Assembly (NCBI GenBank): GCA_947480335.1
Contig: CANKCB010000003.1
Span: forward strand, 1-64,000
From: Gammaproteobacteria bacterium
Lineage (GTDB): Bacteria; Pseudomonadota; Gammaproteobacteria; Eutrophobiales; Eutrophobiaceae
DNA length: 64,000 nt
Direction: 5' to 3'
The notes under the pieces: model-generated
Databases searched by the model: none
Told to the model about the DNA's origin: nothing
What the model saw: the letters and a program-made list of their open reading frames with translations, nothing else
Shown: piece by piece, positions 1 to 64,000 of the stretch
Layout of the letters: each line of letters starts with the position of its first letter
Numbering within the stretch: the first letter of the stretch is position 1
Made by a program: the position numbers and the translations under genes

Positions 1-131
1 GGACAAATATGGTGAGAAAGAAAAAGCTCACCCAGAAATAGAAACAAAAAAAGAAACCGAAAACCGGGGCAGCGCCGTTCCGCTGCATGAAGCAAGGTTA
101 CCCTCTTAAACTCGATGCATTATTGTCTTGA

Positions 132-662
132 CCGAGGGGTCCACTATACAGGGATTATCAAAATCTGGCCAATACCGATGAATTAACCCAACTTCCAAAC
201 CGCCGCAGGATGACAGAAGCGTTATATCAGGAAGTCAGCCGGGCCCACTGAAACCAGAACACCTTTTCTGTTATCAACTTTGATATAGATCATTTCAAAC
301 AAGTGAATGACAAGTATGGTCATGACGCGGGGGATGCTGTGCTACGTGCCGTACCCGGTATTATCAGCAAGGTTTTACGTACGCAGGACATCTGTTCCCG
401 CTGGGGTGGAGAGGAGTTCTTGATTTTATTACCTGAAACTCCACTTACGGGAGTGATACATGTTGCCGAGAGATTACGTAAAACCTTTGAGCAAAACAGG
501 GTTCAGTACGGGAACCAGCCAATTTCCATAACCATCAGTGCAGGCGCACAGGAATACCGGGCGTCCAAAAATCTGGAGGACTGCCTCAAGCAAGCCGACA
601 AGAATCTCTATCAGGCCAAAGCATCGGGGCGTAATACTGTCGTAGCTGGCAATTCAGAATGA
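132..662 (+). pseudogene. Degenerate GGDEF diguanylate cyclase, interrupted by in-frame stops
   Basis: The reading frame encodes most of a GGDEF domain, the enzyme fold that makes cyclic di-GMP from two GTP. Recognisable in order are the domain start (DELTQLPNRRR), the metal-binding segment FDIDHFKQVNDKYGHDAGD and the active-site loop WGGEEF, all in one frame. That frame is cut by TGA at 249-251, between the first two motifs, and by another stop at 129-131. The piece after the TGA could start at GTG 303, but it would lack the N-terminal helix and any sensor domain. No upstream sensor region can be read in 1-131: the same frame has a further stop near position 37 and nothing familiar appears in the other frames. 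A decayed gene is most likely. A sequencing error could explain one stop but not all of them. Confidence 0.75.
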
Positions 663-707
663 TATCTGCAATGCGCAGTATAGAGAACTATAAGCTGTTC
701 CATACAT

Positions 708-2369
708 CTAGCGACGCGATGAAATAAATAATAGAAATACACCGGACAGCCCCAGTAAAGGTGCCAACAAACCCTGTTCAGTAAACGCATCAGGGTTCAG
801 TTGCAGACCGGCAATAATAAAACACCCGATAAGCATGGCGGCACCGATGATAGACAGGATGTTCCGCCGATTTCCATCACGAATCTCCAGCCTGAGCTTC
901 CTGAGTTCCTCCTGATTCCATTCAAACTGAAAGCGGCCATCACTGATTTTATCTACCAGATCCATCATTTTTCCAGGAAACCCAGGCAAACGGTCCAGCC
1001 AGTAGGGCAGGTTTTCCAAAGTACCCTTGAACAGACCCCTGACACCGGTTCGATCACTCATCCATTTCTCAAGTACAGGTCTGGCCGTAGTCCAGATATT
1101 CAGATCCGGATAGAGTTCCCTGCCCAGACCTTCAATATTGACCAGTGTTTTCTGCAACAATAATAACTGTGGCATGATAACCATATTGAATCGCCCAGCG
1201 GTCTGGAACAATCGCAATAACAACGCGCCAAACGATATTTCACTAATGGGTCTGTCAAACAAGGGTTCACAGACAGTCCGGATAGCAGATTCAAATTCGT
1301 CGACTCTGGTTCCGGCAGGCACCCACCCTGACTGAACATGCAACTCGGCAACCTTCTGGTAATCCTTGTTCAAAAAGGCAATAAAGTTTTCGGCCAGATA
1401 ACGTTTATCGAATTCACTTAACGAACTCATGATGCCAAAATCGACGACTACAATACGTGGCGCTTCCGTGGCCGTTCCTGGCCTGACAAAAATATTCCCC
1501 GGATGCATGTCTGCATGAAAGAAACTATCCCTGAACACCTGGGTAAAAAACACCTCGACTCCTGCTTCGGCCAGCCATTTCAAATCTATACCAGCATTTT
1601 TCAATCCCTGTATATCCCCTACCGGGACACCGGAGATCCTTTCCATCACCATCACATTTCTGGCTGAATAGCGCCACTCTACCTGTGGGACATATAACAG
1701 TGTCGAGTCTGAAAAATTTCGTCTTAGTTGCGAGGCGTTGGCCGCTTCACGCATCAGGTCAAGCTCATCCAGCAAGGTCTTCTCAAATTCCCTGACCACA
1801 TCTGCTGGTTTCAGCCGTTGCATCTGTGCCGAGTAGTTCTCGGCCATTTCAGCAATGATATGCATCAGTCCAAGATCACGGCGAATAATTTTTTCTATAC
1901 TCGGTCTGACCACCTTGACGATCATATCACGACCGTCTTTCAGTCTGGCTGTGTGCACCTGGGCAATTGATGCGGAGGCCAAGGGAACTTCATCAAACTG
2001 GAGAAAGATATCGTTGATTTTGCTGCCAAGAGCCTGTTCGATAATCTGTATTGCAATCTGGCCTGGAAATGGAGCAACATGATCCTGTAATCGCGCAAAT
2101 TCAACAATGACATCATCCGGCAACAAATCCCTGCGTGTGGATAGCAACTGACCCAGTTTTATATAGATTGGACCAAGCTGTTCCAGCACTATCCGTAGAC
2201 GGCTGGCGCGCGGCAAACGGTTGCCAACAAACCAGTTCCAGGGCAATAGATACTGCAGGAATCTGACGCGGCGGAACAGATTCAGTGAAAACACGATTTC
2301 ATCAAACCCATGCCTGATGAGTACACGCTGGATATATAACAACCTGAGAATCTGGCCTGGAGTCAACAT
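708..2369 (-). CDS. ubiB: UbiB, ABC1/ADCK-family ATPase for ubiquinone biosynthesis
   Basis: This is an atypical protein-kinase-like ATPase that supports aerobic ubiquinone synthesis, probably by helping to extract or organise lipid intermediates at the inner membrane. The KxGQ motif that defines the family is at residues 71-74 (KLGQ). The catalytic loop HADMHPGN is near 285-292 and the metal-binding DFG near 310. Two C-terminal hydrophobic segments (about residues 500-550) form the membrane anchor. The length of 553 aa is close to that of E. coli UbiB. The open frame extends to a TTG at 2390, but ATG 2369 gives the expected N-terminus (MLTPGQILRLLY) and lies 4 bases after the ubiJ stop. It is last in the run DUF971-ubiE-ubiJ-ubiB and is surely co-translated with ubiJ. 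Confidence 0.95.
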   Translation of the reverse strand: MLTPGQILRLLYIQRVLIRHGFDEIVFSLNLFRRVRFLQYLLPWNWFVGNRLPRASRLRIVLEQLGPIYIKLGQLLSTRRDLLPDDVIVEFARLQDHVAPFPGQIAIQIIEQALGSKINDIFLQFDEVPLASASIAQVHTARLKDGRDMIVKVVRPSIEKIIRRDLGLMHIIAEMAENYSAQMQRLKPADVVREFEKTLLDELDLMREAANASQLRRNFSDSTLLYVPQVEWRYSARNVMVMERISGVPVGDIQGLKNAGIDLKWLAEAGVEVFFTQVFRDSFFHADMHPGNIFVRPGTATEAPRIVVVDFGIMSSLSEFDKRYLAENFIAFLNKDYQKVAELHVQSGWVPAGTRVDEFESAIRTVCEPLFDRPISEISFGALLLRLFQTAGRFNMVIMPQLLLLQKTLVNIEGLGRELYPDLNIWTTARPVLEKWMSDRTGVRGLFKGTLENLPYWLDRLPGFPGKMMDLVDKISDGRFQFEWNQEELRKLRLEIRDGNRRNILSIIGAAMLIGCFIIAGLQLNPDAFTEQGLLAPLLGLSGVFLLFISSRR

Positions 2370-2373
2370 TCCG

Positions 2374-2991
2374 TCATTTTCCCTCAGCAACCTTATACAA
2401 GCGGCTCATCCGTAGTTTGAGTCGTTCCACATCATTACGCAAGGAGTCAACCTCACGATTGAACTCATCAACTTGCTGATAATCCGGCACCAGATCTGAT
2501 TCATATAACAAGTATTCACCCGTATTATTGCGAAGTGTTGTAACGGCATGAACTGCCTGTTTCATTACTGACCGGATTGTGTTTCCTGTGCCATGGGCAA
2601 CACTATCACCTACCCAACGTGACAATTCTTCCTCCCATTCCGGGTCCAGATTACTGATGATAGCGAGAATTTTCTGGGCCAGGGCAATATTACCTGCAAT
2701 TTCAATTGTACCTGACTTGCCCGGCTCATCCCTTTTCATGGCCATAAAATAGGCAAGCAGATTACCCGGGGTTCCACGGATAATAATATCCGGATTGACA
2801 CTCGGCTCTTCCAGAGAAATACCCGTTGGAATAATCGTTATATTAAAAACCTGTTGTGTATTGGTAAGTTCCACCACAATGACACGACCTGCATATTTAA
2901 CAAGCTCCAGACGCGATTCGTCATCCATCGACAAAATGCGATTGATAGTAGTTTCCAGATAACCAGGAGTAAGGGGTACTGTCTTGTTCAT
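2374..2991 (-). CDS. ubiJ: UbiJ, SCP2-domain accessory factor for ubiquinone biosynthesis
   Basis: UbiJ is a lipid-binding accessory protein of the soluble Ubi metabolon and works with UbiK in aerobic ubiquinone synthesis. The 205-aa product has an N-terminal SCP2-like lipid-binding domain (about residues 15-115, with the typical PDIIIRGTPGNLLAYF core) followed by a C-terminal amphipathic coiled coil (about 165-200, EVDSLRNDVERLKLR). Both length and position between ubiE and ubiB match the known ubiE-ubiJ-ubiB arrangement. It starts 10 bases after the ubiE stop without a clear Shine-Dalgarno sequence, so translation may depend on readthrough of ribosomes from ubiE. Confidence 0.9.
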   Translation of the reverse strand: MNKTVPLTPGYLETTINRILSMDDESRLELVKYAGRVIVVELTNTQQVFNITIIPTGISLEEPSVNPDIIIRGTPGNLLAYFMAMKRDEPGKSGTIEIAGNIALAQKILAIISNLDPEWEEELSRWVGDSVAHGTGNTIRSVMKQAVHAVTTLRNNTGEYLLYESDLVPDYQQVDEFNREVDSLRNDVERLKLRMSRLYKVAEGK

Positions 2992-3000
2992 TGCGCGCCG

Positions 3001-3750
3001 TTAAATCTTGTAACCTTTGTGTATGGCCACAATACCACCCGTGAGGTTGTGGTACTCGACCCGGGCAAACCCGGCTTGCTCCATCATCTTCTTCAATGTG
3101 TTCTGATCAGGATGCATACGAATGGATTCAACCAGATAACGATAACTCTGTTCGTCTCCGGCAATATACTTACCCATCAGCGGTATTAATTGATACGAGT
3201 AGCGATCGTATACCTCCCCCAGCATGGGCAATACTGGTCTGGAGAATTCCAGCACAACCAATGCACAACCATACTTTAACTTTTCATACATTGAAGACAG
3301 CGCCTGCTGTTTGTCTGTCACGTTGCGCAAGCCAAAGGCCATACTAATTAAATCAAATGTATTCGGTGCAAAAGGCAGTCTTTCTGCATCAGCCTGTGTA
3401 TAAACAATATTTTTGCAAAACCCGTTATTGAGCAACTGATCCCGACCAGTAGTCAGCATGTCTCTGTTAATATCACAAACCACTATCCTGCCATTATCAC
3501 CAACCTGTCTCGCATAAAGTCTGGCCAAATCGCCGGTGCCACCTGCCACATCAAGTATTTGAAATCCTGACTTGACCCGGGAGATCCCCACGGCGTAGCG
3601 TTTCCACAATCTATGGATACCAAACGACATGACATCGTTCATCAGATTATAATTGGGAGCTACCGATTCAAATACCTGATAGACACGGCGCTTTTTTTCC
3701 TGCAGCGGGACTTTTTCAAACCCGAAATCAGTTGTTTCATGCTCTTTCAT
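3001..3750 (-). CDS. ubiE: UbiE, demethylmenaquinone/2-polyprenyl-benzoquinol C-methyltransferase
   Basis: This SAM-dependent C-methyltransferase acts in ubiquinone synthesis, and in menaquinone synthesis if that pathway is present. The 249-aa product shows the UbiE N-terminal signature (VFESVAPNYNLMNDVMSFG), SAM motif I (LDVAGGTGDLA) near residue 70, and the second UbiE signature LVVLEFSRP. The open frame continues far upstream to 3921, but that extension lies inside the preceding DUF971 gene and has no family similarity. ATG 3750, preceded by a GAGA-type ribosome binding site, gives the normal N-terminus. It overlaps the DUF971 stop by 14 bases, which suggests translational coupling. Confidence 0.95.
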   Translation of the reverse strand: MKEHETTDFGFEKVPLQEKKRRVYQVFESVAPNYNLMNDVMSFGIHRLWKRYAVGISRVKSGFQILDVAGGTGDLARLYARQVGDNGRIVVCDINRDMLTTGRDQLLNNGFCKNIVYTQADAERLPFAPNTFDLISMAFGLRNVTDKQQALSSMYEKLKYGCALVVLEFSRPVLPMLGEVYDRYSYQLIPLMGKYIAGDEQSYRYLVESIRMHPDQNTLKKMMEQAGFARVEYHNLTGGIVAIHKGYKI

Positions 3751-4111
3751 CGGGTCTTCTCTCATATCCGGCAACCAGCAGTGCCTGCAAATAGGCCGCC
3801 CATTTAATATCTTTATTGCTACCGAGCTCATGCAGGTAATCCCAAGTATAAATTCCCGTATCATGACCATCGTCAAACACCAGTTTGATTGCATAGGTCC
3901 CGACAGGAATAATATTGGCAATGTTCACTCGCTCTTTGCCTGTTTGCAATATCGACTTCCCCGGTCCATGTCCCTTCACTTCTGCTGATGGTGAGTGAAC
4001 CCTCAAATATTCACATGACAGTTCAAAGCGTGATTCGTCATCGTACTGCACAGAGAGTATCCGCGACTTGGTCTTCAGATTGATAGCTACAGGATGAGGC
4101 ATATTTGTCAA
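3737..4111 (-). CDS. DUF971 (GBBH-like N-terminal domain) protein
   Basis: This small 124-aa protein belongs to the DUF971 family, a zinc-ribbon-like fold related to the N-terminal domain of gamma-butyrobetaine hydroxylase. The diagnostic pattern is visible: an early LxVxxDD-type strand (ILSVQYDDESRF), ELSCEYLRVHSPSAE, then IIPVGTYAIKLVFDDGHDTGIYTW and a final WDYLHELG. Its function is not established; related proteins are linked to iron-sulfur or ubiquinone functions by context. It sits between hslU (17-base gap) and ubiE (14-base overlap), an arrangement common in Gammaproteobacteria. That supports co-transcription with the ubiquinone genes but does not show a role. Confidence 0.85.
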   Translation of the reverse strand: MTNMPHPVAINLKTKSRILSVQYDDESRFELSCEYLRVHSPSAEVKGHGPGKSILQTGKERVNIANIIPVGTYAIKLVFDDGHDTGIYTWDYLHELGSNKDIKWAAYLQALLVAGYERRPDERA

Positions 4112-4128
4112 AATATTCGGGTCTGGAT

Positions 4129-5454
4129 TTACAGGATATATCTGGTCAGATCTTCATTTTTGATTAATTCGCCGAGCTGGTTATCAACGAAACGGGCGTC
4201 CACCACTACCTTTCCGCCCGATTGTGCCGGCGCAGAAAAGGAAATGGATTCAAGCAACTTCTCCATTACCGTGTGCAGGCGTCTTGCCCCGATGTTCTCG
4301 GCAGATTCATTCACCTGCCATGCTATTTCAGCAATTCTGGCAATTCCGTCACTGGAAAATTCCAACGTGAAGTTTTCGGTCTGCATCAGTGCCGTGTACT
4401 GTTCAGTCAGCGATGCATTTGGTTCTGTCAGAATCCGGATAAAATCTCCTGTTGTTAATGCATTCAATTCTACCCGTATTGGCAGTCTTCCCTGTAATTC
4501 CGGAATCAGGTCAGACGGTTTTGACAGATGGAATGCACCCGAAGCGATAAACAGAATATGATCAGTCCGTACCATGCCATAACGTGTTGAAACAGTACAA
4601 CCTTCAACCAGTGGTAACAAATCGCGTTGTACACCTTCACGAGATACATCCGGCCCACTGCTTTGCCCTCTTCTGGTAACCTTGTCAATTTCGTCAATAA
4701 ACACCAGACCATTTTGTTCGATACTCTGTATCGACCTGAACTTAATCTCGTCTTCATTGATCAGTTTTGCCGCTTCTTCCTCGGTCAAAACCTTCATCGC
4801 ATCCTGTATTTTAAGCTTGCGCATCCTTTTTTTGCCGTTACCCATATTCTGAAACAATCCCTGTAGCTGACTGGTCATTTCTTCCATGCCGGGTGGAGCC
4901 ATGATTTCAACACCAACCGTCTGCATCTGTACTTCAATCTCGATTTCCCTGTCAGCCAGGGTTCCCGCTTCCAGCATCGAATGGAATCTTTCTCTCGCCA
5001 CTCCGGATTTTTCTTCAGAATTGTCATCATATAATCGTGCCGGGGGCAACAGAATATCCAGAATCCTTTCCTTCGCCGTTTGCTCAGCTCGTTCCTTTAC
5101 CTTTTCCATTTCGATTTCGCGCGTCATTTTTACTGCGACATCCGCGAGATCACGAATGATGGACTCGACATCTCGTCCAACATATCCCACCTCGGTAAAC
5201 TTGGTGGCTTCAACCTTGATAAACGGTGCATTGGCCAATCTAGCCAAACGTCTGGCGACTTCTGTTTTTCCCACCCCTGTCGGACCTATCATCAGGATAT
5301 TCTTTGGTGTGATTTCATTACGCAGTGCTTCTGGAACCTGCATCCTTCGCCACCTGTTACGCAAGGCAATGGCTACTGCACGCTTGGCGTTATCCTGACC
5401 GATAATATGTTTGTCCAGCTCTGCTACAATCTGTTCGGGGGTAAGTTCCTGCAT
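4129..5454 (-). CDS. hslU: HslU, ATPase subunit of the HslUV (ClpYQ) protease
   Basis: HslU is the AAA+ unfoldase that feeds proteins into the HslV peptidase in the cytoplasm. The 441-aa product carries Walker A GPTGVGKT at residues 57-64 and the HslU-specific GYVGRDVES segment. The I-domain, rich in charged residues, spans about residues 110-240 and is followed by Walker [10 protein letters not shown] near 250. The C-terminus is RYIL, which in this family inserts into HslV pockets. The gene starts 16 bases after hslV, so the two are surely one operon. It is full length with no visible defect. Confidence 0.97.
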
Positions 5455-5470
5455 TGATTTGTTCCGTGAT

Positions 5471-6010
5471 TTAAAATTTCAATTCTTCAAGTACCAGTGA
5501 ATGGTTGGTGTAGATACAGATATCCGCGGCAATGTTCAGCGATTTTTCTGTTATCTCTCTGGCAGACAGTTCGGTATTTTTCATCAACGCATAGGCCGCC
5601 GCCTTGGCAAAGCTGCCTCCTGAACCTATCGCCATGATGTTATCTTCCGGCTCAATAACGTCACCGTTGCCGGAGATGATGAGCGAGGTGGATTGATCTG
5701 CAACACAAAGCATGGCTTCCAGTCGTCTTAACATACGATCAGTACGCCAGTCCTTGGCCAGCTCAACAGCTGACCGTGTCAGGTTTCCTGAATACTGTTC
5801 AAGTTTACCTTCAAACCTTTCAAACAGGGTAAATGCATCGGCGGTACCACCGGCAAATCCGGCAATCACCTTATCCTGGTAGAGCCGACGTACCTTTTTT
5901 GCATTACCTTTCATCACTGTATTGCCTAGCGAGACCTGACCATCACCACCGATGACAACGTGCCGGTCTCTTCTGACGGACAGGATGGTCGTACCTCTGA
6001 ATTGTTCCAA
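5471..6010 (-). CDS. hslV: HslV, peptidase subunit of the HslUV protease, with a short propeptide
   Basis: HslV is a threonine peptidase that forms the double-ring core of HslUV. The family core TTILSVRRD is present, followed by [22 protein letters not shown] and the conserved [14 protein letters not shown]. In E. coli the catalytic threonine directly follows the start methionine. Here the frame starts at TTG 6010, behind a strong GGAGG spaced 9 bases away, so six residues (MEQFRG) precede the threonine and must be removed. Such short propeptides occur in other bacterial HslV proteins. No good sigma32 promoter was found upstream in 6011-6126. The product is 179 aa. Confidence 0.96.
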
Positions 6011-6126
6011 GCCGGATTCCTCCTGTAAAAAGCTGGTTTATTGTACACGAACTGTAGAAACAGGAGTGAGGGGCTAACCGTCGTACAAATTATTCATCTA
6101 CAGGGATGTTTTACACCTGCGGGATG

Positions 6127-7023
6127 TTATTTCCTGCCTTTTTTGGCCCTGGGATGGGATTTATCATAAACATTTGCCAGATGCTCGAAATCCAGATGGG
6201 TATAAATCTGCGTGGTACTGATGTCTGCATGACCAAGCAGTTCCTGCACGGCTCGCAGATCACTGCTGGATTCAAGTATATGTGTAGCAAATGAATGCCT
6301 GAGCATATGTGGATTGACGTGGGTTACCAGACCTTGGCGAACAGCCCATTGTTGCAGTCTAAGCTGTACAGAGCGTGGACTGATACGTGTACCGCGCTGA
6401 CTCACAAACAGGGCCTGTTCATCTTCAGCAGCAAATTCGTTTCTGATTTTCAGCCAGTGTTGTATGGCGGTAATTGCCTTTTTGCCTGTTGGTATCTTAC
6501 GGGTCTTGTTGCCTTTGCCAGTAACCGTAACAACTGCATCGGCCAGATCCAGACTGCCCAACTGCAACCCTGTCAGCTCGGATAGTCTCAGACCGGAAGA
6601 ATAAATCAACTCCAGAATGGCCCTGTCCCGTATAGCCAGAGGGTCGGTATGAGTGATGTCGACCAGTTGACCGGTCTGATCCACATCCAGTGTACGCGGA
6701 AGTCGTTTGGGTGATTTGGGGGTAATAACGCCTTGAGCCGGATTGCGCTTTACCAATTCCAGGCGAATCAAGTATCGGTAAAAAGCCCTTATTGCCGAAA
6801 GATTACGTTGCAAGGTCTTGCCACCAATTCCTTGCCTGTGTCTGGAGGCAATAAAACTGCCCAGCTGGCGTCCATCAAGTACGGCCCATGTTGAAATCTG
6901 CTGGTTGTCACAGAACTGGATCAATAGTTCCAGATCATGCTGGTAAGCTTCCCGGGTATTGGCAGACAGATGATACAGGGTAGATAAAAATTCATTGACC
7001 CTGTTTTTTTCGTTCTCGGTCAT
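6127..7023 (-). CDS. xerC: XerC, tyrosine site-specific recombinase for chromosome dimer resolution
   Basis: XerC acts with XerD at dif to resolve chromosome dimers. The 298-aa product has an N-terminal SAM-like DNA-binding domain (residues 1-95) and a catalytic domain with all expected active-site residues: R146 (GLRLSEL), K170 (VTGKGNK), H239 and R242 (HMLRHSF), H265 (LLGHADIS) and nucleophile Y274 (TQIYTHL). The position between DUF484/dapF and hslV fits the housekeeping recombinase and not a mobile integrase. The 54-base gap to the DUF484 gene suggests one transcript with dapF. Confidence 0.95.
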   Translation of the reverse strand: MTENEKNRVNEFLSTLYHLSANTREAYQHDLELLIQFCDNQQISTWAVLDGRQLGSFIASRHRQGIGGKTLQRNLSAIRAFYRYLIRLELVKRNPAQGVITPKSPKRLPRTLDVDQTGQLVDITHTDPLAIRDRAILELIYSSGLRLSELTGLQLGSLDLADAVVTVTGKGNKTRKIPTGKKAITAIQHWLKIRNEFAAEDEQALFVSQRGTRISPRSVQLRLQQWAVRQGLVTHVNPHMLRHSFATHILESSSDLRAVQELLGHADISTTQIYTHLDFEHLANVYDKSHPRAKKGRK

Positions 7024-7077
7024 AGTTGACTGTATCCTGCACTCTGGAGACCTTCTGCTAAAAAAATCTGAATTCGA

Positions 7078-7779
7078 TTACTTCTCCACAATCCAGGGTT
7101 TGAGTATATAGCTGAGTATCTCTCCCAGATTGGCTAACAGTTCCACTCCCATTGATTCTGTGAAATGTGATGCATCCGTACTACCTATGGCCAGAACCCC
7201 ACTCCAGCCCTTGCCATGCAGGGGCACGAGTACGGCTGAACCAATATCATCTCCGCTGACCCCGAACAGAAAGGCCTGCTGCTGACTTTTCAGATGACCA
7301 CTCAAGGGCATACGCTTGTCTATTATAGTCTTGAACAGTGACTGCTCCGGTGTGTCAGTTCCCGCAAATTCAATGCCCGCAAATGTATCAATAAAGGAAG
7401 GGGCCGCAAACAATCTGACTGCAACATGGTCTGCACGAAAATTCTGCCGGAGATTTTCATAGAGTGTATGGAAGATATCCTTTGGTTCCGCTGCATCCAT
7501 CAGGGTCAACGCCAGCAAATGCATGCGTCTGGCAAGCTCCTCATTTTGCTTGGCAATCTCTACCAGCTCATTCAGTCTTTTTTGAGCCTGCTCATTTTTT
7601 TCCCTCAGCAGAGATACCTGCTTTTGTACGAGCGACACAGCATCGCCACTAATATGAGGTACCTGAATCTGTCGCAATACCTCGGGATGATTAATAAAAA
7701 AATCAGGGTGCGTCAACAGATACTGGCAAATTGTTTCCGGTTCAATAATTTCAGTCTTGTCCGTTTCGACCTTGCTCAT
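7078..7779 (-). CDS. DUF484 family protein (GAF-like), between dapF and xerC
   Basis: The 233-aa protein belongs to the DUF484 family found between dapF and xerC in many Proteobacteria. It opens with the family signature in which a helix (ICQYLLTHPDFFINHPEVL) is followed by SLVQKQVSLLREKNE. A coiled-coil segment comes next (about 45-85), then a GAF-like sensor fold (about 90-225) ending in LANLGEILSYIL. Ligand and role are unknown. Its start overlaps the dapF stop by 4 bases (ATGA), so the two are translationally coupled. The constant link to xerC hints at a cell-division-linked function, but that is inference. Confidence 0.9.
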   Translation of the reverse strand: MSKVETDKTEIIEPETICQYLLTHPDFFINHPEVLRQIQVPHISGDAVSLVQKQVSLLREKNEQAQKRLNELVEIAKQNEELARRMHLLALTLMDAAEPKDIFHTLYENLRQNFRADHVAVRLFAAPSFIDTFAGIEFAGTDTPEQSLFKTIIDKRMPLSGHLKSQQQAFLFGVSGDDIGSAVLVPLHGKGWSGVLAIGSTDASHFTESMGVELLANLGEILSYILKPWIVEK

Positions 7780-8606
7780 AATGTTATTTGTCCCTCAAAT
7801 ACTGTAGTAGCAGGGCCTGTCATCCACACATCAGAACCCTCGCCCTCCCATTTTATTACCAGTGATCCCCTGGCCAACCCGACAGTAACTGCATTATCCA
7901 GTTTTTTGCCCTTGATACCGGCTACTACCGCCGCACAGGATCCCGTACCGCAGGCCAGTGTCTCACCAGCGCCGCGTTCATAGACTCTTAATAATACATG
8001 ACTACGATCCACTACCTGCAAAAATCCGACATTGACGCTCTGGGGAAACATTGGATGTTGCTGCAACTGTTTGCCGATTTTTTCAACATCTGCCGTGACA
8101 ATGTCCTGCACCATAATAACGGCATGAGGGTTACCCATCGACAGCGCATGAACTTCAATAGTTCTGTCAGCCAGTACAACCGGGTAGACAGACTGGCGTT
8201 GAGGAGAAACCAGAGGAATGTCTATCGGTTCAAACCCGGGTGCCCCCATATTAACCCGGACTGTATCGTCTTTTTCAAAGTAGAAATGTACAAGGCCTTT
8301 TATAGTCTGCGCACTGATTTCAGTGCTGGTTAATATTGACTTTTCCCTGAGGTAACGTGCTACACAGCGTGCACCGTTACCACTTTGTCCACCTTCTCCA
8401 CCGTCAGCATTAAATACCCTGTACATGATGTCTGCATCACTTCTGGTGGCAGGTTGCAAAATTACCAACTGGTCAAACCCGATGCCAGTATAACGATCGG
8501 CCAACGCACGAATCTGCTCAGCCGTCAGGGTAATTGGTTTATGCAAACCATTGATTATGACAAAATCATTGCCCAAACCGTGCATCTTGGTGAATTCAAG
8601 CTTCAT
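7776..8606 (-). CDS. dapF: DapF, diaminopimelate epimerase
   Basis: DapF converts LL-diaminopimelate to the meso form for lysine and peptidoglycan synthesis, using two cysteines and no cofactor. Both are present: C81 in GNGARC and C219 in LACGTGSC. The N-terminal MHGLGNDFVII and the central GNPHAV are also typical. The product is 276 aa, the usual length. It is the first gene of the dapF-DUF484-xerC run. A TATAAT hexamer lies upstream at 8674-8679 (minus strand), but no matching -35 was found. A short lipoprotein gene (lptM), which precedes dapF in E. coli, is absent. Confidence 0.96.
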   Translation of the reverse strand: MKLEFTKMHGLGNDFVIINGLHKPITLTAEQIRALADRYTGIGFDQLVILQPATRSDADIMYRVFNADGGEGGQSGNGARCVARYLREKSILTSTEISAQTIKGLVHFYFEKDDTVRVNMGAPGFEPIDIPLVSPQRQSVYPVVLADRTIEVHALSMGNPHAVIMVQDIVTADVEKIGKQLQQHPMFPQSVNVGFLQVVDRSHVLLRVYERGAGETLACGTGSCAAVVAGIKGKKLDNAVTVGLARGSLVIKWEGEGSDVWMTGPATTVFEGQITL

Positions 8607-8704
8607 ATATGTATTTACTCATTAATCTATTATCAGGCGGTATTTAATGGATATGTCCCGTTAACAAGCCGGGATTATAACGGAAAGCGGGGCTGTACGC
8701 CTTA

Positions 8705-9622
8705 TCAGTAAATACGGGATATTCTGAAATTACGCCGCAATAACAGACTCAAGATACCTTTCTCACTCGGCAGATGCATCGCACCGACAGCAAAGAAAGC
8801 ACTACCATTATCAAGCAGTGCGTCCATCCGCTCTACCATGCGTTGATTACGTGCATAAATCAATCGCTCCATAATCTTTTCACAGGCAGAGTTATCTTCA
8901 AATACGTATTGATGACTGTACACTGACATCCCTCTCAGGTCTCGTTTACGATAGAGGGATTTCATTATATTAAAATCATTCACAGTGTCCTCATAATGAC
9001 ATAGCGTATCAACCAGAACTCTCAGTTGATCCTCTAATGACATATCACCAAACACGGCGATTTGCTCATCCATCGTTTCCAGCCCTGATACGGATAGCTG
9101 ATTTATTCTTGCCTGCTCCAGCAGCTTCAAATCCATAACGCTGCCCATGCCAGGAGGGTAACTCATGATAATAAGTGCTGCCCAGGGTTTGAGCCTCGAG
9201 ATGGTGATTTCTGCAAGATTGTATCGAGCCAGAATAGTTACTGCATTTCTGTAAAGGTTAGCAGGAAGCAAACCGTCCAACCGGTTCTCATCCGCAAATA
9301 ACATGGTGTTAGAGTACTTGATTGCATCCTTGTCATCAGGAACCACCTCCATAACAAATTGTTTACTATGCTCAAGGCTGGTTGTAACTACTGGTGGGAA
9401 GTCCAGTATGAGTGGATCATCCACGTGTATTGTCCCCAGAATATATCCGAAGTTCCCGTCATCACGACTGATTTTCCAGAGCAGGCCTTCTGCGAACCTG
9501 TCAACGGTGACAGGGGTCTGGTCAATTTTTTTATACGGTCGACATTGTATCTCGGCGGCTAACAGGTGCTGGCTGCAAACAAGCACAAGTAAAATCAGTA
9601 TTTCTTCAGCTATGGACTTCAT
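8705..9622 (-). CDS. TraB/GumN family exported protein
   Basis: This protein is of the TraB/PrgY/GumN family, a Tiki-like fold related to metalloproteases. Typical family motifs are GTIHVDDP shortly after the N-terminal region and AVGAMHLPSEKG near the C-terminus, which carry the conserved histidines. A hydrophobic N-terminal segment (ILILLVLVCSQHLLAA) looks like a signal peptide. The open frame begins at TTG 9655, but the signal sequence fits better with ATG 9622 or 9625; I chose 9622 (305 aa). This start overlaps the nagZ stop by 17 bases. The substrate is unknown; a periplasmic peptidase is the usual suggestion. Confidence 0.85.
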   Translation of the reverse strand: MKSIAEEILILLVLVCSQHLLAAEIQCRPYKKIDQTPVTVDRFAEGLLWKISRDDGNFGYILGTIHVDDPLILDFPPVVTTSLEHSKQFVMEVVPDDKDAIKYSNTMLFADENRLDGLLPANLYRNAVTILARYNLAEITISRLKPWAALIIMSYPPGMGSVMDLKLLEQARINQLSVSGLETMDEQIAVFGDMSLEDQLRVLVDTLCHYEDTVNDFNIMKSLYRKRDLRGMSVYSHQYVFEDNSACEKIMERLIYARNQRMVERMDALLDNGSAFFAVGAMHLPSEKGILSLLLRRNFRISRIY

Positions 9623-10670
9623 CATCTCCAAGATCCAACTCGGGAGCTTGCTCAAGCGCTACAATCTCCTTCGCGATCTGTTGCCATTTAGGATCTTGCT
9701 GCAGATCAGACAGGGATATCTGCTTTTGACTGGCGTGCATACGCATTAGCCTAACCTGTACCTGTGGCTGCGAATCAAATTGCAGGGAATTAATCACTTC
9801 TATTGCAGCGGGTTGGTTATTGCAAACCAGGACCATATCACAACCGGCTGCAAGTGCTGCACTTGCACGAGCAGGATAATCACCTGCAGGTCCTGCGCCA
9901 GCCATATTGATATCATCACTGAATATGACTCCCTGAAATCCAAGTTGTTTGCGCAAAACTTGTTTTAGCCAGATATCAGAAAACCCGGCCGGACGTGTGT
10001 CAATCTCTGCATAAACCACATGTGCTGGCATGATACCTGCGATATCAGAACTGATGAGACGCTCAAACGGAACTACATCATTCATCATGATATCCTGATA
10101 TGAACGCTTATCCACTGGAACGGTTTCATGTGAATCTTCACGCACGTGACCATGTCCCGGGAAGTGTTTACCTACCGCAGACATACCTGCAGACTTCATG
10201 CCCTTGATACATGCTCTGGCAAGCGCGGTCAGCACATCAATATCCGCATGATACGCCCGGTCTCCGATTACACTGCTTCTGCCTGTATCAACATCCAGAA
10301 CGGGAGCAAAACTGAAATCAACACCGACAGCAAGCAATTCGCTGGCAAGCAACCAGCCTGCTTTTTCGGTAAATTCAATGGCCTTGTGCGGATCCCGATC
10401 GTACAACTTTCCAAACAATCCGGCGGGCGGTATCCTGGTAAAACCATACCGAAACCGTTGCACACGACCACCTTCATGATCAACAGCAATCAATAATGGA
10501 GGTTGTTTTATGGCGTGAATACGGGTGGTTAATTCACGCATCTGTTGCGGATTTTCGTAATTTCTTGAAAACAGAATAACACCACCAACCAGCGGATGGC
10601 GTAACAACTCGATTTCATCCTGATGTAATTCAGTATCACGTAAATCCAGCATGACAGGACCCAGGCCCAC
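9606..10670 (-). CDS. nagZ: NagZ, beta-N-acetylhexosaminidase (GH3)
   Basis: NagZ is a cytoplasmic glycosidase that removes N-acetylglucosamine from anhydromuropeptides during peptidoglycan recycling. The 354-aa product shows the GH3 NagZ signature KHFPGHGHVREDSH (from residue 168), which contains the His of the catalytic dyad. The nucleophile is in VIFSDDINMAG (Asp near 251). The start of the barrel (GPVMLDLRDTEL) and VDHEGGRVQRF are also typical. There is no signal peptide, as expected. The gene precedes the TraB/GumN gene and overlaps it. It is slightly longer than E. coli NagZ owing to a C-terminal acidic tail. Confidence 0.95.
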   Translation of the reverse strand: MGLGPVMLDLRDTELHQDEIELLRHPLVGGVILFSRNYENPQQMRELTTRIHAIKQPPLLIAVDHEGGRVQRFRYGFTRIPPAGLFGKLYDRDPHKAIEFTEKAGWLLASELLAVGVDFSFAPVLDVDTGRSSVIGDRAYHADIDVLTALARACIKGMKSAGMSAVGKHFPGHGHVREDSHETVPVDKRSYQDIMMNDVVPFERLISSDIAGIMPAHVVYAEIDTRPAGFSDIWLKQVLRKQLGFQGVIFSDDINMAGAGPAGDYPARASAALAAGCDMVLVCNNQPAAIEVINSLQFDSQPQVQVRLMRMHASQKQISLSDLQQDPKWQQIAKEIVALEQAPELDLGDDEVHS

Positions 10671-10752
10671 ACATCACCTCGCTTTAACAATCGTGGAAAA
10701 CTACCTGGACTGGATTCTACACTTCAGGGTGATGTGCTGGAAAGATAAAGAA

Positions 10753-10768
10753 GGGAGCCATAGCTCCC
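10753..10768 (-). terminator. Rho-independent terminator after the DUF3106 gene
   Basis: A perfect 6-base-pair hairpin (GGGAGC, four-base loop, GCTCCC) lies 6 bases downstream of the DUF3106 stop. It is followed on the minus strand by a T-rich tail (TTCTTTATCTTTCC). It would end the sigma-factor operon before nagZ. The tail is interrupted, so efficiency is uncertain. Confidence 0.65.
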
Positions 10769-10774
10769 ATCGAA

Positions 10775-11467
10775 TTATCTCGCTGGACGTCTGTCCATAC
10801 CAGGGTTCATAGATGGCGGGCTAGACTGTCTTTGATGCATATCCGGCATGCCGTCCCGCATGGGCCGATTGTCGAGTTGTTTATCGGCATCTTTTATCAG
10901 CTCACCACGTTCTTCCGGTGTCATGTTCGGCCATTTTTGACTGATTTCCTGAAGTTTATCATCAGATAAACTACGCATGTATTCACGCAGTGTTTTCCTG
11001 TCTTCTGCAGAAATCCGGTTTTCCTTCTGCCTGATCGCCATACGCTGTTCTGGCGACATGGCTTCCCATCTATTCCTCAAAGCTGTACGCACATCCGGGG
11101 TCAAACTGTTAAACCATTCCTGCCGACGTTTCAGTCCTTGCTGGTCAGCGGCGGACAGACTGTTAAACATTTCAAAACGTCTGCGCAATACCAGTTTTTT
11201 ATTGCGATCCAGCGACTGCCATCTTTTGAACTGGGATTGTGCCTGCTGACGCCTCTCTGCAGGCATTTTGCTCCAACGTTCGGCACCCTTTTGCAAGGCC
11301 GCACGGCGATCCGCCGGGATATCATTCCACTTGTCCTGATAAGACCGCAGAATATTTTGCTGTTCAGGCGACAGGCTGTTCCAGCTGTCATCTTGCTGGG
11401 CAAAGGAAGGTAGCGGCACAGCCATCAGGCAAAGCAGCAGCAATAAACCAGATAAATTATTGCGCAT
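10775..11467 (-). CDS. Exported DUF3106 family repeat protein
   Basis: The 230-aa product has a clear signal peptide (MRNNLSGLLLLLCLMAVPLPSFA, cut near residue 23). It then has about eight short repeats of 18-21 residues of the form W/F-x-S/M-L/M-(S/T)P-E/D-x-R, for example WNSLSPEQQ, WNDIPADRR, WSKMPAERR, FNSLTPDVR, WEAMSPEQR and WPNMTPEER. The tail is Met-, Pro- and Arg-rich. This is the DUF3106 pattern; the molecular role is unknown, but the helical, charged periplasmic repeats recall Spy/CpxP-like stress proteins. The frame is open to 11551, but the signal peptide fixes the start at ATG 11467, overlapping the preceding gene by 11 bases. It is the last gene of the sigma-factor operon. Confidence 0.85.
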   Translation of the reverse strand: MRNNLSGLLLLLCLMAVPLPSFAQQDDSWNSLSPEQQNILRSYQDKWNDIPADRRAALQKGAERWSKMPAERRQQAQSQFKRWQSLDRNKKLVLRRRFEMFNSLSAADQQGLKRRQEWFNSLTPDVRTALRNRWEAMSPEQRMAIRQKENRISAEDRKTLREYMRSLSDDKLQEISQKWPNMTPEERGELIKDADKQLDNRPMRDGMPDMHQRQSSPPSMNPGMDRRPAR

Positions 11468-11714
11468 CTTCAAGCTCTTCGAGTGTTTGATCATTTTCCT
11501 GTTCATTATTACGATCTTCTTCAAATAACTGGTCAAACGAATCATCTTCAAACAGTGCAGGCCCTACCCATTCGCCCTGATTTGTTTCCCAGTCAGCTAT
11601 AAACTCCAGTAATTCTGCTGTTGGCACTTGTTCCTTTTGTTCTGTTGCTGAGGAATACTCTGTCACTAACAATCCCATCATGATTAAAGTTAGACCATCA
11701 AGAGGGAATTTCAT
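11457..11714 (-). CDS. Small exported acidic protein in the sigma-factor operon
   Basis: The 85-aa product has a probable signal peptide (about residues 1-23, hydrophobic LTLIMMGLLV) and a very acidic mature part. The mature part contains ELLEFIADWETNQGEWVGP followed by a Glu/Asp-rich C-terminus. I do not recognise a named family. It is wedged between the anti-sigma-like gene (17-base overlap) and the DUF3106 gene (11-base overlap), which strongly supports it as a real, coupled gene. ATG 11714 is preferred over the upstream in-frame start at 11783 because it gives the signal peptide. The acidic protein could partner the basic DUF3106 repeats; this is inference only. Confidence 0.7.
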   Translation of the reverse strand: MKFPLDGLTLIMMGLLVTEYSSATEQKEQVPTAELLEFIADWETNQGEWVGPALFEDDSFDQLFEEDRNNEQENDQTLEELEDAQ

Positions 11715-12033
11715 GCTGTTCAAGCCATTCATAGAACTCGAGATTTTCGTACAGATCCAGTTCTGAAATAATTTCAATATCATCTATGAATGTTTTATCT
11801 TCTACAGCAGGTTGCGGTAACAAACCATACACGAACATTGCCAGACAGGCGGTTACCAGTGCCCCTGTCGGAATCCAGAAAAAAGGAGACGATTTAATAT
11901 CCAGCTTCTGGTCTAGAGCACTATAGCGTGTACGGGTGATCCTTGAAAGAGTCTCACCATCCAGCGAACCAATACTGCTCTCGAATCTCTCCCTGAGTTT
12001 CTGACCAAATAGATCCTGTTCGTTATCTTTCAT
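11698..12033 (-). CDS. Putative anti-sigma factor, single-pass membrane protein (DUF3619-like)
   Basis: This 111-aa protein has an N-terminal cytoplasmic part with LFGQKLRERFESSI and a Leu/Arg-rich helix to about residue 50. One transmembrane segment (about 51-70, WIPTGALVTACLAMFVYGLL) is followed by a short acidic periplasmic tail. Its start overlaps the sigma-factor stop by 4 bases (ATGA). This topology and placement fit a membrane anti-sigma factor and resemble DUF3619 proteins that sit in the same place in related bacteria. No zinc-binding anti-sigma motif (HxxxCxxC) is present, so the binding mode would be different. Direct evidence for sigma inhibition is lacking. Confidence 0.65.
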   Translation of the reverse strand: MKDNEQDLFGQKLRERFESSIGSLDGETLSRITRTRYSALDQKLDIKSSPFFWIPTGALVTACLAMFVYGLLPQPAVEDKTFIDDIEIISELDLYENLEFYEWLEQHEIPS

Positions 12034-12698
12034 ATGTTGTAATCTTCAAGTTTGTCACGCAGCATGGCCAAGGCGCGAAAATAATGTGTCTTAACACTGC
12101 CTTCTGAGCATTTCATCACCTTTGCAGTTTCTGATACATCCATTCCTTCCAGCGCCCTCAGCATAAACGCCTGTCGCTGGCGAGCAGGCAAATCACGCAC
12201 GGCTTTATCCAGTTGCTGCATACTTGCCTCCATGGCAACTTCCCGATCTGGTCTGCTGCCTGACACATCCTCCAGCATCTGGATAGGATCTGGCTCATCC
12301 TCATCATCATCCTTGCGCCCAAACCAGACTCTGAATTTGTTTCTAACTGAATTTCTACGATAATGGTCCGTTATTCTGCTTTGTAATATCGTCTGGAATA
12401 AGGCACCCCATTCCAGTGGGCTGCGATCAGCATATTTCTGCACCAGTTTAAACATAGAATCCTGCAGGATATCCATGGCATCCTCTGCATTACCGGTAGC
12501 CATTTCTGCCATACGAAACGCCCGTTTCTCAACGCCAGCCAGAAACTGCTCAAGCTCCTTATAACCGCCCAGAGTTAATTCCCTCTCATTAGTATCAAAA
12601 CTTTCAAAATCGACAGTTCTGTGATTCCCAGAAAGGGTATCCATCGTTAAAACCGGCATCCCTGACCACATTTTAATACCTGTACTCGGCTTGTTCAT
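12030..12698 (-). CDS. ECF-type RNA polymerase sigma factor
   Basis: This group 4 (ECF) sigma factor has 222 aa in the full open frame. Region 2 is in the middle (AFRMAEMATGNAEDAMDILQDSMFKL, then SRITDHYRRN), and after a charged linker region 4 reads LPARQRQAFMLRALEGMDVSETAKVM and CSEGSVKTHYFRALAML, the helix-turn-helix that reads the -35. The N-terminal 35 residues have no counterpart in typical ECF factors, so a later start is possible. It leads an operon with the anti-sigma-like, acidic and DUF3106 genes. No convincing ECF promoter was seen directly upstream in 12699-12800. Its target promoters are unknown. Confidence 0.9.
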   Translation of the reverse strand: MNKPSTGIKMWSGMPVLTMDTLSGNHRTVDFESFDTNERELTLGGYKELEQFLAGVEKRAFRMAEMATGNAEDAMDILQDSMFKLVQKYADRSPLEWGALFQTILQSRITDHYRRNSVRNKFRVWFGRKDDDEDEPDPIQMLEDVSGSRPDREVAMEASMQQLDKAVRDLPARQRQAFMLRALEGMDVSETAKVMKCSEGSVKTHYFRALAMLRDKLEDYNI

Positions 12699-12804
12699 AC
12701 AGTTTAAAACGCATACGTTAACTGCCGGTTGACCGGTGTTTATTAATATCTATCAATATCACGTAACATATTGAAGTATAGGCACTAAATACAATAATAA
12801 AAAA

Positions 12805-12836
12805 ACAGCCAGTCATGCAATAGCCTGACCGGCTGT
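12805..12836 (-). terminator. Rho-independent terminator after the tandem-repeat protein gene
   Basis: An 11-base-pair stem (ACAGCCGGTCA / TGACTGGCTGT on the minus strand, one G-T pair) with a 10-base loop is followed by seven T residues and ATTATTG. It lies 55 bases downstream of the repeat-protein stop. It separates that gene from the sigma-factor operon, so the two are separate transcription units. Confidence 0.9.
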
Positions 12837-12890
12837 AATAACAATTTAAATGTATATCTGCGGACGACGGTACTGTCCGTGATTCAGGTT

Positions 12891-13475
12891 TTATTCCGGT
12901 TTGTTGCGCATTGCTCCCGGGCGTTTTTTAAATTTACCACCATGGGGTCCCATCGGACCCATCGCTTCACGCTGTTGCTTCAAGTCAGCCGCTGCATCCG
13001 GGTATTTCTCCTCAAACTGTTTACGACGTGCTTCCATGGTTTCCCGTTTTTGTTCACGAGCAGTTTGCTGCTGTTCCCTGGCCGCCTTCATTTCTGCAGC
13101 CGCTTCCGGATATTTGGCCTCAAATGCGCCCCGTCGTGCATCCATATCAGCCTTGTTCTGCTTGCGCTCGGCCATGTCTGATTCTTTCCAGGTCTTCATT
13201 TCTGCAGCGGCCTCTGGGTACTTCGCTGCAAACTCGGCACGGCGAGCATCCATTTCTTGCCTGTGTTCCTTCATTCTGGCGGCAGCTTCCGGATTGTTTT
13301 TTTCAAACTCGGCGAATCGGGCATCCCTGTCCTGATCATTATCCTGCACAAACAACCTGTCCAGGCGCTCTTCCTGATCCTCCTGGGCATCCTGTGCAAA
13401 TACCATAGTTGCAGGAATTACACCGGCAAGCATGCTGCAAAAAATTACGGATACTCTCAATATATGTCTGGTCAT
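12891..13475 (-). CDS. Exported tandem-repeat helical protein (EARR...KYPEAAAEMK repeats)
   Basis: The 194-aa product has a signal peptide cut near residue 27 (TMVFA/QD) and four repeats, at residues 51-75, 76-111, 112-147 and 148-172. Each begins D/E-A-R-x-x-x-F and contains KYPEAAAEMK or a close variant. The two middle copies carry an extra 11-residue helical insert rich in Glu, Lys and Gln. The C-terminus is Gly-, Met- and Lys-rich. I do not recognise a named family; the composition resembles Spy/CpxP-type periplasmic chaperones. The start is ATG 13475, not the longer frame to 13565, because GGAGG sits 8 bases before it and the signal peptide begins there. The region upstream carries a sigmaE-type promoter. 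Confidence 0.8.
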   Translation of the reverse strand: MTRHILRVSVIFCSMLAGVIPATMVFAQDAQEDQEERLDRLFVQDNDQDRDARFAEFEKNNPEAAARMKEHRQEMDARRAEFAAKYPEAAAEMKTWKESDMAERKQNKADMDARRGAFEAKYPEAAAEMKAAREQQQTAREQKRETMEARRKQFEEKYPDAAADLKQQREAMGPMGPHGGKFKKRPGAMRNKPE

Positions 13476-13555
13476 ACTAATGTCCTCCATTGAACAGATA
13501 AAATTAATGTGTACTGGGACTGATAACGAACTCAAATAGAATTGGTTGACAGCTA

Positions 13556-13582
13556 TCAGAGGCAAATCAGGCGGAGAAGTTC
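13556..13582 (-). promoter_or_regulatory. SigmaE (RpoE)-type promoter of the tandem-repeat protein gene
   Basis: On the minus strand GAACTT (13582-13577) and TCTGA (13560-13556) are separated by exactly 16 bases. This is the arrangement of well-known RpoE promoters such as rpoH P3 of E. coli. Predicted transcription would begin near 13549, giving about 74 bases of leader before ATG 13475. The match implies envelope-stress control, either by RpoE encoded elsewhere or by the adjacent ECF sigma factor. Confidence 0.7.
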
Positions 13583-13631
13583 ATAAAACAGCCGAGGTTT
13601 TATAAATTTTGAATCCCACGGGCAATACTGG

Positions 13632-14123
13632 CTATCCTTGTATGATGACCTCGGTGCCTGTTGACACTTTGTCAAACAACTGGATTACATCACGATTGTT
13701 CATCCTGATACAACCATGCGAACCTGGCAAACCCATTGGCACATCTTCAGGCGAACCATGAATATAAATCATACGTGCATGGGTATCCACGTCGCCCCCT
13801 TTATTGATCCCCTCTTCAATACCTTGCAGACGCAGAATTCTTGTCAGGATCCAGTCCCGCTCTGGATATTGCTCTCGTAAACCGGTCGTATAACATTCAC
13901 CAGTAGGTTTTCTGCCTACAAATACAGAATTGATTTCACACTCGTCACCAATTTTTTCCGAAATGACATGCCGCCCACGTGGAGTACATTCACTGTTGAT
14001 CATTTCACCAACCCCGTTACGGGCAGTTGACACATCATAACTGGCGAGCACCTTACCATTCTCACTCAAATACAATTTCTGTTGTGGTACGGAAATTTCA
14101 ATAAGGTATTTTTTGTCTTGCAT
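13632..14123 (-). CDS. L,D-transpeptidase (YkuD) family protein without export signal
   Basis: The 163-aa protein is a bare YkuD catalytic domain. The N-terminal strand YLIEISVPQQKLYLSENGK is typical, and the active site HGSPEDVPMG...SHGCIRMNN contains the catalytic His and Cys. Enzymes of this fold make 3-3 peptidoglycan crosslinks or attach lipoproteins in the periplasm. No signal peptide or membrane anchor is present with ATG 14123, nor in the frame extended to 14177, which overlaps rlmD by 35 bases. It could be exported by another route, act in the cytoplasm on recycled peptides, or use a different substrate. It follows rlmD by 19 bases and ends the leuA-led run. Confidence 0.85.
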   Translation of the reverse strand: MQDKKYLIEISVPQQKLYLSENGKVLASYDVSTARNGVGEMINSECTPRGRHVISEKIGDECEINSVFVGRKPTGECYTTGLREQYPERDWILTRILRLQGIEEGINKGGDVDTHARMIYIHGSPEDVPMGLPGSHGCIRMNNRDVIQLFDKVSTGTEVIIQG

Positions 14124-14142
14124 GGTAGCAACCTGATGCTTT

Positions 14143-15495
14143 TTAACCCTGTTCAAATACTGCCAGTGATTCGACATGCGTTGTATGAGGAAACATATCC
14201 ATCACGCCAGCAGCTCGCAACCTGAAACCTTTTTGATTTACCAGAATTCCAGCATCACGTGCCAACGTGGCCGGATTACACGACACATATACCAGTCGCT
14301 GTATTTTCCTGAAATTCATTTGTTCAATAACTTCCCTGGCCCCGCTACGAGGGGGATCCAGCAATACCTTGTTATAGTTTCCTTGCAGAAATTCCCCCTG
14401 AATCACAGGCGCATATAAATCAGCCTTGATGAATTCTGTATTGCTAATAGCGTTGCTTTCAGCATTCATCCGTGCCTTCTCCACCAGCCTGACCGCACCT
14501 TCAACACCGGTTACATGCCCGCTAAAATGTGCCAACGGCAGGGTAAAATTACCCAGACCACAAAACAAATCGAGCAATCGATCTGATTTATCTGGCTGCA
14601 TTAATTGTAGTACCCGTTTTATCATTTCCCGATTAATAGGGAAATTTATCTGGGTAAAGTCCAGTGGACTAAACCTGAAATTAATTGAGTAATCTTCCAG
14701 AGTATAAACCAGACTGTCCGGCCCATTTTTAACCAGCGGCAGTAATACTTCGGAATGATTACCCTGCAACAGTATGCCTATACCAGAGTCTTTCTCAAAT
14801 TGCTGCAGCCTGTTCCTGTCACACTCTGGCATATCCACCAGATGCCGGATTACTATCATCGTAGCCATATCACCCACAGCTACTTCTATCTGGGGAATCT
14901 CGCTTTTACAATCCAGACTATTTATCAACTGTTTCAGTGCGGACAGATTAGTGCCTATTGAGGGATGCAAAACTGCACAGCTGTCGATATCTGCAATATA
15001 GGGCTTGTTTTTTTCCCGAAAGCCCACCAGCACTTTGCCCTTCTTATGGACGAATTTAACCCCCAGTCTGGCCTTGTGCCGGTAAGACCAGACCTGCCCG
15101 GTCACAGGAGCCAATCTGGTTTCAGGCTGGACACCACCAATATGCTGTAACTGCTCAAACAGTACCTGTTCCTTGTGACGGATCTGTGCTTCCGGCTGCA
15201 TATGCTGAAGACTGCAACCTCCGCATACACCGAAATACTGACACCCGGGTTGAACCCGTAAAGCGGAAGCCTGTATTACTTCTGTAGTTGTTCCTTCATC
15301 AAAGCGGGAGCGTTGACTGCTATATCTGAATCGGACTGTCTCACCCGGCAAGGCACCATCTATAAAAACAGTTTTGCCCTCGAGGTGTGCCACCCCCCTG
15401 CCTTCATGTGAAAGTGACTCGATTACTGCCTCAACTGGCTGATCAGGTAATTGTTTACGACGTCTAGGCATGGGATCTGAATTTACTTCCGGCAA
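14143..15495 (-). CDS. rlmD: RlmD, 23S rRNA (uracil-1939-C5)-methyltransferase
   Basis: RlmD is a SAM-dependent enzyme that methylates U1939 of 23S rRNA. The 450-aa product has an N-terminal TRAM domain (about residues 18-80, ESLSHEGRGVAHLEGKTVFI) and an iron-sulfur cluster motif (CQYFGVCGGCSLQHM, near 85-100). Near the C-terminus is the RNA-uracil methyltransferase signature (LLDLFCGLGNFTLPLA, LLDPPRSGA and YVSCNPATLARD, with the catalytic Cys). The length is normal. A second possible start is the Met at codon 9. It lies downstream of the exonuclease gene with a 47-base gap. Confidence 0.95.
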   Translation of the reverse strand: MPEVNSDPMPRRRKQLPDQPVEAVIESLSHEGRGVAHLEGKTVFIDGALPGETVRFRYSSQRSRFDEGTTTEVIQASALRVQPGCQYFGVCGGCSLQHMQPEAQIRHKEQVLFEQLQHIGGVQPETRLAPVTGQVWSYRHKARLGVKFVHKKGKVLVGFREKNKPYIADIDSCAVLHPSIGTNLSALKQLINSLDCKSEIPQIEVAVGDMATMIVIRHLVDMPECDRNRLQQFEKDSGIGILLQGNHSEVLLPLVKNGPDSLVYTLEDYSINFRFSPLDFTQINFPINREMIKRVLQLMQPDKSDRLLDLFCGLGNFTLPLAHFSGHVTGVEGAVRLVEKARMNAESNAISNTEFIKADLYAPVIQGEFLQGNYNKVLLDPPRSGAREVIEQMNFRKIQRLVYVSCNPATLARDAGILVNQKGFRLRAAGVMDMFPHTTHVESLAVFEQG

Positions 15496-15542
15496 ATTGT
15501 GATGATTGTGTATAACAGTTATTCAGTAGCAGAACAGGTTTA

Positions 15543-16337
15543 TCAGTTTTTTAGTGCGGGGGCAGCAAGCCATCTGTCTGCGAATTCCGTTAGATGCGGC
15601 TTGTTTTCCTCACGCAGCATTTGCCGTAGTCTGCTAGATTCGGCCGCATACGTCTCATTAGTCAAATGCCCACGCATTAATTCAAACCGCAGGTATACCA
15701 GATAGGTATTTAATACGTCCGTCTCACAATAATTTCGAATCGCTGCAAGTTTGCCCGTGCAATAACTGTCCCACACCTTGTCACCACTCATGCCCATCTT
15801 GCCAGGAAATCCCAACATGGTCGCAATTTGATCCAGCGGTGCAACAGCTCGATATTCATACGCTGCCAGAACATCCATCAAGTCAGTATGCCGGTCATGG
15901 TAACGACTGATGTAGTTATTCCACTTGAACCCCTGATCATTCGCACCGGTTTCCCAGTAACGTGAGGCAGACACTCCATGCAAAAGTGCACGGTAATGCA
16001 TAACGGGTAAATCAAACCCGCGTCCGTTCCATGAAACTAGACGCGGCGTGTATTTTTCAATCCCTTCATAAAACCGCTGCAATAAATCTGCTTCACTGGA
16101 TTCCAGTGTGCCCAGAGACCAGACATTCAGCTTATCCTTTGTACTTAACAGTACAGATATTGCGACGACTCTGTGTAAATGCAGTCTCAGGAAGTCAGAG
16201 GTACCATCTGTTTCCTGCCGTCTGCGACTGAACATAACTTCAGCTACTTCCTTGTCTGTTAAACCTTCCAGATCGTATAGTCGCTTGCCCGATTCAATAT
16301 CCGGAATGGTTTCAATATCAAAAACCAGAACATTCAT
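15543..16337 (-). CDS. Predicted 3'-5' exonuclease, DnaQ-like (PolB exo2 type)
   Basis: The 264-aa protein has the DEDD exonuclease fold. Exo I is VFDIETIPD at residues 4-12, exo II is in LVSWNGRGFDLPVMHYR (about 97-113), and exo III is near NYCETDVLNTYLVY (about 223-236). These motifs and the length match the family labelled predicted 3'-5' exonuclease related to DNA polymerase B (PF10108). Its substrate is unproven; DNA repair or RNA processing is likely. The gene lies in a run with uracil-DNA glycosylase and cysM. Confidence 0.85.
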   Translation of the reverse strand: MNVLVFDIETIPDIESGKRLYDLEGLTDKEVAEVMFSRRRQETDGTSDFLRLHLHRVVAISVLLSTKDKLNVWSLGTLESSEADLLQRFYEGIEKYTPRLVSWNGRGFDLPVMHYRALLHGVSASRYWETGANDQGFKWNNYISRYHDRHTDLMDVLAAYEYRAVAPLDQIATMLGFPGKMGMSGDKVWDSYCTGKLAAIRNYCETDVLNTYLVYLRFELMRGHLTNETYAAESSRLRQMLREENKPHLTEFADRWLAAPALKN

Positions 16338-16348
16338 CGCAATGACAT

Positions 16349-17239
16349 CTATGTCGGAAAGACATTGGTGGAAAGATAACGATCCCCACGATCACAGATT
16401 ATCGCCACAATGACTGAGTTCTCGACAGTCGCAGATACCTGAAGCATTGCATGTACAGCGCCGCCGGATGAAACTCCTGCAAAGATCCCTTCTTCTGAGG
16501 CGAGTCGACGGGTCATGATTTCGGCCTGCGTCGACGATACATCCATGATTTTATCTACCCGCTTGCGGTCAAATATCTTTGGTAAATACGCTTCCGGCCA
16601 GCGTCTGATTCCGGGGATACTGCTGTCGCCTTCCGGTTGCACGCCAATTATCTGCACATCAGGGTTTTTTTCCTTGAGATATCTCGATACACCCATAATA
16701 GTACCAGTCGTGCCCATGGCGCTGACAAAGTGGCTTACTTTTCCGTCTGTATCACGCCAGATTTCCGGGCCAGTGGATTCGTAGTGGGCGAGCGGATTAT
16801 CCGGATTGGCAAACTGGTTCAAGACCTTGCCCTTGCCTTGTGACTGCATTTGTTCAGCCAGATCACGTGCTCCTTCCATACCTTCCTGCTTGCTGACAAG
16901 AATAATCCTGGCGCCAAAAGCTTTCATGGTGGCCTGTCGTTCAATACTCATATGTTCAGGCATGATCAGCACCATTTGGTAACCCTTGACTGAAGCCGCC
17001 ATCGCCAGTGCAATACCGGTATTGCCACTGGTCGCTTCGATTAAAGTATCTCCGGGACGAATTTCGCCTCGCAGCTCGGCGTGTTTAATCATACTAAGTG
17101 CCGGGCGATCCTTGACTGAACCGGCCGGATTATCCCCTTCCAGTTTGGCCAGTAGTAGATTGGATGTATTGCCACCAATGCGCTGTAAGCGAACCAGAGG
17201 AGTATTGCCAATAATCGTTTCTATTGTTGGAATATTCAT
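16349..17239 (-). CDS. cysM: CysM, cysteine synthase B
   Basis: This PLP-dependent enzyme makes cysteine from O-acetylserine and sulfide or thiosulfate. In the 296-aa product the PLP lysine lies in NPAGSVKDRPAL (near residue 42), the substrate loop is EATSGNTGIALAM, and the phosphate-binding loop is SAMGTTGTIMG. Features that separate CysM from CysK are the short length and the Arg-rich KLEGDNPAGSVKDR context. It overlaps rimI by 4 bases (ATGA), so it belongs to the leuA-udg-rimI-cysM run. Confidence 0.93.
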   Translation of the reverse strand: MNIPTIETIIGNTPLVRLQRIGGNTSNLLLAKLEGDNPAGSVKDRPALSMIKHAELRGEIRPGDTLIEATSGNTGIALAMAASVKGYQMVLIMPEHMSIERQATMKAFGARIILVSKQEGMEGARDLAEQMQSQGKGKVLNQFANPDNPLAHYESTGPEIWRDTDGKVSHFVSAMGTTGTIMGVSRYLKEKNPDVQIIGVQPEGDSSIPGIRRWPEAYLPKIFDRKRVDKIMDVSSTQAEIMTRRLASEEGIFAGVSSGGAVHAMLQVSATVENSVIVAIICDRGDRYLSTNVFPT

Positions 17240-17712
17240 ATCGGGATAATTGCCTTTGCCATTATAATTGCATCTTCACGACCCTGTCTGGCCGGATAAT
17301 AATTACGGCGCATGCCGACTTCATTAAACCCTGCCTTGTTATACAGATTTCTGGCCGTTTCATTCGAGGGACGAACCTCCAGAAAAGCTGTATCCACCTT
17401 GTGTTTGCTGGCCAGATCGAGCAAAAAATCAAGCAATTGCCCGCCATAACCTGATCCCTGTATTTGCTGACATACACACAGGTTCAGAATATGACATTCA
17501 CCCGCTGCCACCGACATCACGCCATAGGCGTTTATCAAACCAGCTGCAGATTCTCCTACCCAGCAACAATAACCTACCTGCAAACAATCCCTGAAAATGG
17601 TAGCGCTCCAGGGAAACTCGTAGGCCTGTGTTTCAATTTCGAGTATTTCCATCAGATCCTGTTCCAACATCGGACGGAAAAACAGACTGTGATTTTTCAA
17701 CATCGCGCTCAT
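17236..17712 (-). CDS. rimI: RimI, ribosomal protein S18 N-alpha-acetyltransferase
   Basis: This GNAT-fold enzyme acetylates the N-terminus of ribosomal protein S18. In the 158-aa product the acetyl-CoA loop is QIQGSGYGGQLL (about 90-101), preceded by ILNLCV. The RimI-type end is RNYYPARQGREDAIIMAK. The gene overlaps both neighbours by 4 bases (udg upstream, cysM downstream). The start could be Met1 or Met4. Confidence 0.9.
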   Translation of the reverse strand: MSAMLKNHSLFFRPMLEQDLMEILEIETQAYEFPWSATIFRDCLQVGYCCWVGESAAGLINAYGVMSVAAGECHILNLCVCQQIQGSGYGGQLLDFLLDLASKHKVDTAFLEVRPSNETARNLYNKAGFNEVGMRRNYYPARQGREDAIIMAKAIIPI

Positions 17713-18407
17713 GCAGGCAACCCGGCATACAGATTCGTTGCTACTTGCAAATCATCCCATGCCTTACGCTTTTCCTTCGGCGATCTTAGCAAATAGGCCG
17801 GATGATAGGTAACAACCACCGGAATCTGCAATTCGGCATATTCAAAACATTGTCCGCGCAACCTGCCTATAGGAGTATCTACCTTCAGCAGGTTCTGCGC
17901 CGCGACCCGCCCTAACGCAAGGATTATCCTGGGACGTACATGTGCAATCTGCTGTTGCAGATAACTCTCGCAGGCGGCCACTTCCTCTGCGGCCGGATCC
18001 CGATTTGCAGGTGGCCGACACTTGATAATATTCGCAATATAGACTTGCTGTCTTTGTATTCCCATGGCTTTCAGCATCGAAGTCAGCAATTGACCAGCAC
18101 GTCCTACAAACGGTTCCCCCTGACGATCTTCTTCTGCTCCTGGGGCCTCACCAATCACCATCCAGTCCGCTGTTTCGCTACCCGATCCAAACACCGTCAT
18201 GGTTCTTCCATGATGTAACGGACAGTTGGTACAGGCGGCAACCTGTTCACGCAATCCGGTCCAGTCGGAATCTGGCACCGTATTCATTCCGACCGTTGTC
18301 GTATCCACACCGCCTGTTTCAGCAAGCAAAGCATCTCTATCACGTGATACCCATACATCAATACCCAGTAATTTCAGGTATTCATGCTGTCTGACGGTCA
18401 TTGTCAT
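17709..18407 (-). CDS. Family 4 (iron-sulfur) uracil-DNA glycosylase
   Basis: This enzyme removes uracil from DNA in base excision repair. The 232-aa product has the family 4 active-site motif [20 protein letters not shown] and the C-terminal motif [11 protein letters not shown]. Four cysteines typical of the 4Fe-4S cluster are present: CTNC near residue 58 and the pair in KC...AAC about 15 residues apart. An N-terminal extension of about 50 residues precedes the core. It overlaps leuA and rimI by 4 bases each. Unlike the family 1 enzyme Ung it would be part of a metabolic operon. Confidence 0.92.
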
Positions 18408-19939
18408 ATCTGTGGGTGAGCGCGAGCAGAATTATCCAGCGCCCTGTTGAGCGCATTTATATATGCCTTGGCTGATGCCGCGATGATATCAGTATCAGAC
18501 CCGCGCCCGTTGACGATACGTCCATCCTTGTCAACTCTTACTGTAACTTCACCCTGTGAATCGGTGCCTCCGGTAATGCTGGTCACAGAATACAGCTGCA
18601 GATTACATCCGCTGACAATAATGGATTCAATCGCCTTGAATACAGCATCTACTGGGCCGGCACCAGTGGCATGACCCTGTTTTTCCACACCATCGACTGA
18701 AACGGTAATTTCAGCGGCAGGCACTTCCCCGGTTTCCAGCGTCACCTTGAGCGACTGGAACTTGATCCGTTCATTGCTGCTGTCCTGCAAACTGTCAGTC
18801 ACCAGCGCCTGAAGGTCCTCATCAAATATTTCATGCTTTTTATCCGCGAGTTCCTTGTAGCGCTTGAAAGTCTCGTTCAGCTCTTCTTCTGTAGCAAACT
18901 CAAATCCCAACTCCTTGAGACGGGTCTTGAATGCATTCCTGCCTGAATGTTTACCAAGCACCAACCGGTTGGTATGCCAACCCACGTCCTGTGCCCGCAT
19001 GATTTCATAGGTTTCACGGCTTTTGATAATACCGTCCTGATGTATGCCTGACTCATGCGCGAAAGCATTTGCACCCACGATGGCCTTGTTCGGCTGTACT
19101 GCAAAGCCGGTAATATTCGATACCAGTCTGGAACAATTGACGATTTCGGTAGTATCAATGTTTGTATCACAGACAAAAATATCACGACGAGTACGCACAG
19201 CCATGACAATTTCTTCCAAGGCCGCATTGCCGGCGCGCTCGCCAAGTCCGTTGATTGTGCACTCAACCTGTCTGGCACCGTTCAACACGGCCGCCAATGA
19301 GTTGGATACAGCAAGCCCGAGATCATTGTGACAATGCACTGAAAATACGGCCTTATCAGAATTGGGTACTCTTTCGATAATGCGCCGTATGGTTTCTCCG
19401 AACTGGTGTGGAACACTATATCCAACCGTGTCAGGCACATTTATCGTGGTGGCACCAGCATCAATGACAGCCTCAATCACCCGACAAAGAAAATCAAGCT
19501 CGGAGCGTCCGGCATCTTCGGGAGAAAACTCGACATTGTCAGTATAGTTTCTGGCTCGTTTAACTGCGCGAACAGCCGTCGCCAGGACGTCGTCCGGACT
19601 CATACGCAACTTATGCGTCATATGTATAGGAGATGTTGCAATAAATGTATGGATACGCGCAGAGCGTGCCGGTTTTAATGCCGCCGCCGCCGCATCAATA
19701 TCCGCATCACTGGTTCTGGCCAAACCACAAACCACGCTGTCTGTTACCGCTTCGGCAACGGCCTTGACTGCCTCAAAATCACCTGGACTGGCGACAGGAA
19801 AACCGGCCTCAATAATATCTACCTTGAGCTTTTCAAGTGCCTTGGCAATACGCACCTTTTCATCACGTGTCATCGAGGCGCCAGGACTCTGTTCGCCATC
19901 CCTTAACGTAGTATCAAAAATAATCAATTTGTCTTTCAT
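18404..19939 (-). CDS. leuA: LeuA, 2-isopropylmalate synthase
   Basis: LeuA is the first committed enzyme of leucine synthesis and condenses acetyl-CoA with 2-oxoisovalerate. The 511-aa product begins with the family signature [16 protein letters not shown] and has the metal-site segment [26 protein letters not shown] follows, and the C-terminal regulatory (leucine-feedback) domain begins near residue 390. ATG 19939 is chosen over the longer frame to 19996 because it gives the normal N-terminus and has GGAGC 8 bases upstream. A promoter and a Leu-rich leader peptide candidate lie upstream (20045-20176). Confidence 0.96.
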
Positions 19940-20044
19940 GTTTCTGCTCCGGAATACAATAACAATAAACCGAATTGGTGTCGGCTGGCGACACAAATTT
20001 GGATAACTGGGTAAAAACGGATTTTGTTAAAAGTCGAGTATGCC

Positions 20045-20137
20045 CTAGCAGGGCAGGAACAGCAGAAACAGGCGTGCGCAGACTACCCCGGATACCGGGA
20101 ACTGGTGGCTGAATAATTGTGACGTGGTATGACTCAT
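20045..20137 (-). CDS. Candidate Leu-rich leader peptide upstream of leuA
   Basis: A 30-codon open frame (MSHTTSQLF...ending RLFLLFLPC) lies 105 bases upstream of leuA. Its last codons contain four CTG leucines within six codons, as in attenuation leader peptides. The final codons and stop can form a GCCCT-GCT-AGGGC hairpin, and a GTGTCG-CGACAC hairpin follows before leuA. Against it: there is no Shine-Dalgarno sequence, the predicted transcript would begin only a few bases before the ATG, and no hairpin with a proper T-run (terminator) follows. Real but unproven. Confidence 0.35.
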   Translation of the reverse strand: MSHTTSQLFSHQFPVSGVVCARLFLLFLPC

Positions 20138-20147
20138 ATGTGCGATA

Positions 20148-20176
20148 ACTATAGCCTTGGCTGCCGGTTTTGCCAA
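20148..20176 (-). promoter_or_regulatory. Sigma70-type promoter of leuA
   Basis: On the minus strand TTGGCA (20176-20171) and TATAGT (20153-20148) are separated by 17 bases, with five of six and five of six consensus matches. It lies just after the pssA stop, so leuA and the genes behind it have their own promoter. Predicted start is near 20141. Confidence 0.65.
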
Positions 20177-20180
20177 GATT

Positions 20181-20936
20181 TTATTTGGGAGGAGTCACTA
20201 CCTCTTCAGCTGGTTTGCGTGATGCACGATGTTTACGCAAGGTGATCAGGGTAATTACCGGCCCAGAGCTGGCATACACCAGTGCAACCGAGGAAATCAC
20301 CAACGGGGGATTGCTGGAAAACAGAAAAAATACCAGTACAACCACTAATATCGCAACAAAGGGCACCCTGCCCTTCAGATCGATTTGCTTGAAACTGTGA
20401 TAGCGAATATTACTGACCATTAGCACCCCTGCAAGGACTGTCACTGGCAAGGTAAAAATCACCGCCAGCTTGTTGTCAGACAGACCATAACTGTCCCCTA
20501 GCCAGACCATGCCTGCAATTAAAGCTGCGGCGGCAGGACTTGCCAGACCCTGAAAATACCTTTTATCTTCTGTCCCCACCTGGGTATTAAAACGTGCCAG
20601 ACGCAACGCGGCGGCAGCCGTATAAATAAATGCCGCTGACCAGCCGAATTTGCCCAGATTAAACAATGACCATTGATGGATTAATAAAGCCGGTGCCAGT
20701 CCAAATGAGATCATGTCTGACAGGCTGTCATATTGCATGCCAAAATCACTCTGGGTATTGGTCATTCTGGCAATCCGACCATCTACGCCATCCATAATCA
20801 TTGCCACGAAGATTGCAATCGCCGCTGCTTCATAATGGCCATTGATAGCCGCAATGATGGCGTAAAATCCGGCAAACAGACCCGACGTCGTAAACAGATT
20901 GGGCAACAGATAAATTCCACGGCGACGGTCAGCCAT
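20181..20936 (-). CDS. pssA: PssA, CDP-diacylglycerol-serine O-phosphatidyltransferase (membrane type)
   Basis: PssA makes phosphatidylserine, the precursor of phosphatidylethanolamine, from CDP-diacylglycerol and serine. The 251-aa product has the CDP-alcohol phosphotransferase motif with all metal-binding aspartates (DGVDGRIARMTNTQSDFGMQ then YDSLSDM). It also has about seven hydrophobic segments. It is the membrane-integral type and unrelated to the soluble E. coli PssA. The order ilvC-pssA-leuA is known from other Gammaproteobacteria. The C-terminus is a short basic tail. Confidence 0.93.
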   Translation of the reverse strand: MADRRRGIYLLPNLFTTSGLFAGFYAIIAAINGHYEAAAIAIFVAMIMDGVDGRIARMTNTQSDFGMQYDSLSDMISFGLAPALLIHQWSLFNLGKFGWSAAFIYTAAAALRLARFNTQVGTEDKRYFQGLASPAAAALIAGMVWLGDSYGLSDNKLAVIFTLPVTVLAGVLMVSNIRYHSFKQIDLKGRVPFVAILVVVLVFFLFSSNPPLVISSVALVYASSGPVITLITLRKHRASRKPAEEVVTPPK

Positions 20937-20984
20937 ATAAAGCCAGATCCATGTTGGTCAGAAATCTATATTGAAAAATAACAA

Positions 20985-21008
20985 GAGCAGCCCGCCTGCG
21001 AGCTGCTC
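20985..21008 (-). terminator. Rho-independent terminator after ilvC
   Basis: A 7-base-pair hairpin (GAGCAGC / GCTGCTC) with a 10-base loop lies 9 bases after the ilvC stop. The minus-strand tail is TTGTTATTTTTC. It may only partly terminate, since pssA begins 48 bases further on without an obvious promoter of its own. Confidence 0.65.
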
Positions 21009-21016
21009 TCATCGGA

Positions 21017-22048
<1,032 letters not shown>

Positions 22049-22059
22049 TTACTGTAGTA

Positions 22060-22551
22060 TCAGACTTGTAATATATTTTTGCCGAGCGCGATACCCGTCA
22101 CTCCAGAACGCACCACTTCAATAATATTATTTTTGTCAAAGGACTGGATAAATTTTTCCAGCTTTTCACCCGTATCCGTCAGTTCTATGGTGCAAATATT
22201 GTCACTGTCATCAATCAGTCTGGCATTAAAGCTGGCAATAATCTGTTCGATACCAGCACGCAGTTTGCTATCTGCCATAACCTTGATTAACAATAACTCA
22301 CGCTCAACATGCTTCAGTTCGCTCAGGTCAACCACCCTGATCACATCGACCAGTTTATCCACCTGCTTGGTTATCTGCTCAATAATATTGTCCGATCCGC
22401 TGGTAACGATCGTCATTCTCGACATTGAACTGTCATTGGTTGGAGCAACGGTCAAAGACTCAATGTTATAGGCGCGTGCCGAGAACAATCCGGCAACTCT
22501 CGACAAGGCTCCAGCCTCATTTTCAACAAGCAAGGAAATGATATGACGCAT
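22060..22551 (-). CDS. ilvN: IlvN (IlvH type), acetolactate synthase small regulatory subunit
   Basis: This is the regulatory subunit that confers valine feedback inhibition on acetolactate synthase. The 163-aa product has the N-terminal ACT domain (LVENEAGALSRVAGLFSARAYNIESL) and the C-terminal small-subunit domain (ERELLLIKV, then IEVVRSGVTGIALG). Its length matches the longer IlvH type and not the short E. coli IlvN. It follows ilvB by 9 bases. Confidence 0.95.
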   Translation of the reverse strand: MRHIISLLVENEAGALSRVAGLFSARAYNIESLTVAPTNDSSMSRMTIVTSGSDNIIEQITKQVDKLVDVIRVVDLSELKHVERELLLIKVMADSKLRAGIEQIIASFNARLIDDSDNICTIELTDTGEKLEKFIQSFDKNNIIEVVRSGVTGIALGKNILQV

Positions 22552-22560
22552 AATATTTTC

Positions 22561-24288
22561 TCAGGCCAGCTCTCTTTCCGGAGAAAGATGCATTTCATGC
22601 TGACCTTTTCCAGCCGCAATCATCGGATACACATTTTCGGTTTGATCCGTAATAAAATCCATCAATACCAGCTTGTCCTTTTTCGCCAGAGCCTGTTGCA
22701 GGGCTTCTTTCACGTCAACCGCACGCTCAATACGCATGCCTGTATGACCGAAACTTTCTGACAACTTTACAAAATCAGGTATCGCTTCCATGTAGGAATG
22801 TGAGTAGCGTTTGTCATAAAAAAACTCCTGCCACTGCCTGACCATACCCATATAACGATTATTCAGATTGATAATCTTGATGGGTAAATCATACTGCAGA
22901 CAGGTCGACAGCTCCTGTATACACATGACCAGACTCGCTTCGCCAGTAATACAGGCAACCGTCGCTTCCGGAAAGGCTACCTTTACACCGAGTGCTGCCG
23001 GCATACCAAAACCCATGGTGCCAAGACCACCGGAATTGATCCAGCGACGGGGTTTATCAAATTTGTAAAATTGCGCCGCCCACATCTGGTGTTGGCCAAC
23101 ATCCGAGGTGATATAGGCATCACCACCGGTTAATTCATACAGCGTTTCAATGACAAACTGCGGTTTAATTTTGTCTGATTTACGATCAAATCGCAGACAA
23201 TTCATCGACTGCCATTCACGTATTTGTTGCCACCACTGCTTTATGGCTGCCTGGTCTATCGAGCCGGTTTGTGCACCCAGCTGCTGATTGATTTCTGACA
23301 GTACATTTTTAACATCACCCACAATGGCAACGTCTACCGGTACATTTTTAGAGATAGAGGCCGGATCGATGTCGATGTGGATTATTTTGGCATAGGGACA
23401 GAATTTTTCCAGATCGCCGGTAACGCGATCATCAAATCGCGCACCAATTGCAATTAACACATCACAATGATGCATGGCCATATTGGCTTCGTATGTACCA
23501 TGCATGCCGAGCATACCGATGAACTGTTTATCCGTTGCTGGATACGCGCCTAGCCCCATCAATGTATTGGTAATCGGATATCCCAAACTGCGGGTGAAAG
23601 TGGTCAACTCCTGACTGGCATTGCCCAGAATGACGCCACCACCCGTGTAGACCATTGGTTTTTTGGCTGACAAAAGCAACTTGATAGCGCGTTTAATTTG
23701 TTCGGAATCACCTTTAATTACGGGGTGATAAGAACGCATTTCAACATGCTGCGGATATTCGTATTCGCACATGTCTGCTGTCACATCTTTCGGGATGTCC
23801 ACCAGTACCGGTCCTGGTCTACCGCTCATCGCAATCAGAAAGGCCTTTTTGATCGTCGTGGCCAAATCACGCACATCCTTGACGAGAAAATTATGTTTTA
23901 CGCAGGGACGTGAAATACCTACAGCATCTACTTCCTGAAATGCATCATTGCCAATCAGGTGGGTAGGTACTTGCCCAGAAAAAACCACGAGCGGAATGGA
24001 ATCCATATAGGCCGTGGCGATACCGGTAACCGCATTGGTCATACCCGGCCCGGACGTAACGAGTACTACGCCTGGTCTACCGGTTGCACGTGCGTAGCCA
24101 TCCGCTGCATGGGTAGCGCCCTGCTCATGCCTGACCAGAATATGCTCTACAGCGCTTTGCTTGTACAAGGCGTCATAGATATGCAATACCGCACCGCCTG
24201 GATAACCAAAAAGATGGGTTACTCCCTCATCTTTCAGCGCCCGGACAAAAATATCGGCACCACGTAATTTTTCACTCGAATTTGCCAA
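22561..24288 (-). CDS. ilvB: IlvB (IlvI type), acetolactate synthase large subunit
   Basis: This thiamine-diphosphate enzyme carries out the first common step of valine, leucine and isoleucine synthesis. The 575-aa product has the N-terminal GYPGGAVLHIYDAL with the catalytic Glu downstream in VRHEQGATHAADGYAR. The cofactor-binding motif starts near TGEASLVMCIQ and continues with the INLNNRYMGMV segment. The frame starts at TTG 24288, with AGGG seven bases upstream and no nearby in-frame ATG, so TTG is the likely start. A uORF ends 4 bases before it (24293-24376). Confidence 0.96.
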   Translation of the reverse strand: MANSSEKLRGADIFVRALKDEGVTHLFGYPGGAVLHIYDALYKQSAVEHILVRHEQGATHAADGYARATGRPGVVLVTSGPGMTNAVTGIATAYMDSIPLVVFSGQVPTHLIGNDAFQEVDAVGISRPCVKHNFLVKDVRDLATTIKKAFLIAMSGRPGPVLVDIPKDVTADMCEYEYPQHVEMRSYHPVIKGDSEQIKRAIKLLLSAKKPMVYTGGGVILGNASQELTTFTRSLGYPITNTLMGLGAYPATDKQFIGMLGMHGTYEANMAMHHCDVLIAIGARFDDRVTGDLEKFCPYAKIIHIDIDPASISKNVPVDVAIVGDVKNVLSEINQQLGAQTGSIDQAAIKQWWQQIREWQSMNCLRFDRKSDKIKPQFVIETLYELTGGDAYITSDVGQHQMWAAQFYKFDKPRRWINSGGLGTMGFGMPAALGVKVAFPEATVACITGEASLVMCIQELSTCLQYDLPIKIINLNNRYMGMVRQWQEFFYDKRYSHSYMEAIPDFVKLSESFGHTGMRIERAVDVKEALQQALAKKDKLVLMDFITDQTENVYPMIAAGKGQHEMHLSPERELA

Positions 24289-24292
24289 ACTA

Positions 24293-24376
24293 TTACCCTG
24301 AATTTTCCGTATGGATAAACCTCGATAAACTACTGATATTCAGTAGTAAGGTCAAGTTGCGCTTTGCACAAATCAT
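24293..24376 (-). CDS. Candidate uORF/leader peptide immediately before ilvB
   Basis: A 27-codon frame (MICAKRNLTLLLNISSLSR...) ends 4 bases before the ilvB TTG start, and the ilvB ribosome binding site lies inside its last codons. It has five leucine and three isoleucine codons, the amino acids made by this pathway, and the Leu run is encoded by a perfect inverted repeat. A weakness is that its ATG overlaps the -10 of the best promoter, so that transcript would start inside the frame. Expression is unproven. Confidence 0.3.
   Translation of the reverse strand: MICAKRNLTLLLNISSLSRFIHTENSG
24329..24347 (-). repeat. Perfect inverted repeat in the ilvB leader
   Basis: ACTACTGA and TCAGTAGT form a perfect 8-base inverted repeat around a three-base centre. 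In RNA it is a hairpin about 40 bases before the ilvB start; in DNA it could be an operator for a dimeric regulator. No T-run follows, so it is not a simple terminator. Confidence 0.6.
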
Positions 24377-24401
24377 ACATTTTTATCGGGATTGTGGTAA
24401 A
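24372..24401 (-). promoter_or_regulatory. Candidate sigma70 promoter of ilvB
   Basis: On the minus strand TTTACC (24401-24396) and TATGAT (24377-24372) are separated by 18 bases. Predicted start is near 24365, leaving about 75 bases of leader before ilvB that include the inverted repeat. Confidence 0.45.
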
Positions 24402-24533
24402 CGGCAGACAGACTCAACCCTATTTCATACTGTTTAGTCAGAGTAGAGTTAGTTTTTCCTGCTGATGATTAAATCGATACCAATAAGCGGATGGGTTAAC
24501 ATAGATCGCTTTATAACCATAACTTGAGTCCTT

Positions 24534-26252
24534 ATGCGCACATCGAATTTACTGATTTCAACCCAAAGAGAAGCTCCGGCAGAGGCAGAAACAATCAGCC
24601 ACAGACTGATGTTACGCGCCGGAATGGTACGACAACTGGCCGCTGGTATCTATACCTGGATGCCTATCGGTTTACGCGTGTTGAGAAAAGTGGAAAACAT
24701 AGTGCGTGAGGAAATGGATCGTACCGGAGCACAGGAAATTCTGATGCCTTCCGTGCAACCGGCTGAATTATGGCAGGAATCCGGACGCTGGGAAAAATAC
24801 GGTCCAGAGTTATTACGTTTTATTGACCGCCATGAGCGCAATTTTTGTCTGGGGCCAACTCACGAGGAAATTGTTACTGACATGGTACGCCGCGAAATTC
24901 GCAGCTACAAACAGTTACCAGCCACCTTTTACCAGATCCAAACCAAGTTCCGGGACGAAATCCGCCCACGGTTTGGCATTATGCGTGCTCGCGAGTTCAT
25001 CATGAAAGATGCGTATTCATTCCATCTGACAGAAGACTCCCTGCAACAAACCTACGATGTCATGTATCAAACCTACTCCAGAATATTTGATCGGCTCGGT
25101 TTACATTATCGTGCCGTTCTCGCTGACAGTGGCAATATTGGTGGAGATAAAACCCATGAGTTTCACGTACTCGCCGATTCCGGTGAAGATCAAATTGTAT
25201 TTAGTGATACGGGGAAATTTGCAGCCAACATCGAACTGGTTGCGCTGGAGAAACCTGTCGGAAGCAGACCGGCTCCTGTTAATACACTATTAAAGGTTGC
25301 CACCCCGGAGCAGCATTCCATCCAGCAAGTATGTGATTTTCTGGGTGTAGCCGCCAGCCAGTGTTTGAAAACCCTGATTGTACATGGCAAGGACAACACG
25401 CTGGTTGCGCTGGTTATTCGGGGCGACCACGAACTGAACAAGGTCAAGGTAGAAAAACTGGCGCAAGTGGAAAGTCCGCTTAAATTTGCCTCTAACGAGC
25501 AGATACGCAAGCACACTGGTTGTGACACTGGGTCACTTGGACCTATCGGTCTGTCGATACCTGTCATCGTCGACTATAGCGCCGCCCAGATGTCAGATTT
25601 TGTCTGTGGAGCAAACGCAGACGGTTACCATCTGACGGGTGTGAACTGGGTACGTGATCTGGCTGAGCCGAATCAAGCCGATCTAAGAAACATATGTGAA
25701 GGCGAGACTTTCCCTAACGGTTCAGGCACAGTTAAAATCGCCAGAGGAATCGAAGTTGGTCATATTTTTCAGCTCGGAACCAAATACAGTTCTGCCATGA
25801 AAGTCAGCTGCCAGGATGAATCAGGCAATGCTGTCACATTAATCATGGGTTGTTACGGGATCGGTGTAAGTCGTATTGTGGCTGCCGCGATCGAACAAAA
25901 TCATGATGAGCAGGGTATCGTCTGGCCGGAGTCGATTGCACCGTTTGAAGTGGCGCTGATACCGATCAATATGCATAAATCCCAACGATTACGTGAAGCC
26001 GTTGATACCTTGTATGACAGATTCAAGGCATCAGGCATTGAGATTCTACTTGATGACCGGCGTGAACGCCCCGGCGTCATGTTTGCTGATATGGAGTTAC
26101 TGGGCATGCCCCACCGGGTGGTCTTTAGTGAAAAAGGTCTTGATGTGGGCACTGTTGAATACAAAGGCCGACGTGAAACCACTAGTACCGATGTAAGCAT
26201 TGATACAATCGTTGATTTTATCAGGCATAAACTACAAGCAGGTAAAAATTGA
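24534..26252 (+). CDS. proS: ProS, prolyl-tRNA synthetase with editing domain
   Basis: ProS charges tRNA(Pro) and belongs to class II synthetases. The 572-aa product is the bacterial type: class II motif 1 is in the [15 protein letters not shown] region and motif 2 in [17 protein letters not shown]. An inserted YbaK-like editing domain (about 225-385) removes mischarged alanine, motif 3 is near [10 protein letters not shown], and the C-terminal anticodon-binding domain ends the protein. Length is normal. It is transcribed divergently from ilvB. Confidence 0.97.
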
Positions 26253-26296
26253 TCAGTTGTTAAACACTACGACATTGTTGATTACGTCAGGGAAAA

Positions 26297-26572
26297 CTAA
26301 CGTATTTCAAAATTATTAAAGTGCAGCAATGGTTGTTCCTGTATCTCAAGTTGGATAACCTTGGCCAGTTTTGGACCTCGGGACAACCAGTCTCGCATTA
26401 ACTCTATGCAGGACACTTTACCCGTTGCCACTCCTTCAACCCGACCATCTGCCAGATTCCTGACCCAACCAGTAATCAGGTTCTGATCTGCAAAATTTTT
26501 GCAGGAAGCCCTGAAAAACACTCCATGAACTCTACCGGTAACAACAAAATGTATCGTAGTATGTGTAGACAT
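26297..26572 (-). CDS. acyP: Acylphosphatase
   Basis: This small 91-aa enzyme hydrolyses carboxyl-phosphate bonds. The signature GRVHGVFFR contains the phosphate-binding Arg (R21), and GWVRNLADGRVEG contains the catalytic Asn (N39). Length and fold pattern are those of the common acylphosphatase. It is convergent with proS and separated from the unknown gene at 26848 by 275 bases in which I see nothing specific. Confidence 0.92.
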   Translation of the reverse strand: MSTHTTIHFVVTGRVHGVFFRASCKNFADQNLITGWVRNLADGRVEGVATGKVSCIELMRDWLSRGPKLAKVIQLEIQEQPLLHFNNFEIR

Positions 26573-26847
26573 GGACTGTCCCCGGGTTGCGACAGAAAAT
26601 TTAACTATTATGTTAATTTCATTATGCTGGCTTTAATGGCGCCCTATCTAACCATACTGAATTATCTATCCATAGGGTAAACCCACAATCAGAACTAACA
26701 GTTTGATTTTTATATATTTATACAGGCATCAAGTACTTGCCCGGTCTGCATGATAGCGCAGTAGTGATTCATACTGCCAGCCGGTCACTGTAAGCTGGAA
26801 TGATATTTGCTGGGTGAACGAACGCTTTCTTACTACAATAGCTAAAA

Positions 26848-28461
26848 ATGAAAAAAGACGCCTACTCACTGCCACTTCGTTCCACGCCAAGCGGGCCACA
26901 GATTGAAACACGCACATTATATGTTGAGGAATGGCTTGATTCATTACCTTACGTCGATTTTAAAAAAACCAGTCAACTATTATTTGAAGCCACCAAGGCT
27001 ACCAATGAACAGGCTCTGAAACCTTCTGCCAGACTGGAACTGGTACAGTTATATAATAGACCCTACCAGTATTACATTGATTCTCAAATCAAGGCAGGCT
27101 CTCAACATACACTACAGTCAATCGACACCATGCAGGAACAAACCCAGGTGTTGAAGAGAATTGCCGTCAATCTTGGCCTGGCATGCAAGCTGTCAGCGGA
27201 TGAGCTTTTGAACAAAAAAACTCTGTGGGGACAATCCAAACCACCGTTATTAAATCTGCTGCTTTCATTAAATTATCTTACCCACGCACTGATATTCAGC
27301 TTTCTTGAATATGCGCCTGCTCCCAAAAATGTCTGGCGTGAAATTAATTTTATTTATGGATTTGCTGAATCATTGGGGCAGGAAAACGCAAGCCTGCTGA
27401 CATCGAAGAGCCAGGTTGCCAATCAGTCAACCACTATAGCCCAGGCCTATAAACGAATCTGTCTGTCAGCTTTGGCTGACCCGCATCATTTACCCTATGG
27501 CGCAATCTGGGAAATCTATGAGCAACTAAACTCATGGGCAAATCTCGTGACGTTAAATAAATTCAGTCTGACAGATGATCCTTCCTGTCAGTTTGTTATG
27601 AAACTTGACAGTGATTCCAGTCCCTTACCCTACGCCAAATTCAACACGGCTAATGCGGATGATAAAAATCGCGTGCTGGATGGCACGAATTTGATAAAAC
27701 AAATTCAGACCCATCAATCCTCACTGGAAAGTGGCAGCTCCCTCGACAAGACAGTATTACTGTCACCCTACTTTGCCAAACTGATTCTTACCCATATGTC
27801 CAGAGCCTGGGGGCTTCCTGCCAAGCGAATTAATCAACGCAAGGAAAGCACCGGTTCAATAGATATGGCTTGTGGCCTTAACGCAGCATACTATTTACTG
27901 AACCATGAACAGGAATTTCACGAACCGGCAAGTACCAGTGATGCGGGTATTCATGGCGAAGATCCCACATTGCACAGACATACCGATATCACGCCCCGTG
28001 AAAATTACCGGGTCGATAAATGGAACCTGGTCGATCAGAGTGCCAGAGGATTTGCTGTCATCAAGAATGACCGACCAAATTACATTGTTCGTGTCGGTGA
28101 TTTAATCATTATTAGCGTAAAGAGTCCCTCAAAGAAATGGGCTGTCGGTGTCATTCGCTGGCTGATGATCAGACAAGGTCAGATTTATAAAATCGGGGTA
28201 CAGATCCTCTCCGCAGATCCAAAACCAGTGGCAGTCAGGGCGTGTAATGGTAGTACCCAAGATACCCGTTACAGACGAGGATTGTTGCTACGTGATCAGA
28301 ATAACCGAAATAGTATTTCACTTATCACCAGCCGGGGATTGTATATCAGCAAGCGCGACATGGAAGTTGTGGAAGAAGGCAAAGTTCTCCTCTACAGAGC
28401 TATCGCCTTGCCTGAATCCACGACCGGATTTGAACAACTTGTACTCGAGCCAATTGGTTAG
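26848..28461 (+). CDS. Unknown protein with C-terminal PilZ-like region
   Basis: I do not recognise this 537-aa protein by name. It has no signal peptide or membrane segment. The first 340 residues are mostly helical, with a strongly conserved-looking patch around PYQYYIDSQIKAGSQ and QQLFEATK-like motifs. From about residue 385 a beta-rich part follows (KWNLVDQSARGFAVI..., VRVGDLIIISVKS, WAVGVIRWLMIRQGQIYKIGVQIL). The phrase W-x-L-x-x-x-S-x-x-G and the barrel pattern recall PilZ domains, but the RxxxR c-di-GMP-binding motif is not obvious. It stands alone between acyP and the arsC-like gene. A c-di-GMP or surface-signalling role is inference. Confidence 0.7.
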   Translation: MKKDAYSLPLRSTPSGPQIETRTLYVEEWLDSLPYVDFKKTSQLLFEATKATNEQALKPSARLELVQLYNRPYQYYIDSQIKAGSQHTLQSIDTMQEQTQVLKRIAVNLGLACKLSADELLNKKTLWGQSKPPLLNLLLSLNYLTHALIFSFLEYAPAPKNVWREINFIYGFAESLGQENASLLTSKSQVANQSTTIAQAYKRICLSALADPHHLPYGAIWEIYEQLNSWANLVTLNKFSLTDDPSCQFVMKLDSDSSPLPYAKFNTANADDKNRVLDGTNLIKQIQTHQSSLESGSSLDKTVLLSPYFAKLILTHMSRAWGLPAKRINQRKESTGSIDMACGLNAAYYLLNHEQEFHEPASTSDAGIHGEDPTLHRHTDITPRENYRVDKWNLVDQSARGFAVIKNDRPNYIVRVGDLIIISVKSPSKKWAVGVIRWLMIRQGQIYKIGVQILSADPKPVAVRACNGSTQDTRYRRGLLLRDQNNRNSISLITSRGLYISKRDMEVVEEGKVLLYRAIALPESTTGFEQLVLEPIG

Positions 28462-28511
28462 TTATATACTGGTTTCATTTAAAACATCGATCCTATTGCA
28501 CGGAGTTACTC

Positions 28512-29458
<947 letters not shown>

Positions 29459-29461
29459 AGC

Positions 29462-30154
29462 TTATTCCTCGAGTAACTCTCGCACAAACGGTACGGTAAT
29501 TCTTTTTTTGGAAACCAGTGTGGCCTGATCCAGTTTATCCAGCCAGCTGAACAGACTATGCATGTCCCGCGCAACCCTTCTGGAAAGATACTCGATTACT
29601 TCATCTGATAATTCAAACCCACGTGATTTGGCTCGTAATTGCAGTGCCAGCAATTTGTCTTTTTCATCCAGATTAGACAAGTGCCAGGTAACTCCCGCTG
29701 TCAGCCGTGACTTTAAATCAGGCAGATTTATATCCAGTCCGGCAGGACTGGTACAGGCTGAAAGATACAGGCTGTTTTTCAGCGCAAACATTCGGTTATA
29801 TAGATTAAACAAGGCAAGCTCCCATTCCGGGTCACCAACCACCTCATCAACATCATCTATGCAAACCAGATCCAAAGACTCGATACCATTCAGCAAATCA
29901 GGTGCGAACTGCGCTTTTTCAGTCAAGGGAATATAAATTACCTTTTTTAACCTGGAAGCGGCCAGCGCACATGACGCCTGCAATAGATGGCTTTTGCCTG
30001 TGCCATCCTCACCCCACAGATACACATTGGCAATGTGGTCATGATTTAGTGACTGTTGCAAGAAAGCCAGAACCTGTTGATTGGAACCGGGCCAGAACAG
30101 TTCAAAATTGAATCTATCGAACTTACCAAAGGGTAAAGGAATCTGGCTGGACAT
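29462..30154 (-). CDS. hda: Hda, DnaA regulatory inactivator
   Basis: Hda is a DnaA-like AAA+ protein that, with the beta clamp, stimulates hydrolysis of ATP bound to DnaA and limits replication initiation. The 230-aa product has a QIPLPF clamp-binding motif at its N-terminus (residues 4-9), Walker A GEDGTGKSH (near 48-56), Walker B LVCIDDVDEV, and the sensor/arginine region DLKSRLTAG. There is no DNA-binding domain IV, as expected. It lies 19 bases behind perM. Confidence 0.93.
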   Translation of the reverse strand: MSSQIPLPFGKFDRFNFELFWPGSNQQVLAFLQQSLNHDHIANVYLWGEDGTGKSHLLQASCALAASRLKKVIYIPLTEKAQFAPDLLNGIESLDLVCIDDVDEVVGDPEWELALFNLYNRMFALKNSLYLSACTSPAGLDINLPDLKSRLTAGVTWHLSNLDEKDKLLALQLRAKSRGFELSDEVIEYLSRRVARDMHSLFSWLDKLDQATLVSKKRITVPFVRELLEE

Positions 30155-30173
30155 CCGGGTTTACCTGCGTTAA

Positions 30174-31220
30174 CTACACGTATAAATCAGTGCGTTTGAT
30201 TTGTTCGAGTACAAATCTGAGCAACACCAGGATGACTGCAGCAACTGGCAAGGCCAGTAACACGCCAACAAAACCGAATAACTGCCCCCCGGCAAGTACA
30301 GCGAACATGACAGCGACAGGATGTAAACCGATACGATCTCCAACCAGCCAGGGTGAAAGTACCATTCCTTCCAGCGTCTGGGCGATTCCAAATACAATCA
30401 ATATGTAAACTAAATGAGTCAGGTCCTGATACTGCATAAACCCGACCACTCCGGCAATCGCAATACCAACGACGGATCCCATATAAGGTACAAAGCTGAT
30501 TAACCCAGCGACCATCCCTATCAACAAGGCAAACTCAATGCCGGCAAGCCAGAGTCCGGTGCTGTAGATCAGGGACAACGCCAGCATCACCAGTAATTGT
30601 CCGCGCAAAAATTCAGACAGTACGTTGTCGCATTCAATCGTCAGTCCGATAACTGTATCTGCATATCTTGACGGAATCAGTCTGCGGACACTGGCCAGCA
30701 ACATGTTCCAGTCACGCAGCAGGTAAAATGTGACCACCGGTATCAATACCAGAAAAGCTATCCAGGCCATAATTGCCTGACCGGAATTTCCAATCTGCAT
30801 AAAAACCGTACCGGCAACATTACCGATATTCCGCCAGTTACTGATCAGTGTTTCCCTGACTGCCGCAAGATCGATACTGCTGATATCAACACCGAGCACT
30901 GAGTTCAGTGACGGTAACAGGGTGTCATGGGCCCATGACAGGAATACGGGTACTCGTTGTATCAGCATTACTACCTGCTCCTGTAAAAGCGGTACCAATA
31001 TCAGCACCAGAATCAACAGTACGGCGAACATCGCTGAAAACACCAGAATAACTGCGGTCGTTCTGGGTATCTTGATCGATAGTCTGTCTACAATCGGGTC
31101 ACACAGATAGGCCAGCATTGCCGAAACCATAAATGGCGTAATCACTGGCTTCAGCAAATAAAGCAACCAGCCAAATACAACCAGCGCAGCCAACATCAAC
31201 CATTTTTGTGAATCAGTCAT
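30174..31220 (-). CDS. perM: AI-2E/PerM family membrane transporter
   Basis: The 348-aa protein has eight or so hydrophobic segments, with the PerM-type central hydrophilic region and the motif PVVTFYLLRDW (near 150-165). The conserved end shows LVGDRIGLHPVAVMFAVLAGGQLFGFVGVLL. The family includes putative permeases and AI-2 or sodium exporters; the substrate here is unknown. It is the E. coli perM neighbour of hda and purM, in the order DUF2066-perM-hda, with 3 bases separating it from the DUF2066 gene. Confidence 0.9.
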   Translation of the reverse strand: MTDSQKWLMLAALVVFGWLLYLLKPVITPFMVSAMLAYLCDPIVDRLSIKIPRTTAVILVFSAMFAVLLILVLILVPLLQEQVVMLIQRVPVFLSWAHDTLLPSLNSVLGVDISSIDLAAVRETLISNWRNIGNVAGTVFMQIGNSGQAIMAWIAFLVLIPVVTFYLLRDWNMLLASVRRLIPSRYADTVIGLTIECDNVLSEFLRGQLLVMLALSLIYSTGLWLAGIEFALLIGMVAGLISFVPYMGSVVGIAIAGVVGFMQYQDLTHLVYILIVFGIAQTLEGMVLSPWLVGDRIGLHPVAVMFAVLAGGQLFGFVGVLLALPVAAVILVLLRFVLEQIKRTDLYV

Positions 31221-31223
31221 TTT

Positions 31224-32273
31224 TCAGGGCAATAAACGATACAGTTTTTTATTTACATCTACCGGTTCCAGTATCCTGCCGAAATTAATTGCCTGCAAAA
31301 CTGCCTGCTCGCCTCCATGCGCTGTCAGACGGAATTCCAGATTACCCGGATTGGCGGCCACCACTTCAACCTGACTGACCGGACTTAGGGACTGTAGATA
31401 ATCCACCACACTGGCGTATTGTTTTACAGTAGTAATATCCAGAATTCGCATACTCATCGAGGTTGTAGTGGTATCGGTTTGTTGTACAAATTGCGTAGCG
31501 ATCCTGTCCACTACATTATCCAAACCTTCAGTCAATATCGTCTCGGCAAACGAACCTTCGGTGCTCCAGGTTTCTGTCTGACCACCTGTACTAAGGGTCC
31601 AACGTGCCTCCCAGATTCCAGGAAGCGGAGATTCAATCCAGCCGCTCAGAACGGTATCTGGGGAATAGCGTTGTGAGGCATTCATTATCGTATCCTGAAA
31701 ACCACCCCGGATATCACTGGCCTGTAAAGTGGAAGAATCTTCAAGATCAAATAACGGATACATCAATATTATGCCACGAGCAGACGATTGTTGATTCAAA
31801 AAGGAAAAATAATCTGGATTTTGCTCTGGAGTCAGGATAGTTCGAATCTGGTCTTTTTCCATGGCCAGCCAGACAAGTATTGAGGGCCGTTCACGTCCCC
31901 ATACCCTGACACCGGATTTACGCAAGGCATCATTCAGATTTACCTCATCAAAACTGATCCTCAGTTTCAAGTTCGATTCTGGTTCAACTTCACCACTCGC
32001 TTGAACTGCCGCATCGACATAATGATACTGTTGTACGTACTGAACCGCCTCTCTGATTAATGGTAACAGTTCGCTACGAACTGAAGCATTTCTGTCACCT
32101 GTCAACTTGACCAGAATGGCCTTCATACCCAGCTCAATGGCCTGCTGGCGACTGCTTTCCTGCTGACCTTGAACCGGCACTTCCACCTCATACAAACCAG
32201 GAACCCTGACCGCAAGCGCGACCATAGGCAACAGACAAAGACTTCCAACCAGTAGTAATGCTTTAAATTTCAT
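31224..32273 (-). CDS. DUF2066 family exported protein
   Basis: The 349-aa protein has a signal peptide ([18 protein letters not shown], cut near residue 21) and the DUF2066 N-terminal domain ([37 protein letters not shown]). A central region ([11 protein letters not shown]) and C-terminal strands follow. Function is unknown. The position upstream of perM and hda and divergent from purM is typical for Gammaproteobacteria. Confidence 0.87.
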
Positions 32274-32352
32274 AAATTACACGCTATGCAACTGTCTCAC
32301 ACAAGTCAAGGATTGCGACATCTGCTCTACCTCTATACTATTACATTCCACT

Positions 32353-33396
32353 ATGAATAAACCTCCTGTAAAACTGAATTATGAAGATGCGGGCGTCAGC
32401 ATTTCCCGTGGGAACGAACTGGTACGCCGCATAAAAAGCATGGTTCGGACGACTGACAGACCCGGAGTCATGGGTAGTATCGGTGGATTTGGCGCCCTGT
32501 TCGATTTATCCAGGCTATCGTATAAAAATCCGGTACTGGTTTCTGGCACAGATGGCGTGGGTACCAAGCTTAAACTGGCTATCGAGACCAACAGGCACGA
32601 TACAATTGGAATTGATCTGGTCGCCATGTGTGTCAATGATCTGCTGGTACAGGGGGCAGAACCACTGTTCTTCCTGGATTATTATGCCAGCGGTCATCTG
32701 AATGTCGATGTAGCAGAATCCGTCATCAAAGGAATTACGGATGGTTGCCGTATGGCCGGTTGTGCTCTGGTCGGTGGCGAAACCGCTGAAATGCCCGGTA
32801 TGTACCATGATCAGGATTATGATCTGGCCGGTTTTTGCGTCGGTATAGTAGAAAAAGATGAAATTATAGATGGCAGCACAATCAGTGCCGGTGACGCCGT
32901 CATTGCACTCGCCTCCAGCGGGGCACATTCAAACGGTTATTCACTTATTCGCAAGATCATCAGCAGCAATGCTGTGAGCCTGGAGGAAACTCTGGGCAAC
33001 AGACGACTGGTTGATGTGTTGCTAGAACCCACCCGTATTTACGTTAAATCGGTGCGCGAACTCATCAAACAGATTCCAGTCAAGGGAATTGCGCATATTA
33101 CCGGCGGTGGTTTGACTGAAAATATTCCGCGTATCCTGCCTGATCAGGTACAAATCAATATTAATAGCGGATCCTGGGAATGGCCTGAACTTTTCAAATG
33201 GTTACAGCGGAAAGGCAATATCGACACGCCAGAAATGAATACAACGTTTAACTGTGGAGTAGGTATGGTACTGGTTGTTGACCGGACACACTGTCACTCT
33301 GCCATAAACATTCTCAATGCACTGGGCGAACAAGCCTGGCAACTGGGTACAATTAACCCACTTGAAAATCCTGAGCAACCGGTTATTTTTTGCTGA
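32353..33396 (+). CDS. purM: PurM, phosphoribosylformylglycinamidine cyclo-ligase (AIR synthetase)
   Basis: PurM carries out step five of purine synthesis, making aminoimidazole ribotide with ATP. The 347-aa product shows [17 protein letters not shown], the ATP-binding loop [12 protein letters not shown], the [11 protein letters not shown] signature and [14 protein letters not shown]. No Shine-Dalgarno sequence is seen before ATG 32353. A TTGCGA/TATACT pair with a 15-base spacer lies just upstream (weak). I found no PurR-like box. purN, usually next to purM, is not in the window. Its stop overlaps the convergent trmJ by 14 bases. Confidence 0.96.
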
Positions 33397-34126
33397 GAGA
33401 CTCCTGCACGGCTGTCAGGATACCCCTGAGTATATTGTATTCATTTTGATCCAGATTTGACCGGTTAAACAGCTGCTTCAACCTTCTCATTAATCTTCTT
33501 GGTTTTTGCGGGTCCAGAAAACGGATCTGTATCATTACCTCTCGTAAATGACTATATAGATGATTCAAGTCGTCAATACTGACCAAATCAATCTGCGTGC
33601 CAGATTCCACTCTTACAACGGCGTCTGTCCGTGTGGTTTTACACAATTCATAACACATAATCTGTACTGCCGCGGCAAGATTTAATGAAGAAAAATCCGG
33701 GTTCGAGGGAATCACTATCGTTTTATGACATAGATCCAGTTCTGCATTCGTCAATCCTGTTCGTTCCCGACCGAAGACAATCGCGACTTCAGCCGGTTTA
33801 TGTGCATACTCAAGCAACTCTGCAACAGCCTGTTCAGGGCTCAATAACGGACAGGACAGGTTTCTGATTCTGGCACTGGTGCCAAATACCATTACACAAT
33901 CCTGTACAGCCTCCTGTAAAGAACCATACACCCCGGCATTGGCAAGGATATCATCTGCACCAGCTGCACGTGCTGTCGCTTCTGCGCTCGGATAGATTTT
34001 TGGTGAAACCAGCGCCAGTCTGGACAAACCCATTGTTTTCATAGCCCTGGCCGCCGCACCGATATTACCTGGATGGGTGGTGCCAGCCAGCACAATCTTG
34101 AATTTATCCAGTACAGTTGTTTGCAT
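33383..34126 (-). CDS. trmJ: TrmJ, tRNA (cytidine/uridine-2'-O)-methyltransferase at position 32
   Basis: This SPOUT-family enzyme methylates the ribose of nucleotide 32 in tRNA. The 247-aa product shows the family signature [18 protein letters not shown] at the start. The SAM-binding knot motif is [15 protein letters not shown], then [16 protein letters not shown]. In many Gammaproteobacteria trmJ precedes iscR and suhB lies divergently; here suhB is divergent but the iscR gene is absent, and purM is convergent. The 14-base overlap with purM is tail to tail. Confidence 0.93.
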
Positions 34127-34154
34127 CAGGTTTAAACCAGTAAGTGTGATATTT

Positions 34155-34221
34155 TTTAATCAAGTATTCGGGGCAGTTATTATCATACTTTTCATCATTT
34201 TCAAATAACGACTTGATTAAA
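34155..34221. repeat. Separated 11-base inverted repeat between trmJ and suhB
   Basis: TTTAATCAAGT (34155-34165) and its exact reverse complement ACTTGATTAAA (34211-34221) lie 45 bases apart in the divergent intergenic region. It could be two operator half-sites or a long-loop RNA structure. I do not recognise it as the site of a known regulator. Confidence 0.5.
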
Positions 34222-34276
34222 CACACTGAGGGTCTGCATTCAGGTATTTAGAATGCCTGCTATCGGGCACGATAAT

Positions 34277-34305
34277 TTGTAGGTACAATCCATCCGTAAT
34301 AAAAT
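34277..34305 (+). promoter_or_regulatory. Candidate sigma70 promoter of suhB
   Basis: TTGTAG (34277-34282) and TAAAAT (34300-34305) are separated by 17 bases. The -10 matches five of six; the -35 is weaker. It would give a leader of about 40 bases before ATG 34353. Confidence 0.4.
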
Positions 34306-34352
34306 AGAATTGCACTCCCTGAACTAGCCTTGAACTGAAAGACACGACTCCC

Positions 34353-35144
34353 ATGCATCCGATGTTAAATATTGGTATTCGAGCAGCTCGTGCAGCCGGA
34401 GAGCTTATCGTCCGTAATATGGATCAGGTTACAGATATCCAGATCAGTGAAAAAGGCCTGCATGATTATGTGAGCGAAGTCGACAGAAAAGCCGAAGCAC
34501 TCATTATCGATACCATCCTCAAGGCCTATCCGCGCCACAGTATCCTTGCTGAAGAAAGCGGGCACAGTGGTACAAGTGATTATCAATGGATTATCGACCC
34601 ATTGGATGGCACGACAAATTTCCTGCATGGCTTCCCGCAGTTTGCTGTATCTATTGCATTGAAACACGGAGACACGCTTGAACAGGCAGTCATTTATGAT
34701 CCATTACGGCAGGAACTGTTTACAGCGACCCGTGGCAGTGGTGCCTATATGAATAATCGTCGGGTTCGTGTCAGCAAACGCAAGGAACTTGGTGGGGCCT
34801 TACTCGGAACAGGCTTCCCGTTTGGCAATAGTTTCAAACTTGAGGTATTTATCAATACCTTCCGCACCTTGTTTCCAATAACAGCTGGTATACGCCGTGC
34901 AGGCGCTGCTTCACTGGATCTCGCCTATGTTGCCAGTGGCAGGCTGGATGGGTTTTGGGAATTTGGGCTCAAGCCATGGGATTTGGCTGCAGGCACCTTA
35001 TTAATCCAGGAAGCAGGCGGAATTGTTACCAGTGTCAATAATGGCGCTGATTATATGAAAAGCGGTAATGTACTGACTGCCAACGCAAAATTGCACGAGG
35101 AACTGGTAAAAATTCTGGCCACGGCTATGATAGAAAATAAATAG
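34353..35144 (+). CDS. suhB: SuhB, inositol-1-monophosphatase family / rRNA transcription antitermination factor
   Basis: This is a magnesium-dependent phosphatase of the IMPase family; in E. coli SuhB also joins the rRNA antitermination complex. The 263-aa product shows motif 1 ILAEESG, motif 2 IDPLDGTTNFLHGFPQFAVSI, and the C-terminal WDLAAGTLLIQEAGG. Position next to trmJ is that of the housekeeping suhB. A second, more divergent family member is encoded at 43172-43933 in the sugar operon and should not be confused with it. Confidence 0.93.
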   Translation: MHPMLNIGIRAARAAGELIVRNMDQVTDIQISEKGLHDYVSEVDRKAEALIIDTILKAYPRHSILAEESGHSGTSDYQWIIDPLDGTTNFLHGFPQFAVSIALKHGDTLEQAVIYDPLRQELFTATRGSGAYMNNRRVRVSKRKELGGALLGTGFPFGNSFKLEVFINTFRTLFPITAGIRRAGAASLDLAYVASGRLDGFWEFGLKPWDLAAGTLLIQEAGGIVTSVNNGADYMKSGNVLTANAKLHEELVKILATAMIENK

Positions 35145-35176
35145 CTATCTTCTTTTTCACCTGACAATTACCAGAT

Positions 35177-36301
35177 TTACCGGATTGTCTTTTTTGCCTT
35201 GCCAAAATTTTCCTTGATAATCTGATCCAGTCTGACGGCCTGATCTTCCCATGTCGGCACACTCACAGGCAACCTTATGGCATGTTGCATCTGATAACGA
35301 ATTGCATGTTTTAACTGTTCCCTGGAATCAGGCTGAAACAATAATTCCGGGTAATCATCCAATAATAACGACATCTCACCAACGGCCGAAGCAACCAATG
35401 GTAGTTTACACGCCACCATTTCGTAAAATTTTTGTGGAAAGCAATATTTACCAAATGCCGTATCCTTTATACATATAACACCCAGATCCAGAGCTGAAAG
35501 CAATAGTGGAATCTCTTCATGTGGCAGATTACCAAGATAGTTGATTGCCGGACTGGCAGGCAGCGATAATCCATGCTTGTCGGGCCCTGCCAATACCAGA
35601 CGAAGTTCCGGATGCTCTGCGGCCAAGTCAAGAAATGCTTCAATCAGTAATACTATCCCTTTATCAGCGTGCAAACTCCCGGCAGTGCCAATGACAAACT
35701 GGTTATTTTTAAAACCATATTTTTCACGAGCCGCAATTCGATCTGGATGTTCTGCAAAACTGGAAGTAACGCCATTCACGACAAGCTGTACCGGATGACG
35801 TATTTTTTTATCACTGGCAATCAGTTTGGCCAGTTGATTAGATACCACCGTTACCAGATCAGCCTGACGTAATGCTCTGGCAAATAACACTGCTACACCG
35901 GGTAAACGCGATGCCGCATAGGACAGAAAGTTATCATATAAATCTGCAATCAGCGGAACTGAATATTTTCTGGCCAACCGGCTGGCTAGTATGATCTGAA
36001 AACAATCCGATGCAGCGATAATCAGATCCGGTTTGTCTTTCAGTATAATTTGTTCCAGCTTGTGGTAATGCCTGGCTAAACCAGACAAGGGATTGAGTCC
36101 AAGGCTCCAGGACGATACTGAAAAACCATCATTAACCTTGAGACTAAGCGGTTTATCTTTCCGATAACTATGACAAACCAAATGTACCTCATGACCTTGC
36201 ATGGATAAATACAACGGTAACTCGTAAAACCTGCCATAACGATCTGTTATCAGATCCTTCGACATATAATAGCGCTTGGTTATAAATAATATTTTCAACA
36301 T
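35177..36301 (-). CDS. Glycosyltransferase family 4
   Basis: This GT-B fold glycosyltransferase is likely cytoplasmic and membrane-associated, building a surface polysaccharide. The 374-aa product shows VIGTAGSLHADKGIVLLIEAF after the N-terminal domain and the acceptor/donor region FPQKFYEMVACKLPLVAS with the EX7E-type first Glu. The donor sugar cannot be told. ATG 36301 is preferred over TTG 36310. It is the last gene of the minus-strand run led by wzm and the GT2 gene, and it ends 32 bases from suhB, tail to tail. Confidence 0.85.
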   Translation of the reverse strand: MLKILFITKRYYMSKDLITDRYGRFYELPLYLSMQGHEVHLVCHSYRKDKPLSLKVNDGFSVSSWSLGLNPLSGLARHYHKLEQIILKDKPDLIIAASDCFQIILASRLARKYSVPLIADLYDNFLSYAASRLPGVAVLFARALRQADLVTVVSNQLAKLIASDKKIRHPVQLVVNGVTSSFAEHPDRIAAREKYGFKNNQFVIGTAGSLHADKGIVLLIEAFLDLAAEHPELRLVLAGPDKHGLSLPASPAINYLGNLPHEEIPLLLSALDLGVICIKDTAFGKYCFPQKFYEMVACKLPLVASAVGEMSLLLDDYPELLFQPDSREQLKHAIRYQMQHAIRLPVSVPTWEDQAVRLDQIIKENFGKAKKTIR

Positions 36302-36322
36302 TGCACCCAAATGGCATTAAAA

Positions 36323-37249
36323 CTATCTGCTCATCCTTCCCGATTCCAGCAGCCCTAAACCGAAACCAAGTCCTCTGGACAGGATACAGGCCATTTCACG
36401 CAAACTTCTACATGTCATCACTCTGGAGACAACTCTGGCAAAAACAGTAGTATCATTTTGTACTACCAGCCTGGCTTGTCTTCCACGCAGTCCGGCAACC
36501 AATCCCCCCTGATAACAACGCTTTAAAGCATTGAAGAATCTAATATGAGTCAGATTGAAGTCATGGTAGATAATACAATCGGGTAAATAGAGTCGATCTT
36601 GACTGGTAGGAGCGCTGAGTTTCTGTAAAAAAAAGATCTCATCTCCGACTGGCAGAGAAGTTCCTGGTCCAAACTGCTCAGGCCAGGGACGAATAAGCGA
36701 TTGTAATACACGCCTGCGTACAGCGAGGTTTGGACCTACCGGATATTCATCAAATTCATACACCCTGGGTTGGTCACCATAATCCTGTTCTGACAGTAAA
36801 ATGGTTTGCAGATTGTAGGACTGGCGTATCCAGGATGGCACCAGACCTTCATTCACCTTTATCCTACCACCGAATACATTCACTTCAGGCCATTTTGAGC
36901 AGGCTTCCTGATATGCAAAAAGCCAATTTGTGTCTGGTCTTATGTCATCGTCAGCAAAAACCAACAATTCTCCTTGAGCGCGTAAGATCGCCTCATTCAG
37001 GGCATTACTTTTCCCCGGTTTCGACAAATGAATTACGGTTAATGGCAAATTCGCGGAGTATTTTCGCTCTAATTCTGCAGCATGATTCTCGGTACTGTTG
37101 TCTGCGACAATTAATTCATAAGACACATTTCTTTGTATGGACTGCATGCCGTACAGGAGTTTTTCAATACTATCCTTTCGGTTTCGCGTCGCAATCAGAA
37201 CACTGATGAGAGGGATATTCACAATATTATTCTCAGATTCCTTACGCAC
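36323..37249 (-). CDS. Glycosyltransferase family 2, paralogue of the 39569-40465 protein
   Basis: The 308-aa GT-A enzyme has the N-terminal SVLIATRNRKDSIEKLL, donor-site FADDDIRPD (DDD-type DXD at about residues 98-100), and a C-terminal part containing FGGRIKVNEGLVPSWIRQ and FGPGTSLPVGDE. The same two motifs, nearly identical, occur in the GT2 at 39569, so the two are paralogues that flank wzm/wzt. The frame begins at GTG 37249. Substrate unknown. Confidence 0.85.
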   Translation of the reverse strand: MRKESENNIVNIPLISVLIATRNRKDSIEKLLYGMQSIQRNVSYELIVADNSTENHAAELERKYSANLPLTVIHLSKPGKSNALNEAILRAQGELLVFADDDIRPDTNWLFAYQEACSKWPEVNVFGGRIKVNEGLVPSWIRQSYNLQTILLSEQDYGDQPRVYEFDEYPVGPNLAVRRRVLQSLIRPWPEQFGPGTSLPVGDEIFFLQKLSAPTSQDRLYLPDCIIYHDFNLTHIRFFNALKRCYQGGLVAGLRGRQARLVVQNDTTVFARVVSRVMTCRSLREMACILSRGLGFGLGLLESGRMSR

Positions 37250-37303
37250 GTTCTGGATAGATATATTTCTTCATCCAGGCCCAGAGCAGGCCTGCCCCAC
37301 AGA

Positions 37304-38545
37304 TTATTCAACAACCTGAATCTGGTGCGGTAAGTAAACCAGATCACTGTCAGCAATCGAGAACTGCACATCCTCATTTCTTGCGCCAGATACAACTACT
37401 TCTGCTGCAAATCTCCAGATATCGAGGCCAAATCGTCCATCGGTAACCCCTAGGTTGATGGAATACACCCCGGGTCTTAGACAGATATTATTAAAAGTAC
37501 AAACCACCTTGCCCGCTTTTCCCACATGTTTGGCATGAACGTTGGCCATGGTAATAACCACACCAGACCTGGTATCTTCAATCCCGACTCGGAATTTTAT
37601 ATTTTCCATTTCCTTGAATACTTCATAACCGGCTTCAATAATCAAATCCTCACCAGTAAGTGTCAGCCTATTACTGCCACTTATGGCTCCGTGTGCCACA
37701 ATACCGGTGAAACGTATTTCACCTGTACCTTCCCTGTTTAAAGCCACATCAGAAAACCTGTTGTCATGATTTATATCTTCAAGATATTTACCATTCACAT
37801 AATCCACGTCACCGGCATACTTAATTCTGCCCTTTTCCAGATAAATTGCCTGATCGCAAAGTTCTTCGGCCAACCTCAAATTATGGGAAACAAACAACAC
37901 AGCCACATCTTTTTTGATCTCTTCGAGTTTTTTTATACATTTTCTTCTGAACGATATATCTCCTACTGAAAAAACCTCATCCAACAGTAAGATATCAGGC
38001 TTAATCTGTGATGCAATTGCAAACCCAAGCCGCATACGCATACCAGAGCTGTAATTTTTAACCGGGGAATTCATGAACTCTTCAAGTTCAGAAAAGCTAA
38101 CTATTTCATCATAGTTTGCATCCGTTTCTTTTTTTGTAAATCCGAGAATGGCTGCATTCACATATACATTCTCACGGCCGGATAGAACCGGATTAAATCC
38201 GGCACCCAGTGCAATCAACGCTCCAACACTGCCGCGCACCGTAATTTCGCCCTTGTCTGGATTGAGCAATCCGTTTATCAGTTTCAGCAACGAGGTCTTG
38301 CCTGCGCCATTTCGACCAAGCACTGCCAGCACTTCCCCTCTCTGAACCGTGAAGTTGATATCGGACAATGACCAGAATTCATCCTTGCGTAAATACTCAC
38401 GATTAGCATTTTTGTATCTGACCGCATCCAGAATATCGTAACAACCGTATATCAATGATCGACGCAAACTCCTGCAGTATTTCTTGGATACATTTTTAAC
38501 CTCCAGCAAGGGAATTGATCCCACTCTATCTGCTGCCATAATCAT
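37304..38545 (-). CDS. wzt: Wzt-type ABC transporter ATP-binding protein with C-terminal glycan-binding domain
   Basis: This is the ATPase of an ABC exporter for O-antigen or related polysaccharide. The 413-aa product has Walker A GRNGAGKT (residues 77-84), signature SSGMRMRLGFAIA, Walker B ILLLDEVF, and the H-loop VSHN. After residue 255 the extra Wzt domain begins (beta-sandwich, AGYEVFKEMENIKFRVGIED), which in homologues recognises the capped end of the polymer. The start overlaps the wzm stop as ATGA. The extra domain implies export of a chain terminated by a specific non-reducing end modification. Confidence 0.9.
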   Translation of the reverse strand: MIMAADRVGSIPLLEVKNVSKKYCRSLRRSLIYGCYDILDAVRYKNANREYLRKDEFWSLSDINFTVQRGEVLAVLGRNGAGKTSLLKLINGLLNPDKGEITVRGSVGALIALGAGFNPVLSGRENVYVNAAILGFTKKETDANYDEIVSFSELEEFMNSPVKNYSSGMRMRLGFAIASQIKPDILLLDEVFSVGDISFRRKCIKKLEEIKKDVAVLFVSHNLRLAEELCDQAIYLEKGRIKYAGDVDYVNGKYLEDINHDNRFSDVALNREGTGEIRFTGIVAHGAISGSNRLTLTGEDLIIEAGYEVFKEMENIKFRVGIEDTRSGVVITMANVHAKHVGKAGKVVCTFNNICLRPGVYSINLGVTDGRFGLDIWRFAAEVVVSGARNEDVQFSIADSDLVYLPHQIQVVE

Positions 38546-39402
38546 GCCTCTACCCTTTCTATCAGGAACGGCATAGACAGCCTGTATACAATCAATCCAG
38601 GCAATAGCGCGAATAGCGATAACAGGCTGTACAAAACGTATACATTTAAATATAACAATTCATCACCATGCAACAACTCCCTGATTGTTATTAACATGGG
38701 CGTGACAGGGTTTAGATATATATAGAATAAATTTATATTTTCCGGCAGTGCATAGAATACCGGCGTCAAAAAAAACCAGGCGTAAGTAATTATTGCCATT
38801 CCTTTTTCAACATCCTTGAATAATAATCCAATCGGTGAGATCAGTATCCCCATGGCAAAACCAAGCAATATCAGAGAAAAGTAACATACCGGAACCATCA
38901 AGGCATACTTTCCAAATTCTGTCCCGCTCACACTGTAAAAGACGATTAATATCATCCCGCGAATTATTGAATTGAAAACCACCTCGCCGAATCCGGCTGT
39001 TAACAACGCCACCTTGGGGAAATTTATCTTGCCTATGTAAGAAGCAGCGCTGTTTAACATTTTCAACGGGCTGTTTATCGCCTCAACAAACGATTGCCAC
39101 AATAGCACCCCGGTTATCACATAAATTGAATACGGATAATCTTTAATTTCAACATCTATCAAACTCTGCGACCTTAAAAAGATAAAAATAATTGCAGTCA
39201 TGAGTGGCGGGGCAATTGCCCATACATAACCAAAATAGGTTTGCCTGTACATTATATTCAGGTTTCTAACAAACAGTCGCCAGGCAAGTCCGTGTGAATC
39301 TATAAATTCCCGCGATATTTCTACAAGCAATTGCTTCAGGTTAAATCCGGAGGGTGTTGCTGTGTAAACCTTTTCAGGAATGTTATTATCGCGGATAGTC
39401 AT
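38542..39402 (-). CDS. wzm: Wzm-type ABC-2 transporter permease
   Basis: This is the membrane partner of the Wzt protein, with an ABC-2 fold of six hydrophobic segments. The 286-aa product shows the Wzm-like amino end (FIDSHGLAWRLFVRNLNIMYRQTYFGYVWAIAPP), a following hydrophobic ITGVLLWQSFVEAIN, and a C-terminal basic tail. The frame is open to 39462, but the first 20 residues lack similarity, so ATG 39402 is preferred; no clear ribosome binding site supports either. It overlaps wzt by 4 bases. Confidence 0.88.
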   Translation of the reverse strand: MTIRDNNIPEKVYTATPSGFNLKQLLVEISREFIDSHGLAWRLFVRNLNIMYRQTYFGYVWAIAPPLMTAIIFIFLRSQSLIDVEIKDYPYSIYVITGVLLWQSFVEAINSPLKMLNSAASYIGKINFPKVALLTAGFGEVVFNSIIRGMILIVFYSVSGTEFGKYALMVPVCYFSLILLGFAMGILISPIGLLFKDVEKGMAIITYAWFFLTPVFYALPENINLFYIYLNPVTPMLITIRELLHGDELLYLNVYVLYSLLSLFALLPGLIVYRLSMPFLIERVEA

Positions 39403-39568
39403 GGAATCAAATCTGTATTTGTAACCGGCGTTTATGATACTGAAACAGTTGCAGACATTCATCCAATATCAGCTTCTGCATGCCACAACCAGAATAAGCA
39501 ACAAACATTCGGTTGCTGTTGCATACCAGGCTTAATGATTGACTCTTAACCCTGCTCTTCATCATCAA

Positions 39569-40465
39569 TCAATGTGCAGATTCGTTGACAAACTGCAGTG
39601 TCTGCACCAACCTGCCAAAGATTCTACTGCAAATACAAAGTAGCTCGGGCAAACTTCTGGTTTTGGCGAGATACCAAACATCGCGTTTGAAGGTACGTTG
39701 TGGGGTATTGTCATCCAGTTTTACCAGCAAGGATTTTAAAACCACATCAAACTTCCCTAATTGATAATACCGTCTGGTGGCCCCTCGCAGACTAAGATAC
39801 CCCGGGTTGAGTTCATGCCACACATTACTCGATGGAACCTGTATACGGTCCTGAGCATCAGGTTTACTAATTTGCATCAGGAATGCTGTTTCATCTCCTA
39901 CCGGTATTGAGGTGCCTGGTCCAACTCGATCATAAAGTCTGACATGCGAATCAATTATCACATTTTTTCGGACAGCATAATTCAGGCCAAACGGATATTG
40001 CCACTCAGGATAAGTTGCATACGCACCTGATTTGAGATGTTGCGAAGTCAACAAGTTTTTTACCAGTTTTGATTCCCTGATCCAGTCTGGTAATCCCTGT
40101 TCCACAACAGAAACCCTGCCACCAAACAAGTTTGCTTGAGGAAAAGCCAGCGAGGCCTGATACAGGTTATCAAGCCATCCTGCATCAGGAACCACATCAT
40201 CATCAGTAAAAACCAGTAAATTCCCCAGCGCGACAGTGAGGCCCTTGTTCAAGGCAATGCATTTACCCGGACGCTCCTCATATAAATAAACCAGATTCAG
40301 ACGGGCTTTTACAGTCTCAATTATATTTTTTGTATTATCTGTACTGCCGTTATCAATAACAACCAACTCCCAGTTGTATTGACACTCATGCTTGCACAGA
40401 TTTTCCAGGAACCTATGTAACTGCTTTTCCCTGTTTCTGGTAGCTACAATTACAGATATATCCAT
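39569..40465 (-). CDS. Glycosyltransferase family 2, paralogue of the 36323-37249 protein
   Basis: The 298-aa GT-A enzyme has SVIVATRNREKQLHRFL at the start and FTDDDVVPD as the donor-site segment. FGGRVSVVEQGLPDWIRES and VGPGTSIPVGDETAFL are both shared with the protein at 36323. The pair presumably adds related sugars. It is followed by wzm and preceded by a 189-base gap (40466-40654) in which I see nothing specific. Confidence 0.85.
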   Translation of the reverse strand: MDISVIVATRNREKQLHRFLENLCKHECQYNWELVVIDNGSTDNTKNIIETVKARLNLVYLYEERPGKCIALNKGLTVALGNLLVFTDDDVVPDAGWLDNLYQASLAFPQANLFGGRVSVVEQGLPDWIRESKLVKNLLTSQHLKSGAYATYPEWQYPFGLNYAVRKNVIIDSHVRLYDRVGPGTSIPVGDETAFLMQISKPDAQDRIQVPSSNVWHELNPGYLSLRGATRRYYQLGKFDVVLKSLLVKLDDNTPQRTFKRDVWYLAKTRSLPELLCICSRIFGRLVQTLQFVNESAH

Positions 40466-40654
40466 ATTTCAGTCTGAAAACGGAAGCTTATGGCAAACTG
40501 CTATCGTTGAATTTTTTTAACATTAACGTAATCATTTGTAATGATAATAACAGCAAGTCTGTATCTCTGTTCTGACAACATTGTTTTCCCATTATATTAA
40601 CTATCGGAAGATGCGCCTGTTTCAGCTGCAAGTACAGACACTATGCACCAGTCA

Positions 40655-41644
40655 TCAGTATTTGAAAGCATATATCCGGTCGATTATTTTCATCAGCCTC
40701 AAGGCATCATTGGAATTACCCAGTGCAATTGGTTCATTGTTCGCAATGGCGTCAACAAACATTCTGATTTCCGAATTCCACGACTCATCGACATGATAAA
40801 TATGACGGAGCTCGCTCTGGGATTTACCCGCTTCCGGATTTCTATCGTTATACTTGATTGTCAATTCCTCATCACCATAGGCGCCGGAGGTGGTTTTCAG
40901 GCCATTTAGTATCAACGCACCTCCTTCCAGAAATATCTCAAGTGAAAACAGATATCTCCATTGGGTCATGGTGCTATGCAATGATGCACAGATGCCGGTG
41001 CTGGAACTGCGAAACTGGGCAAAGACATTATCTTCTATACCATCTATTTTCCAGAACAGATTGGAAACCAATGCCTGAACTTCATCGAAACCCCCACCCA
41101 GATACAGGAAAATATCCAGCATATGGATCCCCTGATCCAGCAGGATGCCACCACCGGCAAGTTCTTTCACTGAACGCCAACCTTTGAAAAACTCCTGGTC
41201 GACTTCCTTGCCGTAACGACCCCGCATCCACAATACTTTTCCAAGGTCGCCACTATCAATGATTCGTTTTATCTCCTGTACGCTTTGGTGGTGCCGATGA
41301 TTAAAACCGTACATCAACACCTTGCCACTTGTGCGTTCGACTGCGCGAACCTCTTCAACCTGACTGGCCGTGAATGCCGGGGGTTTCTCACAAAATACAT
41401 GCTTACCGGCTGACAACGCCGCAATGCAAAGCGGTACTATCCGGCTATTGGGGGTACAGATAAATACCGCCTCTACCTGCGGGTCAGTCAAGGCATCCTG
41501 ATCACTGGCATAGACCTTGTAAGAAAGAGAACCATTAATCCGGGTATCGTATACGCCGGTAATAACGGCCCTACCGGAGTTTTCAAGCGCCGCAGCACGG
41601 ATTCTGCCCATTTTGCCATAGCCAATGATGCTACACTTCAGCAT
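40655..41644 (-). CDS. Gfo/Idh/MocA family NAD(P)-dependent oxidoreductase
   Basis: This 329-aa enzyme has an N-terminal Rossmann fold (IIGYGKMGRIRAAAL, residues 5-19) and the family motif FCEKPPAF (Glu-Lys-Pro, near 90). The GGGILLDQGIHMLDIF segment (about 170-185) carries the catalytic His/Asp area. These enzymes oxidise or reduce sugars at one hydroxyl. It is the last gene of a tightly packed run with a 6-base gap to the cyclase gene. The substrate is probably the sugar or sugar acid made by the run. Confidence 0.85.
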   Translation of the reverse strand: MLKCSIIGYGKMGRIRAAALENSGRAVITGVYDTRINGSLSYKVYASDQDALTDPQVEAVFICTPNSRIVPLCIAALSAGKHVFCEKPPAFTASQVEEVRAVERTSGKVLMYGFNHRHHQSVQEIKRIIDSGDLGKVLWMRGRYGKEVDQEFFKGWRSVKELAGGGILLDQGIHMLDIFLYLGGGFDEVQALVSNLFWKIDGIEDNVFAQFRSSSTGICASLHSTMTQWRYLFSLEIFLEGGALILNGLKTTSGAYGDEELTIKYNDRNPEAGKSQSELRHIYHVDESWNSEIRMFVDAIANNEPIALGNSNDALRLMKIIDRIYAFKY

Positions 41645-41650
41645 CTCTGG

Positions 41651-42349
41651 TTACGCTCGCTGAATTTCTATTTCGGCAATTACAGTCACCGGGCTACCTT
41701 CTGCCCGCGAAAACAATAATGGCACGATGGATATTTTATTGATTTTACAGCCGCTTTCCAGACTGGAAAGTTTCATATCCTCAATTAGCAGTATGGGTCG
41801 CTGCGTACCCAGAAACGCCCTGTGCGCTGCTTTACCCAGAGCTCTGTCTTGATACGACGTCAATGATAGCGAATCAAAGCCCAAAAAACGTAATGCCGGC
41901 AGGGTGCGGCGCAAATAGTCTGCCAGCGTGTCGGCAAAGCCTGGATTCTCGTTCCAGTAGGTTTGACTCCCCCTGTATCGTTCATATCCTGTTTTTAATA
42001 ACAAGACTTCAGTCGCCGGATCAGGACTGAACATTTGCAGATCTTCAATGTCTATTATTTTTCCGGAATGACAATTGTCAGATAAATCGATCCAGCAAAT
42101 ATTCTCTGCCATAAAAAAATCCGGCGGGTAATCTTCCAGTCGATTTCCGTCAGAAAAGAAATGTGCTGGCAAATCAATGTGTGTACCTGAATGATTGTTC
42201 AGGGACCAACGCTCCAGATTTGCGGTATCGCCATGGTCAAGACATTTAAGTGGAATGCGCATAACTTGACCTTCATTCGCATACATCGGAGTATCTGTAC
42301 CCAGATAATGGGACAGATAAACCAGATTGCCGGTTGATTTGCCATTCAT
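41651..42349 (-). CDS. Cyclase family (KynB-like) metal-dependent hydrolase
   Basis: The 232-aa protein belongs to the cyclase/kynurenine formamidase family. The metal-binding motif NNHSGTHIDLPAHFF (about residues 52-66) supplies the conserved His and Asp. Such enzymes hydrolyse amides, lactones or cyclic imides. ATG 42349 lies 4 bases behind the dehydrogenase stop; the upstream start at 42385 would overlap it by 32. Placement between a dehydrogenase and a Gfo/Idh oxidoreductase suggests it opens or hydrolyses a lactone or formamide formed by oxidation, but this is inference. Confidence 0.8.
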   Translation of the reverse strand: MNGKSTGNLVYLSHYLGTDTPMYANEGQVMRIPLKCLDHGDTANLERWSLNNHSGTHIDLPAHFFSDGNRLEDYPPDFFMAENICWIDLSDNCHSGKIIDIEDLQMFSPDPATEVLLLKTGYERYRGSQTYWNENPGFADTLADYLRRTLPALRFLGFDSLSLTSYQDRALGKAAHRAFLGTQRPILLIEDMKLSSLESGCKINKISIVPLLFSRAEGSPVTVIAEIEIQRA

Positions 42350-42353
42350 CGCG

Positions 42354-43175
42354 CTAATTTCCGTGACCGGACAGTTCGGATACAAATTTTTTCAAATCTG
42401 TTGCCAGTCCCAGCAGGAACTGCTCGCAGGTACTGGCAACATGCGGTGTCATAAAAAACCGATGCGGATGAAACTGTTTTAATGGCCCTGTATAAGGTTC
42501 TTTCCAGAACACATCAAATGCGGCGCGTAATCGACCATTGACAATCTCTTTTAGCAAATCAGACTCATCCACTATCTGACCACGTGCCGTATTGACCAGA
42601 ATGGCGCCATCTTTCATTACTGATAGTTTGTCAGCGTCAAACCAGCCATTGGTTGCGTCGGTCAATGGAATATGCAGACTGACCAGATCCGCTGCGGCCA
42701 GTAACGCATACAAATCCTTTTTTTGCTGGTGTTGAATATCAAATCGTAAAACATTTACCAGTTGTTCCAGCTTGTTACTGACCCTGCTGCCGATATTTCC
42801 CTGACCGATTACCAGTACCGCCTTTCTGTTCAACGAAACCCGTTGATTTTTTTTCCAGCTGGTAATGTCACCTGAATCAGCATAGAGCTGGTTTAAGATG
42901 GTATATACAGTAAAATTTGCAGTCTCTTCAAAAATGATATTAGAAGTCTCTGCTCCGGGTAATCCCACTGCGATGTGCCTGGCCTGACATTCCGCAAACG
43001 GCACGTTGTCTAACCCCACACCACATTTGAACAAGCCTTTCAGTCCTGGAAATTGTTCCAGATCCAGCGACTTACTCCCGATAATGGCAATTTCTGCCTG
43101 TTCGGGTGCTACGGTGACCAATGCAGCGGGATAGTAATCGTCCAGCGTATTGGTATTTTTCCAGTACAGCATCAT
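42354..43175 (-). CDS. D-2-hydroxyacid dehydrogenase family protein
   Basis: The 273-aa NAD-dependent enzyme shows the Rossmann loop VIGQGNIGSRVSNKL (about residues 115-129), then LVSLHIPLTD and ILVNTARGQIVDE. The catalytic Arg sits in NTARG and the Glu and His in the DVFWKEP and TPHVAS segments. It is shorter than typical members (310 or more), because the N-terminal catalytic part is trimmed. Its start overlaps the phosphatase stop as ATGA. In this context it may act on a 2-hydroxy acid sugar. Confidence 0.83.
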   Translation of the reverse strand: MMLYWKNTNTLDDYYPAALVTVAPEQAEIAIIGSKSLDLEQFPGLKGLFKCGVGLDNVPFAECQARHIAVGLPGAETSNIIFEETANFTVYTILNQLYADSGDITSWKKNQRVSLNRKAVLVIGQGNIGSRVSNKLEQLVNVLRFDIQHQQKKDLYALLAAADLVSLHIPLTDATNGWFDADKLSVMKDGAILVNTARGQIVDESDLLKEIVNGRLRAAFDVFWKEPYTGPLKQFHPHRFFMTPHVASTCEQFLLGLATDLKKFVSELSGHGN

Positions 43176-43933
43176 TCGTCTTCCAGTCCGAACCGGGCAT
43201 TCCAGGCCTGAACATCAAGTTTCCAGTGGGTATCTATTGTGGTCTTGTTAACTGTACCACCCGCGGCCTGTACCAGAGCAATTCCTGCTGCAACATCCCA
43301 TATCCAGATATCCTGTTCCATATAAAGATCAAATACTCCGGAGGCTACATTGGCCAGTGAAATCGCAGCTGAACCTATCATCCGGATCTTTTTATAGTTC
43401 TGTACTGATTTGATAAATTGTTGCAGGGAAGTACCATCATAATTGCGCCCTGCCGGAAATCCTGTTGCCAACACCGCCTGGTCCCGACTGTTCACTGTCG
43501 ACACCTGTATAATATTGCCATTACACCAGGCACCCACTCCAACCTGACCGGTATAACATCGTGCATTGGCAATATCATAAATCACACCGAAAACCGGCTG
43601 CTGATCCACCCAGTAGGCAATTGAAACGGCATAAGCCGGGAAACCACGATTATAATTAAATGTGCCATCCAACGGGTCCAGAATCCAGCATGGGCCATCA
43701 AGACAATTAAAATTGGTGCTACCACTTTCTTCCGAGAGGATATTTGCCCCAACGGGCATTAGCATGTTAAACAACAATTCTTCTGCCTTGCGATCTGCAT
43801 CCAGTTTTATATCCTTGCCTGCATTACTTTGTACACTGTTGAGCAAGGCAAACTCACTCTGAAGCAATTGCGCGACCTTACCCGCGGCAGTTTCTGCAAG
43901 ATTACAGAGCGTCTGGTCGTCTTTTGATAGCAT
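43172..43933 (-). CDS. Inositol-monophosphatase-family sugar phosphatase
   Basis: The 253-aa product has the IMPase motifs ILSEESG, ILDPLDGTFNYNRGFPAYAVSI and WIWDVAAGIALVQAAGG with all metal ligands. It is divergent from the housekeeping SuhB at 34353 and is not a duplicate in function. The frame is open to 44044, but ATG 43933 follows the SIS gene stop by 2 bases and gives the normal N-terminus. It probably dephosphorylates the sugar product of the SIS enzyme before nucleotide activation. Confidence 0.85.
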   Translation of the reverse strand: MLSKDDQTLCNLAETAAGKVAQLLQSEFALLNSVQSNAGKDIKLDADRKAEELLFNMLMPVGANILSEESGSTNFNCLDGPCWILDPLDGTFNYNRGFPAYAVSIAYWVDQQPVFGVIYDIANARCYTGQVGVGAWCNGNIIQVSTVNSRDQAVLATGFPAGRNYDGTSLQQFIKSVQNYKKIRMIGSAAISLANVASGVFDLYMEQDIWIWDVAAGIALVQAAGGTVNKTTIDTHWKLDVQAWNARFGLEDE

Positions 43934-43935
43934 AG

Positions 43936-44559
43936 TTAACTCTGGTAATGATCCTGGCGCATATTTTGATATCCATCCCTGTCCCAGATATTGATACCCA
44001 TATATTTGTCCAGCCAGACATGCATCAATACCTGATGAGCACATTCGACCATACCGTAGGTTTTTGCTGGAATATAAAAATTCAGGTCACCTAGTCCTCG
44101 AGATTGATTGTCCGGTTTCAGACCTGAAAACGTAATTACATCAAGCCCAAGATCCCGTGCTTTATGAATGACGTGGATGATATTTTCCGAGTTGCCTGAT
44201 GAACTGATAGTAACCAGTATGTCACCTGGTCTGGCGTAGTATGCAAGTGGTGCCGAGTACATATGCTCTGCCCCCAAATCATTGACGACGGCAGACAACA
44301 AGGCTGCGTCGGTAAACACCCGGGTCGAGACCTTGCCATTCTTGGACCAGTCTATCGCCATATGACTGGCTATAGCGGAACTGGCACCATTGCCACAAAA
44401 GTATTGTGTGGCGCCGTATTTTTTGATCCTGGCAGACAGGGTACAAAGTCTGTCGAAGCCTTCATCATGCTCGATTTTGTTGCCGGCATTATCGGTAATT
44501 ACCAGAGCACCCAACAGCTGGTTAAAGGTAAGTTGATACTGCCTGAAAAAATCGCTCAT
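43936..44559 (-). CDS. SIS-domain phosphosugar isomerase (GmhA-like)
   Basis: The 207-aa SIS protein has the GmhA-like active-site stretch FCGNGASSAIASHMAIDWSK (about residues 51-70) and LVTISSSGNSENII, ending with MVECAHQVLMHVW. GmhA makes sedoheptulose-derived D-glycero-D-manno-heptose 7-phosphate, but the similarity only shows a keto/aldose phosphate isomerase. The start ATG 44559 has AGG eight bases upstream. It follows the cytidylyltransferase by 28 bases and precedes the phosphatase by 2. Confidence 0.85.
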   Translation of the reverse strand: MSDFFRQYQLTFNQLLGALVITDNAGNKIEHDEGFDRLCTLSARIKKYGATQYFCGNGASSAIASHMAIDWSKNGKVSTRVFTDAALLSAVVNDLGAEHMYSAPLAYYARPGDILVTISSSGNSENIIHVIHKARDLGLDVITFSGLKPDNQSRGLGDLNFYIPAKTYGMVECAHQVLMHVWLDKYMGINIWDRDGYQNMRQDHYQS

Positions 44560-44587
44560 ATATTTACCTGAATTATAATGTCTGGAT

Positions 44588-45256
44588 TTAAACACTACCC
44601 TCTACCAATGGCAACAGGGCTTCTGCCACCATCAAGTCATTTTCAGTTTTGATAACCAGTCCGGCAAGATTATTAACTGTGTGATAACCCAATTTTCCGG
44701 CATAGGTTGCACAACGGCCTGCTTTTAATGCCTGCAGAAACACTGAACTTCGCCAACCGCTGATCGACCAGCTGATTTTTTGAACCGGCGTCAAATCCTG
44801 CGAGTTGTTTTTTGCTTCATAACTGAAGTTTACCGGTCGATCCTGATACACGCATTCAAGCTGAATATTTTCCACACTGAGCAGGCAATCCCAACGGTTT
44901 TCTTCCAAATCCAGAACAAAGTTTCGGACAGACTCCACAGTCAGTAATGGCGCAATACTATGTACCTGAATAACATACTCACAGGGCACTTTATCAATAA
45001 ACTCTGCGATATATTGTTCACTGGTTGCCTGATCATTCCCCAGCTCCGACGGACGCAGATGAAAGTTTACGCCTTCATCGCGGGCAATATTTCCAAAATC
45101 CGGATGTTCGGAATTAACCCAGATTGCATCAAAGCATCCAGCCTGTTTGCATTTTCGAATGGCACGTGTGATGAGCGGCACACCTGCGAGTTGCCTGAGG
45201 TTTTTTTTGGGTAGTCGCTGACTTCCCATGCGAGCCGGGATTAATGCTATTTTCAT
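44588..45256 (-). CDS. Cytidylyltransferase of the CMP-sugar (NeuA/KdsB-like) family
   Basis: The 222-aa enzyme has the family signature IPARMGSQRLPKKNL at residues 5-19, then a pattern typical of CMP-acylneuraminate synthetases (RPSELGNDQATSEQYIAEF, YVIQVHSIAPLL). It would activate a sugar acid with CTP for transfer by a CMP-sugar glycosyltransferase. It is not KdsB, which lacks the RPSELGNDQATS pattern. ATG 45256 overlaps the preceding small frame as ATGA; 45265 is an alternative. It is the first enzyme gene of the sugar run. No aldolase such as NeuB is in the window. Confidence 0.82.
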   Translation of the reverse strand: MKIALIPARMGSQRLPKKNLRQLAGVPLITRAIRKCKQAGCFDAIWVNSEHPDFGNIARDEGVNFHLRPSELGNDQATSEQYIAEFIDKVPCEYVIQVHSIAPLLTVESVRNFVLDLEENRWDCLLSVENIQLECVYQDRPVNFSYEAKNNSQDLTPVQKISWSISGWRSSVFLQALKAGRCATYAGKLGYHTVNNLAGLVIKTENDLMVAEALLPLVEGSV

Positions 45257-45444
45257 GTTCTGCATCCTGTTCGTGTGCGGCAGGCATCACGATTATTAAC
45301 TGGCAGATTCAGCTCGGGCTTAGAAAGAAACTGCTGCTGTAATATTTCCGGACTGTGCAGCCGGTATTTCAGCGTTTCATGTATACGCCGGAGTGTAACC
45401 GGGTTCACGCATAAACCAAACTGCCTAGTTATTCGCGTATTCAT
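45253..45444 (-). CDS. Small 63-aa hypothetical protein between the DUF115 gene and the cytidylyltransferase gene
   Basis: This frame starts at ATG 45444 inside the end of the DUF115 gene (20-base overlap) and ends at TGA 45253, sharing ATGA with the cytidylyltransferase start. It would otherwise leave a 168-base hole in a tightly packed run. It contains a helix-like NPVTLRRIHETLKYRL stretch and a basic C-terminus with no known motif. Chance is possible; coupling is the only support. Confidence 0.35.
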   Translation of the reverse strand: MNTRITRQFGLCVNPVTLRRIHETLKYRLHSPEILQQQFLSKPELNLPVNNRDACRTRTGCRT

Positions 45445-46252
45445 TATTTTGCGTATTCCCAAGCACATCCTGCAAAGTGACCCGGGGAAACACATCCAGT
45501 CTGGTTTGTCTGGATGCGTTATAAATGACACGTCCATCCGCTTCAAATGCCGATTTTGCACAATTAAATGCCTGATACTGCAAATCCAGCCTCGGCATGG
45601 TCCAGGCCTCTCCCTTTGACCGGTATTCCGGATGAAAATGATTCACTTCCCCTTTTCCATATAACAACGTTTCACCTATCGGGGATTTCTTCGTAGAAGG
45701 TTCCGGTATTTCAAATGAGAAATCGAGTCCCAGCAAATACACTTCTTGCAGTCCCATATAATAGGCGAGCTGCAACATGGTATAGATCACGGTATAACCA
45801 CCATTTGCCCCCTCTGTCAGATCGGTTGAAAAACTGAACTGTAACTGGTTATTTATTTTTGTGCTGCCTATATCCCTCAACCAGTAAATATCTTTCTTTC
45901 CTATAAAATTGCAACGCACAGAATTACTGAAAATTTTCACCAGATCATATTTATTGATTTTTCGGGCATTATTTCCGGCAACCATCGAATCCACTACGGA
46001 ATAATAGCTTGGTCGCCAGGATGTTTTATCAAATGCCAGGTAGATTTTATTACAGGCGAAAGTTATCTCGTTTTTTAATAAATCGAGATCTTCTATTTTC
46101 AGGCTGGGGCCACTGCCAATGATAAATCCTCTTTTGCCTTTATGACAGTCCTTGAATCTCGCAATCCTTTCAAAATGTGGATTAAAATACTCCAGTCTGC
46201 CAATTCGCCGGTTTGCCAGCATGTAATTAACAACCTTCTTAAATGACAGCAT
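45425..46252 (-). CDS. DUF115/GT42-like protein (putative CMP-sugar transferase)
   Basis: The 275-aa protein shows the FIIGSGPSLKIEDLDLL loop near residue 43, then FACNKIYLAF and a later MGLQEVYLLGLDFSFE. These features are shared by DUF115/Maf-type proteins and by GT42 sialyltransferases of Campylobacter. Either fold uses CMP-activated nonulosonic acids in known cases. It is first of the 46252-to-40655 run, just upstream of the CMP-sugar-synthetase-like gene, which fits a transferase for its product. The acceptor is unknown. Confidence 0.65.
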   Translation of the reverse strand: MLSFKKVVNYMLANRRIGRLEYFNPHFERIARFKDCHKGKRGFIIGSGPSLKIEDLDLLKNEITFACNKIYLAFDKTSWRPSYYSVVDSMVAGNNARKINKYDLVKIFSNSVRCNFIGKKDIYWLRDIGSTKINNQLQFSFSTDLTEGANGGYTVIYTMLQLAYYMGLQEVYLLGLDFSFEIPEPSTKKSPIGETLLYGKGEVNHFHPEYRSKGEAWTMPRLDLQYQAFNCAKSAFEADGRVIYNASRQTRLDVFPRVTLQDVLGNTQNNEYANN

Positions 46253-46290
46253 AATCTGGTCCTGTTTTACTTCTATCCTGATACATTCAT

Positions 46291-47112
46291 TTACACCGAC
46301 ATATCCAGATATTCCCGCAGAATCTTTTTAAGACTGGTATCCAGTATTTTCTCTAACAAGGTCTCGTTGCCATAACGTAATTCCAAATCATGATCGACAT
46401 AATATTTATTGAGTGCGGGATACAACAAGTTCTTCAAATATCTTTTTTCATTAAACTTATTATTACCATAGGTATTATTTGACTCGTGCACACGATACAC
46501 ACCAAATGCCTCATAACTGGAAGTCACTTCACCCCAGCACATGCTGGTTCTGGTGATATAACCGTCAGCACAAACCCTGAACACATCCGGAATTGGTAAT
46601 ATCTTTTTCAGGCAATCAACTTTTATCGACAGCCCGGTTGTAGGCACAAACTGGGGCAACAAACGACTTGAGATCGAATGCTCATAGTAATTTCCTTCGA
46701 CCAGTATTTCCCTGAATTTTTGATCTGTAATCTGCCCGTTTTTCAACAGCAACAGATTATGCTGGTATATGACGGCGTTCGGTTTATCCGTAAACGCTTT
46801 TGCCACACTCTGCAATTTCCCGGGCAACCAAAAATCGTCACTATCAATGAAGCAAACCACTTCACCATCAATATGGTTGATCCCATAATTGAAAGAGGAA
46901 CCCTGCCCCTGATTCCGGTTCACATAATGCGTGCTAACTCGATCAGCGTACCTGTCGCATGCGGCATCAATAACATCTCTGGAATGGTCAGTAGAACCGT
47001 CATCAATGACCAGAAATTCAAAAGGCTGGTAATCCTGACCAACGACACTATCTATCGCCTCTTTGATATAATGGGCACCATTATAATTTGACATAATGAC
47101 AGACAGTTTCAT
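46291..47112 (-). CDS. Glycosyltransferase family 2
   Basis: The 273-aa GT-A enzyme has SVIMSNYNGAHYIKEAIDSV at the start, the nucleotide-binding VIDDGSTDHS near residue 36, and the DXD-type CFIDSDDFWLPGKL near 88. It lacks membrane segments. It precedes the DUF115 gene by 38 bases and may be the first gene of the sugar run. Donor and acceptor unknown. Confidence 0.87.
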   Translation of the reverse strand: MKLSVIMSNYNGAHYIKEAIDSVVGQDYQPFEFLVIDDGSTDHSRDVIDAACDRYADRVSTHYVNRNQGQGSSFNYGINHIDGEVVCFIDSDDFWLPGKLQSVAKAFTDKPNAVIYQHNLLLLKNGQITDQKFREILVEGNYYEHSISSRLLPQFVPTTGLSIKVDCLKKILPIPDVFRVCADGYITRTSMCWGEVTSSYEAFGVYRVHESNNTYGNNKFNEKRYLKNLLYPALNKYYVDHDLELRYGNETLLEKILDTSLKKILREYLDMSV

Positions 47113-47215
47113 TATAAAAATCTCACTGACACTGATTCAAAATTGAATTCGATAATATTATGGTATTCTGGCTAATAAAACCGTTACTTATAATAGCTTA
47201 ATAACAGGGATTATT

Positions 47216-48598
47216 TTGCTCTTTAATTCAATAACCTTCGTAATATTTTTCATAACGGTCTATGCCGTCTATCTGTTATTGAAGCATAAATCACAGAACG
47301 TTCTACTGTTGCTTGCAAGTTATCTATTTTATGCGTGGTGGGACTGGCGATTTATCATCCTGATCTTTCTTACCACACTGGTGGATTTCAATGTTGCCAG
47401 ATGGATTAGCACAGCCACCCATCCAAAACGCTACCTGATAATCAGTCTGATTACCCATCTATGTGTGCTTGGCTTCTTTAAGTATTTTGATTTTTTCGTG
47501 GACAGCACACTTTTCCTGCTAGACTCAATCGGCTTTGCTGCGGACCCGGTTACATTGCAAGTAATTCTCCCTGTCGGTATTTCATTCTATACCTTTCAGT
47601 CGATAAGCTATGTTATCGATTGTTATCGCCGCAAAATTATTCCTTCAGATAATTTTCTCGACTATGCGCTGTATGTTAGCTTCTTCCCACAGTTGGTGGC
47701 AGGCCCAATCGAACGATTTAACAACCTCATGCCACAATTTCAAAACAAACGAACTATCACACACCACAATATCCACGAAGGGTTATGGTTAATCCTGTTT
47801 GGATATTATAAAAAGGTGGTCATTGCGGACAATCTATCCATACTCGTTGACCCAGTATTTGATAACCCGGGGAACCACTTTGGCTCAGCGGTGCTTACAG
47901 CAGTATATGCCTTTGCCCTGCTGATATATGGGGATTTCTCCGGCTACACCGATATTGCACGTGGTACAGCAAAGTTGATGGGGTTCAATCTATCCATTAA
48001 CTTTAATCTGCCCTACTTCGCCAATAACCCCAGTGATTTCTGGAAAAGATGGCACATTAGTTTGTCTACCTGGCTCAGGGATTATTTGTATATCCCTCTT
48101 GGGGGCAACAAACATGGGTCAGCAGACACCTGTAAAAACCTGATGGTAACCATGTTACTCGGTGGCCTCTGGCATGGAGCCGCCTGGCATTATGTCCTAT
48201 GGGGTGCGTATCATGGCATTTTATTGATTGGTCACAGAACCCTGTCACCGTTTATAAAGAATATTAGTCCACTGACTAACTGGTTCAGTATTCTACTGAT
48301 GTTTCATTTTACTTGCTTGGGATGGATCCTTTTCAGAATAAACCATGTCTCTGATCTACCCATATTATTTTCCAGTTTGTTTTCTGGGGGGGCAGTTAAC
48401 CTGTCGGGAATTGAGCTGATTTTACTGCTGGCCAGCCCCCTCTTGGTCCTCCAGTTGTTTCAGTATTTGCGAAACAACCCCCGATTCATGCTGGAATTGT
48501 CAACTGGCGCACAGCTTATTATTGCGATGATTTTGTACTCCTACATTCTATTATGTGGCAAGGTTGATGGTCATGAGTTTATCTATTTTCAATTTTGA
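47216..48598 (+). CDS. MBOAT family O-acyltransferase (AlgI-like)
   Basis: This is a membrane-bound O-acyltransferase that moves acyl groups, often acetyl, across the inner membrane to polysaccharides. The 460-aa product has about ten hydrophobic segments, SYLFYAWWDWRF near 35-46, PVGISFYTFQSISYVID near 119-135, and the two family histidines at H280 (WKRWHISL) and H320 (GGLWHGAAWH). The start is TTG 47216: it gives the classical MBOAT N-terminus (MLFNSITF) and lies behind AGGGA. It is on the plus strand inside a minus-strand cluster and overlaps the SGNH-like gene. Confidence 0.92.
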   Translation: MLFNSITFVIFFITVYAVYLLLKHKSQNVLLLLASYLFYAWWDWRFIILIFLTTLVDFNVARWISTATHPKRYLIISLITHLCVLGFFKYFDFFVDSTLFLLDSIGFAADPVTLQVILPVGISFYTFQSISYVIDCYRRKIIPSDNFLDYALYVSFFPQLVAGPIERFNNLMPQFQNKRTITHHNIHEGLWLILFGYYKKVVIADNLSILVDPVFDNPGNHFGSAVLTAVYAFALLIYGDFSGYTDIARGTAKLMGFNLSINFNLPYFANNPSDFWKRWHISLSTWLRDYLYIPLGGNKHGSADTCKNLMVTMLLGGLWHGAAWHYVLWGAYHGILLIGHRTLSPFIKNISPLTNWFSILLMFHFTCLGWILFRINHVSDLPILFSSLFSGGAVNLSGIELILLLASPLLVLQLFQYLRNNPRFMLELSTGAQLIIAMILYSYILLCGKVDGHEFIYFQF

Positions 48599-49589
48599 TA
48601 ACCTGAACATTACCAGACGGTTTCTCGGCCAATACGTACGCGAGATTAGCCTGCTTGTGTTTGTATTTGTTCTGACTACGGCAATCTGCATTCTGTTGTT
48701 ATTACAAATCAATCAACAGACTGGATCCAGACTGGACAATGTGTATGCCGATAAAATACAGACTCTGGTTCTTGGTAATTCTCAACTGGAAGGACTGGTA
48801 GCAGAGGATCAACGCGTGCTCAATCTTGCACTCGCCGGTTCTGACTATTCAATCCAGTATCAAATACTCAGATATGTTATGCCACGACTTAAAAATATCA
48901 ACACGGTCGTGCTTGGCTTTGACAATATCCCGCTGCGCACTCCGGCGATTGCCCGTATGCGGGGTGACTTTAGCAGTCTGTCCCATATGGGAGTTCCCTG
49001 GTATGCCATTCCTGAAACATCATTACTGGACAGATTAAAGTTCATGGTGATTTATAACCGATGGGCGAGACCACTACTGGTTGGCCCCCGATTTGAAGCA
49101 GACCGATTATTGTCATGGCTTGACGATTCAGCACATCAGCCTGTCAATCGGCCCAATTCTCAAAATGAATCATCAGGTCCAGATCAGATCCGACCAGGTT
49201 TTTATCTGGCACCTGCACAGGGCACAAAGAAAATTGAGGATTACATTCGCGCTCTGGATACAGATAATAATCTTGACACCAACCTGATCGCGCTCGACCA
49301 GATTGTCGATTTTTGTTCCGACCATAAAATCAAACTTATACTGTTACGACCACCTACTACGCTCGAATTTCGGGCAGGACGTAGTCAGGAGTGGCAGGAT
49401 GAACTGTCCCTGGTCTATCAACATATTGCTGATCGCCACCCCGAAATGGATATTCCATTCTGGGATGCAGATCAAGCAGCTGCCTATGTAATTGAATTAT
49501 TTGATGACCCTAATCATTTGTCATCAACTGGAAAACAGCGTTTTTCAAGTTACATCCTGTCAAGATTAGAACCTTTACTGCAGAGGTGA
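48573..49589 (+). CDS. SGNH-like partner of the MBOAT acyltransferase (AlgJ/DltD-type role)
   Basis: The 338-aa protein has an N-terminal membrane anchor (about residues 20-46) and an outer domain with LVLGNSQLEGLV near 60, a GNS-type nucleophile segment. The catalytic-looking DDPNHLSSTGKQRF lies near the C-terminus (Asp-His pair). I do not recognise a named family, but MBOAT proteins are commonly followed by such SGNH partners that finish O-acylation in the periplasm. ATG 48573 is chosen because AAGG sits 9 bases before it; the overlap with the MBOAT gene is 26 bases. Confidence 0.75.
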   Translation: MSLSIFNFDNLNITRRFLGQYVREISLLVFVFVLTTAICILLLLQINQQTGSRLDNVYADKIQTLVLGNSQLEGLVAEDQRVLNLALAGSDYSIQYQILRYVMPRLKNINTVVLGFDNIPLRTPAIARMRGDFSSLSHMGVPWYAIPETSLLDRLKFMVIYNRWARPLLVGPRFEADRLLSWLDDSAHQPVNRPNSQNESSGPDQIRPGFYLAPAQGTKKIEDYIRALDTDNNLDTNLIALDQIVDFCSDHKIKLILLRPPTTLEFRAGRSQEWQDELSLVYQHIADRHPEMDIPFWDADQAAAYVIELFDDPNHLSSTGKQRFSSYILSRLEPLLQR

Positions 49590-49651
49590 TTTCGGTTTAA
49601 TGCCTGAGACATGCCTGCTTTTCTTGAGTAAAATCCAGTACGGTATTTTAC

Positions 49652-50869
49652 TTATGCATGAGGTTTCATGCAGAACAACTGGAAATACCTTTCGCCTGAA
49701 ATTTCCCAATCAAACTCGCTCAAAACTTTTGACCTTCCTCTTCCAGCTATCTGTATTCGATATTCACGATTACTTAGCAGGAAGATTATCTTATCTGCCA
49801 GCACGGTCGCATCTGCCGGCGTAACCAGACACCCGGTATCTTCATCAATCACATCCCGTATTGCATCCAGAGATGAAGCAATCACGGCACACTCACAACC
49901 CATTGCTTCTATGATGACGAGCCCCAGACCTTCTTGATCACCTGAGGAGGCAATGATTGAAGGTACGATGGCAATACTCGCAGCGGTATAGAGATTGGGC
50001 AATTGCTCGTGTTCTCTGCTACCTAGAAATTTTACAGAAGTGCTTAATCCTAGTTCCTCTGCACGTTTTTCCAAATCAGCACGTAATGGGCCGTCTCCAA
50101 CTATGTCTAAATGTACCTCAGGGAATACACTGACCACGCTAGTCATTGCTTCCAACAGATACACCACACCTTTTTTTTCGACCAATCTGCCTACGAATAT
50201 CAACCTGTTATCCATCCTTACAACACCTTGCACTGGCCTGAATTTATTCGTCAGGTCCACCCCCATCGGCATAATCGAAATCTTTTGTTCATTGATTCCA
50301 AGTTCTATCGCTTTTCGCTTCATGGCCTGACTGACCACACAAAACCAGTTGCTTTGGTGGATAGTCCATTGCTTTATTTTTCTGAATACAAGGTTATCGA
50401 GCGTGTAAATATCCCCTCCGTGCGATGTGCAAACCAGAACAGGAGCCCGACTACCCAGCAAACTGCTTACCATGGCACAAATAAGCCCTTGCGGTATTAA
50501 CCAGTGAGCATGAACAAACTGATGCTTGCCGGACTTCAATATTTTGTAAAGCGCAATCATCTGGAACAACATCAGAAAGGGAACTTGAAAATAGCACCAG
50601 GGATTATTTTTAAGATTGGCCAGTATTCCTCCGGAATGTGTCAAGGATTGCATGCCGGAAATGAAATAACTGTATCGATGGACATTGATGCCATCCAGTA
50701 TTTCATGATGTTCTGCACCATCCGCATGTGGCGCCAATACATCTACATTGAGTCCACGTCGCTGCAGATACCTGCACAGATCAAAAACAAAAGTGGGTTC
50801 GGTATCGTTTTTCCATCGTGGAAACGTCGATGTGACTACCAGAATTCCAGGTGTGGATACTGACATCAC
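49652..50869 (-). CDS. Glycosyltransferase family 4
   Basis: The 405-aa GT-B enzyme has an N-terminal acceptor domain with VTSTFPRWKNDTEPTFV, the hinge LIFVGRLVEKKGVVYLLEAM near residue 218, and the donor-binding VPSIIASSGDQEGLGLVIIEAMGCE with the EX7E Glu pair. It is convergent with the SGNH gene and 42 bases downstream of the GT2 at 50912. Donor unknown. Confidence 0.88.
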   Translation of the reverse strand: MMSVSTPGILVVTSTFPRWKNDTEPTFVFDLCRYLQRRGLNVDVLAPHADGAEHHEILDGINVHRYSYFISGMQSLTHSGGILANLKNNPWCYFQVPFLMLFQMIALYKILKSGKHQFVHAHWLIPQGLICAMVSSLLGSRAPVLVCTSHGGDIYTLDNLVFRKIKQWTIHQSNWFCVVSQAMKRKAIELGINEQKISIMPMGVDLTNKFRPVQGVVRMDNRLIFVGRLVEKKGVVYLLEAMTSVVSVFPEVHLDIVGDGPLRADLEKRAEELGLSTSVKFLGSREHEQLPNLYTAASIAIVPSIIASSGDQEGLGLVIIEAMGCECAVIASSLDAIRDVIDEDTGCLVTPADATVLADKIIFLLSNREYRIQIAGRGRSKVLSEFDWEISGERYFQLFCMKPHA

Positions 50870-50911
50870 TGACCTGCCATTTTGGGATATTAACCTGTCA
50901 TTGTTGATAGG

Positions 50912-51778
50912 CTACTGTTTATCCCGGTAGTACAACATGGTTAATTGCTCTGATACGATCCCGATAAAGAATACCAGTATCGAAGTAGTAAACAACAAAG
51001 CGCTCATATTGGTAAACCTTCCTGACGTGATAAATGTATACAGGTAGTACCCTAGCCCGGTCATAAAGATTAAAAAACTGATGGGTACAAAAAATTTTAG
51101 CGGTGTATATAAGGTACCAATTTTAAAAATTATTAGCAAAAATCTGACACCATCCTGTAATGGTCGGATATGGCTGGTCCCCAACCGACGTTTAACATTG
51201 ACCGGTACATACGCAACAGCATATCCGGCACGAAAAAATGCCATGGTTATGGTGGTAGGATACGAAAACCCGTTAGGCAATAAATGTAAAAACTCCCGGA
51301 ATTTTTCTGCACGTACGGCTCTGAATCCGGAAGTCAGATCATGGATCTTATGTGATGTAATCCACGATGCCAGTTTATTATAGACACTGTTCGCTGATAA
51401 TCTGAAAACATTGGCATGGGCTCCAGCATGGCGAGAGCCAATTACCATATCATTACCTTTATCCAGTTCCTGTAATAATAAATCAATGTCTACAGGAGCA
51501 TGCTGGCCATCCGCATCCATGAATACGAGAATATCGCCAGTGGCTGCCCTGGCGCCAGCCTTGATAGAAGCTCCATTACCCATTCTGTAGGGACGATTAA
51601 TCAGCCTGACTTTATACCTTGCACAAACATCTGCTGTATTATCTGTTGAACCGTCATTCACCACGATGATTTCTGCTTCACCATACAGCCTTGTCAACTC
51701 AGGCAAAATCAGCTCTAGTCCCGCCGCCTCATTACAGGCCGGAAGTATGAAAGATACACGTTGATTATTCACATGCAT
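50912..51778 (-). CDS. Glycosyltransferase family 2 with C-terminal membrane segments (polyprenol-type)
   Basis: The 288-aa GT2 has SFILPACNEAAGLELILPEL, VNDGSTDNTADV and DILVFMDADGQHAP (DXD near 80), ending with two hydrophobic segments (about 225-250 and 260-280). This layout is that of polyprenyl-phosphate glycosyltransferases, which make lipid-linked sugar donors for membrane transferases. The next gene downstream on this strand is the GT4 at 49652, and the TPR-type glycosyltransferase gene lies just upstream (51789). It could supply the sugar donor for pilin modification. Confidence 0.87.
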   Translation of the reverse strand: MHVNNQRVSFILPACNEAAGLELILPELTRLYGEAEIIVVNDGSTDNTADVCARYKVRLINRPYRMGNGASIKAGARAATGDILVFMDADGQHAPVDIDLLLQELDKGNDMVIGSRHAGAHANVFRLSANSVYNKLASWITSHKIHDLTSGFRAVRAEKFREFLHLLPNGFSYPTTITMAFFRAGYAVAYVPVNVKRRLGTSHIRPLQDGVRFLLIIFKIGTLYTPLKFFVPISFLIFMTGLGYYLYTFITSGRFTNMSALLFTTSILVFFIGIVSEQLTMLYYRDKQ

Positions 51779-51788
51779 TACCCTCAGG

Positions 51789-53696
51789 TTAGTTATTTTC
51801 AGTAGGGAAAGCTTTCGCCAGTTGCAACTTCAACTCCCGTATCTGTTCACGGTAAAACATCATTTCTTTCGGCATGGTTCTCAGCTGCCCCTCAATCTGC
51901 ACTAATAAAGTTGTTGCATCAGTGATAGCCGCTTGAGCAATCAGGATTTTTACCTTGAATATTTTTCGGTCAATTTTGGGTGAAGCTGACAATGCCTTAT
52001 TCAGGTATTTCAAAGCCGTATCCGCATCCTTGCGCTGCAACGCAAGGTTCGCAGCAATATCATACAGCTGTCCGCGCACAGGAAGAAATCCAGGATTGGA
52101 AATCAGTACATCAACAACTCCGGATAACGAGACCAGATCCAGAGCATCGCAAAAACCTCTGCCCTGCATATAGGCTAGATATTCCAGCTCTGTTATCACA
52201 CTAACACCCCGAAATCCTGCAGTTGACGCCAGCTTATTCAATGACAGCCATTCCTGAGCTGCGACAGCTTCTCGTTCATAACAGGCATTGATGGTAAGTG
52301 ACTTGAATTGCGGGTAAATATCTTTCTCATCCAGCCTTTTTAATTCAAGCAACGCTCGTTCTGCCTCGTTCTTGTCACCGAGAAGCAAATTAGTATTGAT
52401 CAAATGATCCAGTGCCCTGGTCGACTGAGGATGCTGTCTGGACCATTCATCTGCCTGCAATAAAGGTTGACTCCATAAACTTATTTCCATCAGCGTGACC
52501 AGCATTATGGCAGCCAGATAAATTAACGCTACGCCATTTGCGCTCATCCCTTTCAGTATTTTATGAGGCACGACACTCAATCCTGTGCTAATCAGCATGA
52601 ATATGCCCAGGTCAGGCAAATAATTTCGGTGTTCAAAATACAGTTCCAGATTGATAAAGGAGGATTCAAGCAGATGTCCTGCAAAAAACCATAATATGGC
52701 AAAACTGATCAGTCTCTGTTTCGTCCTGAACCACAATGCACCAAATAACATTGCAGGCAAAACTAGCAGGCTTAATAAGGTGCGTGGCGGAGAAAACAGC
52801 CCGTTTGCCACAACATAATCATCATGAAAAAGTGAGAATGCGCCGGAAACCGGGATAAACAATAGCTTCAGGTAATCGATCAGAATATTGGCTTCTGTCA
52901 GCAACCTTTGACCCATGGTAAAATCGCGCAGATTATAAGCATAATTAAATCCGTCCATATGGCCGAACAAGTAATAAACCATCACCAATACCGGCAATAG
53001 TAGTACTGGAACAGCATACATTCGCCATTGCCTGACCACGTCATCTGTTCTCAGCAAGGTAAATTCCAGCACAAGGATATAAACAGCCATCAATATTCCG
53101 GATTCCTTGGACAGAATTGACAACAGCATGCAGAGATAGACGGTTGCCAGACTAAGTATTGCGACGACTGGCTTGCGGGATTCAAAATAGTACTTTCTGC
53201 CCAGAAGATAGGCACCTGTTCCGATCAGGATAAACATCGTCGACAGAATGGTCATTCTTTGTACTACATACAATACTGTGGAGAGTTGTATTGGATGTAA
53301 CAACCATAAACCGGTCGTCAGATAGGCGATGCCTGAACCCGTGTTCCTGCCTGTTTCAAACTGGGTAGTAATCAATTTGCAAACGTAAAAAACCAGGGCA
53401 CCATTAATCAGGTGAAATAATAGATTAACCAATTTGAACACAAATGGATCAGCAGGCCAGAACTGATACTGCAAGGCGAAACTGAGTAAGGAGAGTGGAC
53501 GCCCACTCGGACCCGCATTACCACCAAAAACATAAAACGCAAGACCTCTGGTACTGATTTCACCCAAGTCCTTCAGGTTTTCGAAATCATCCAGTACAAA
53601 AATGCCATGTAGCGCTGGCCAATACACCAGTCCTGTAAACGTCAGCAGGGCAAATATACCTGCCAGTGGTTTCATTGATTTGATTAGCCTGAGCAT
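51789..53696 (-). CDS. Membrane glycosyltransferase-like protein with C-terminal TPR region (TfpW/TMTC-like), next to pilA
   Basis: The 635-aa protein has about eleven membrane segments. Early comes GIFVLDDFENL, an acidic first-loop motif typical of GT-C enzymes, then GPSGRPLSLLSFALQY and LHPIQLSTVLYVVQRM. After residue 410 it becomes helical with TPR-like pairs (ARALDHLINTNLLLGDKNEAERALLEL). This family is often encoded beside type IV pilins and is proposed to glycosylate them. It lies directly behind pilA on the same strand, separated by a terminator. Direct function is unproven. Confidence 0.75.
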   Translation of the reverse strand: MLRLIKSMKPLAGIFALLTFTGLVYWPALHGIFVLDDFENLKDLGEISTRGLAFYVFGGNAGPSGRPLSLLSFALQYQFWPADPFVFKLVNLLFHLINGALVFYVCKLITTQFETGRNTGSGIAYLTTGLWLLHPIQLSTVLYVVQRMTILSTMFILIGTGAYLLGRKYYFESRKPVVAILSLATVYLCMLLSILSKESGILMAVYILVLEFTLLRTDDVVRQWRMYAVPVLLLPVLVMVYYLFGHMDGFNYAYNLRDFTMGQRLLTEANILIDYLKLLFIPVSGAFSLFHDDYVVANGLFSPPRTLLSLLVLPAMLFGALWFRTKQRLISFAILWFFAGHLLESSFINLELYFEHRNYLPDLGIFMLISTGLSVVPHKILKGMSANGVALIYLAAIMLVTLMEISLWSQPLLQADEWSRQHPQSTRALDHLINTNLLLGDKNEAERALLELKRLDEKDIYPQFKSLTINACYEREAVAAQEWLSLNKLASTAGFRGVSVITELEYLAYMQGRGFCDALDLVSLSGVVDVLISNPGFLPVRGQLYDIAANLALQRKDADTALKYLNKALSASPKIDRKIFKVKILIAQAAITDATTLLVQIEGQLRTMPKEMMFYREQIRELKLQLAKAFPTENN

Positions 53697-53716
53697 ACAG
53701 CTGAATAATAACAGTT

Positions 53717-53747
53717 AAAAAAAAAGGCCACGTGAGTGGCCTTTTTT
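53717..53747. terminator. Strong bidirectional terminator between pilA and the TPR glycosyltransferase
   Basis: GGCCAC-GTGA-GTGGCC is flanked by nine A residues on one side and six T residues on the other. It works as a terminator in both directions. It ends pilA transcription and leaves the downstream gene on readthrough or its own promoter. Confidence 0.93.
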
Positions 53748-53766
53748 CAATCCGTTTCGGATTATA

Positions 53767-54192
53767 TTACTTACATGCGCCCGGCAGGAAATTTGACGGG
53801 ATTGTGGTTGCTGCAGTGCTGCAATCCCAGGTATTACCACCGTCTGGGGATACCAGCGCCAGAACTTTACCAGCAATCGAAGCATTAACAGTAGTTGCCA
53901 TCGTTGCAGATACGGTTACGTCTGGCAGGCCGCCGGACAGGGCAATACCGGATACATATTTACCTGATACGGTGTTGGTCAAAGAAGCAACCGCAGGAAT
54001 CGTACCCTTGTCAGCCAGCCATTCTGCCAACGGGGTCTTTACACCGGATGTCAGTGTCATCGCTTCAGAAACCTGTGCACGACCGATGTAGTCCTGATAT
54101 GACGGAATAGCAACGGCGGCCAGAATACCGATAATCGCAACTACGATCATCAATTCGATAAGGGTAAAACCTGCTTGTACTTGATTTTTCAT
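53767..54192 (-). CDS. pilA: PilA, type IV major pilin
   Basis: This is the major structural subunit of the type IV pilus. The 141-aa product has the class III prepilin leader MKNQVQAG cut after Gly8, methylated Phe9, and the conserved Glu at mature position 5 ([20 protein letters not shown]). A C-terminal disulfide loop is formed by two cysteines (WDCST...GACK). A good ribosome binding site (AGGAGA) precedes the ATG. The upstream sigma54 promoter and PilS/PilR nearby fit the known regulation. Confidence 0.95.
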
Positions 54193-54273
54193 TTACTTGT
54201 CTCCTGATGGATTATTTTGGGTCAAAACCGTATGCCATAAATACTGGCGATCGTATTTTCACGTAGTTAACTA

Positions 54274-54289
54274 TGCACCTTTTATGCCC
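54274..54289 (-). promoter_or_regulatory. Sigma54 (RpoN) promoter of pilA
   Basis: On the minus strand the sequence GGGCATAAAAGGTGCA carries GG and GC separated by exactly 10 bases, the -24/-12 spacing of RpoN promoters, with good match to GGCA and TGCA. The predicted start is near 54263, about 70 bases before pilA. PilR, the RpoN activator for pilin, is encoded nearby. Confidence 0.7.
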
Positions 54290-54454
54290 GATACGTCTAA
54301 TCAGAATAATTATTTAACCTTAACTAATCTAACTTACTGTAATTAAACATTATAATCACACTTATATTTTATAGTGCAGTACGCGATTACACTAGTTTGC
54401 TACCACTACATCTACTTTTATGAACTAAGTTTTGTCAATTTGTGACAATTTACG

Positions 54455-56440
54455 TCAGTTTTTGTGGGAGGTATTGGCCGGATTGTCCGGGTGAGGCCAG
54501 GTAGAGAGTGCTCGCTGAAAAAACTGGTTGGCGTTTAGCGCATCTCCTTTAATCATATAAAACAGGCCACGATAATACTCGACCATCGCCCTGTCTTTTT
54601 TACTGATAGCCTGAATTTGCAGAGGTTCAGCCCTGGCAAGCAGAAAATCCAGTATACGCCTGTCCGGATTTTCGAGGTCCAGTAATAATTCCGCATATTT
54701 TAGATACCCGAGGTAAGTCTTGCATAATGGTTCTACCCAGGTTTCGTCCAGTGTTCCGGGAGTGAGTGTGGGCAGGATAAAAAATGCGGACATCTGACAA
54801 TAATCCAGGGTCAACATTTGATGCATCAGGCTCTGCCAGTGATCGACAGGTGCCGGAACGGCTATCAACCTCAATAGGTCGTCATGTAATTGGGCGTTAA
54901 TTTGATATACCGTATTTTTCCTGCTCCTGTCCCTGTTGATCTTGAGAAATAATCCTTGAAAATAATTGCCATAACTACTGGGTAATTCACCCATAAAGTA
55001 AACCGGTCGATCGGTATGCTCAATGAAGTTGTCGATAATAAGACGCCTGCCATGTTCTGATTCACTGAAGCTGTATAAGCGATTTGCTAGCACCAGTCCC
55101 AAACTATTATACAAGGTGACATCTGGCCGAACCTGTTCCACCAGATTCAGGTATCCAATCGGGTCGGTAGTTGAATCGCCACTGGTAAATAGCACTGCAT
55201 TGGGTTCCAGATTCTCCAGCACAGCATGCGCATATTTCTCTGACCAGGTGTCCGCCCCCCTATAATTCAGTGGGATATTGGTCAGTAACTCGGTAACCAG
55301 CACTATCAGTGCAAGTCCATAAATAAAGGTTTGAACGCCTATCACAGACTGTTTTCTTGCCCTGATGAAATTAACAAAAGTATGAAATCCAAGCCCCAGC
55401 CAGAGTGAGGCAATTCCGTAGGCGATTGTTGGATACACACGGAAGATGTATTGATGCAATACATCAAAATCAAACCCGAGCATACCGATTAAAACCAGGC
55501 TGTTGCACAAAAATGCAAGGCCATAGCCAATCACAAGCGACAAAGGCCACTGACGCCATTGGCTGACAAAGCCTGTAATCACCAGCACCATACCTGGCAA
55601 TCCGTACTGGCTAATAAACTGCCTGAAAAAATAAACTGCAAAATCATATTTGTCTATCCAGGTAGCCGTCGAACTGGTATCCACATCGGCATAACCTGCT
55701 CGACTGATAACAAACCAGAGCTTGTAAAGCGAATTTATGGGGCCATAAAAGCTGATTACCGGATCCATTTGCGATCGAATTACCATCCACAGATATGGCA
55801 ATAGTCCGACCAGCAAAAACGGTATCGCTTTTATAAACAGAATTATCCTGCTCCGGTCCCACGGCCAAAGCATTGCTATAACTAACGGAGAGGACAATAC
55901 AAATAATGGCCAGTGATTACTCAGCCCCAGACCAAAACACAACGCAATATTTCTGGAAAGCCAGACTGCCTGTCCCGGTGCTCGCCTGATTTGCATCATC
56001 AGAGTCAGCATCAGAAAAAACAGAAATGCATTCAGACTGTAAACTTCTGCAATAATGGATTGTGACCAGAAAACTTCTGACCATCCAAACGCCAGACCTG
56101 CCATGCTGGCGGCCACCCTATTGTTGATCATCTGATACGCCAGCAAGTAGACACAACTGCAGGTCAACGCACCAAACAAGGCGCTGAGCGCATGCACCTT
56201 GACGGCAACAGAAGTCCCAGGAAGCATTGTCACCAAATGCGCAAGCAGTGTGTATAACGGGTATCCTGGGGGATGTGATATGCCATTGAAATAGGCAGAC
56301 AACAGAAACAGACCATCATCTTCAAACACGACAGTGGGCGGAACACTCCATAAATAAACAAGAAAAACCGGCACAAAAATCAGCAGCATATCCGTCTGAC
56401 TTGAAGTAAACGGTTTTTTAACCCCTATCTGGTAAGACAT
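54455..56440 (-). CDS. DUF2723 (TMEM260-like) membrane glycosyltransferase-like protein
   Basis: The 661-aa protein begins with a hydrophobic DMLLIFVPVFLVYLW and the DUF2723 signature VVFEDDGLFLLSAYFNGISH, then PPGYPLYTLLAHL and SEVFWSQSIIAEVYSLNAF, features of the GT-C-like family that includes human TMEM260 O-mannosyltransferase. About ten membrane segments are followed by a C-terminal soluble part (from about 400). It is transcribed towards pilA. Its role in pilin or polysaccharide glycosylation is inference. Confidence 0.8.
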   Translation of the reverse strand: MSYQIGVKKPFTSSQTDMLLIFVPVFLVYLWSVPPTVVFEDDGLFLLSAYFNGISHPPGYPLYTLLAHLVTMLPGTSVAVKVHALSALFGALTCSCVYLLAYQMINNRVAASMAGLAFGWSEVFWSQSIIAEVYSLNAFLFFLMLTLMMQIRRAPGQAVWLSRNIALCFGLGLSNHWPLFVLSSPLVIAMLWPWDRSRIILFIKAIPFLLVGLLPYLWMVIRSQMDPVISFYGPINSLYKLWFVISRAGYADVDTSSTATWIDKYDFAVYFFRQFISQYGLPGMVLVITGFVSQWRQWPLSLVIGYGLAFLCNSLVLIGMLGFDFDVLHQYIFRVYPTIAYGIASLWLGLGFHTFVNFIRARKQSVIGVQTFIYGLALIVLVTELLTNIPLNYRGADTWSEKYAHAVLENLEPNAVLFTSGDSTTDPIGYLNLVEQVRPDVTLYNSLGLVLANRLYSFSESEHGRRLIIDNFIEHTDRPVYFMGELPSSYGNYFQGLFLKINRDRSRKNTVYQINAQLHDDLLRLIAVPAPVDHWQSLMHQMLTLDYCQMSAFFILPTLTPGTLDETWVEPLCKTYLGYLKYAELLLDLENPDRRILDFLLARAEPLQIQAISKKDRAMVEYYRGLFYMIKGDALNANQFFQRALSTWPHPDNPANTSHKN

Positions 56441-56596
56441 ATCACCTTGAGTTTCAGAAATGTATTAACAAAAAGTGCGGAACATAATCTGGCCTGCATT
56501 GGTAAAAATAACTCACGTAATGCGTCATAGCTTTCTCGTGACAGATATTGACACCGTTTTTATTGTATACCCGCCTGTTGCAAGCTCATGCCCGGA

Positions 56597-57688
56597 CTAC
56601 GGCCGTTCAACTTTCCAGATAAACGCGGCGGTAACCGCATAATTCCAGACTGAGCCACTGACAGCACCAAGTATGCCGGCCAGCCACCATGGAAAATCCT
56701 GCTCAAACAGGTATTCAGACAATACCAGATTGATGAAGGCGCCAAAGGAACAGTAAATATAGAAGCTGAACAGTCCGCGGAAAAACGCCCTGCCTTTTAG
56801 TTTCACATCACGATATGTAAATAGATTATTCAACGTGTAATTACTGGTCATGGCCAGGTAGGTACCAGTGATTTGCGCCAACAAAAATTCTCCACCAATC
56901 AGTCTGTAAATACTCCACAAACTAAGCATATGTACCAATACACCCATTAGGCCCACTGTCACAAACATAAAAAACCTGACAGGCAGGAGTCGACCCAGCA
57001 TTTTATCCAGCATCAATGCAAAAAAATCCCAGATCACACCAGAATCCAGCTTGCTCGTACCATGTAATCGGTTGCGCATCGTGTAGGGTATCTCCAGATA
57101 TCGGACCGGAGCGCGGGTACTCGCAAGTATATCAAGCAGGATCTTGAAACCCTTGCCAGACAACTCATGCATTATTTGCTCAAAATAGTCCCGGCGCAGC
57201 ATAAAAAATCCGCTCATCGGATCCTGAATTTTGTTACTTAACAGTTGTTGACCAAGCAAGGTAGCTAACCGACTGATAATTGTCCTGTATCTGGCCAGAT
57301 TTCCTACACTGCCAGTACTGATATAACGACTGCCAATAATCAGTTCGAATTGTCCGGTTCGGATTGCTTCCAGCATGCGAGGTAATATTTTTTCATCATG
57401 CTGTAAATCAGCATCCATAATACAGACATAGGGGGAAGCAGAAGCGAGAATTCCTTCAATACTGGCAGACGCCAACCCGCGTCTTTTCAATCTGTGAATA
57501 CATCTAACACGCGAATCACTACGAGCAATTTCCCTGACCAATGCTGCCGTGTTGTCTCCGGAGTCATCATCCACAAATATAACTTCCCAGGATTCGTTTG
57601 CAAGCACGAGCTGCAGCGAATCTATCAACTGTATGACGTTCTCACGCTCATTATATGTCGGTACAACAATGGTCAGTTCTGCATTCAT
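56597..57688 (-). CDS. Dpm1-like glycosyltransferase 2 fused to a GtrA-type membrane domain
   Basis: The 363-aa protein joins an N-terminal dolichol-phosphate-mannose-synthase-like GT2 (VVPTYNERENVIQLIDSL, FVDDDSGDNT, CIMDADLQHDEK with DXD) to a C-terminal four-helix GtrA domain (from about 235). Such fusions make a polyprenyl-phosphate-linked sugar and carry it across the membrane. It could feed the nearby GT-C enzymes at 54455 and 51789. It follows pilR by 28 bases on the same strand. Confidence 0.9.
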   Translation of the reverse strand: MNAELTIVVPTYNERENVIQLIDSLQLVLANESWEVIFVDDDSGDNTAALVREIARSDSRVRCIHRLKRRGLASASIEGILASASPYVCIMDADLQHDEKILPRMLEAIRTGQFELIIGSRYISTGSVGNLARYRTIISRLATLLGQQLLSNKIQDPMSGFFMLRRDYFEQIMHELSGKGFKILLDILASTRAPVRYLEIPYTMRNRLHGTSKLDSGVIWDFFALMLDKMLGRLLPVRFFMFVTVGLMGVLVHMLSLWSIYRLIGGEFLLAQITGTYLAMTSNYTLNNLFTYRDVKLKGRAFFRGLFSFYIYCSFGAFINLVLSEYLFEQDFPWWLAGILGAVSGSVWNYAVTAAFIWKVERP

Positions 57689-57716
57689 GCCTGTGAACCC
57701 ATCATCAAACTGGATA

Positions 57717-59039
57717 TTATTCTATGCCCAGTTTGTCAAGGCGGTAACGCAAGGCACGAAAACTGATGCCCAGCAGTTTAGCGGCAGCAGTCTTGTTCCA
57801 GCGCGTCTGATCAAGGGCGGCCACAATCTTGTCCTTTTCCTGCTGCTCCAGAAATGAATCCAGCGCCTCTGCTTGTCCTGTCTCCCTGACAATTGGAGTG
57901 ACTTCAGGTAATTGCAGAATTGCTGCATTGATTTTGTCACCGTCACACAAGGCGGTTGCTCGCTGTAAAATATTTTCAAGCTCGCGAATATTGCCCGGAA
58001 AGGAATAACCGGACAACGCCTCTATCGCATCGACAGTCAAGGAGATAGTTCTCGAATTATTTTCGCTGTCTGCCTGAATTTGACCGAGTATATGGTCAAC
58101 CAATAACGGAATATCTGACTTTCTATCTCGTAGCGGTGGAACAGGCAATTCTATTACATTGATTCTGTAAAACAGATCCTTGCGAAACTGCCCCATTTCC
58201 ACCATCGCGGGCAAATCCTTGTGAGTCGCACTCAGTATCCTGACATCAACCGGCTTCTCTTCCTGAGAACCAATTGCTCGAACCGATTTTTCCTGTATTA
58301 CGCGCAACAATTTTACCTGCATATTCTGGGGTAACTCTGCAATCTCATCCAGAAACAACGTGCCGCTATCAGCCGCCTGGAACAGACCGGCCTTGTCAGC
58401 TATAGCCCCGGTAAAACTGCCTTTAAGATGACCAAAAAACTCGCTCTCCATCAAATCATGCGGGATGGCACCACAATTGACCGGAACAAAGGCTGAGCCT
58501 GCTCTTGGTCCCTGTGCATGTATCATTCTGGCCACGAGTTCCTTGCCCACCCCGGATTCACCACTGATATAAATAGGCGCCTGACTGCGGGCTAGTTTGG
58601 AAATCAGACGACGGATATCCTCAATTTCTTCACTCTGCCCTACCAATCTTTCCCTGACCACGTCCTTACTCGCCTGCAATTTGAGTGCATTCTCGATTAA
58701 CTGTCTTAAGCGCTGCAAATCCACCGGTTTGGTCAGAAAGTCAAATGCACCCAGTTTTAGTGCCTGTATTGCACTCTCGATACTGCCGTGGGCGGTAATA
58801 ATTGCAATGGGAATTTGCGGATACTGCTCCTGAAAATAGGATAGAAATTCGACACCATCTCCGTCAGGCAGTCTCATATCAGTCAGGCAAATGTCAAACC
58901 TGTTTTTAGCCAGCAATTTTTTTGCAGTGGCAAGATCACCGGCAGTCAAGCAGTCAACTTTCATTCTTGCGAGTGTTATCTTCAACAACTCGAGGATGTC
59001 AGGCTCGTCATCTATAACTAGTGCAACGCGATCATTCAT
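57717..59039 (-). CDS. pilR: PilR, sigma54-dependent response regulator for pilin transcription
   Basis: PilR activates pilA from a sigma54 promoter. The 440-aa product has a receiver with D54 (TDMRLPDGDG), an AAA+ domain with Walker A GESGVGKE (160-167), the sigma54-contacting loop GSFTGA (207-212; Ser instead of Ala in GAFTGA, also seen in other PilR), Walker B TLFLDEIAEL, and a C-terminal Fis-type helix-turn-helix (AAAKLLGISFRALRYRL). The start ATG 59039 shares one base with the pilS stop (TGATG), so translation is coupled. Confidence 0.94.
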   Translation of the reverse strand: MNDRVALVIDDEPDILELLKITLARMKVDCLTAGDLATAKKLLAKNRFDICLTDMRLPDGDGVEFLSYFQEQYPQIPIAIITAHGSIESAIQALKLGAFDFLTKPVDLQRLRQLIENALKLQASKDVVRERLVGQSEEIEDIRRLISKLARSQAPIYISGESGVGKELVARMIHAQGPRAGSAFVPVNCGAIPHDLMESEFFGHLKGSFTGAIADKAGLFQAADSGTLFLDEIAELPQNMQVKLLRVIQEKSVRAIGSQEEKPVDVRILSATHKDLPAMVEMGQFRKDLFYRINVIELPVPPLRDRKSDIPLLVDHILGQIQADSENNSRTISLTVDAIEALSGYSFPGNIRELENILQRATALCDGDKINAAILQLPEVTPIVRETGQAEALDSFLEQQEKDKIVAALDQTRWNKTAAAKLLGISFRALRYRLDKLGIE

Positions 59040-60646
59040 CAACTGATTTCCTGGCGTCGATCCGGACGTGAAAAATATATACGAAATATACAACCGTTTA
59101 CCGTATTGGAATACAGGTTCAAGGTGGCCTGATTGGCTTCACACAATTCACGGGCAATAAAAAGACCAAGGCCTGTTCCTTTTGCTTCGGTGGTAACAAA
59201 AGGCTCAAAAAGCTGATCGGCAATCCCGGGCGCAATTCCGGTTCCTTTATCCACTATATCGACAAATGGTCGTTGAGCGTCAGTCTGTATATTACATCTG
59301 ACCTCAAGCAAGGGTTTGCCTCGACTGTATCGCATTCCATTTTCACAGATATTCCACATAACCTGATAAAACTGGCTGGCATCCATATTGGCAAGAATAT
59401 TCTCTGAAACAGTTACATATTTCAAATCATCGTCGTTCAGCTGGTAACGCGTTTTCAATTCCTCCATAAATTTTGCCAGCCATTGCGAAAGATTTATCTG
59501 GGCAGGCACTGGACGTTCTCTCCGGCTAATACGCATCACATTCTCGACAATACTGTTCACCCTGACTGACTGTTCATTGATGATTTCTGTCAATCGACGA
59601 TCTTCCTTGTTCATCACTTCAGACTCTGACAACAATTGTCCGGCGTGACTGATTGCTCCAAGCGGGTTGCGTATTTCATGAGCGATACTGGCTGTCAATC
59701 TTCCCAGCGAGGCCAGTTTCAATAATTGTGCTTGTTGACGTAAGCGCGAAACATCATCCACAAACACCAGAATCTCGGTCTTGTTTTCAAGGCTTAATTT
59801 GCTGAGCGAAATCTGGATATCCAGATTGCCAGCTGGGGATTTGATGATAAATGTCCCTGCGCCATTACCTATCAACCAGTTTCGCAGTGGCTCAGTCAGT
59901 GCAGGAGCGATATTGTCGAGCTGGATATGCCGCTGATTTTCAGCAATCCCCAGCAGGTTTCTGGCAGACTCATTAAACAAGCGGATGTGCAGTTTATCAT
60001 CCAGAACAATGACGCCCGACTGTAATCGTTGCACGATATGTTCATTGAGCCTGCCCATATTTTCCAGATCAATTGCGCGCTGTTCAGCCAGTGCTTCTGA
60101 GATTTCCACCTTTCTCGCCAGAGCATGACTGATATAGGCTGTAATAAAATAGGTAATCCCCAAAAAACCAGCGTGTATATAATTTGGAGAAGGACGATCC
60201 AGAATCAATTGAAAATAGACTTCTTGCCCAAGCACGGCAATAGTGGCAATTGCTGCAAAGAAAAAGCCGATACGCCCTGGAATCAATATGCTGCCACCTG
60301 CGATGGTAATAACCATCAACATCCCAAATCCACTATTGAGGCCTGCACTGGAATAGATAAAGGCTGAAATCAGCAAGATATCCAGTAATACCTGTCCCAA
60401 AACCTGAATAGCAAAGGGTGGTTTTCGTAATCTGACCAGAAATTGTGCAGCGATCGAAATTATCAGGTAAATATGTGAGGCGACAGTAAAGGTTGTACGA
60501 TCATACATACCCAGAGGCTGGGGTAACTGGCCTATCCAGTACAGGGCAACGAATAAAAAAGCGATAAGAAACCGGTAAAGGTTATAGTAAGTGAGCGCCT
60601 TCCAGGAGGTTGCCGCTGTATATTGGACGGTTGTATCGATGTTCAT
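59039..60646 (-). CDS. pilS: PilS, sensor histidine kinase for PilR
   Basis: PilS controls pilin expression through PilR. The 535-aa product has six hydrophobic segments (about residues 20-175), a PAS-like region (about 205-300), then HisKA with H323 (SIAHEIRNPLG). The ATPase N-box is WNICENGMRYSRG, with DKGTGIAPGIAD and GTGLGLFIARELC beyond. ATG 60646 is preferred over TTG 60709. It is the first gene of the pilSR pair. Confidence 0.93.
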   Translation of the reverse strand: MNIDTTVQYTAATSWKALTYYNLYRFLIAFLFVALYWIGQLPQPLGMYDRTTFTVASHIYLIISIAAQFLVRLRKPPFAIQVLGQVLLDILLISAFIYSSAGLNSGFGMLMVITIAGGSILIPGRIGFFFAAIATIAVLGQEVYFQLILDRPSPNYIHAGFLGITYFITAYISHALARKVEISEALAEQRAIDLENMGRLNEHIVQRLQSGVIVLDDKLHIRLFNESARNLLGIAENQRHIQLDNIAPALTEPLRNWLIGNGAGTFIIKSPAGNLDIQISLSKLSLENKTEILVFVDDVSRLRQQAQLLKLASLGRLTASIAHEIRNPLGAISHAGQLLSESEVMNKEDRRLTEIINEQSVRVNSIVENVMRISRRERPVPAQINLSQWLAKFMEELKTRYQLNDDDLKYVTVSENILANMDASQFYQVMWNICENGMRYSRGKPLLEVRCNIQTDAQRPFVDIVDKGTGIAPGIADQLFEPFVTTEAKGTGLGLFIARELCEANQATLNLYSNTVNGCIFRIYFSRPDRRQEIS

Positions 60647-60799
60647 AACAGTCTGGTATTGTACAGAGGCCGGGCTTGTAGTTGTCCAGCGATTATCATT
60701 AGCTGGCAAGTGTACACAGCAAACGCTTGTCAGCCTTGCCTAATCAAACTTAAAAAGCGACTGAATCATCACTTTCTTGATAATTAATCGACAGATTTC

Positions 60800-60828
60800 T
60801 AGGCAATTCCCCGTTAATTGTTTAGAAT
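60800..60828 (+). promoter_or_regulatory. Candidate sigma70 promoter of sucCD
   Basis: TAGGCA (60800-60805) and TAGAAT (60823-60828) are separated by 17 bases, four of six and five of six matches. Predicted start is near 60835, leaving about 90 bases of leader before ATG 60926. Confidence 0.45.
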
Positions 60829-60925
60829 TCTGCCCTTATCACAGAACTGGGCCCTGAACTGGACCGTATCTGCGAAAATTTCCAGATAATCATAATATTC
60901 ACCAGATAAATATAAAGGTATCAAC

Positions 60926-62095
60926 ATGAATCTTCACGAATACCAGGCAAAACTTCTATTCTCGGAATATGGTATTCCGGTTTCCCCCGGATTTCCGGCC
61001 AATTCAGTCGACGAAGCAATAAAAAATGCTGGCACGTTGGGTGGCAAAGGTTGGGTAGTAAAGGCACAGGTACATGCCGGGGGCAGAGGCAAGGCAGGCG
61101 GGGTAAAACTGGCCCATAGTATCGAACAGGTCAAGGAATTTACCCAGGGCATGCTTGGTAAAAGACTGATAACCAAGCAATCTGGTCCGGAAGGGAACCC
61201 GATTAATTGCGTACTGATACAAAGCATGTCTGACATTGAATCAGAATTGTATCTGGGAATGCTGGTAGATCGTGGTAAACGCCGCATTGTGGTCATGGGT
61301 TCCCGGGCAGGCGGTATGGATATTGAAGAAGTGGCCGCACACGAACCGGAAAAAATATTCACCTTTTTTGTAGACCCGATAATGGGCTTACAGGAATTTC
61401 AGAGTCGCAAGATGGGTTTTGAGCTTGGTCTGAACGACAAACAAAGAAAACAACTTGTTACAACCCTACGGGGACTTTATGCACTGTTCGTTGCCAAAGA
61501 TTTGAGTCTGGTCGAAATCAATCCGCTGATCATCACCAAATCCGGCGATATAGAAGCACTGGATGGCAAGGTATCCATTGATGACAACGCGATGTACCGT
61601 CAACCTGCCATGGAAAAATGGCGTGATGAATCGCAAGAAAATGAAATGGAAAACATCGCCAAACGTTTTGATCTGAACTATGTCGCCCTTGATGGCAATA
61701 TCGCCTGCATGGTCAACGGTGCTGGTCTGGCAATGGCGACCATGGATATCATCAAACTGCACGGCGGTGAACCTGCCAACTTCCTTGATGTGGGCGGTGG
61801 TGCCACCAAGGAGCGTGTTGCTGAAGCGTTCAAGCTGATCGTATCTGATAAAAAAGTGAAAGCGATTCTCGTAAATATATTTGGTGGAATTGTCCGGTGT
61901 GACCTGATTGCGGAAGGCATTATCAACGCGGTCAAGGAAGTCGGCGTCAATGTCCCTGTCGTTGTCAGACTGCAAGGAACCAAGGTAAACGAAGGGAAAG
62001 AACTGTTAAATAAAAGTGGCCTTAAAATCATATCTGCAGATGATCTCACGGATGCTGCAAACAGGGTTGTCGCCGCATCAAAGGGAGGAAACTAA
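60926..62095 (+). CDS. sucC: SucC, succinyl-CoA synthetase beta subunit
   Basis: SucC is the ADP-forming subunit of succinyl-CoA synthetase in the TCA cycle. The 389-aa product has the ATP-grasp fold, [18 protein letters not shown] near 45-62, ending with the ligase domain ([28 protein letters not shown]). AAAGG precedes the ATG. In E. coli the pair lies behind sucAB; here sucAB is absent and pilS is divergent. It ends 2 bases before sucD. Confidence 0.97.
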
Positions 62096-62097
62096 TC

Positions 62098-62967
62098 ATG
62101 TCAGTACTGGTTGATAAAAACACTAAGCTAATTGTTCAGGGCTTCACTGGCAAACAAGGGACCTTTCATGCCGAACAGGCGATTGCCTATGGCACCCAGG
62201 TGGTTGGCGGAATTACACCGGGCCGTGGCGGAGAAAAACATCTGGATCGTCCCGTCTTTAATACGGTTGCAGACGCCGTTAAGACAACCGGTGCTAACGC
62301 CAGCATGATCATGGTGCCCGCGGCCTTTGCTTCGGAAGCAATAACCGAGGCTGCTGATGCCGGAATCAAACTGATTGTGTGTATCACAGAGGGAATACCG
62401 GTTCTGGACATGCTGAAAGTCCGTGCCAGCCTGGAACGCTACCCGGACACACGCCTGATTGGACCAAATTGCCCGGGTATTATCACACCCGGCCAGTGCA
62501 AGATTGGCATCATGCCTGGCAGTATTCATATGGCAGGCAGTATTGGTATCGTTTCACGCTCAGGTACACTTACCTATGAGGCAGTACATCAAACCACACA
62601 GGCTGGTCTGGGACAAAGCACCTGTATCGGCATCGGTGGAGACCCAATCCATGGCATGAACTTCGTGGATTGTCTGGCACTGTTCCAACAGGACTCGCAG
62701 ACGAAGGGTATTATCATGGTTGGCGAAATTGGTGGTTCTGCCGAAGAAGAAGCGGCCAATTACATCAAGGCACACGTAACCAAACCGGTAGTTGCCTATA
62801 TTGCTGGAGTTACTGCACCGGCAGGAAAACGCATGGGACATGCTGGCGCTATTATTTCCGGCGGCAAGGGTACGGCAGATGATAAGTTTGCCGCTCTGGA
62901 AGCCGCAGGCGTCAAGACTGTCAGATCACCGGCAATTCTTGGCAAAACCATAGCCAGCGCCCTGTAG
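62098..62967 (+). CDS. sucD: SucD, succinyl-CoA synthetase alpha subunit
   Basis: SucD binds CoA and carries the phosphorylated histidine. The 289-aa product shows the N-terminal CoA-binding domain ([17 protein letters not shown]), GLIGPNCPG-like [29 protein letters not shown], and the catalytic H in [17 protein letters not shown]. It starts 2 bases after sucC. Full length. The following 77 bases to the next gene hold no clear terminator. Confidence 0.97.
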
Positions 62968-63044
62968 GACTAGATTCCTGACAACAAGGATATTCCCGGG
63001 TTTGATTCATATATAAAATACTGGCAATGATTTAAATCAACATC

Positions 63045-64000
63045 ATGACACCGGGGCTGACCCAGCGTTCACTGTTATTGATATTTGCCTTATCAGGATT
63101 TTCGGGCCTGATATATGAATCAGTCTGGTCACAATATCTAAAACTTTTCCTCGGTCATTCGGCCTATGCACAGGCCATGGTACTCATGATATTCATGGGT
63201 GGCATGGCCGTTGGTGCATGGCTCCTGTCGAGATTAAGCTCCCGGATCCCTAATCTGTTTCTCGGCTATGCACTGATAGAGGGAGCCATCGGAATATTCG
63301 GGCTGCTATTCCATCCGCTGTTTGAAACAATCAACCACTGGTCCTTTACAGTTATCATCCCGCAGCTGGGTTCACCCGCACTTGTCTATCTCTATAAATT
63401 GTTGGCAGCATTGGCCCTAATTCTTCCCCAGTCTGTATTGCTGGGTACTACATTCCCGTTGATGTGTGGCGGGTATATCCGCAAATTTTCTTCGGTACCC
63501 GGACAATCCATTTCTTTATTATACTTTTTTAACAGTCTGGGCGCGGCACTTGCCCTGCTAATCAGCACATTTTACCTGATAGATAAACTGGGTTTGCCCG
63601 GCACCCTGTTTACAGCAGGCCTGCTCAATATAGCTATTGCGATTGTAATGTACGGCGTATCCAAACAAGCGATTGCGATTCCTGTTAAGGAAATTCATAC
63701 ACAACCCCGGATAAATCTGCCACTACTCTTCCTGGGCGCATCATTTTTGACAGGAATGTCTTCGTTTATCTATGAAGTCAGCTGGATACGAATGCTGTCG
63801 ATGGTGCTGGGATCCAGTACTCATTCGTTTGAGTTGATGCTGAGTACTTTCATAACCGGTTTGGCACTGGGTGGATACTGGATTAACAAATATATTGACC
63901 GTTTGCATGATACCGTCCATTTTGCCGGTATCGTGCAAATATTGATGGGCGGCTTTGCTGTGCTGACAATATTTCTTTACAGCTTCAGCTTTGACTTGAT
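63045..64000 (+). CDS. Membrane protein of the spermidine-synthase-like family, partial at window end
   Basis: An open frame from ATG 63045 runs to the window end (318 codons and 2 bases). It has about nine hydrophobic segments. The N-terminal GFSGLIYESVWSQYLKLFLG and MGGMAVGAWLLSRLS are typical of bacterial proteins in which a membrane domain precedes a spermine/spermidine-synthase-like methyltransferase-fold domain. The pattern is repeated near 63755 (FLTGMSSFIYEVSWIRMLSMVLG), an internal duplication. The catalytic half, if present, lies beyond the window. Function is unknown for this membrane type. Confidence 0.8.
   Translation, partial: MTPGLTQRSLLLIFALSGFSGLIYESVWSQYLKLFLGHSAYAQAMVLMIFMGGMAVGAWLLSRLSSRIPNLFLGYALIEGAIGIFGLLFHPLFETINHWSFTVIIPQLGSPALVYLYKLLAALALILPQSVLLGTTFPLMCGGYIRKFSSVPGQSISLLYFFNSLGAALALLISTFYLIDKLGLPGTLFTAGLLNIAIAIVMYGVSKQAIAIPVKEIHTQPRINLPLLFLGASFLTGMSSFIYEVSWIRMLSMVLGSSTHSFELMLSTFITGLALGGYWINKYIDRLHDTVHFAGIVQILMGGFAVLTIFLYSFSFDL

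Follow-up and report, generated by a model that had tools for sequence, protein, structure and literature searches.

Layout of the gene cluster

Within the window (the whole 64,000-nucleotide stretch analysed), a stretch of eight listed frames runs on the minus strand from 46252 to 40655, and these open reading frames match the coordinates given in the initial annotation. The gene families named there are borne out for seven of the encoded proteins, from DUF115 to Gfo, all of which have Pfam matches over the curated cut-off. At the head of the stretch is a gene for a DUF115 or Maf-like protein (45425..46252; MptE-like/DUF115, PF01973, 48 bits), a proposed CMP-ulosonate glycosyltransferase. Next come genes for a CMP-sugar-synthetase-like cytidylyltransferase (44588..45265; CTP_transf_3, PF02348, 90 bits), a SIS-domain protein proposed to be a GmhA-like sugar-phosphate isomerase (43936..44595; SIS_2, PF13580, 49 bits), an IMPase-family phosphatase (43172..43933, listed frame from 44044; Inositol_P, PF00459, 178 bits), a short D-2-hydroxyacid dehydrogenase (2HADH; 42354..43175; 2-Hacid_dh_C, PF02826, 118 bits), a cyclase-family hydrolase and proposed lactonase (41651..42349, listed frame from 42385; Cyclase, PF04199, 74 bits) and a Gfo/Idh/MocA oxidoreductase, proposed to be an aldose C1 dehydrogenase (40655..41644; PF01408, 76 bits, and PF22725, 78 bits).

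The close coupling described initially holds for the CMP enzyme and SIS genes and from the IMPase to the Gfo gene, which overlap or lie a few base pairs apart, but not for DUF115 and the CMP enzyme, separated by 159 bp. The listed frames overlap by 8 bp (CMP enzyme and SIS), 4 bp (IMPase and 2HADH) and 32 bp (2HADH and cyclase), with a gap of 6 bp between cyclase and Gfo. The IMPase and the cyclase probably start at internal ATGs, at 43933 and 42349, so that gaps of 2 and 4 bp would replace overlaps. The eighth frame (45253-45561, minus strand, 102 amino acids), initially counted as a gene, is probably not one, since it matches nothing in Pfam or NCBIfam and overlaps DUF115 in another frame.

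The surrounding genes are likewise all on the minus strand. A GT2 glycosyltransferase gene (46291..47112; PF00535), the partner of DUF115, lies on one side. On the other, 189 bp beyond Gfo, is another GT2 gene (39569..40465; PF00535), followed by a Wzm-like permease (38542-39462), which Pfam does not match at E 0.001 and which is named from its position and a reading of its sequence, and by a Wzt ATPase with a Wzt_C domain (37304-38545; PF00005, PF14524). Pfam also identifies a GT2 (36323-37249) and a GT4 (35177-36310) in the same polysaccharide cluster. We propose that Wzm/Wzt is the exporter of the glycan.

Properties of the encoded proteins

The predicted structure of the CMP enzyme (pLDDT 93.6) has CMP-Neu5Ac, Pse and Kdn synthetases as its top PDB folds, and the sequence reaches the PF02348 cut-off but not those of NCBIfam PseF and KdsB. 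Residues G14, S15, R17, K21 and N22 of the CTP loop are invariant in nine aligned sequences. The metal-binding Asp pair of Neisseria meningitidis NeuA (D209/D211; 1eyr), however, corresponds to V204/K206 here. Of 18 CMP enzymes encoded at loci with the set, 13 have Val/Lys, Ile/Lys or Lys/Ser in its place; the other five, from gene sets of the same type, retain DxD. The D211A substitution in N. meningitidis NeuA is reported to lower kcat 15,000-fold (PMC2901514). Thus, while activation with CTP had been claimed initially, and the CTP loop and NeuA-like fold agree with it, replacement of the Asp pair makes the use of CTP by this enzyme less certain than that.

The nearest solved structures to the SIS protein are phosphoheptose isomerases, although its score of 70.8 bits is well short of the GmhA NCBIfam equivalog cut-off (209.45) and SIS is the sole domain that Pfam detects in it. 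In the IMPase, the conserved acidic residues are invariant in eight sequences. The short 2HADH, in which Pfam detects no PF00389 domain, has R198, E226, H245 (which we take to be the catalytic Arg/Glu/His) and a GxGxxG motif that are invariant in 14 sequences, and 2HADHs of 25-54% identity to it occupy the same place in other loci. The direction of its reaction is uncertain, as 2HADHs are often reductases. Some 2HADHs have 2-keto-D-gluconate as a substrate (PMC6303947).

Residues K87, D170 and H174 of the Gfo protein are invariant in 13 sequences. The Gfo tree contains a clade of 11 with support of 100/100; the idea that the full set marks a single clade of this tree was dropped, as that label changes five times. 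Among the solved-structure relatives is YjhC, which is reported to form Neu5Ac from its dehydrated forms (PMC7315737).

The cyclase is an accessory of the set. It was found in none of the eight loci selected by Gfo, and so was rejected as a core enzyme; among set loci it occurs in the window and in L177, L178 and L179, the last three restoring it only as an accessory. These four cyclases form a subgroup with one from L013, a 4.9-kb contig on which 2HADH is present and Gfo is not. The HxGTHxDxPxH motif, presumably the metal-ligand motif of the PF04199 superfamily, is complete in the window, L177 and L179, with Ala for Pro in L178 and Ser for Thr in L013. Cyclase relatives in one genus (L014-L019) had no other sought gene in the stretches fetched, and a scan of viral sequences with the cyclase found no relative.

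Other hydrolase-like genes occur at related loci. A 6-phosphogluconolactonase (TIGR01198, over cut-off) directly adjoins Gfo and 2HADH in L049, and YhcH-type proteins (DUF386) are found in eight loci, two named by profile and six by similarity to those two. YhcH acts on the 2-keto acid Neu5Ac by opening its ring (PMC8141875). FAH-like proteins (L045, L046, L126 and L128) fall below the NCBIfam cut-offs, and Pfam gives one sub-threshold match and otherwise none, so the label is a weak one. The idea that an FAH-like hydratase, YhcH and the cyclase are simple substitutes in one slot is weakened by L177-L179, which hold both cyclase and YhcH.

Foldseek by itself found nothing at E <= 0.001 for the DUF115 protein (AlphaFold pLDDT 82). 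A second structural comparison placed the model closest to Maf (5mu5; Z 16.0, rmsd 4.1, 198 aligned), followed by archaeal HPPK (Z 12.1), the CstII/CstI sialyltransferases (Z 10.9-11.8; CstII 1ro8, Z 11.8, rmsd 4.1, 189 aligned), SteA (10.6), mammalian sialyltransferases (8.1-9.6), thiamin pyrophosphokinase (8.9) and 3cq9 (8.1), with the remaining matches at 5.3 or below. Judged from this model, Maf alone is clearly above HPPK, which ties with the sialyltransferases. We propose from the predicted fold that the protein may be a CMP-ulosonate glycosyltransferase. At one related locus (L044:10984-12999), PF00535 and a DUF115-like domain share one frame as a GT2-DUF115 fusion.

Co-conservation of the gene set and independence from NeuB

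A lack of co-conservation had been named in the initial annotation as grounds against its reading, but the genes are co-conserved. All five core enzymes (CMP enzyme, SIS, IMPase, 2HADH and Gfo) are encoded together at ten loci, of which one is the window and the nine others are distributed over the Pseudomonadota, Verrucomicrobiota, Bacteroidota and Bacillota. Gene order differs among loci, and IMPase is absent near L043, L174, L175, L178, L179 and others. Around Gfo relatives of 39-62% identity, the CMP enzyme and SIS were each found at six of eight loci, as opposed to none of 72 loci of distant Gfo proteins (p 9e-8 for each gene), 42 of which were at least 18 kb long. Of eight loci retrieved with the CMP profile and no other query, seven had Gfo, seven 2HADH, six SIS, six DUF115 and none NeuB. 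Conversely, eleven control loci of weaker CMP-enzyme relatives had NeuB in ten, 2HADH in one, and neither Gfo nor SIS in any. L028 (two match places in G520) was left out of both the eight and the eleven because it has a close Gfo and SIS; adding it to the controls gives NeuB 10/12, Gfo 1/12 and SIS 1/12.

Genes were counted as present at 45 bits (35 bits for FAH), which leaves out Gfo-like ORFs of 20-28 bits in L153, L160 and L029. Of seven other match places in one CMP search, those in G480 and G535 were left out of the flank comparison; a further search had 13 other match places, eight of which were fetched, and three of 11 matches (G747, G748 and G751) were already in hand and left out of the counts. 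Several queries came from L045-L049 and L126-L128, whose scores therefore include self-matches, while L172-L179 were not used as queries. L175 and L176 have short flanks, since their contigs (8 kb and 20 kb) stop close to the match. One candidate locus (L153, in G806) was close by score but had no partner genes and was rejected. Relatives of at most 34.4% identity were all that appeared among the 25 matches listed when phages were searched with Gfo, and a distant BLASTN search of E. coli genomes with 40658-44590 gave no match.

Among the hosts of the set are the Gram-positive Paenibacillus and Sinorhizobium fredii SMH12; in the latter it stands beside a capsule gene. No composition for the SMH12 K-antigen was found in the accessible portions of PMC4270759 and PMC4881576.

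The condensing aldolase reported missing at the outset is indeed not apparent, and no conserved NeuB/KdsA partner, which the initial annotation had also named as grounds against its reading, came to light. NeuB (PF03102) was not found in the organism's own genome (95% complete), nor near any of 16 counted set loci, as against ten of the eleven controls. Seven other genomes contain all or some of the set; NeuB is absent from three of them and present in four, so that four of eight lack it when the own genome is counted. Phmmer queries with the two PF00793 proteins of the own genome detected no KdsA-like ORF in the window or at any of 15 loci. NeuB, KdsA-like, HpcH and transaldolase ORFs were all missing from the window and from 13 of the 15 loci in these phmmer scans; the exceptions are L049, with HpcH, and L050, with both HpcH and transaldolase, and it was these two loci that supplied the HpcH and transaldolase queries.

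A candidate oxidative route and its alternatives

To our knowledge, all CMP-activated sugar acids known (Kdo, sialic, pseudaminic, legionaminic and related acids) are formed through a PEP-dependent condensation by an enzyme of the NeuB/KdsA type. We think it somewhat more probable than not that the set encodes a pathway that dispenses with NeuB and reaches, by oxidation, a CMP-activated ulosonic (2-keto sugar) acid destined for a surface polysaccharide. The SIS isomerase would convert a ketose phosphate to an aldose phosphate, and the IMPase-family enzyme would dephosphorylate either this or its oxidized product. Gfo/Idh might then oxidize C1 to give an aldonolactone, to be opened by the PF04199 hydrolase, or in other loci perhaps by 6-phosphogluconolactonase or by nothing, after which 2HADH could oxidize C2 to yield a 2-keto aldonic acid. 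The ring form of such an acid would have an anomeric C2-OH next to the carboxylate, as in Kdo or sialic acid, to which the NeuA-like enzyme could add CMP; the Maf/GT42-fold DUF115 protein would transfer the residue and Wzm/Wzt would export the glycan. No C-C bond would be made along the route. We base this proposal on the observed gene content, co-conservation and absence of NeuB, together with predicted folds and conserved residues, and from these we infer every reaction as well as the step order, carbon number and stereochemistry. The similar logic in the initial annotation (isomerize, dephosphorylate, oxidize, hydrolyse, activate, transfer) is supported by co-conservation and by the lack of a NeuB/KdsA partner, while hydrolysis by an accessory cyclase and dephosphorylation by an IMPase missing near several sets fit it less well, and its step order and sugar are likewise conjectural.

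An aldol condensation by an enzyme whose gene lies elsewhere (HpcH/HpaI, DHDPS-family or KdsA), with Gfo and 2HADH only modifying or epimerizing the acid, seems to us unlikely. Related sets in L049, L050 and L177 have an aldolase of the HpcH/HpaI type nearby, so aldol chemistry may operate in some relatives of the set; two DHDPS-family and two PF00793 genes (the latter on contigs 4 and 8) of the own genome could in principle provide an aldolase product, and the reaction of YjhC cited above would fit this reading. Yet the phmmer scans are empty for the window and 13 of 15 loci, the own genome has neither NeuB nor a KDPG-type aldolase, and its single PF03328 match, a frame of 299 aa some 140 kb outside the window, reads as CitE-like. 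We doubt rather more that the product is not ulosonic at all, the altered CMP enzyme joining CMP instead to an aldonic, hydroxy or other acid from Gfo and 2HADH. The replaced Asp pair in 13 of 18 enzymes, and the severity of the D211A defect in NeuA, would suit such a product, but the CTP-loop residues are invariant, DxD persists in five enzymes from the same kind of set, and YhcH-family genes and the Maf-fold protein accompany many sets.

It is very improbable that the set serves ordinary nonulosonate or Kdo synthesis, its partner genes being located at other places in the genome. The NeuA fold of the CMP enzyme is what that would predict, and Kdo-type genes seem to be present elsewhere in the own genome (a further PF02348 match on contig 11, E 4e-56, and the PF00793 genes). 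We nevertheless rejected it on the NeuB/KdsA evidence; moreover, the SIS protein, a SIS domain only, is far under the GmhA cut-off, and LPS Kdo is not expected in Paenibacillus, where the set occurs. Chance assembly of unrelated sugar genes is scarcely credible: polysaccharide loci are mosaics and gene order does vary, but the co-occurrence tests and the sets common to four phyla argue strongly the other way.

The preferred oxidative route shares with the NeuB-dependent pathways (Neu5Ac, Pse, Leg and Kdn) a CMP-synthetase fold, a Maf-fold transferase-like protein and, presumably, activation of a phosphate-free sugar. It differs in having two dehydrogenases in place of NeuB and an altered CMP-enzyme metal site, and no dehydratase or aminotransferase family is among the Pfam matches of the operon. 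As in the Kdo pathway (KdsD, KdsA, KdsC and KdsB), a sugar phosphate would be isomerized, dephosphorylated and activated with CTP, but the set has no KdsA-like ORF, a SIS domain only, an IMPase-family phosphatase and added oxidation steps. The structural neighbours of the SIS protein recall the GmhA heptose branch, from which the operon is set apart by the low GmhA score and by having no heptose kinase or GmhB-type Pfam match. With 2-ketogluconate metabolism the likeness is the 2HADH substrate, although that system is known as 2-ketogluconate utilization and not as a source of CMP-sugars in the part of PMC6303947 consulted.

A search of the open-access literature found no description of this gene set, in agreement with the initial statement that no described pathway has it. 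If the oxidative route is correct, a route without a NeuB/KdsA-type enzyme would provide a new class of glycan monomers, with Gfo, 2HADH and SIS beside a NeuA-like enzyme and no NeuB as their gene signature. Going further, we consider it slightly less likely than not that there is a second, independent logic for making CMP-ulosonic acids, in which C1 and C2 of an aldose are oxidized without a C-C bond being formed and without PEP or pyruvate. It would supply several phyla, and some phage-like contigs, with non-3-deoxy acids for surface glycans, and would use a CMP-synthetase clade with the metal Asp changed to Val/Lys. The altered site raises the question of how nucleotidyl transfer proceeds without the Asp pair that NeuA needs. 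Such a route would also correct annotation, as the resemblance of the CMP enzyme to proteins of sialic or pseudaminic acid synthesis could lead to its being named as one of them. A search for short ulosonic acids gave, among the matches listed, a single relevant item, a title on the E. coli K3 capsule, and none in the accessible parts of PMC13171606 and PMC11766843. According to that title, cited in PMC10433991, the K3 polysaccharide contains 4-deoxy-2-hexulosonic acid, a likeness that consists of a short ulosonic acid in a capsule and comes from the cited title, not from gene comparison.

A seven-gene run in a polysaccharide cluster

Seven genes are read on the minus strand from 46252 to 40655, in the order DUF115/MptE-like protein, cytidylyltransferase (hereafter the CMP enzyme), SIS isomerase, IMPase-family phosphatase, D-2-hydroxyacid dehydrogenase (2HADH), PF04199 cyclase-family hydrolase and Gfo/Idh oxidoreductase. 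All seven families named in the initial annotation are thus recovered with Pfam, while the tight coupling described there holds for most junctions, where genes overlap or lie a few bases apart, but not for gaps of 159 bp (DUF115 to CMP enzyme) and 189 bp (Gfo to GT2). The small frame of 102 aa has no family match in Pfam or NCBIfam. All seven operon proteins fall short of the NCBIfam cut-offs for known functions, the highest scores against cut-offs (bits) being 70.8/209 for GmhA, 78.9/206 for PseF, 108.5/454 for PGDH, 124/264 for the PRK12676 phosphatase, 116/355 for iolG and 46.7/223 for arylformamidase; the DUF115 protein has no NCBIfam match. Among the matches listed, we found no description of this gene set in the open-access literature.

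A GT2 gene lies upstream of the run, and a GT2, a Wzm-like permease, a Wzt with a Wzt_C domain, a further GT2 and a GT4 follow downstream, so that the cluster reads as the ABC-transporter-dependent polysaccharide type. Divergent from the operon, at 47216-49589 on the plus strand, are an MBOAT acyltransferase and then a 344-aa protein without a Pfam match, a pair that perhaps serves O-acylation of a glycan.

Neighbours of the Gfo and CMP enzymes

A small Gfo alignment was compared with 84,980 species genomes, and the best 80 loci among the matches listed were taken as a sample (8 near loci, with 39-62% identity to the window's Gfo, and 72 distant ones), neighbours being counted up to 10 kb per side. 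In this sample the CMP enzyme and SIS are each beside Gfo in 6/8 near versus 0/72 distant loci (p 9e-8 for each), 2HADH in 7/8 versus 3/72, IMPase in 4/8 versus 3/72 and DUF115 in 3/8 versus 0/72; the cyclase was found in none of the 8 or the 72. Co-conservation, the lack of which the initial annotation had named as a refutation, is borne out: the CMP enzyme, SIS, IMPase, 2HADH and Gfo occur together in ten loci, namely the window and L044, L045, L046, L047, L126, L127, L128, L172 and L177. The nine outside the window belong to four phyla, Pseudomonadota, Verrucomicrobiota, Bacteroidota and Bacillota, assigned from record titles or taxonomy lines except in L172 and L177, which take the phylum sampled. 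Carriers of the set include Solimonas aquatica, Pseudovibrio ascidiaceicola and Mucilaginibacter. Plasmid records contributed Sinorhizobium fredii SMH12, Paenibacillus cellulosilyticus and Leisingera aquaemixtae, the last annotated in the order Gfo, methyltransferase, SIS, inositol monophosphatase, NTP transferase, phosphoglycerate dehydrogenase.

In the Gfo tree the window's protein sits in a clade of 11 rows with support 100/100, two Verrucomicrobiota being nearest (99/99); outside that clade the tree has some long branches. Loci labelled as having the full set do not form a single clade of the tree. A CMP match at E <= 1e-15 occurs in 7 of the 369 genomes of the class searched, own genome included, and in none of three listed genomes of the same family, so the operon was likely gained horizontally. 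Three IMG/VR contigs classed as viral carry 2HADH-Gfo-SIS among glycosyltransferase-like genes, at the contig edge in L032 and with a weakly matching CMP enzyme in L033 and L034; phages or phage-like elements may carry the sugar pathway.

The same association was approached from the CMP enzyme. Its nine-row profile (A3) gave 7 matches at E <= 1e-45 in 387 genomes of L044's phylum and 4 matches in 395 genomes of L047's phylum; three of these 11 loci had been found before, and the neighbours of the remaining eight were scored at >= 45 bits. These eight have Gfo in 7/8, 2HADH in 7/8, SIS, DUF115 and YhcH/DUF386 in 6/8 each, IMPase in 3/8, the cyclase in 3/8 (L177, L178, L179), an HpcH/HpaI-type aldolase (HpcH) in 1/8, and NeuB in 0/8. 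The controls were eleven loci with weaker relatives of the CMP enzyme, eight from the class of L046 and three from the 369-genome class search; there NeuB is present in 10/11, 2HADH in 1/11 and Gfo and SIS in 0/11 each. Across the loci of the set that were counted, NeuB is absent from 16 of 16 against 10/11 present in controls (Fisher p 1e-6, or 1e-4 for the eight new loci alone), and Gfo is present in 7/8 against 0/11 (p 2e-4), p values that overstate independence because the loci share descent. L028, also from the 369-genome class search, was kept in neither group, as its 7.4-kb contig has Gfo and SIS with no NeuB or 2HADH; including it makes the controls 10/12 for NeuB and 1/12 for Gfo. In the loci examined, this CMP-enzyme family is accompanied by NeuB or by Gfo, never by both in one neighbourhood, and at L153 and L176 by neither.

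Catalytic residues and predicted folds

In a profile alignment with structure 1eyr, Asp209-Ile-Asp211 of N. meningitidis NeuA aligns with Val-Ile-Lys of the CMP-enzyme profile. Excerpts of the source articles state that both NeuA aspartates bind the catalytic Mg, that D211A cuts kcat 15,000-fold (PMC2901514) and that the Asp pair of KdsB holds Mg-A likewise (PMC3149649). Among 18 CMP enzymes from the window and 16 loci (L043-L047, L126-L128, L172-L179, with two in L179), V/I-x-K is present in 10 (window, L043-L046, L126, L128, L172, L173, L177), K-V-S in 3 (L047, L175, L178) and D-x-D in 5 (L127, L174, L176, both of L179), while all eight other sequences of the alignment have D-x-D or D-x-E. 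Unlike NeuA and KdsB, the window's enzyme therefore lacks the Asp pair at Mg, having V204 and K206 instead. The CTP loop is intact in 9/9 rows of A3. The altered site would imply either a different mechanism or a metal contact supplied by the substrate or another residue, and it weakens the assumption of CTP activation.

Residues with catalytic roles are retained in the other enzymes: R198, E226 and H245 of 2HADH (14/14 sequences), E105, E106, D123, D126 and D250 of the IMPase (8/8), K87, D170 and H174 of Gfo (13/13) and the SIS motifs GNGxS and SxSGxS (14/14). The 2HADHs of different loci are only 25-54% identical to the window's, a divergence that suggests a required reaction rather than mere hitch-hiking.

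The predicted CMP-enzyme model (pLDDT 93.6) is closest to CMP-Neu5Ac, CMP-Pse and CMP-Kdn synthetases. The DUF115 model (pLDDT 82) best matches the Maf glycosyltransferase 5mu5 (Z 16.0, rmsd 4.1, 198 aligned), followed by the CstII/CstI sialyltransferases at Z 10.9-11.8, on par with an archaeal HPPK at Z 12.1; Foldseek alone gave a weak result. GT2 and DUF115, separate genes in the window, are fused into one in L044.

Proposed source of the sugar acid

The initial annotation noted that a condensing aldolase is missing, and this stands: a phmmer scan of the window and 15 loci found no NeuB, KdsA-like, HpcH or transaldolase ORF except in two loci, L049 (HpcH) and L050 (HpcH and transaldolase), which leaves 13 loci and the window free of them. 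NeuB is absent from the own genome (95.2% complete, 27 contigs) and from three of the seven other genomes (those of L043, L045 and L047); the genomes of L044 and L046 have one each on another contig, L049's has two weak matches and L050's has four. The own genome does hold a single PF03328 match, some 140 kb past the window, two DHDPS-family and two PF00793 matches, and no KDPG-type aldolase. An ordinary Kdo pathway encoded elsewhere in this genome would account for the PF00793 matches and for a strong PF02348 match, which is on contig 11.

Judging from the genes, Gfo, lactone opening and 2HADH probably act in series to make a 2-keto aldonic acid for CMP activation. Gfo would oxidise C1 of an aldose, the lactone would be opened, and 2HADH would oxidise C2, giving a product whose anomeric C2-OH adjoins a carboxylate, the group activated by NeuA-like enzymes. 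Gfo/Idh enzymes include aldose oxidoreductases, going by the names of solved relatives. Lactones open spontaneously, so a lactonase could be optional, as the cyclase is. Also in favour of the oxidative route are a 6-phosphogluconolactonase above its cut-off in L049, directly adjoining Gfo and 2HADH, and YhcH-family proteins in 8 loci of the set (L047, L127, L172, L174, L175, L177, L178, L179). Known substrates of 2HADHs include 2-keto-D-gluconate (PMC6303947, in excerpt), and ring opening of a 2-keto sugar acid is the activity of YhcH itself (PMC8141875, in excerpt). If proved, the route would represent a second way to build CMP-ulosonic acids.

Against this, IMPase is missing near several sets, and HpcH near L049, L050 and L177, the last outside the 15-locus scan, shows that related sets can contain a pyruvate-type aldolase. 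In L177, HpcH is accompanied by an additional 2HADH and an additional CMP-like enzyme of weak match, a group that in our reading would serve a separate sugar. The chemistry of the oxidative route is offered as a proposal.

Several related loci are worth recording. L177:7139-14500 (G1599, phylum of L047) is one minus-strand run holding the five-enzyme set, the cyclase and YhcH, with the second 2HADH, the HpcH/HpaI aldolase and the second CMP-like enzyme upstream in reading order, a layout suggestive of two CMP-sugars being produced in parallel. In L013 (G141:C148), whose 4.9-kb contig has no Gfo, a cyclase relative follows 2HADH and an epimerase, a second context of this hydrolase subfamily; L014-L019, from six genomes of one genus (f44/g102), have cyclases of 34-38% identity, the other sought genes being absent from the stretches fetched. 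The product of L028:4432-5664 (G520) resembles CMP synthetases and carries at its C-terminus a long extension, a putative cupin; adjoining genes encode a further CMP enzyme, an SDR-like protein and a Gfo 52-53% identical to the window's. In L050 (Omnitrophota), at 3327-17172, a related Gfo is found with a 3-dehydroquinate-synthase-like protein, SIS, a transaldolase-like protein (by reading), HpcH, two cytidylyltransferase-like proteins and 2HADH, another unusual sugar-acid gene set.
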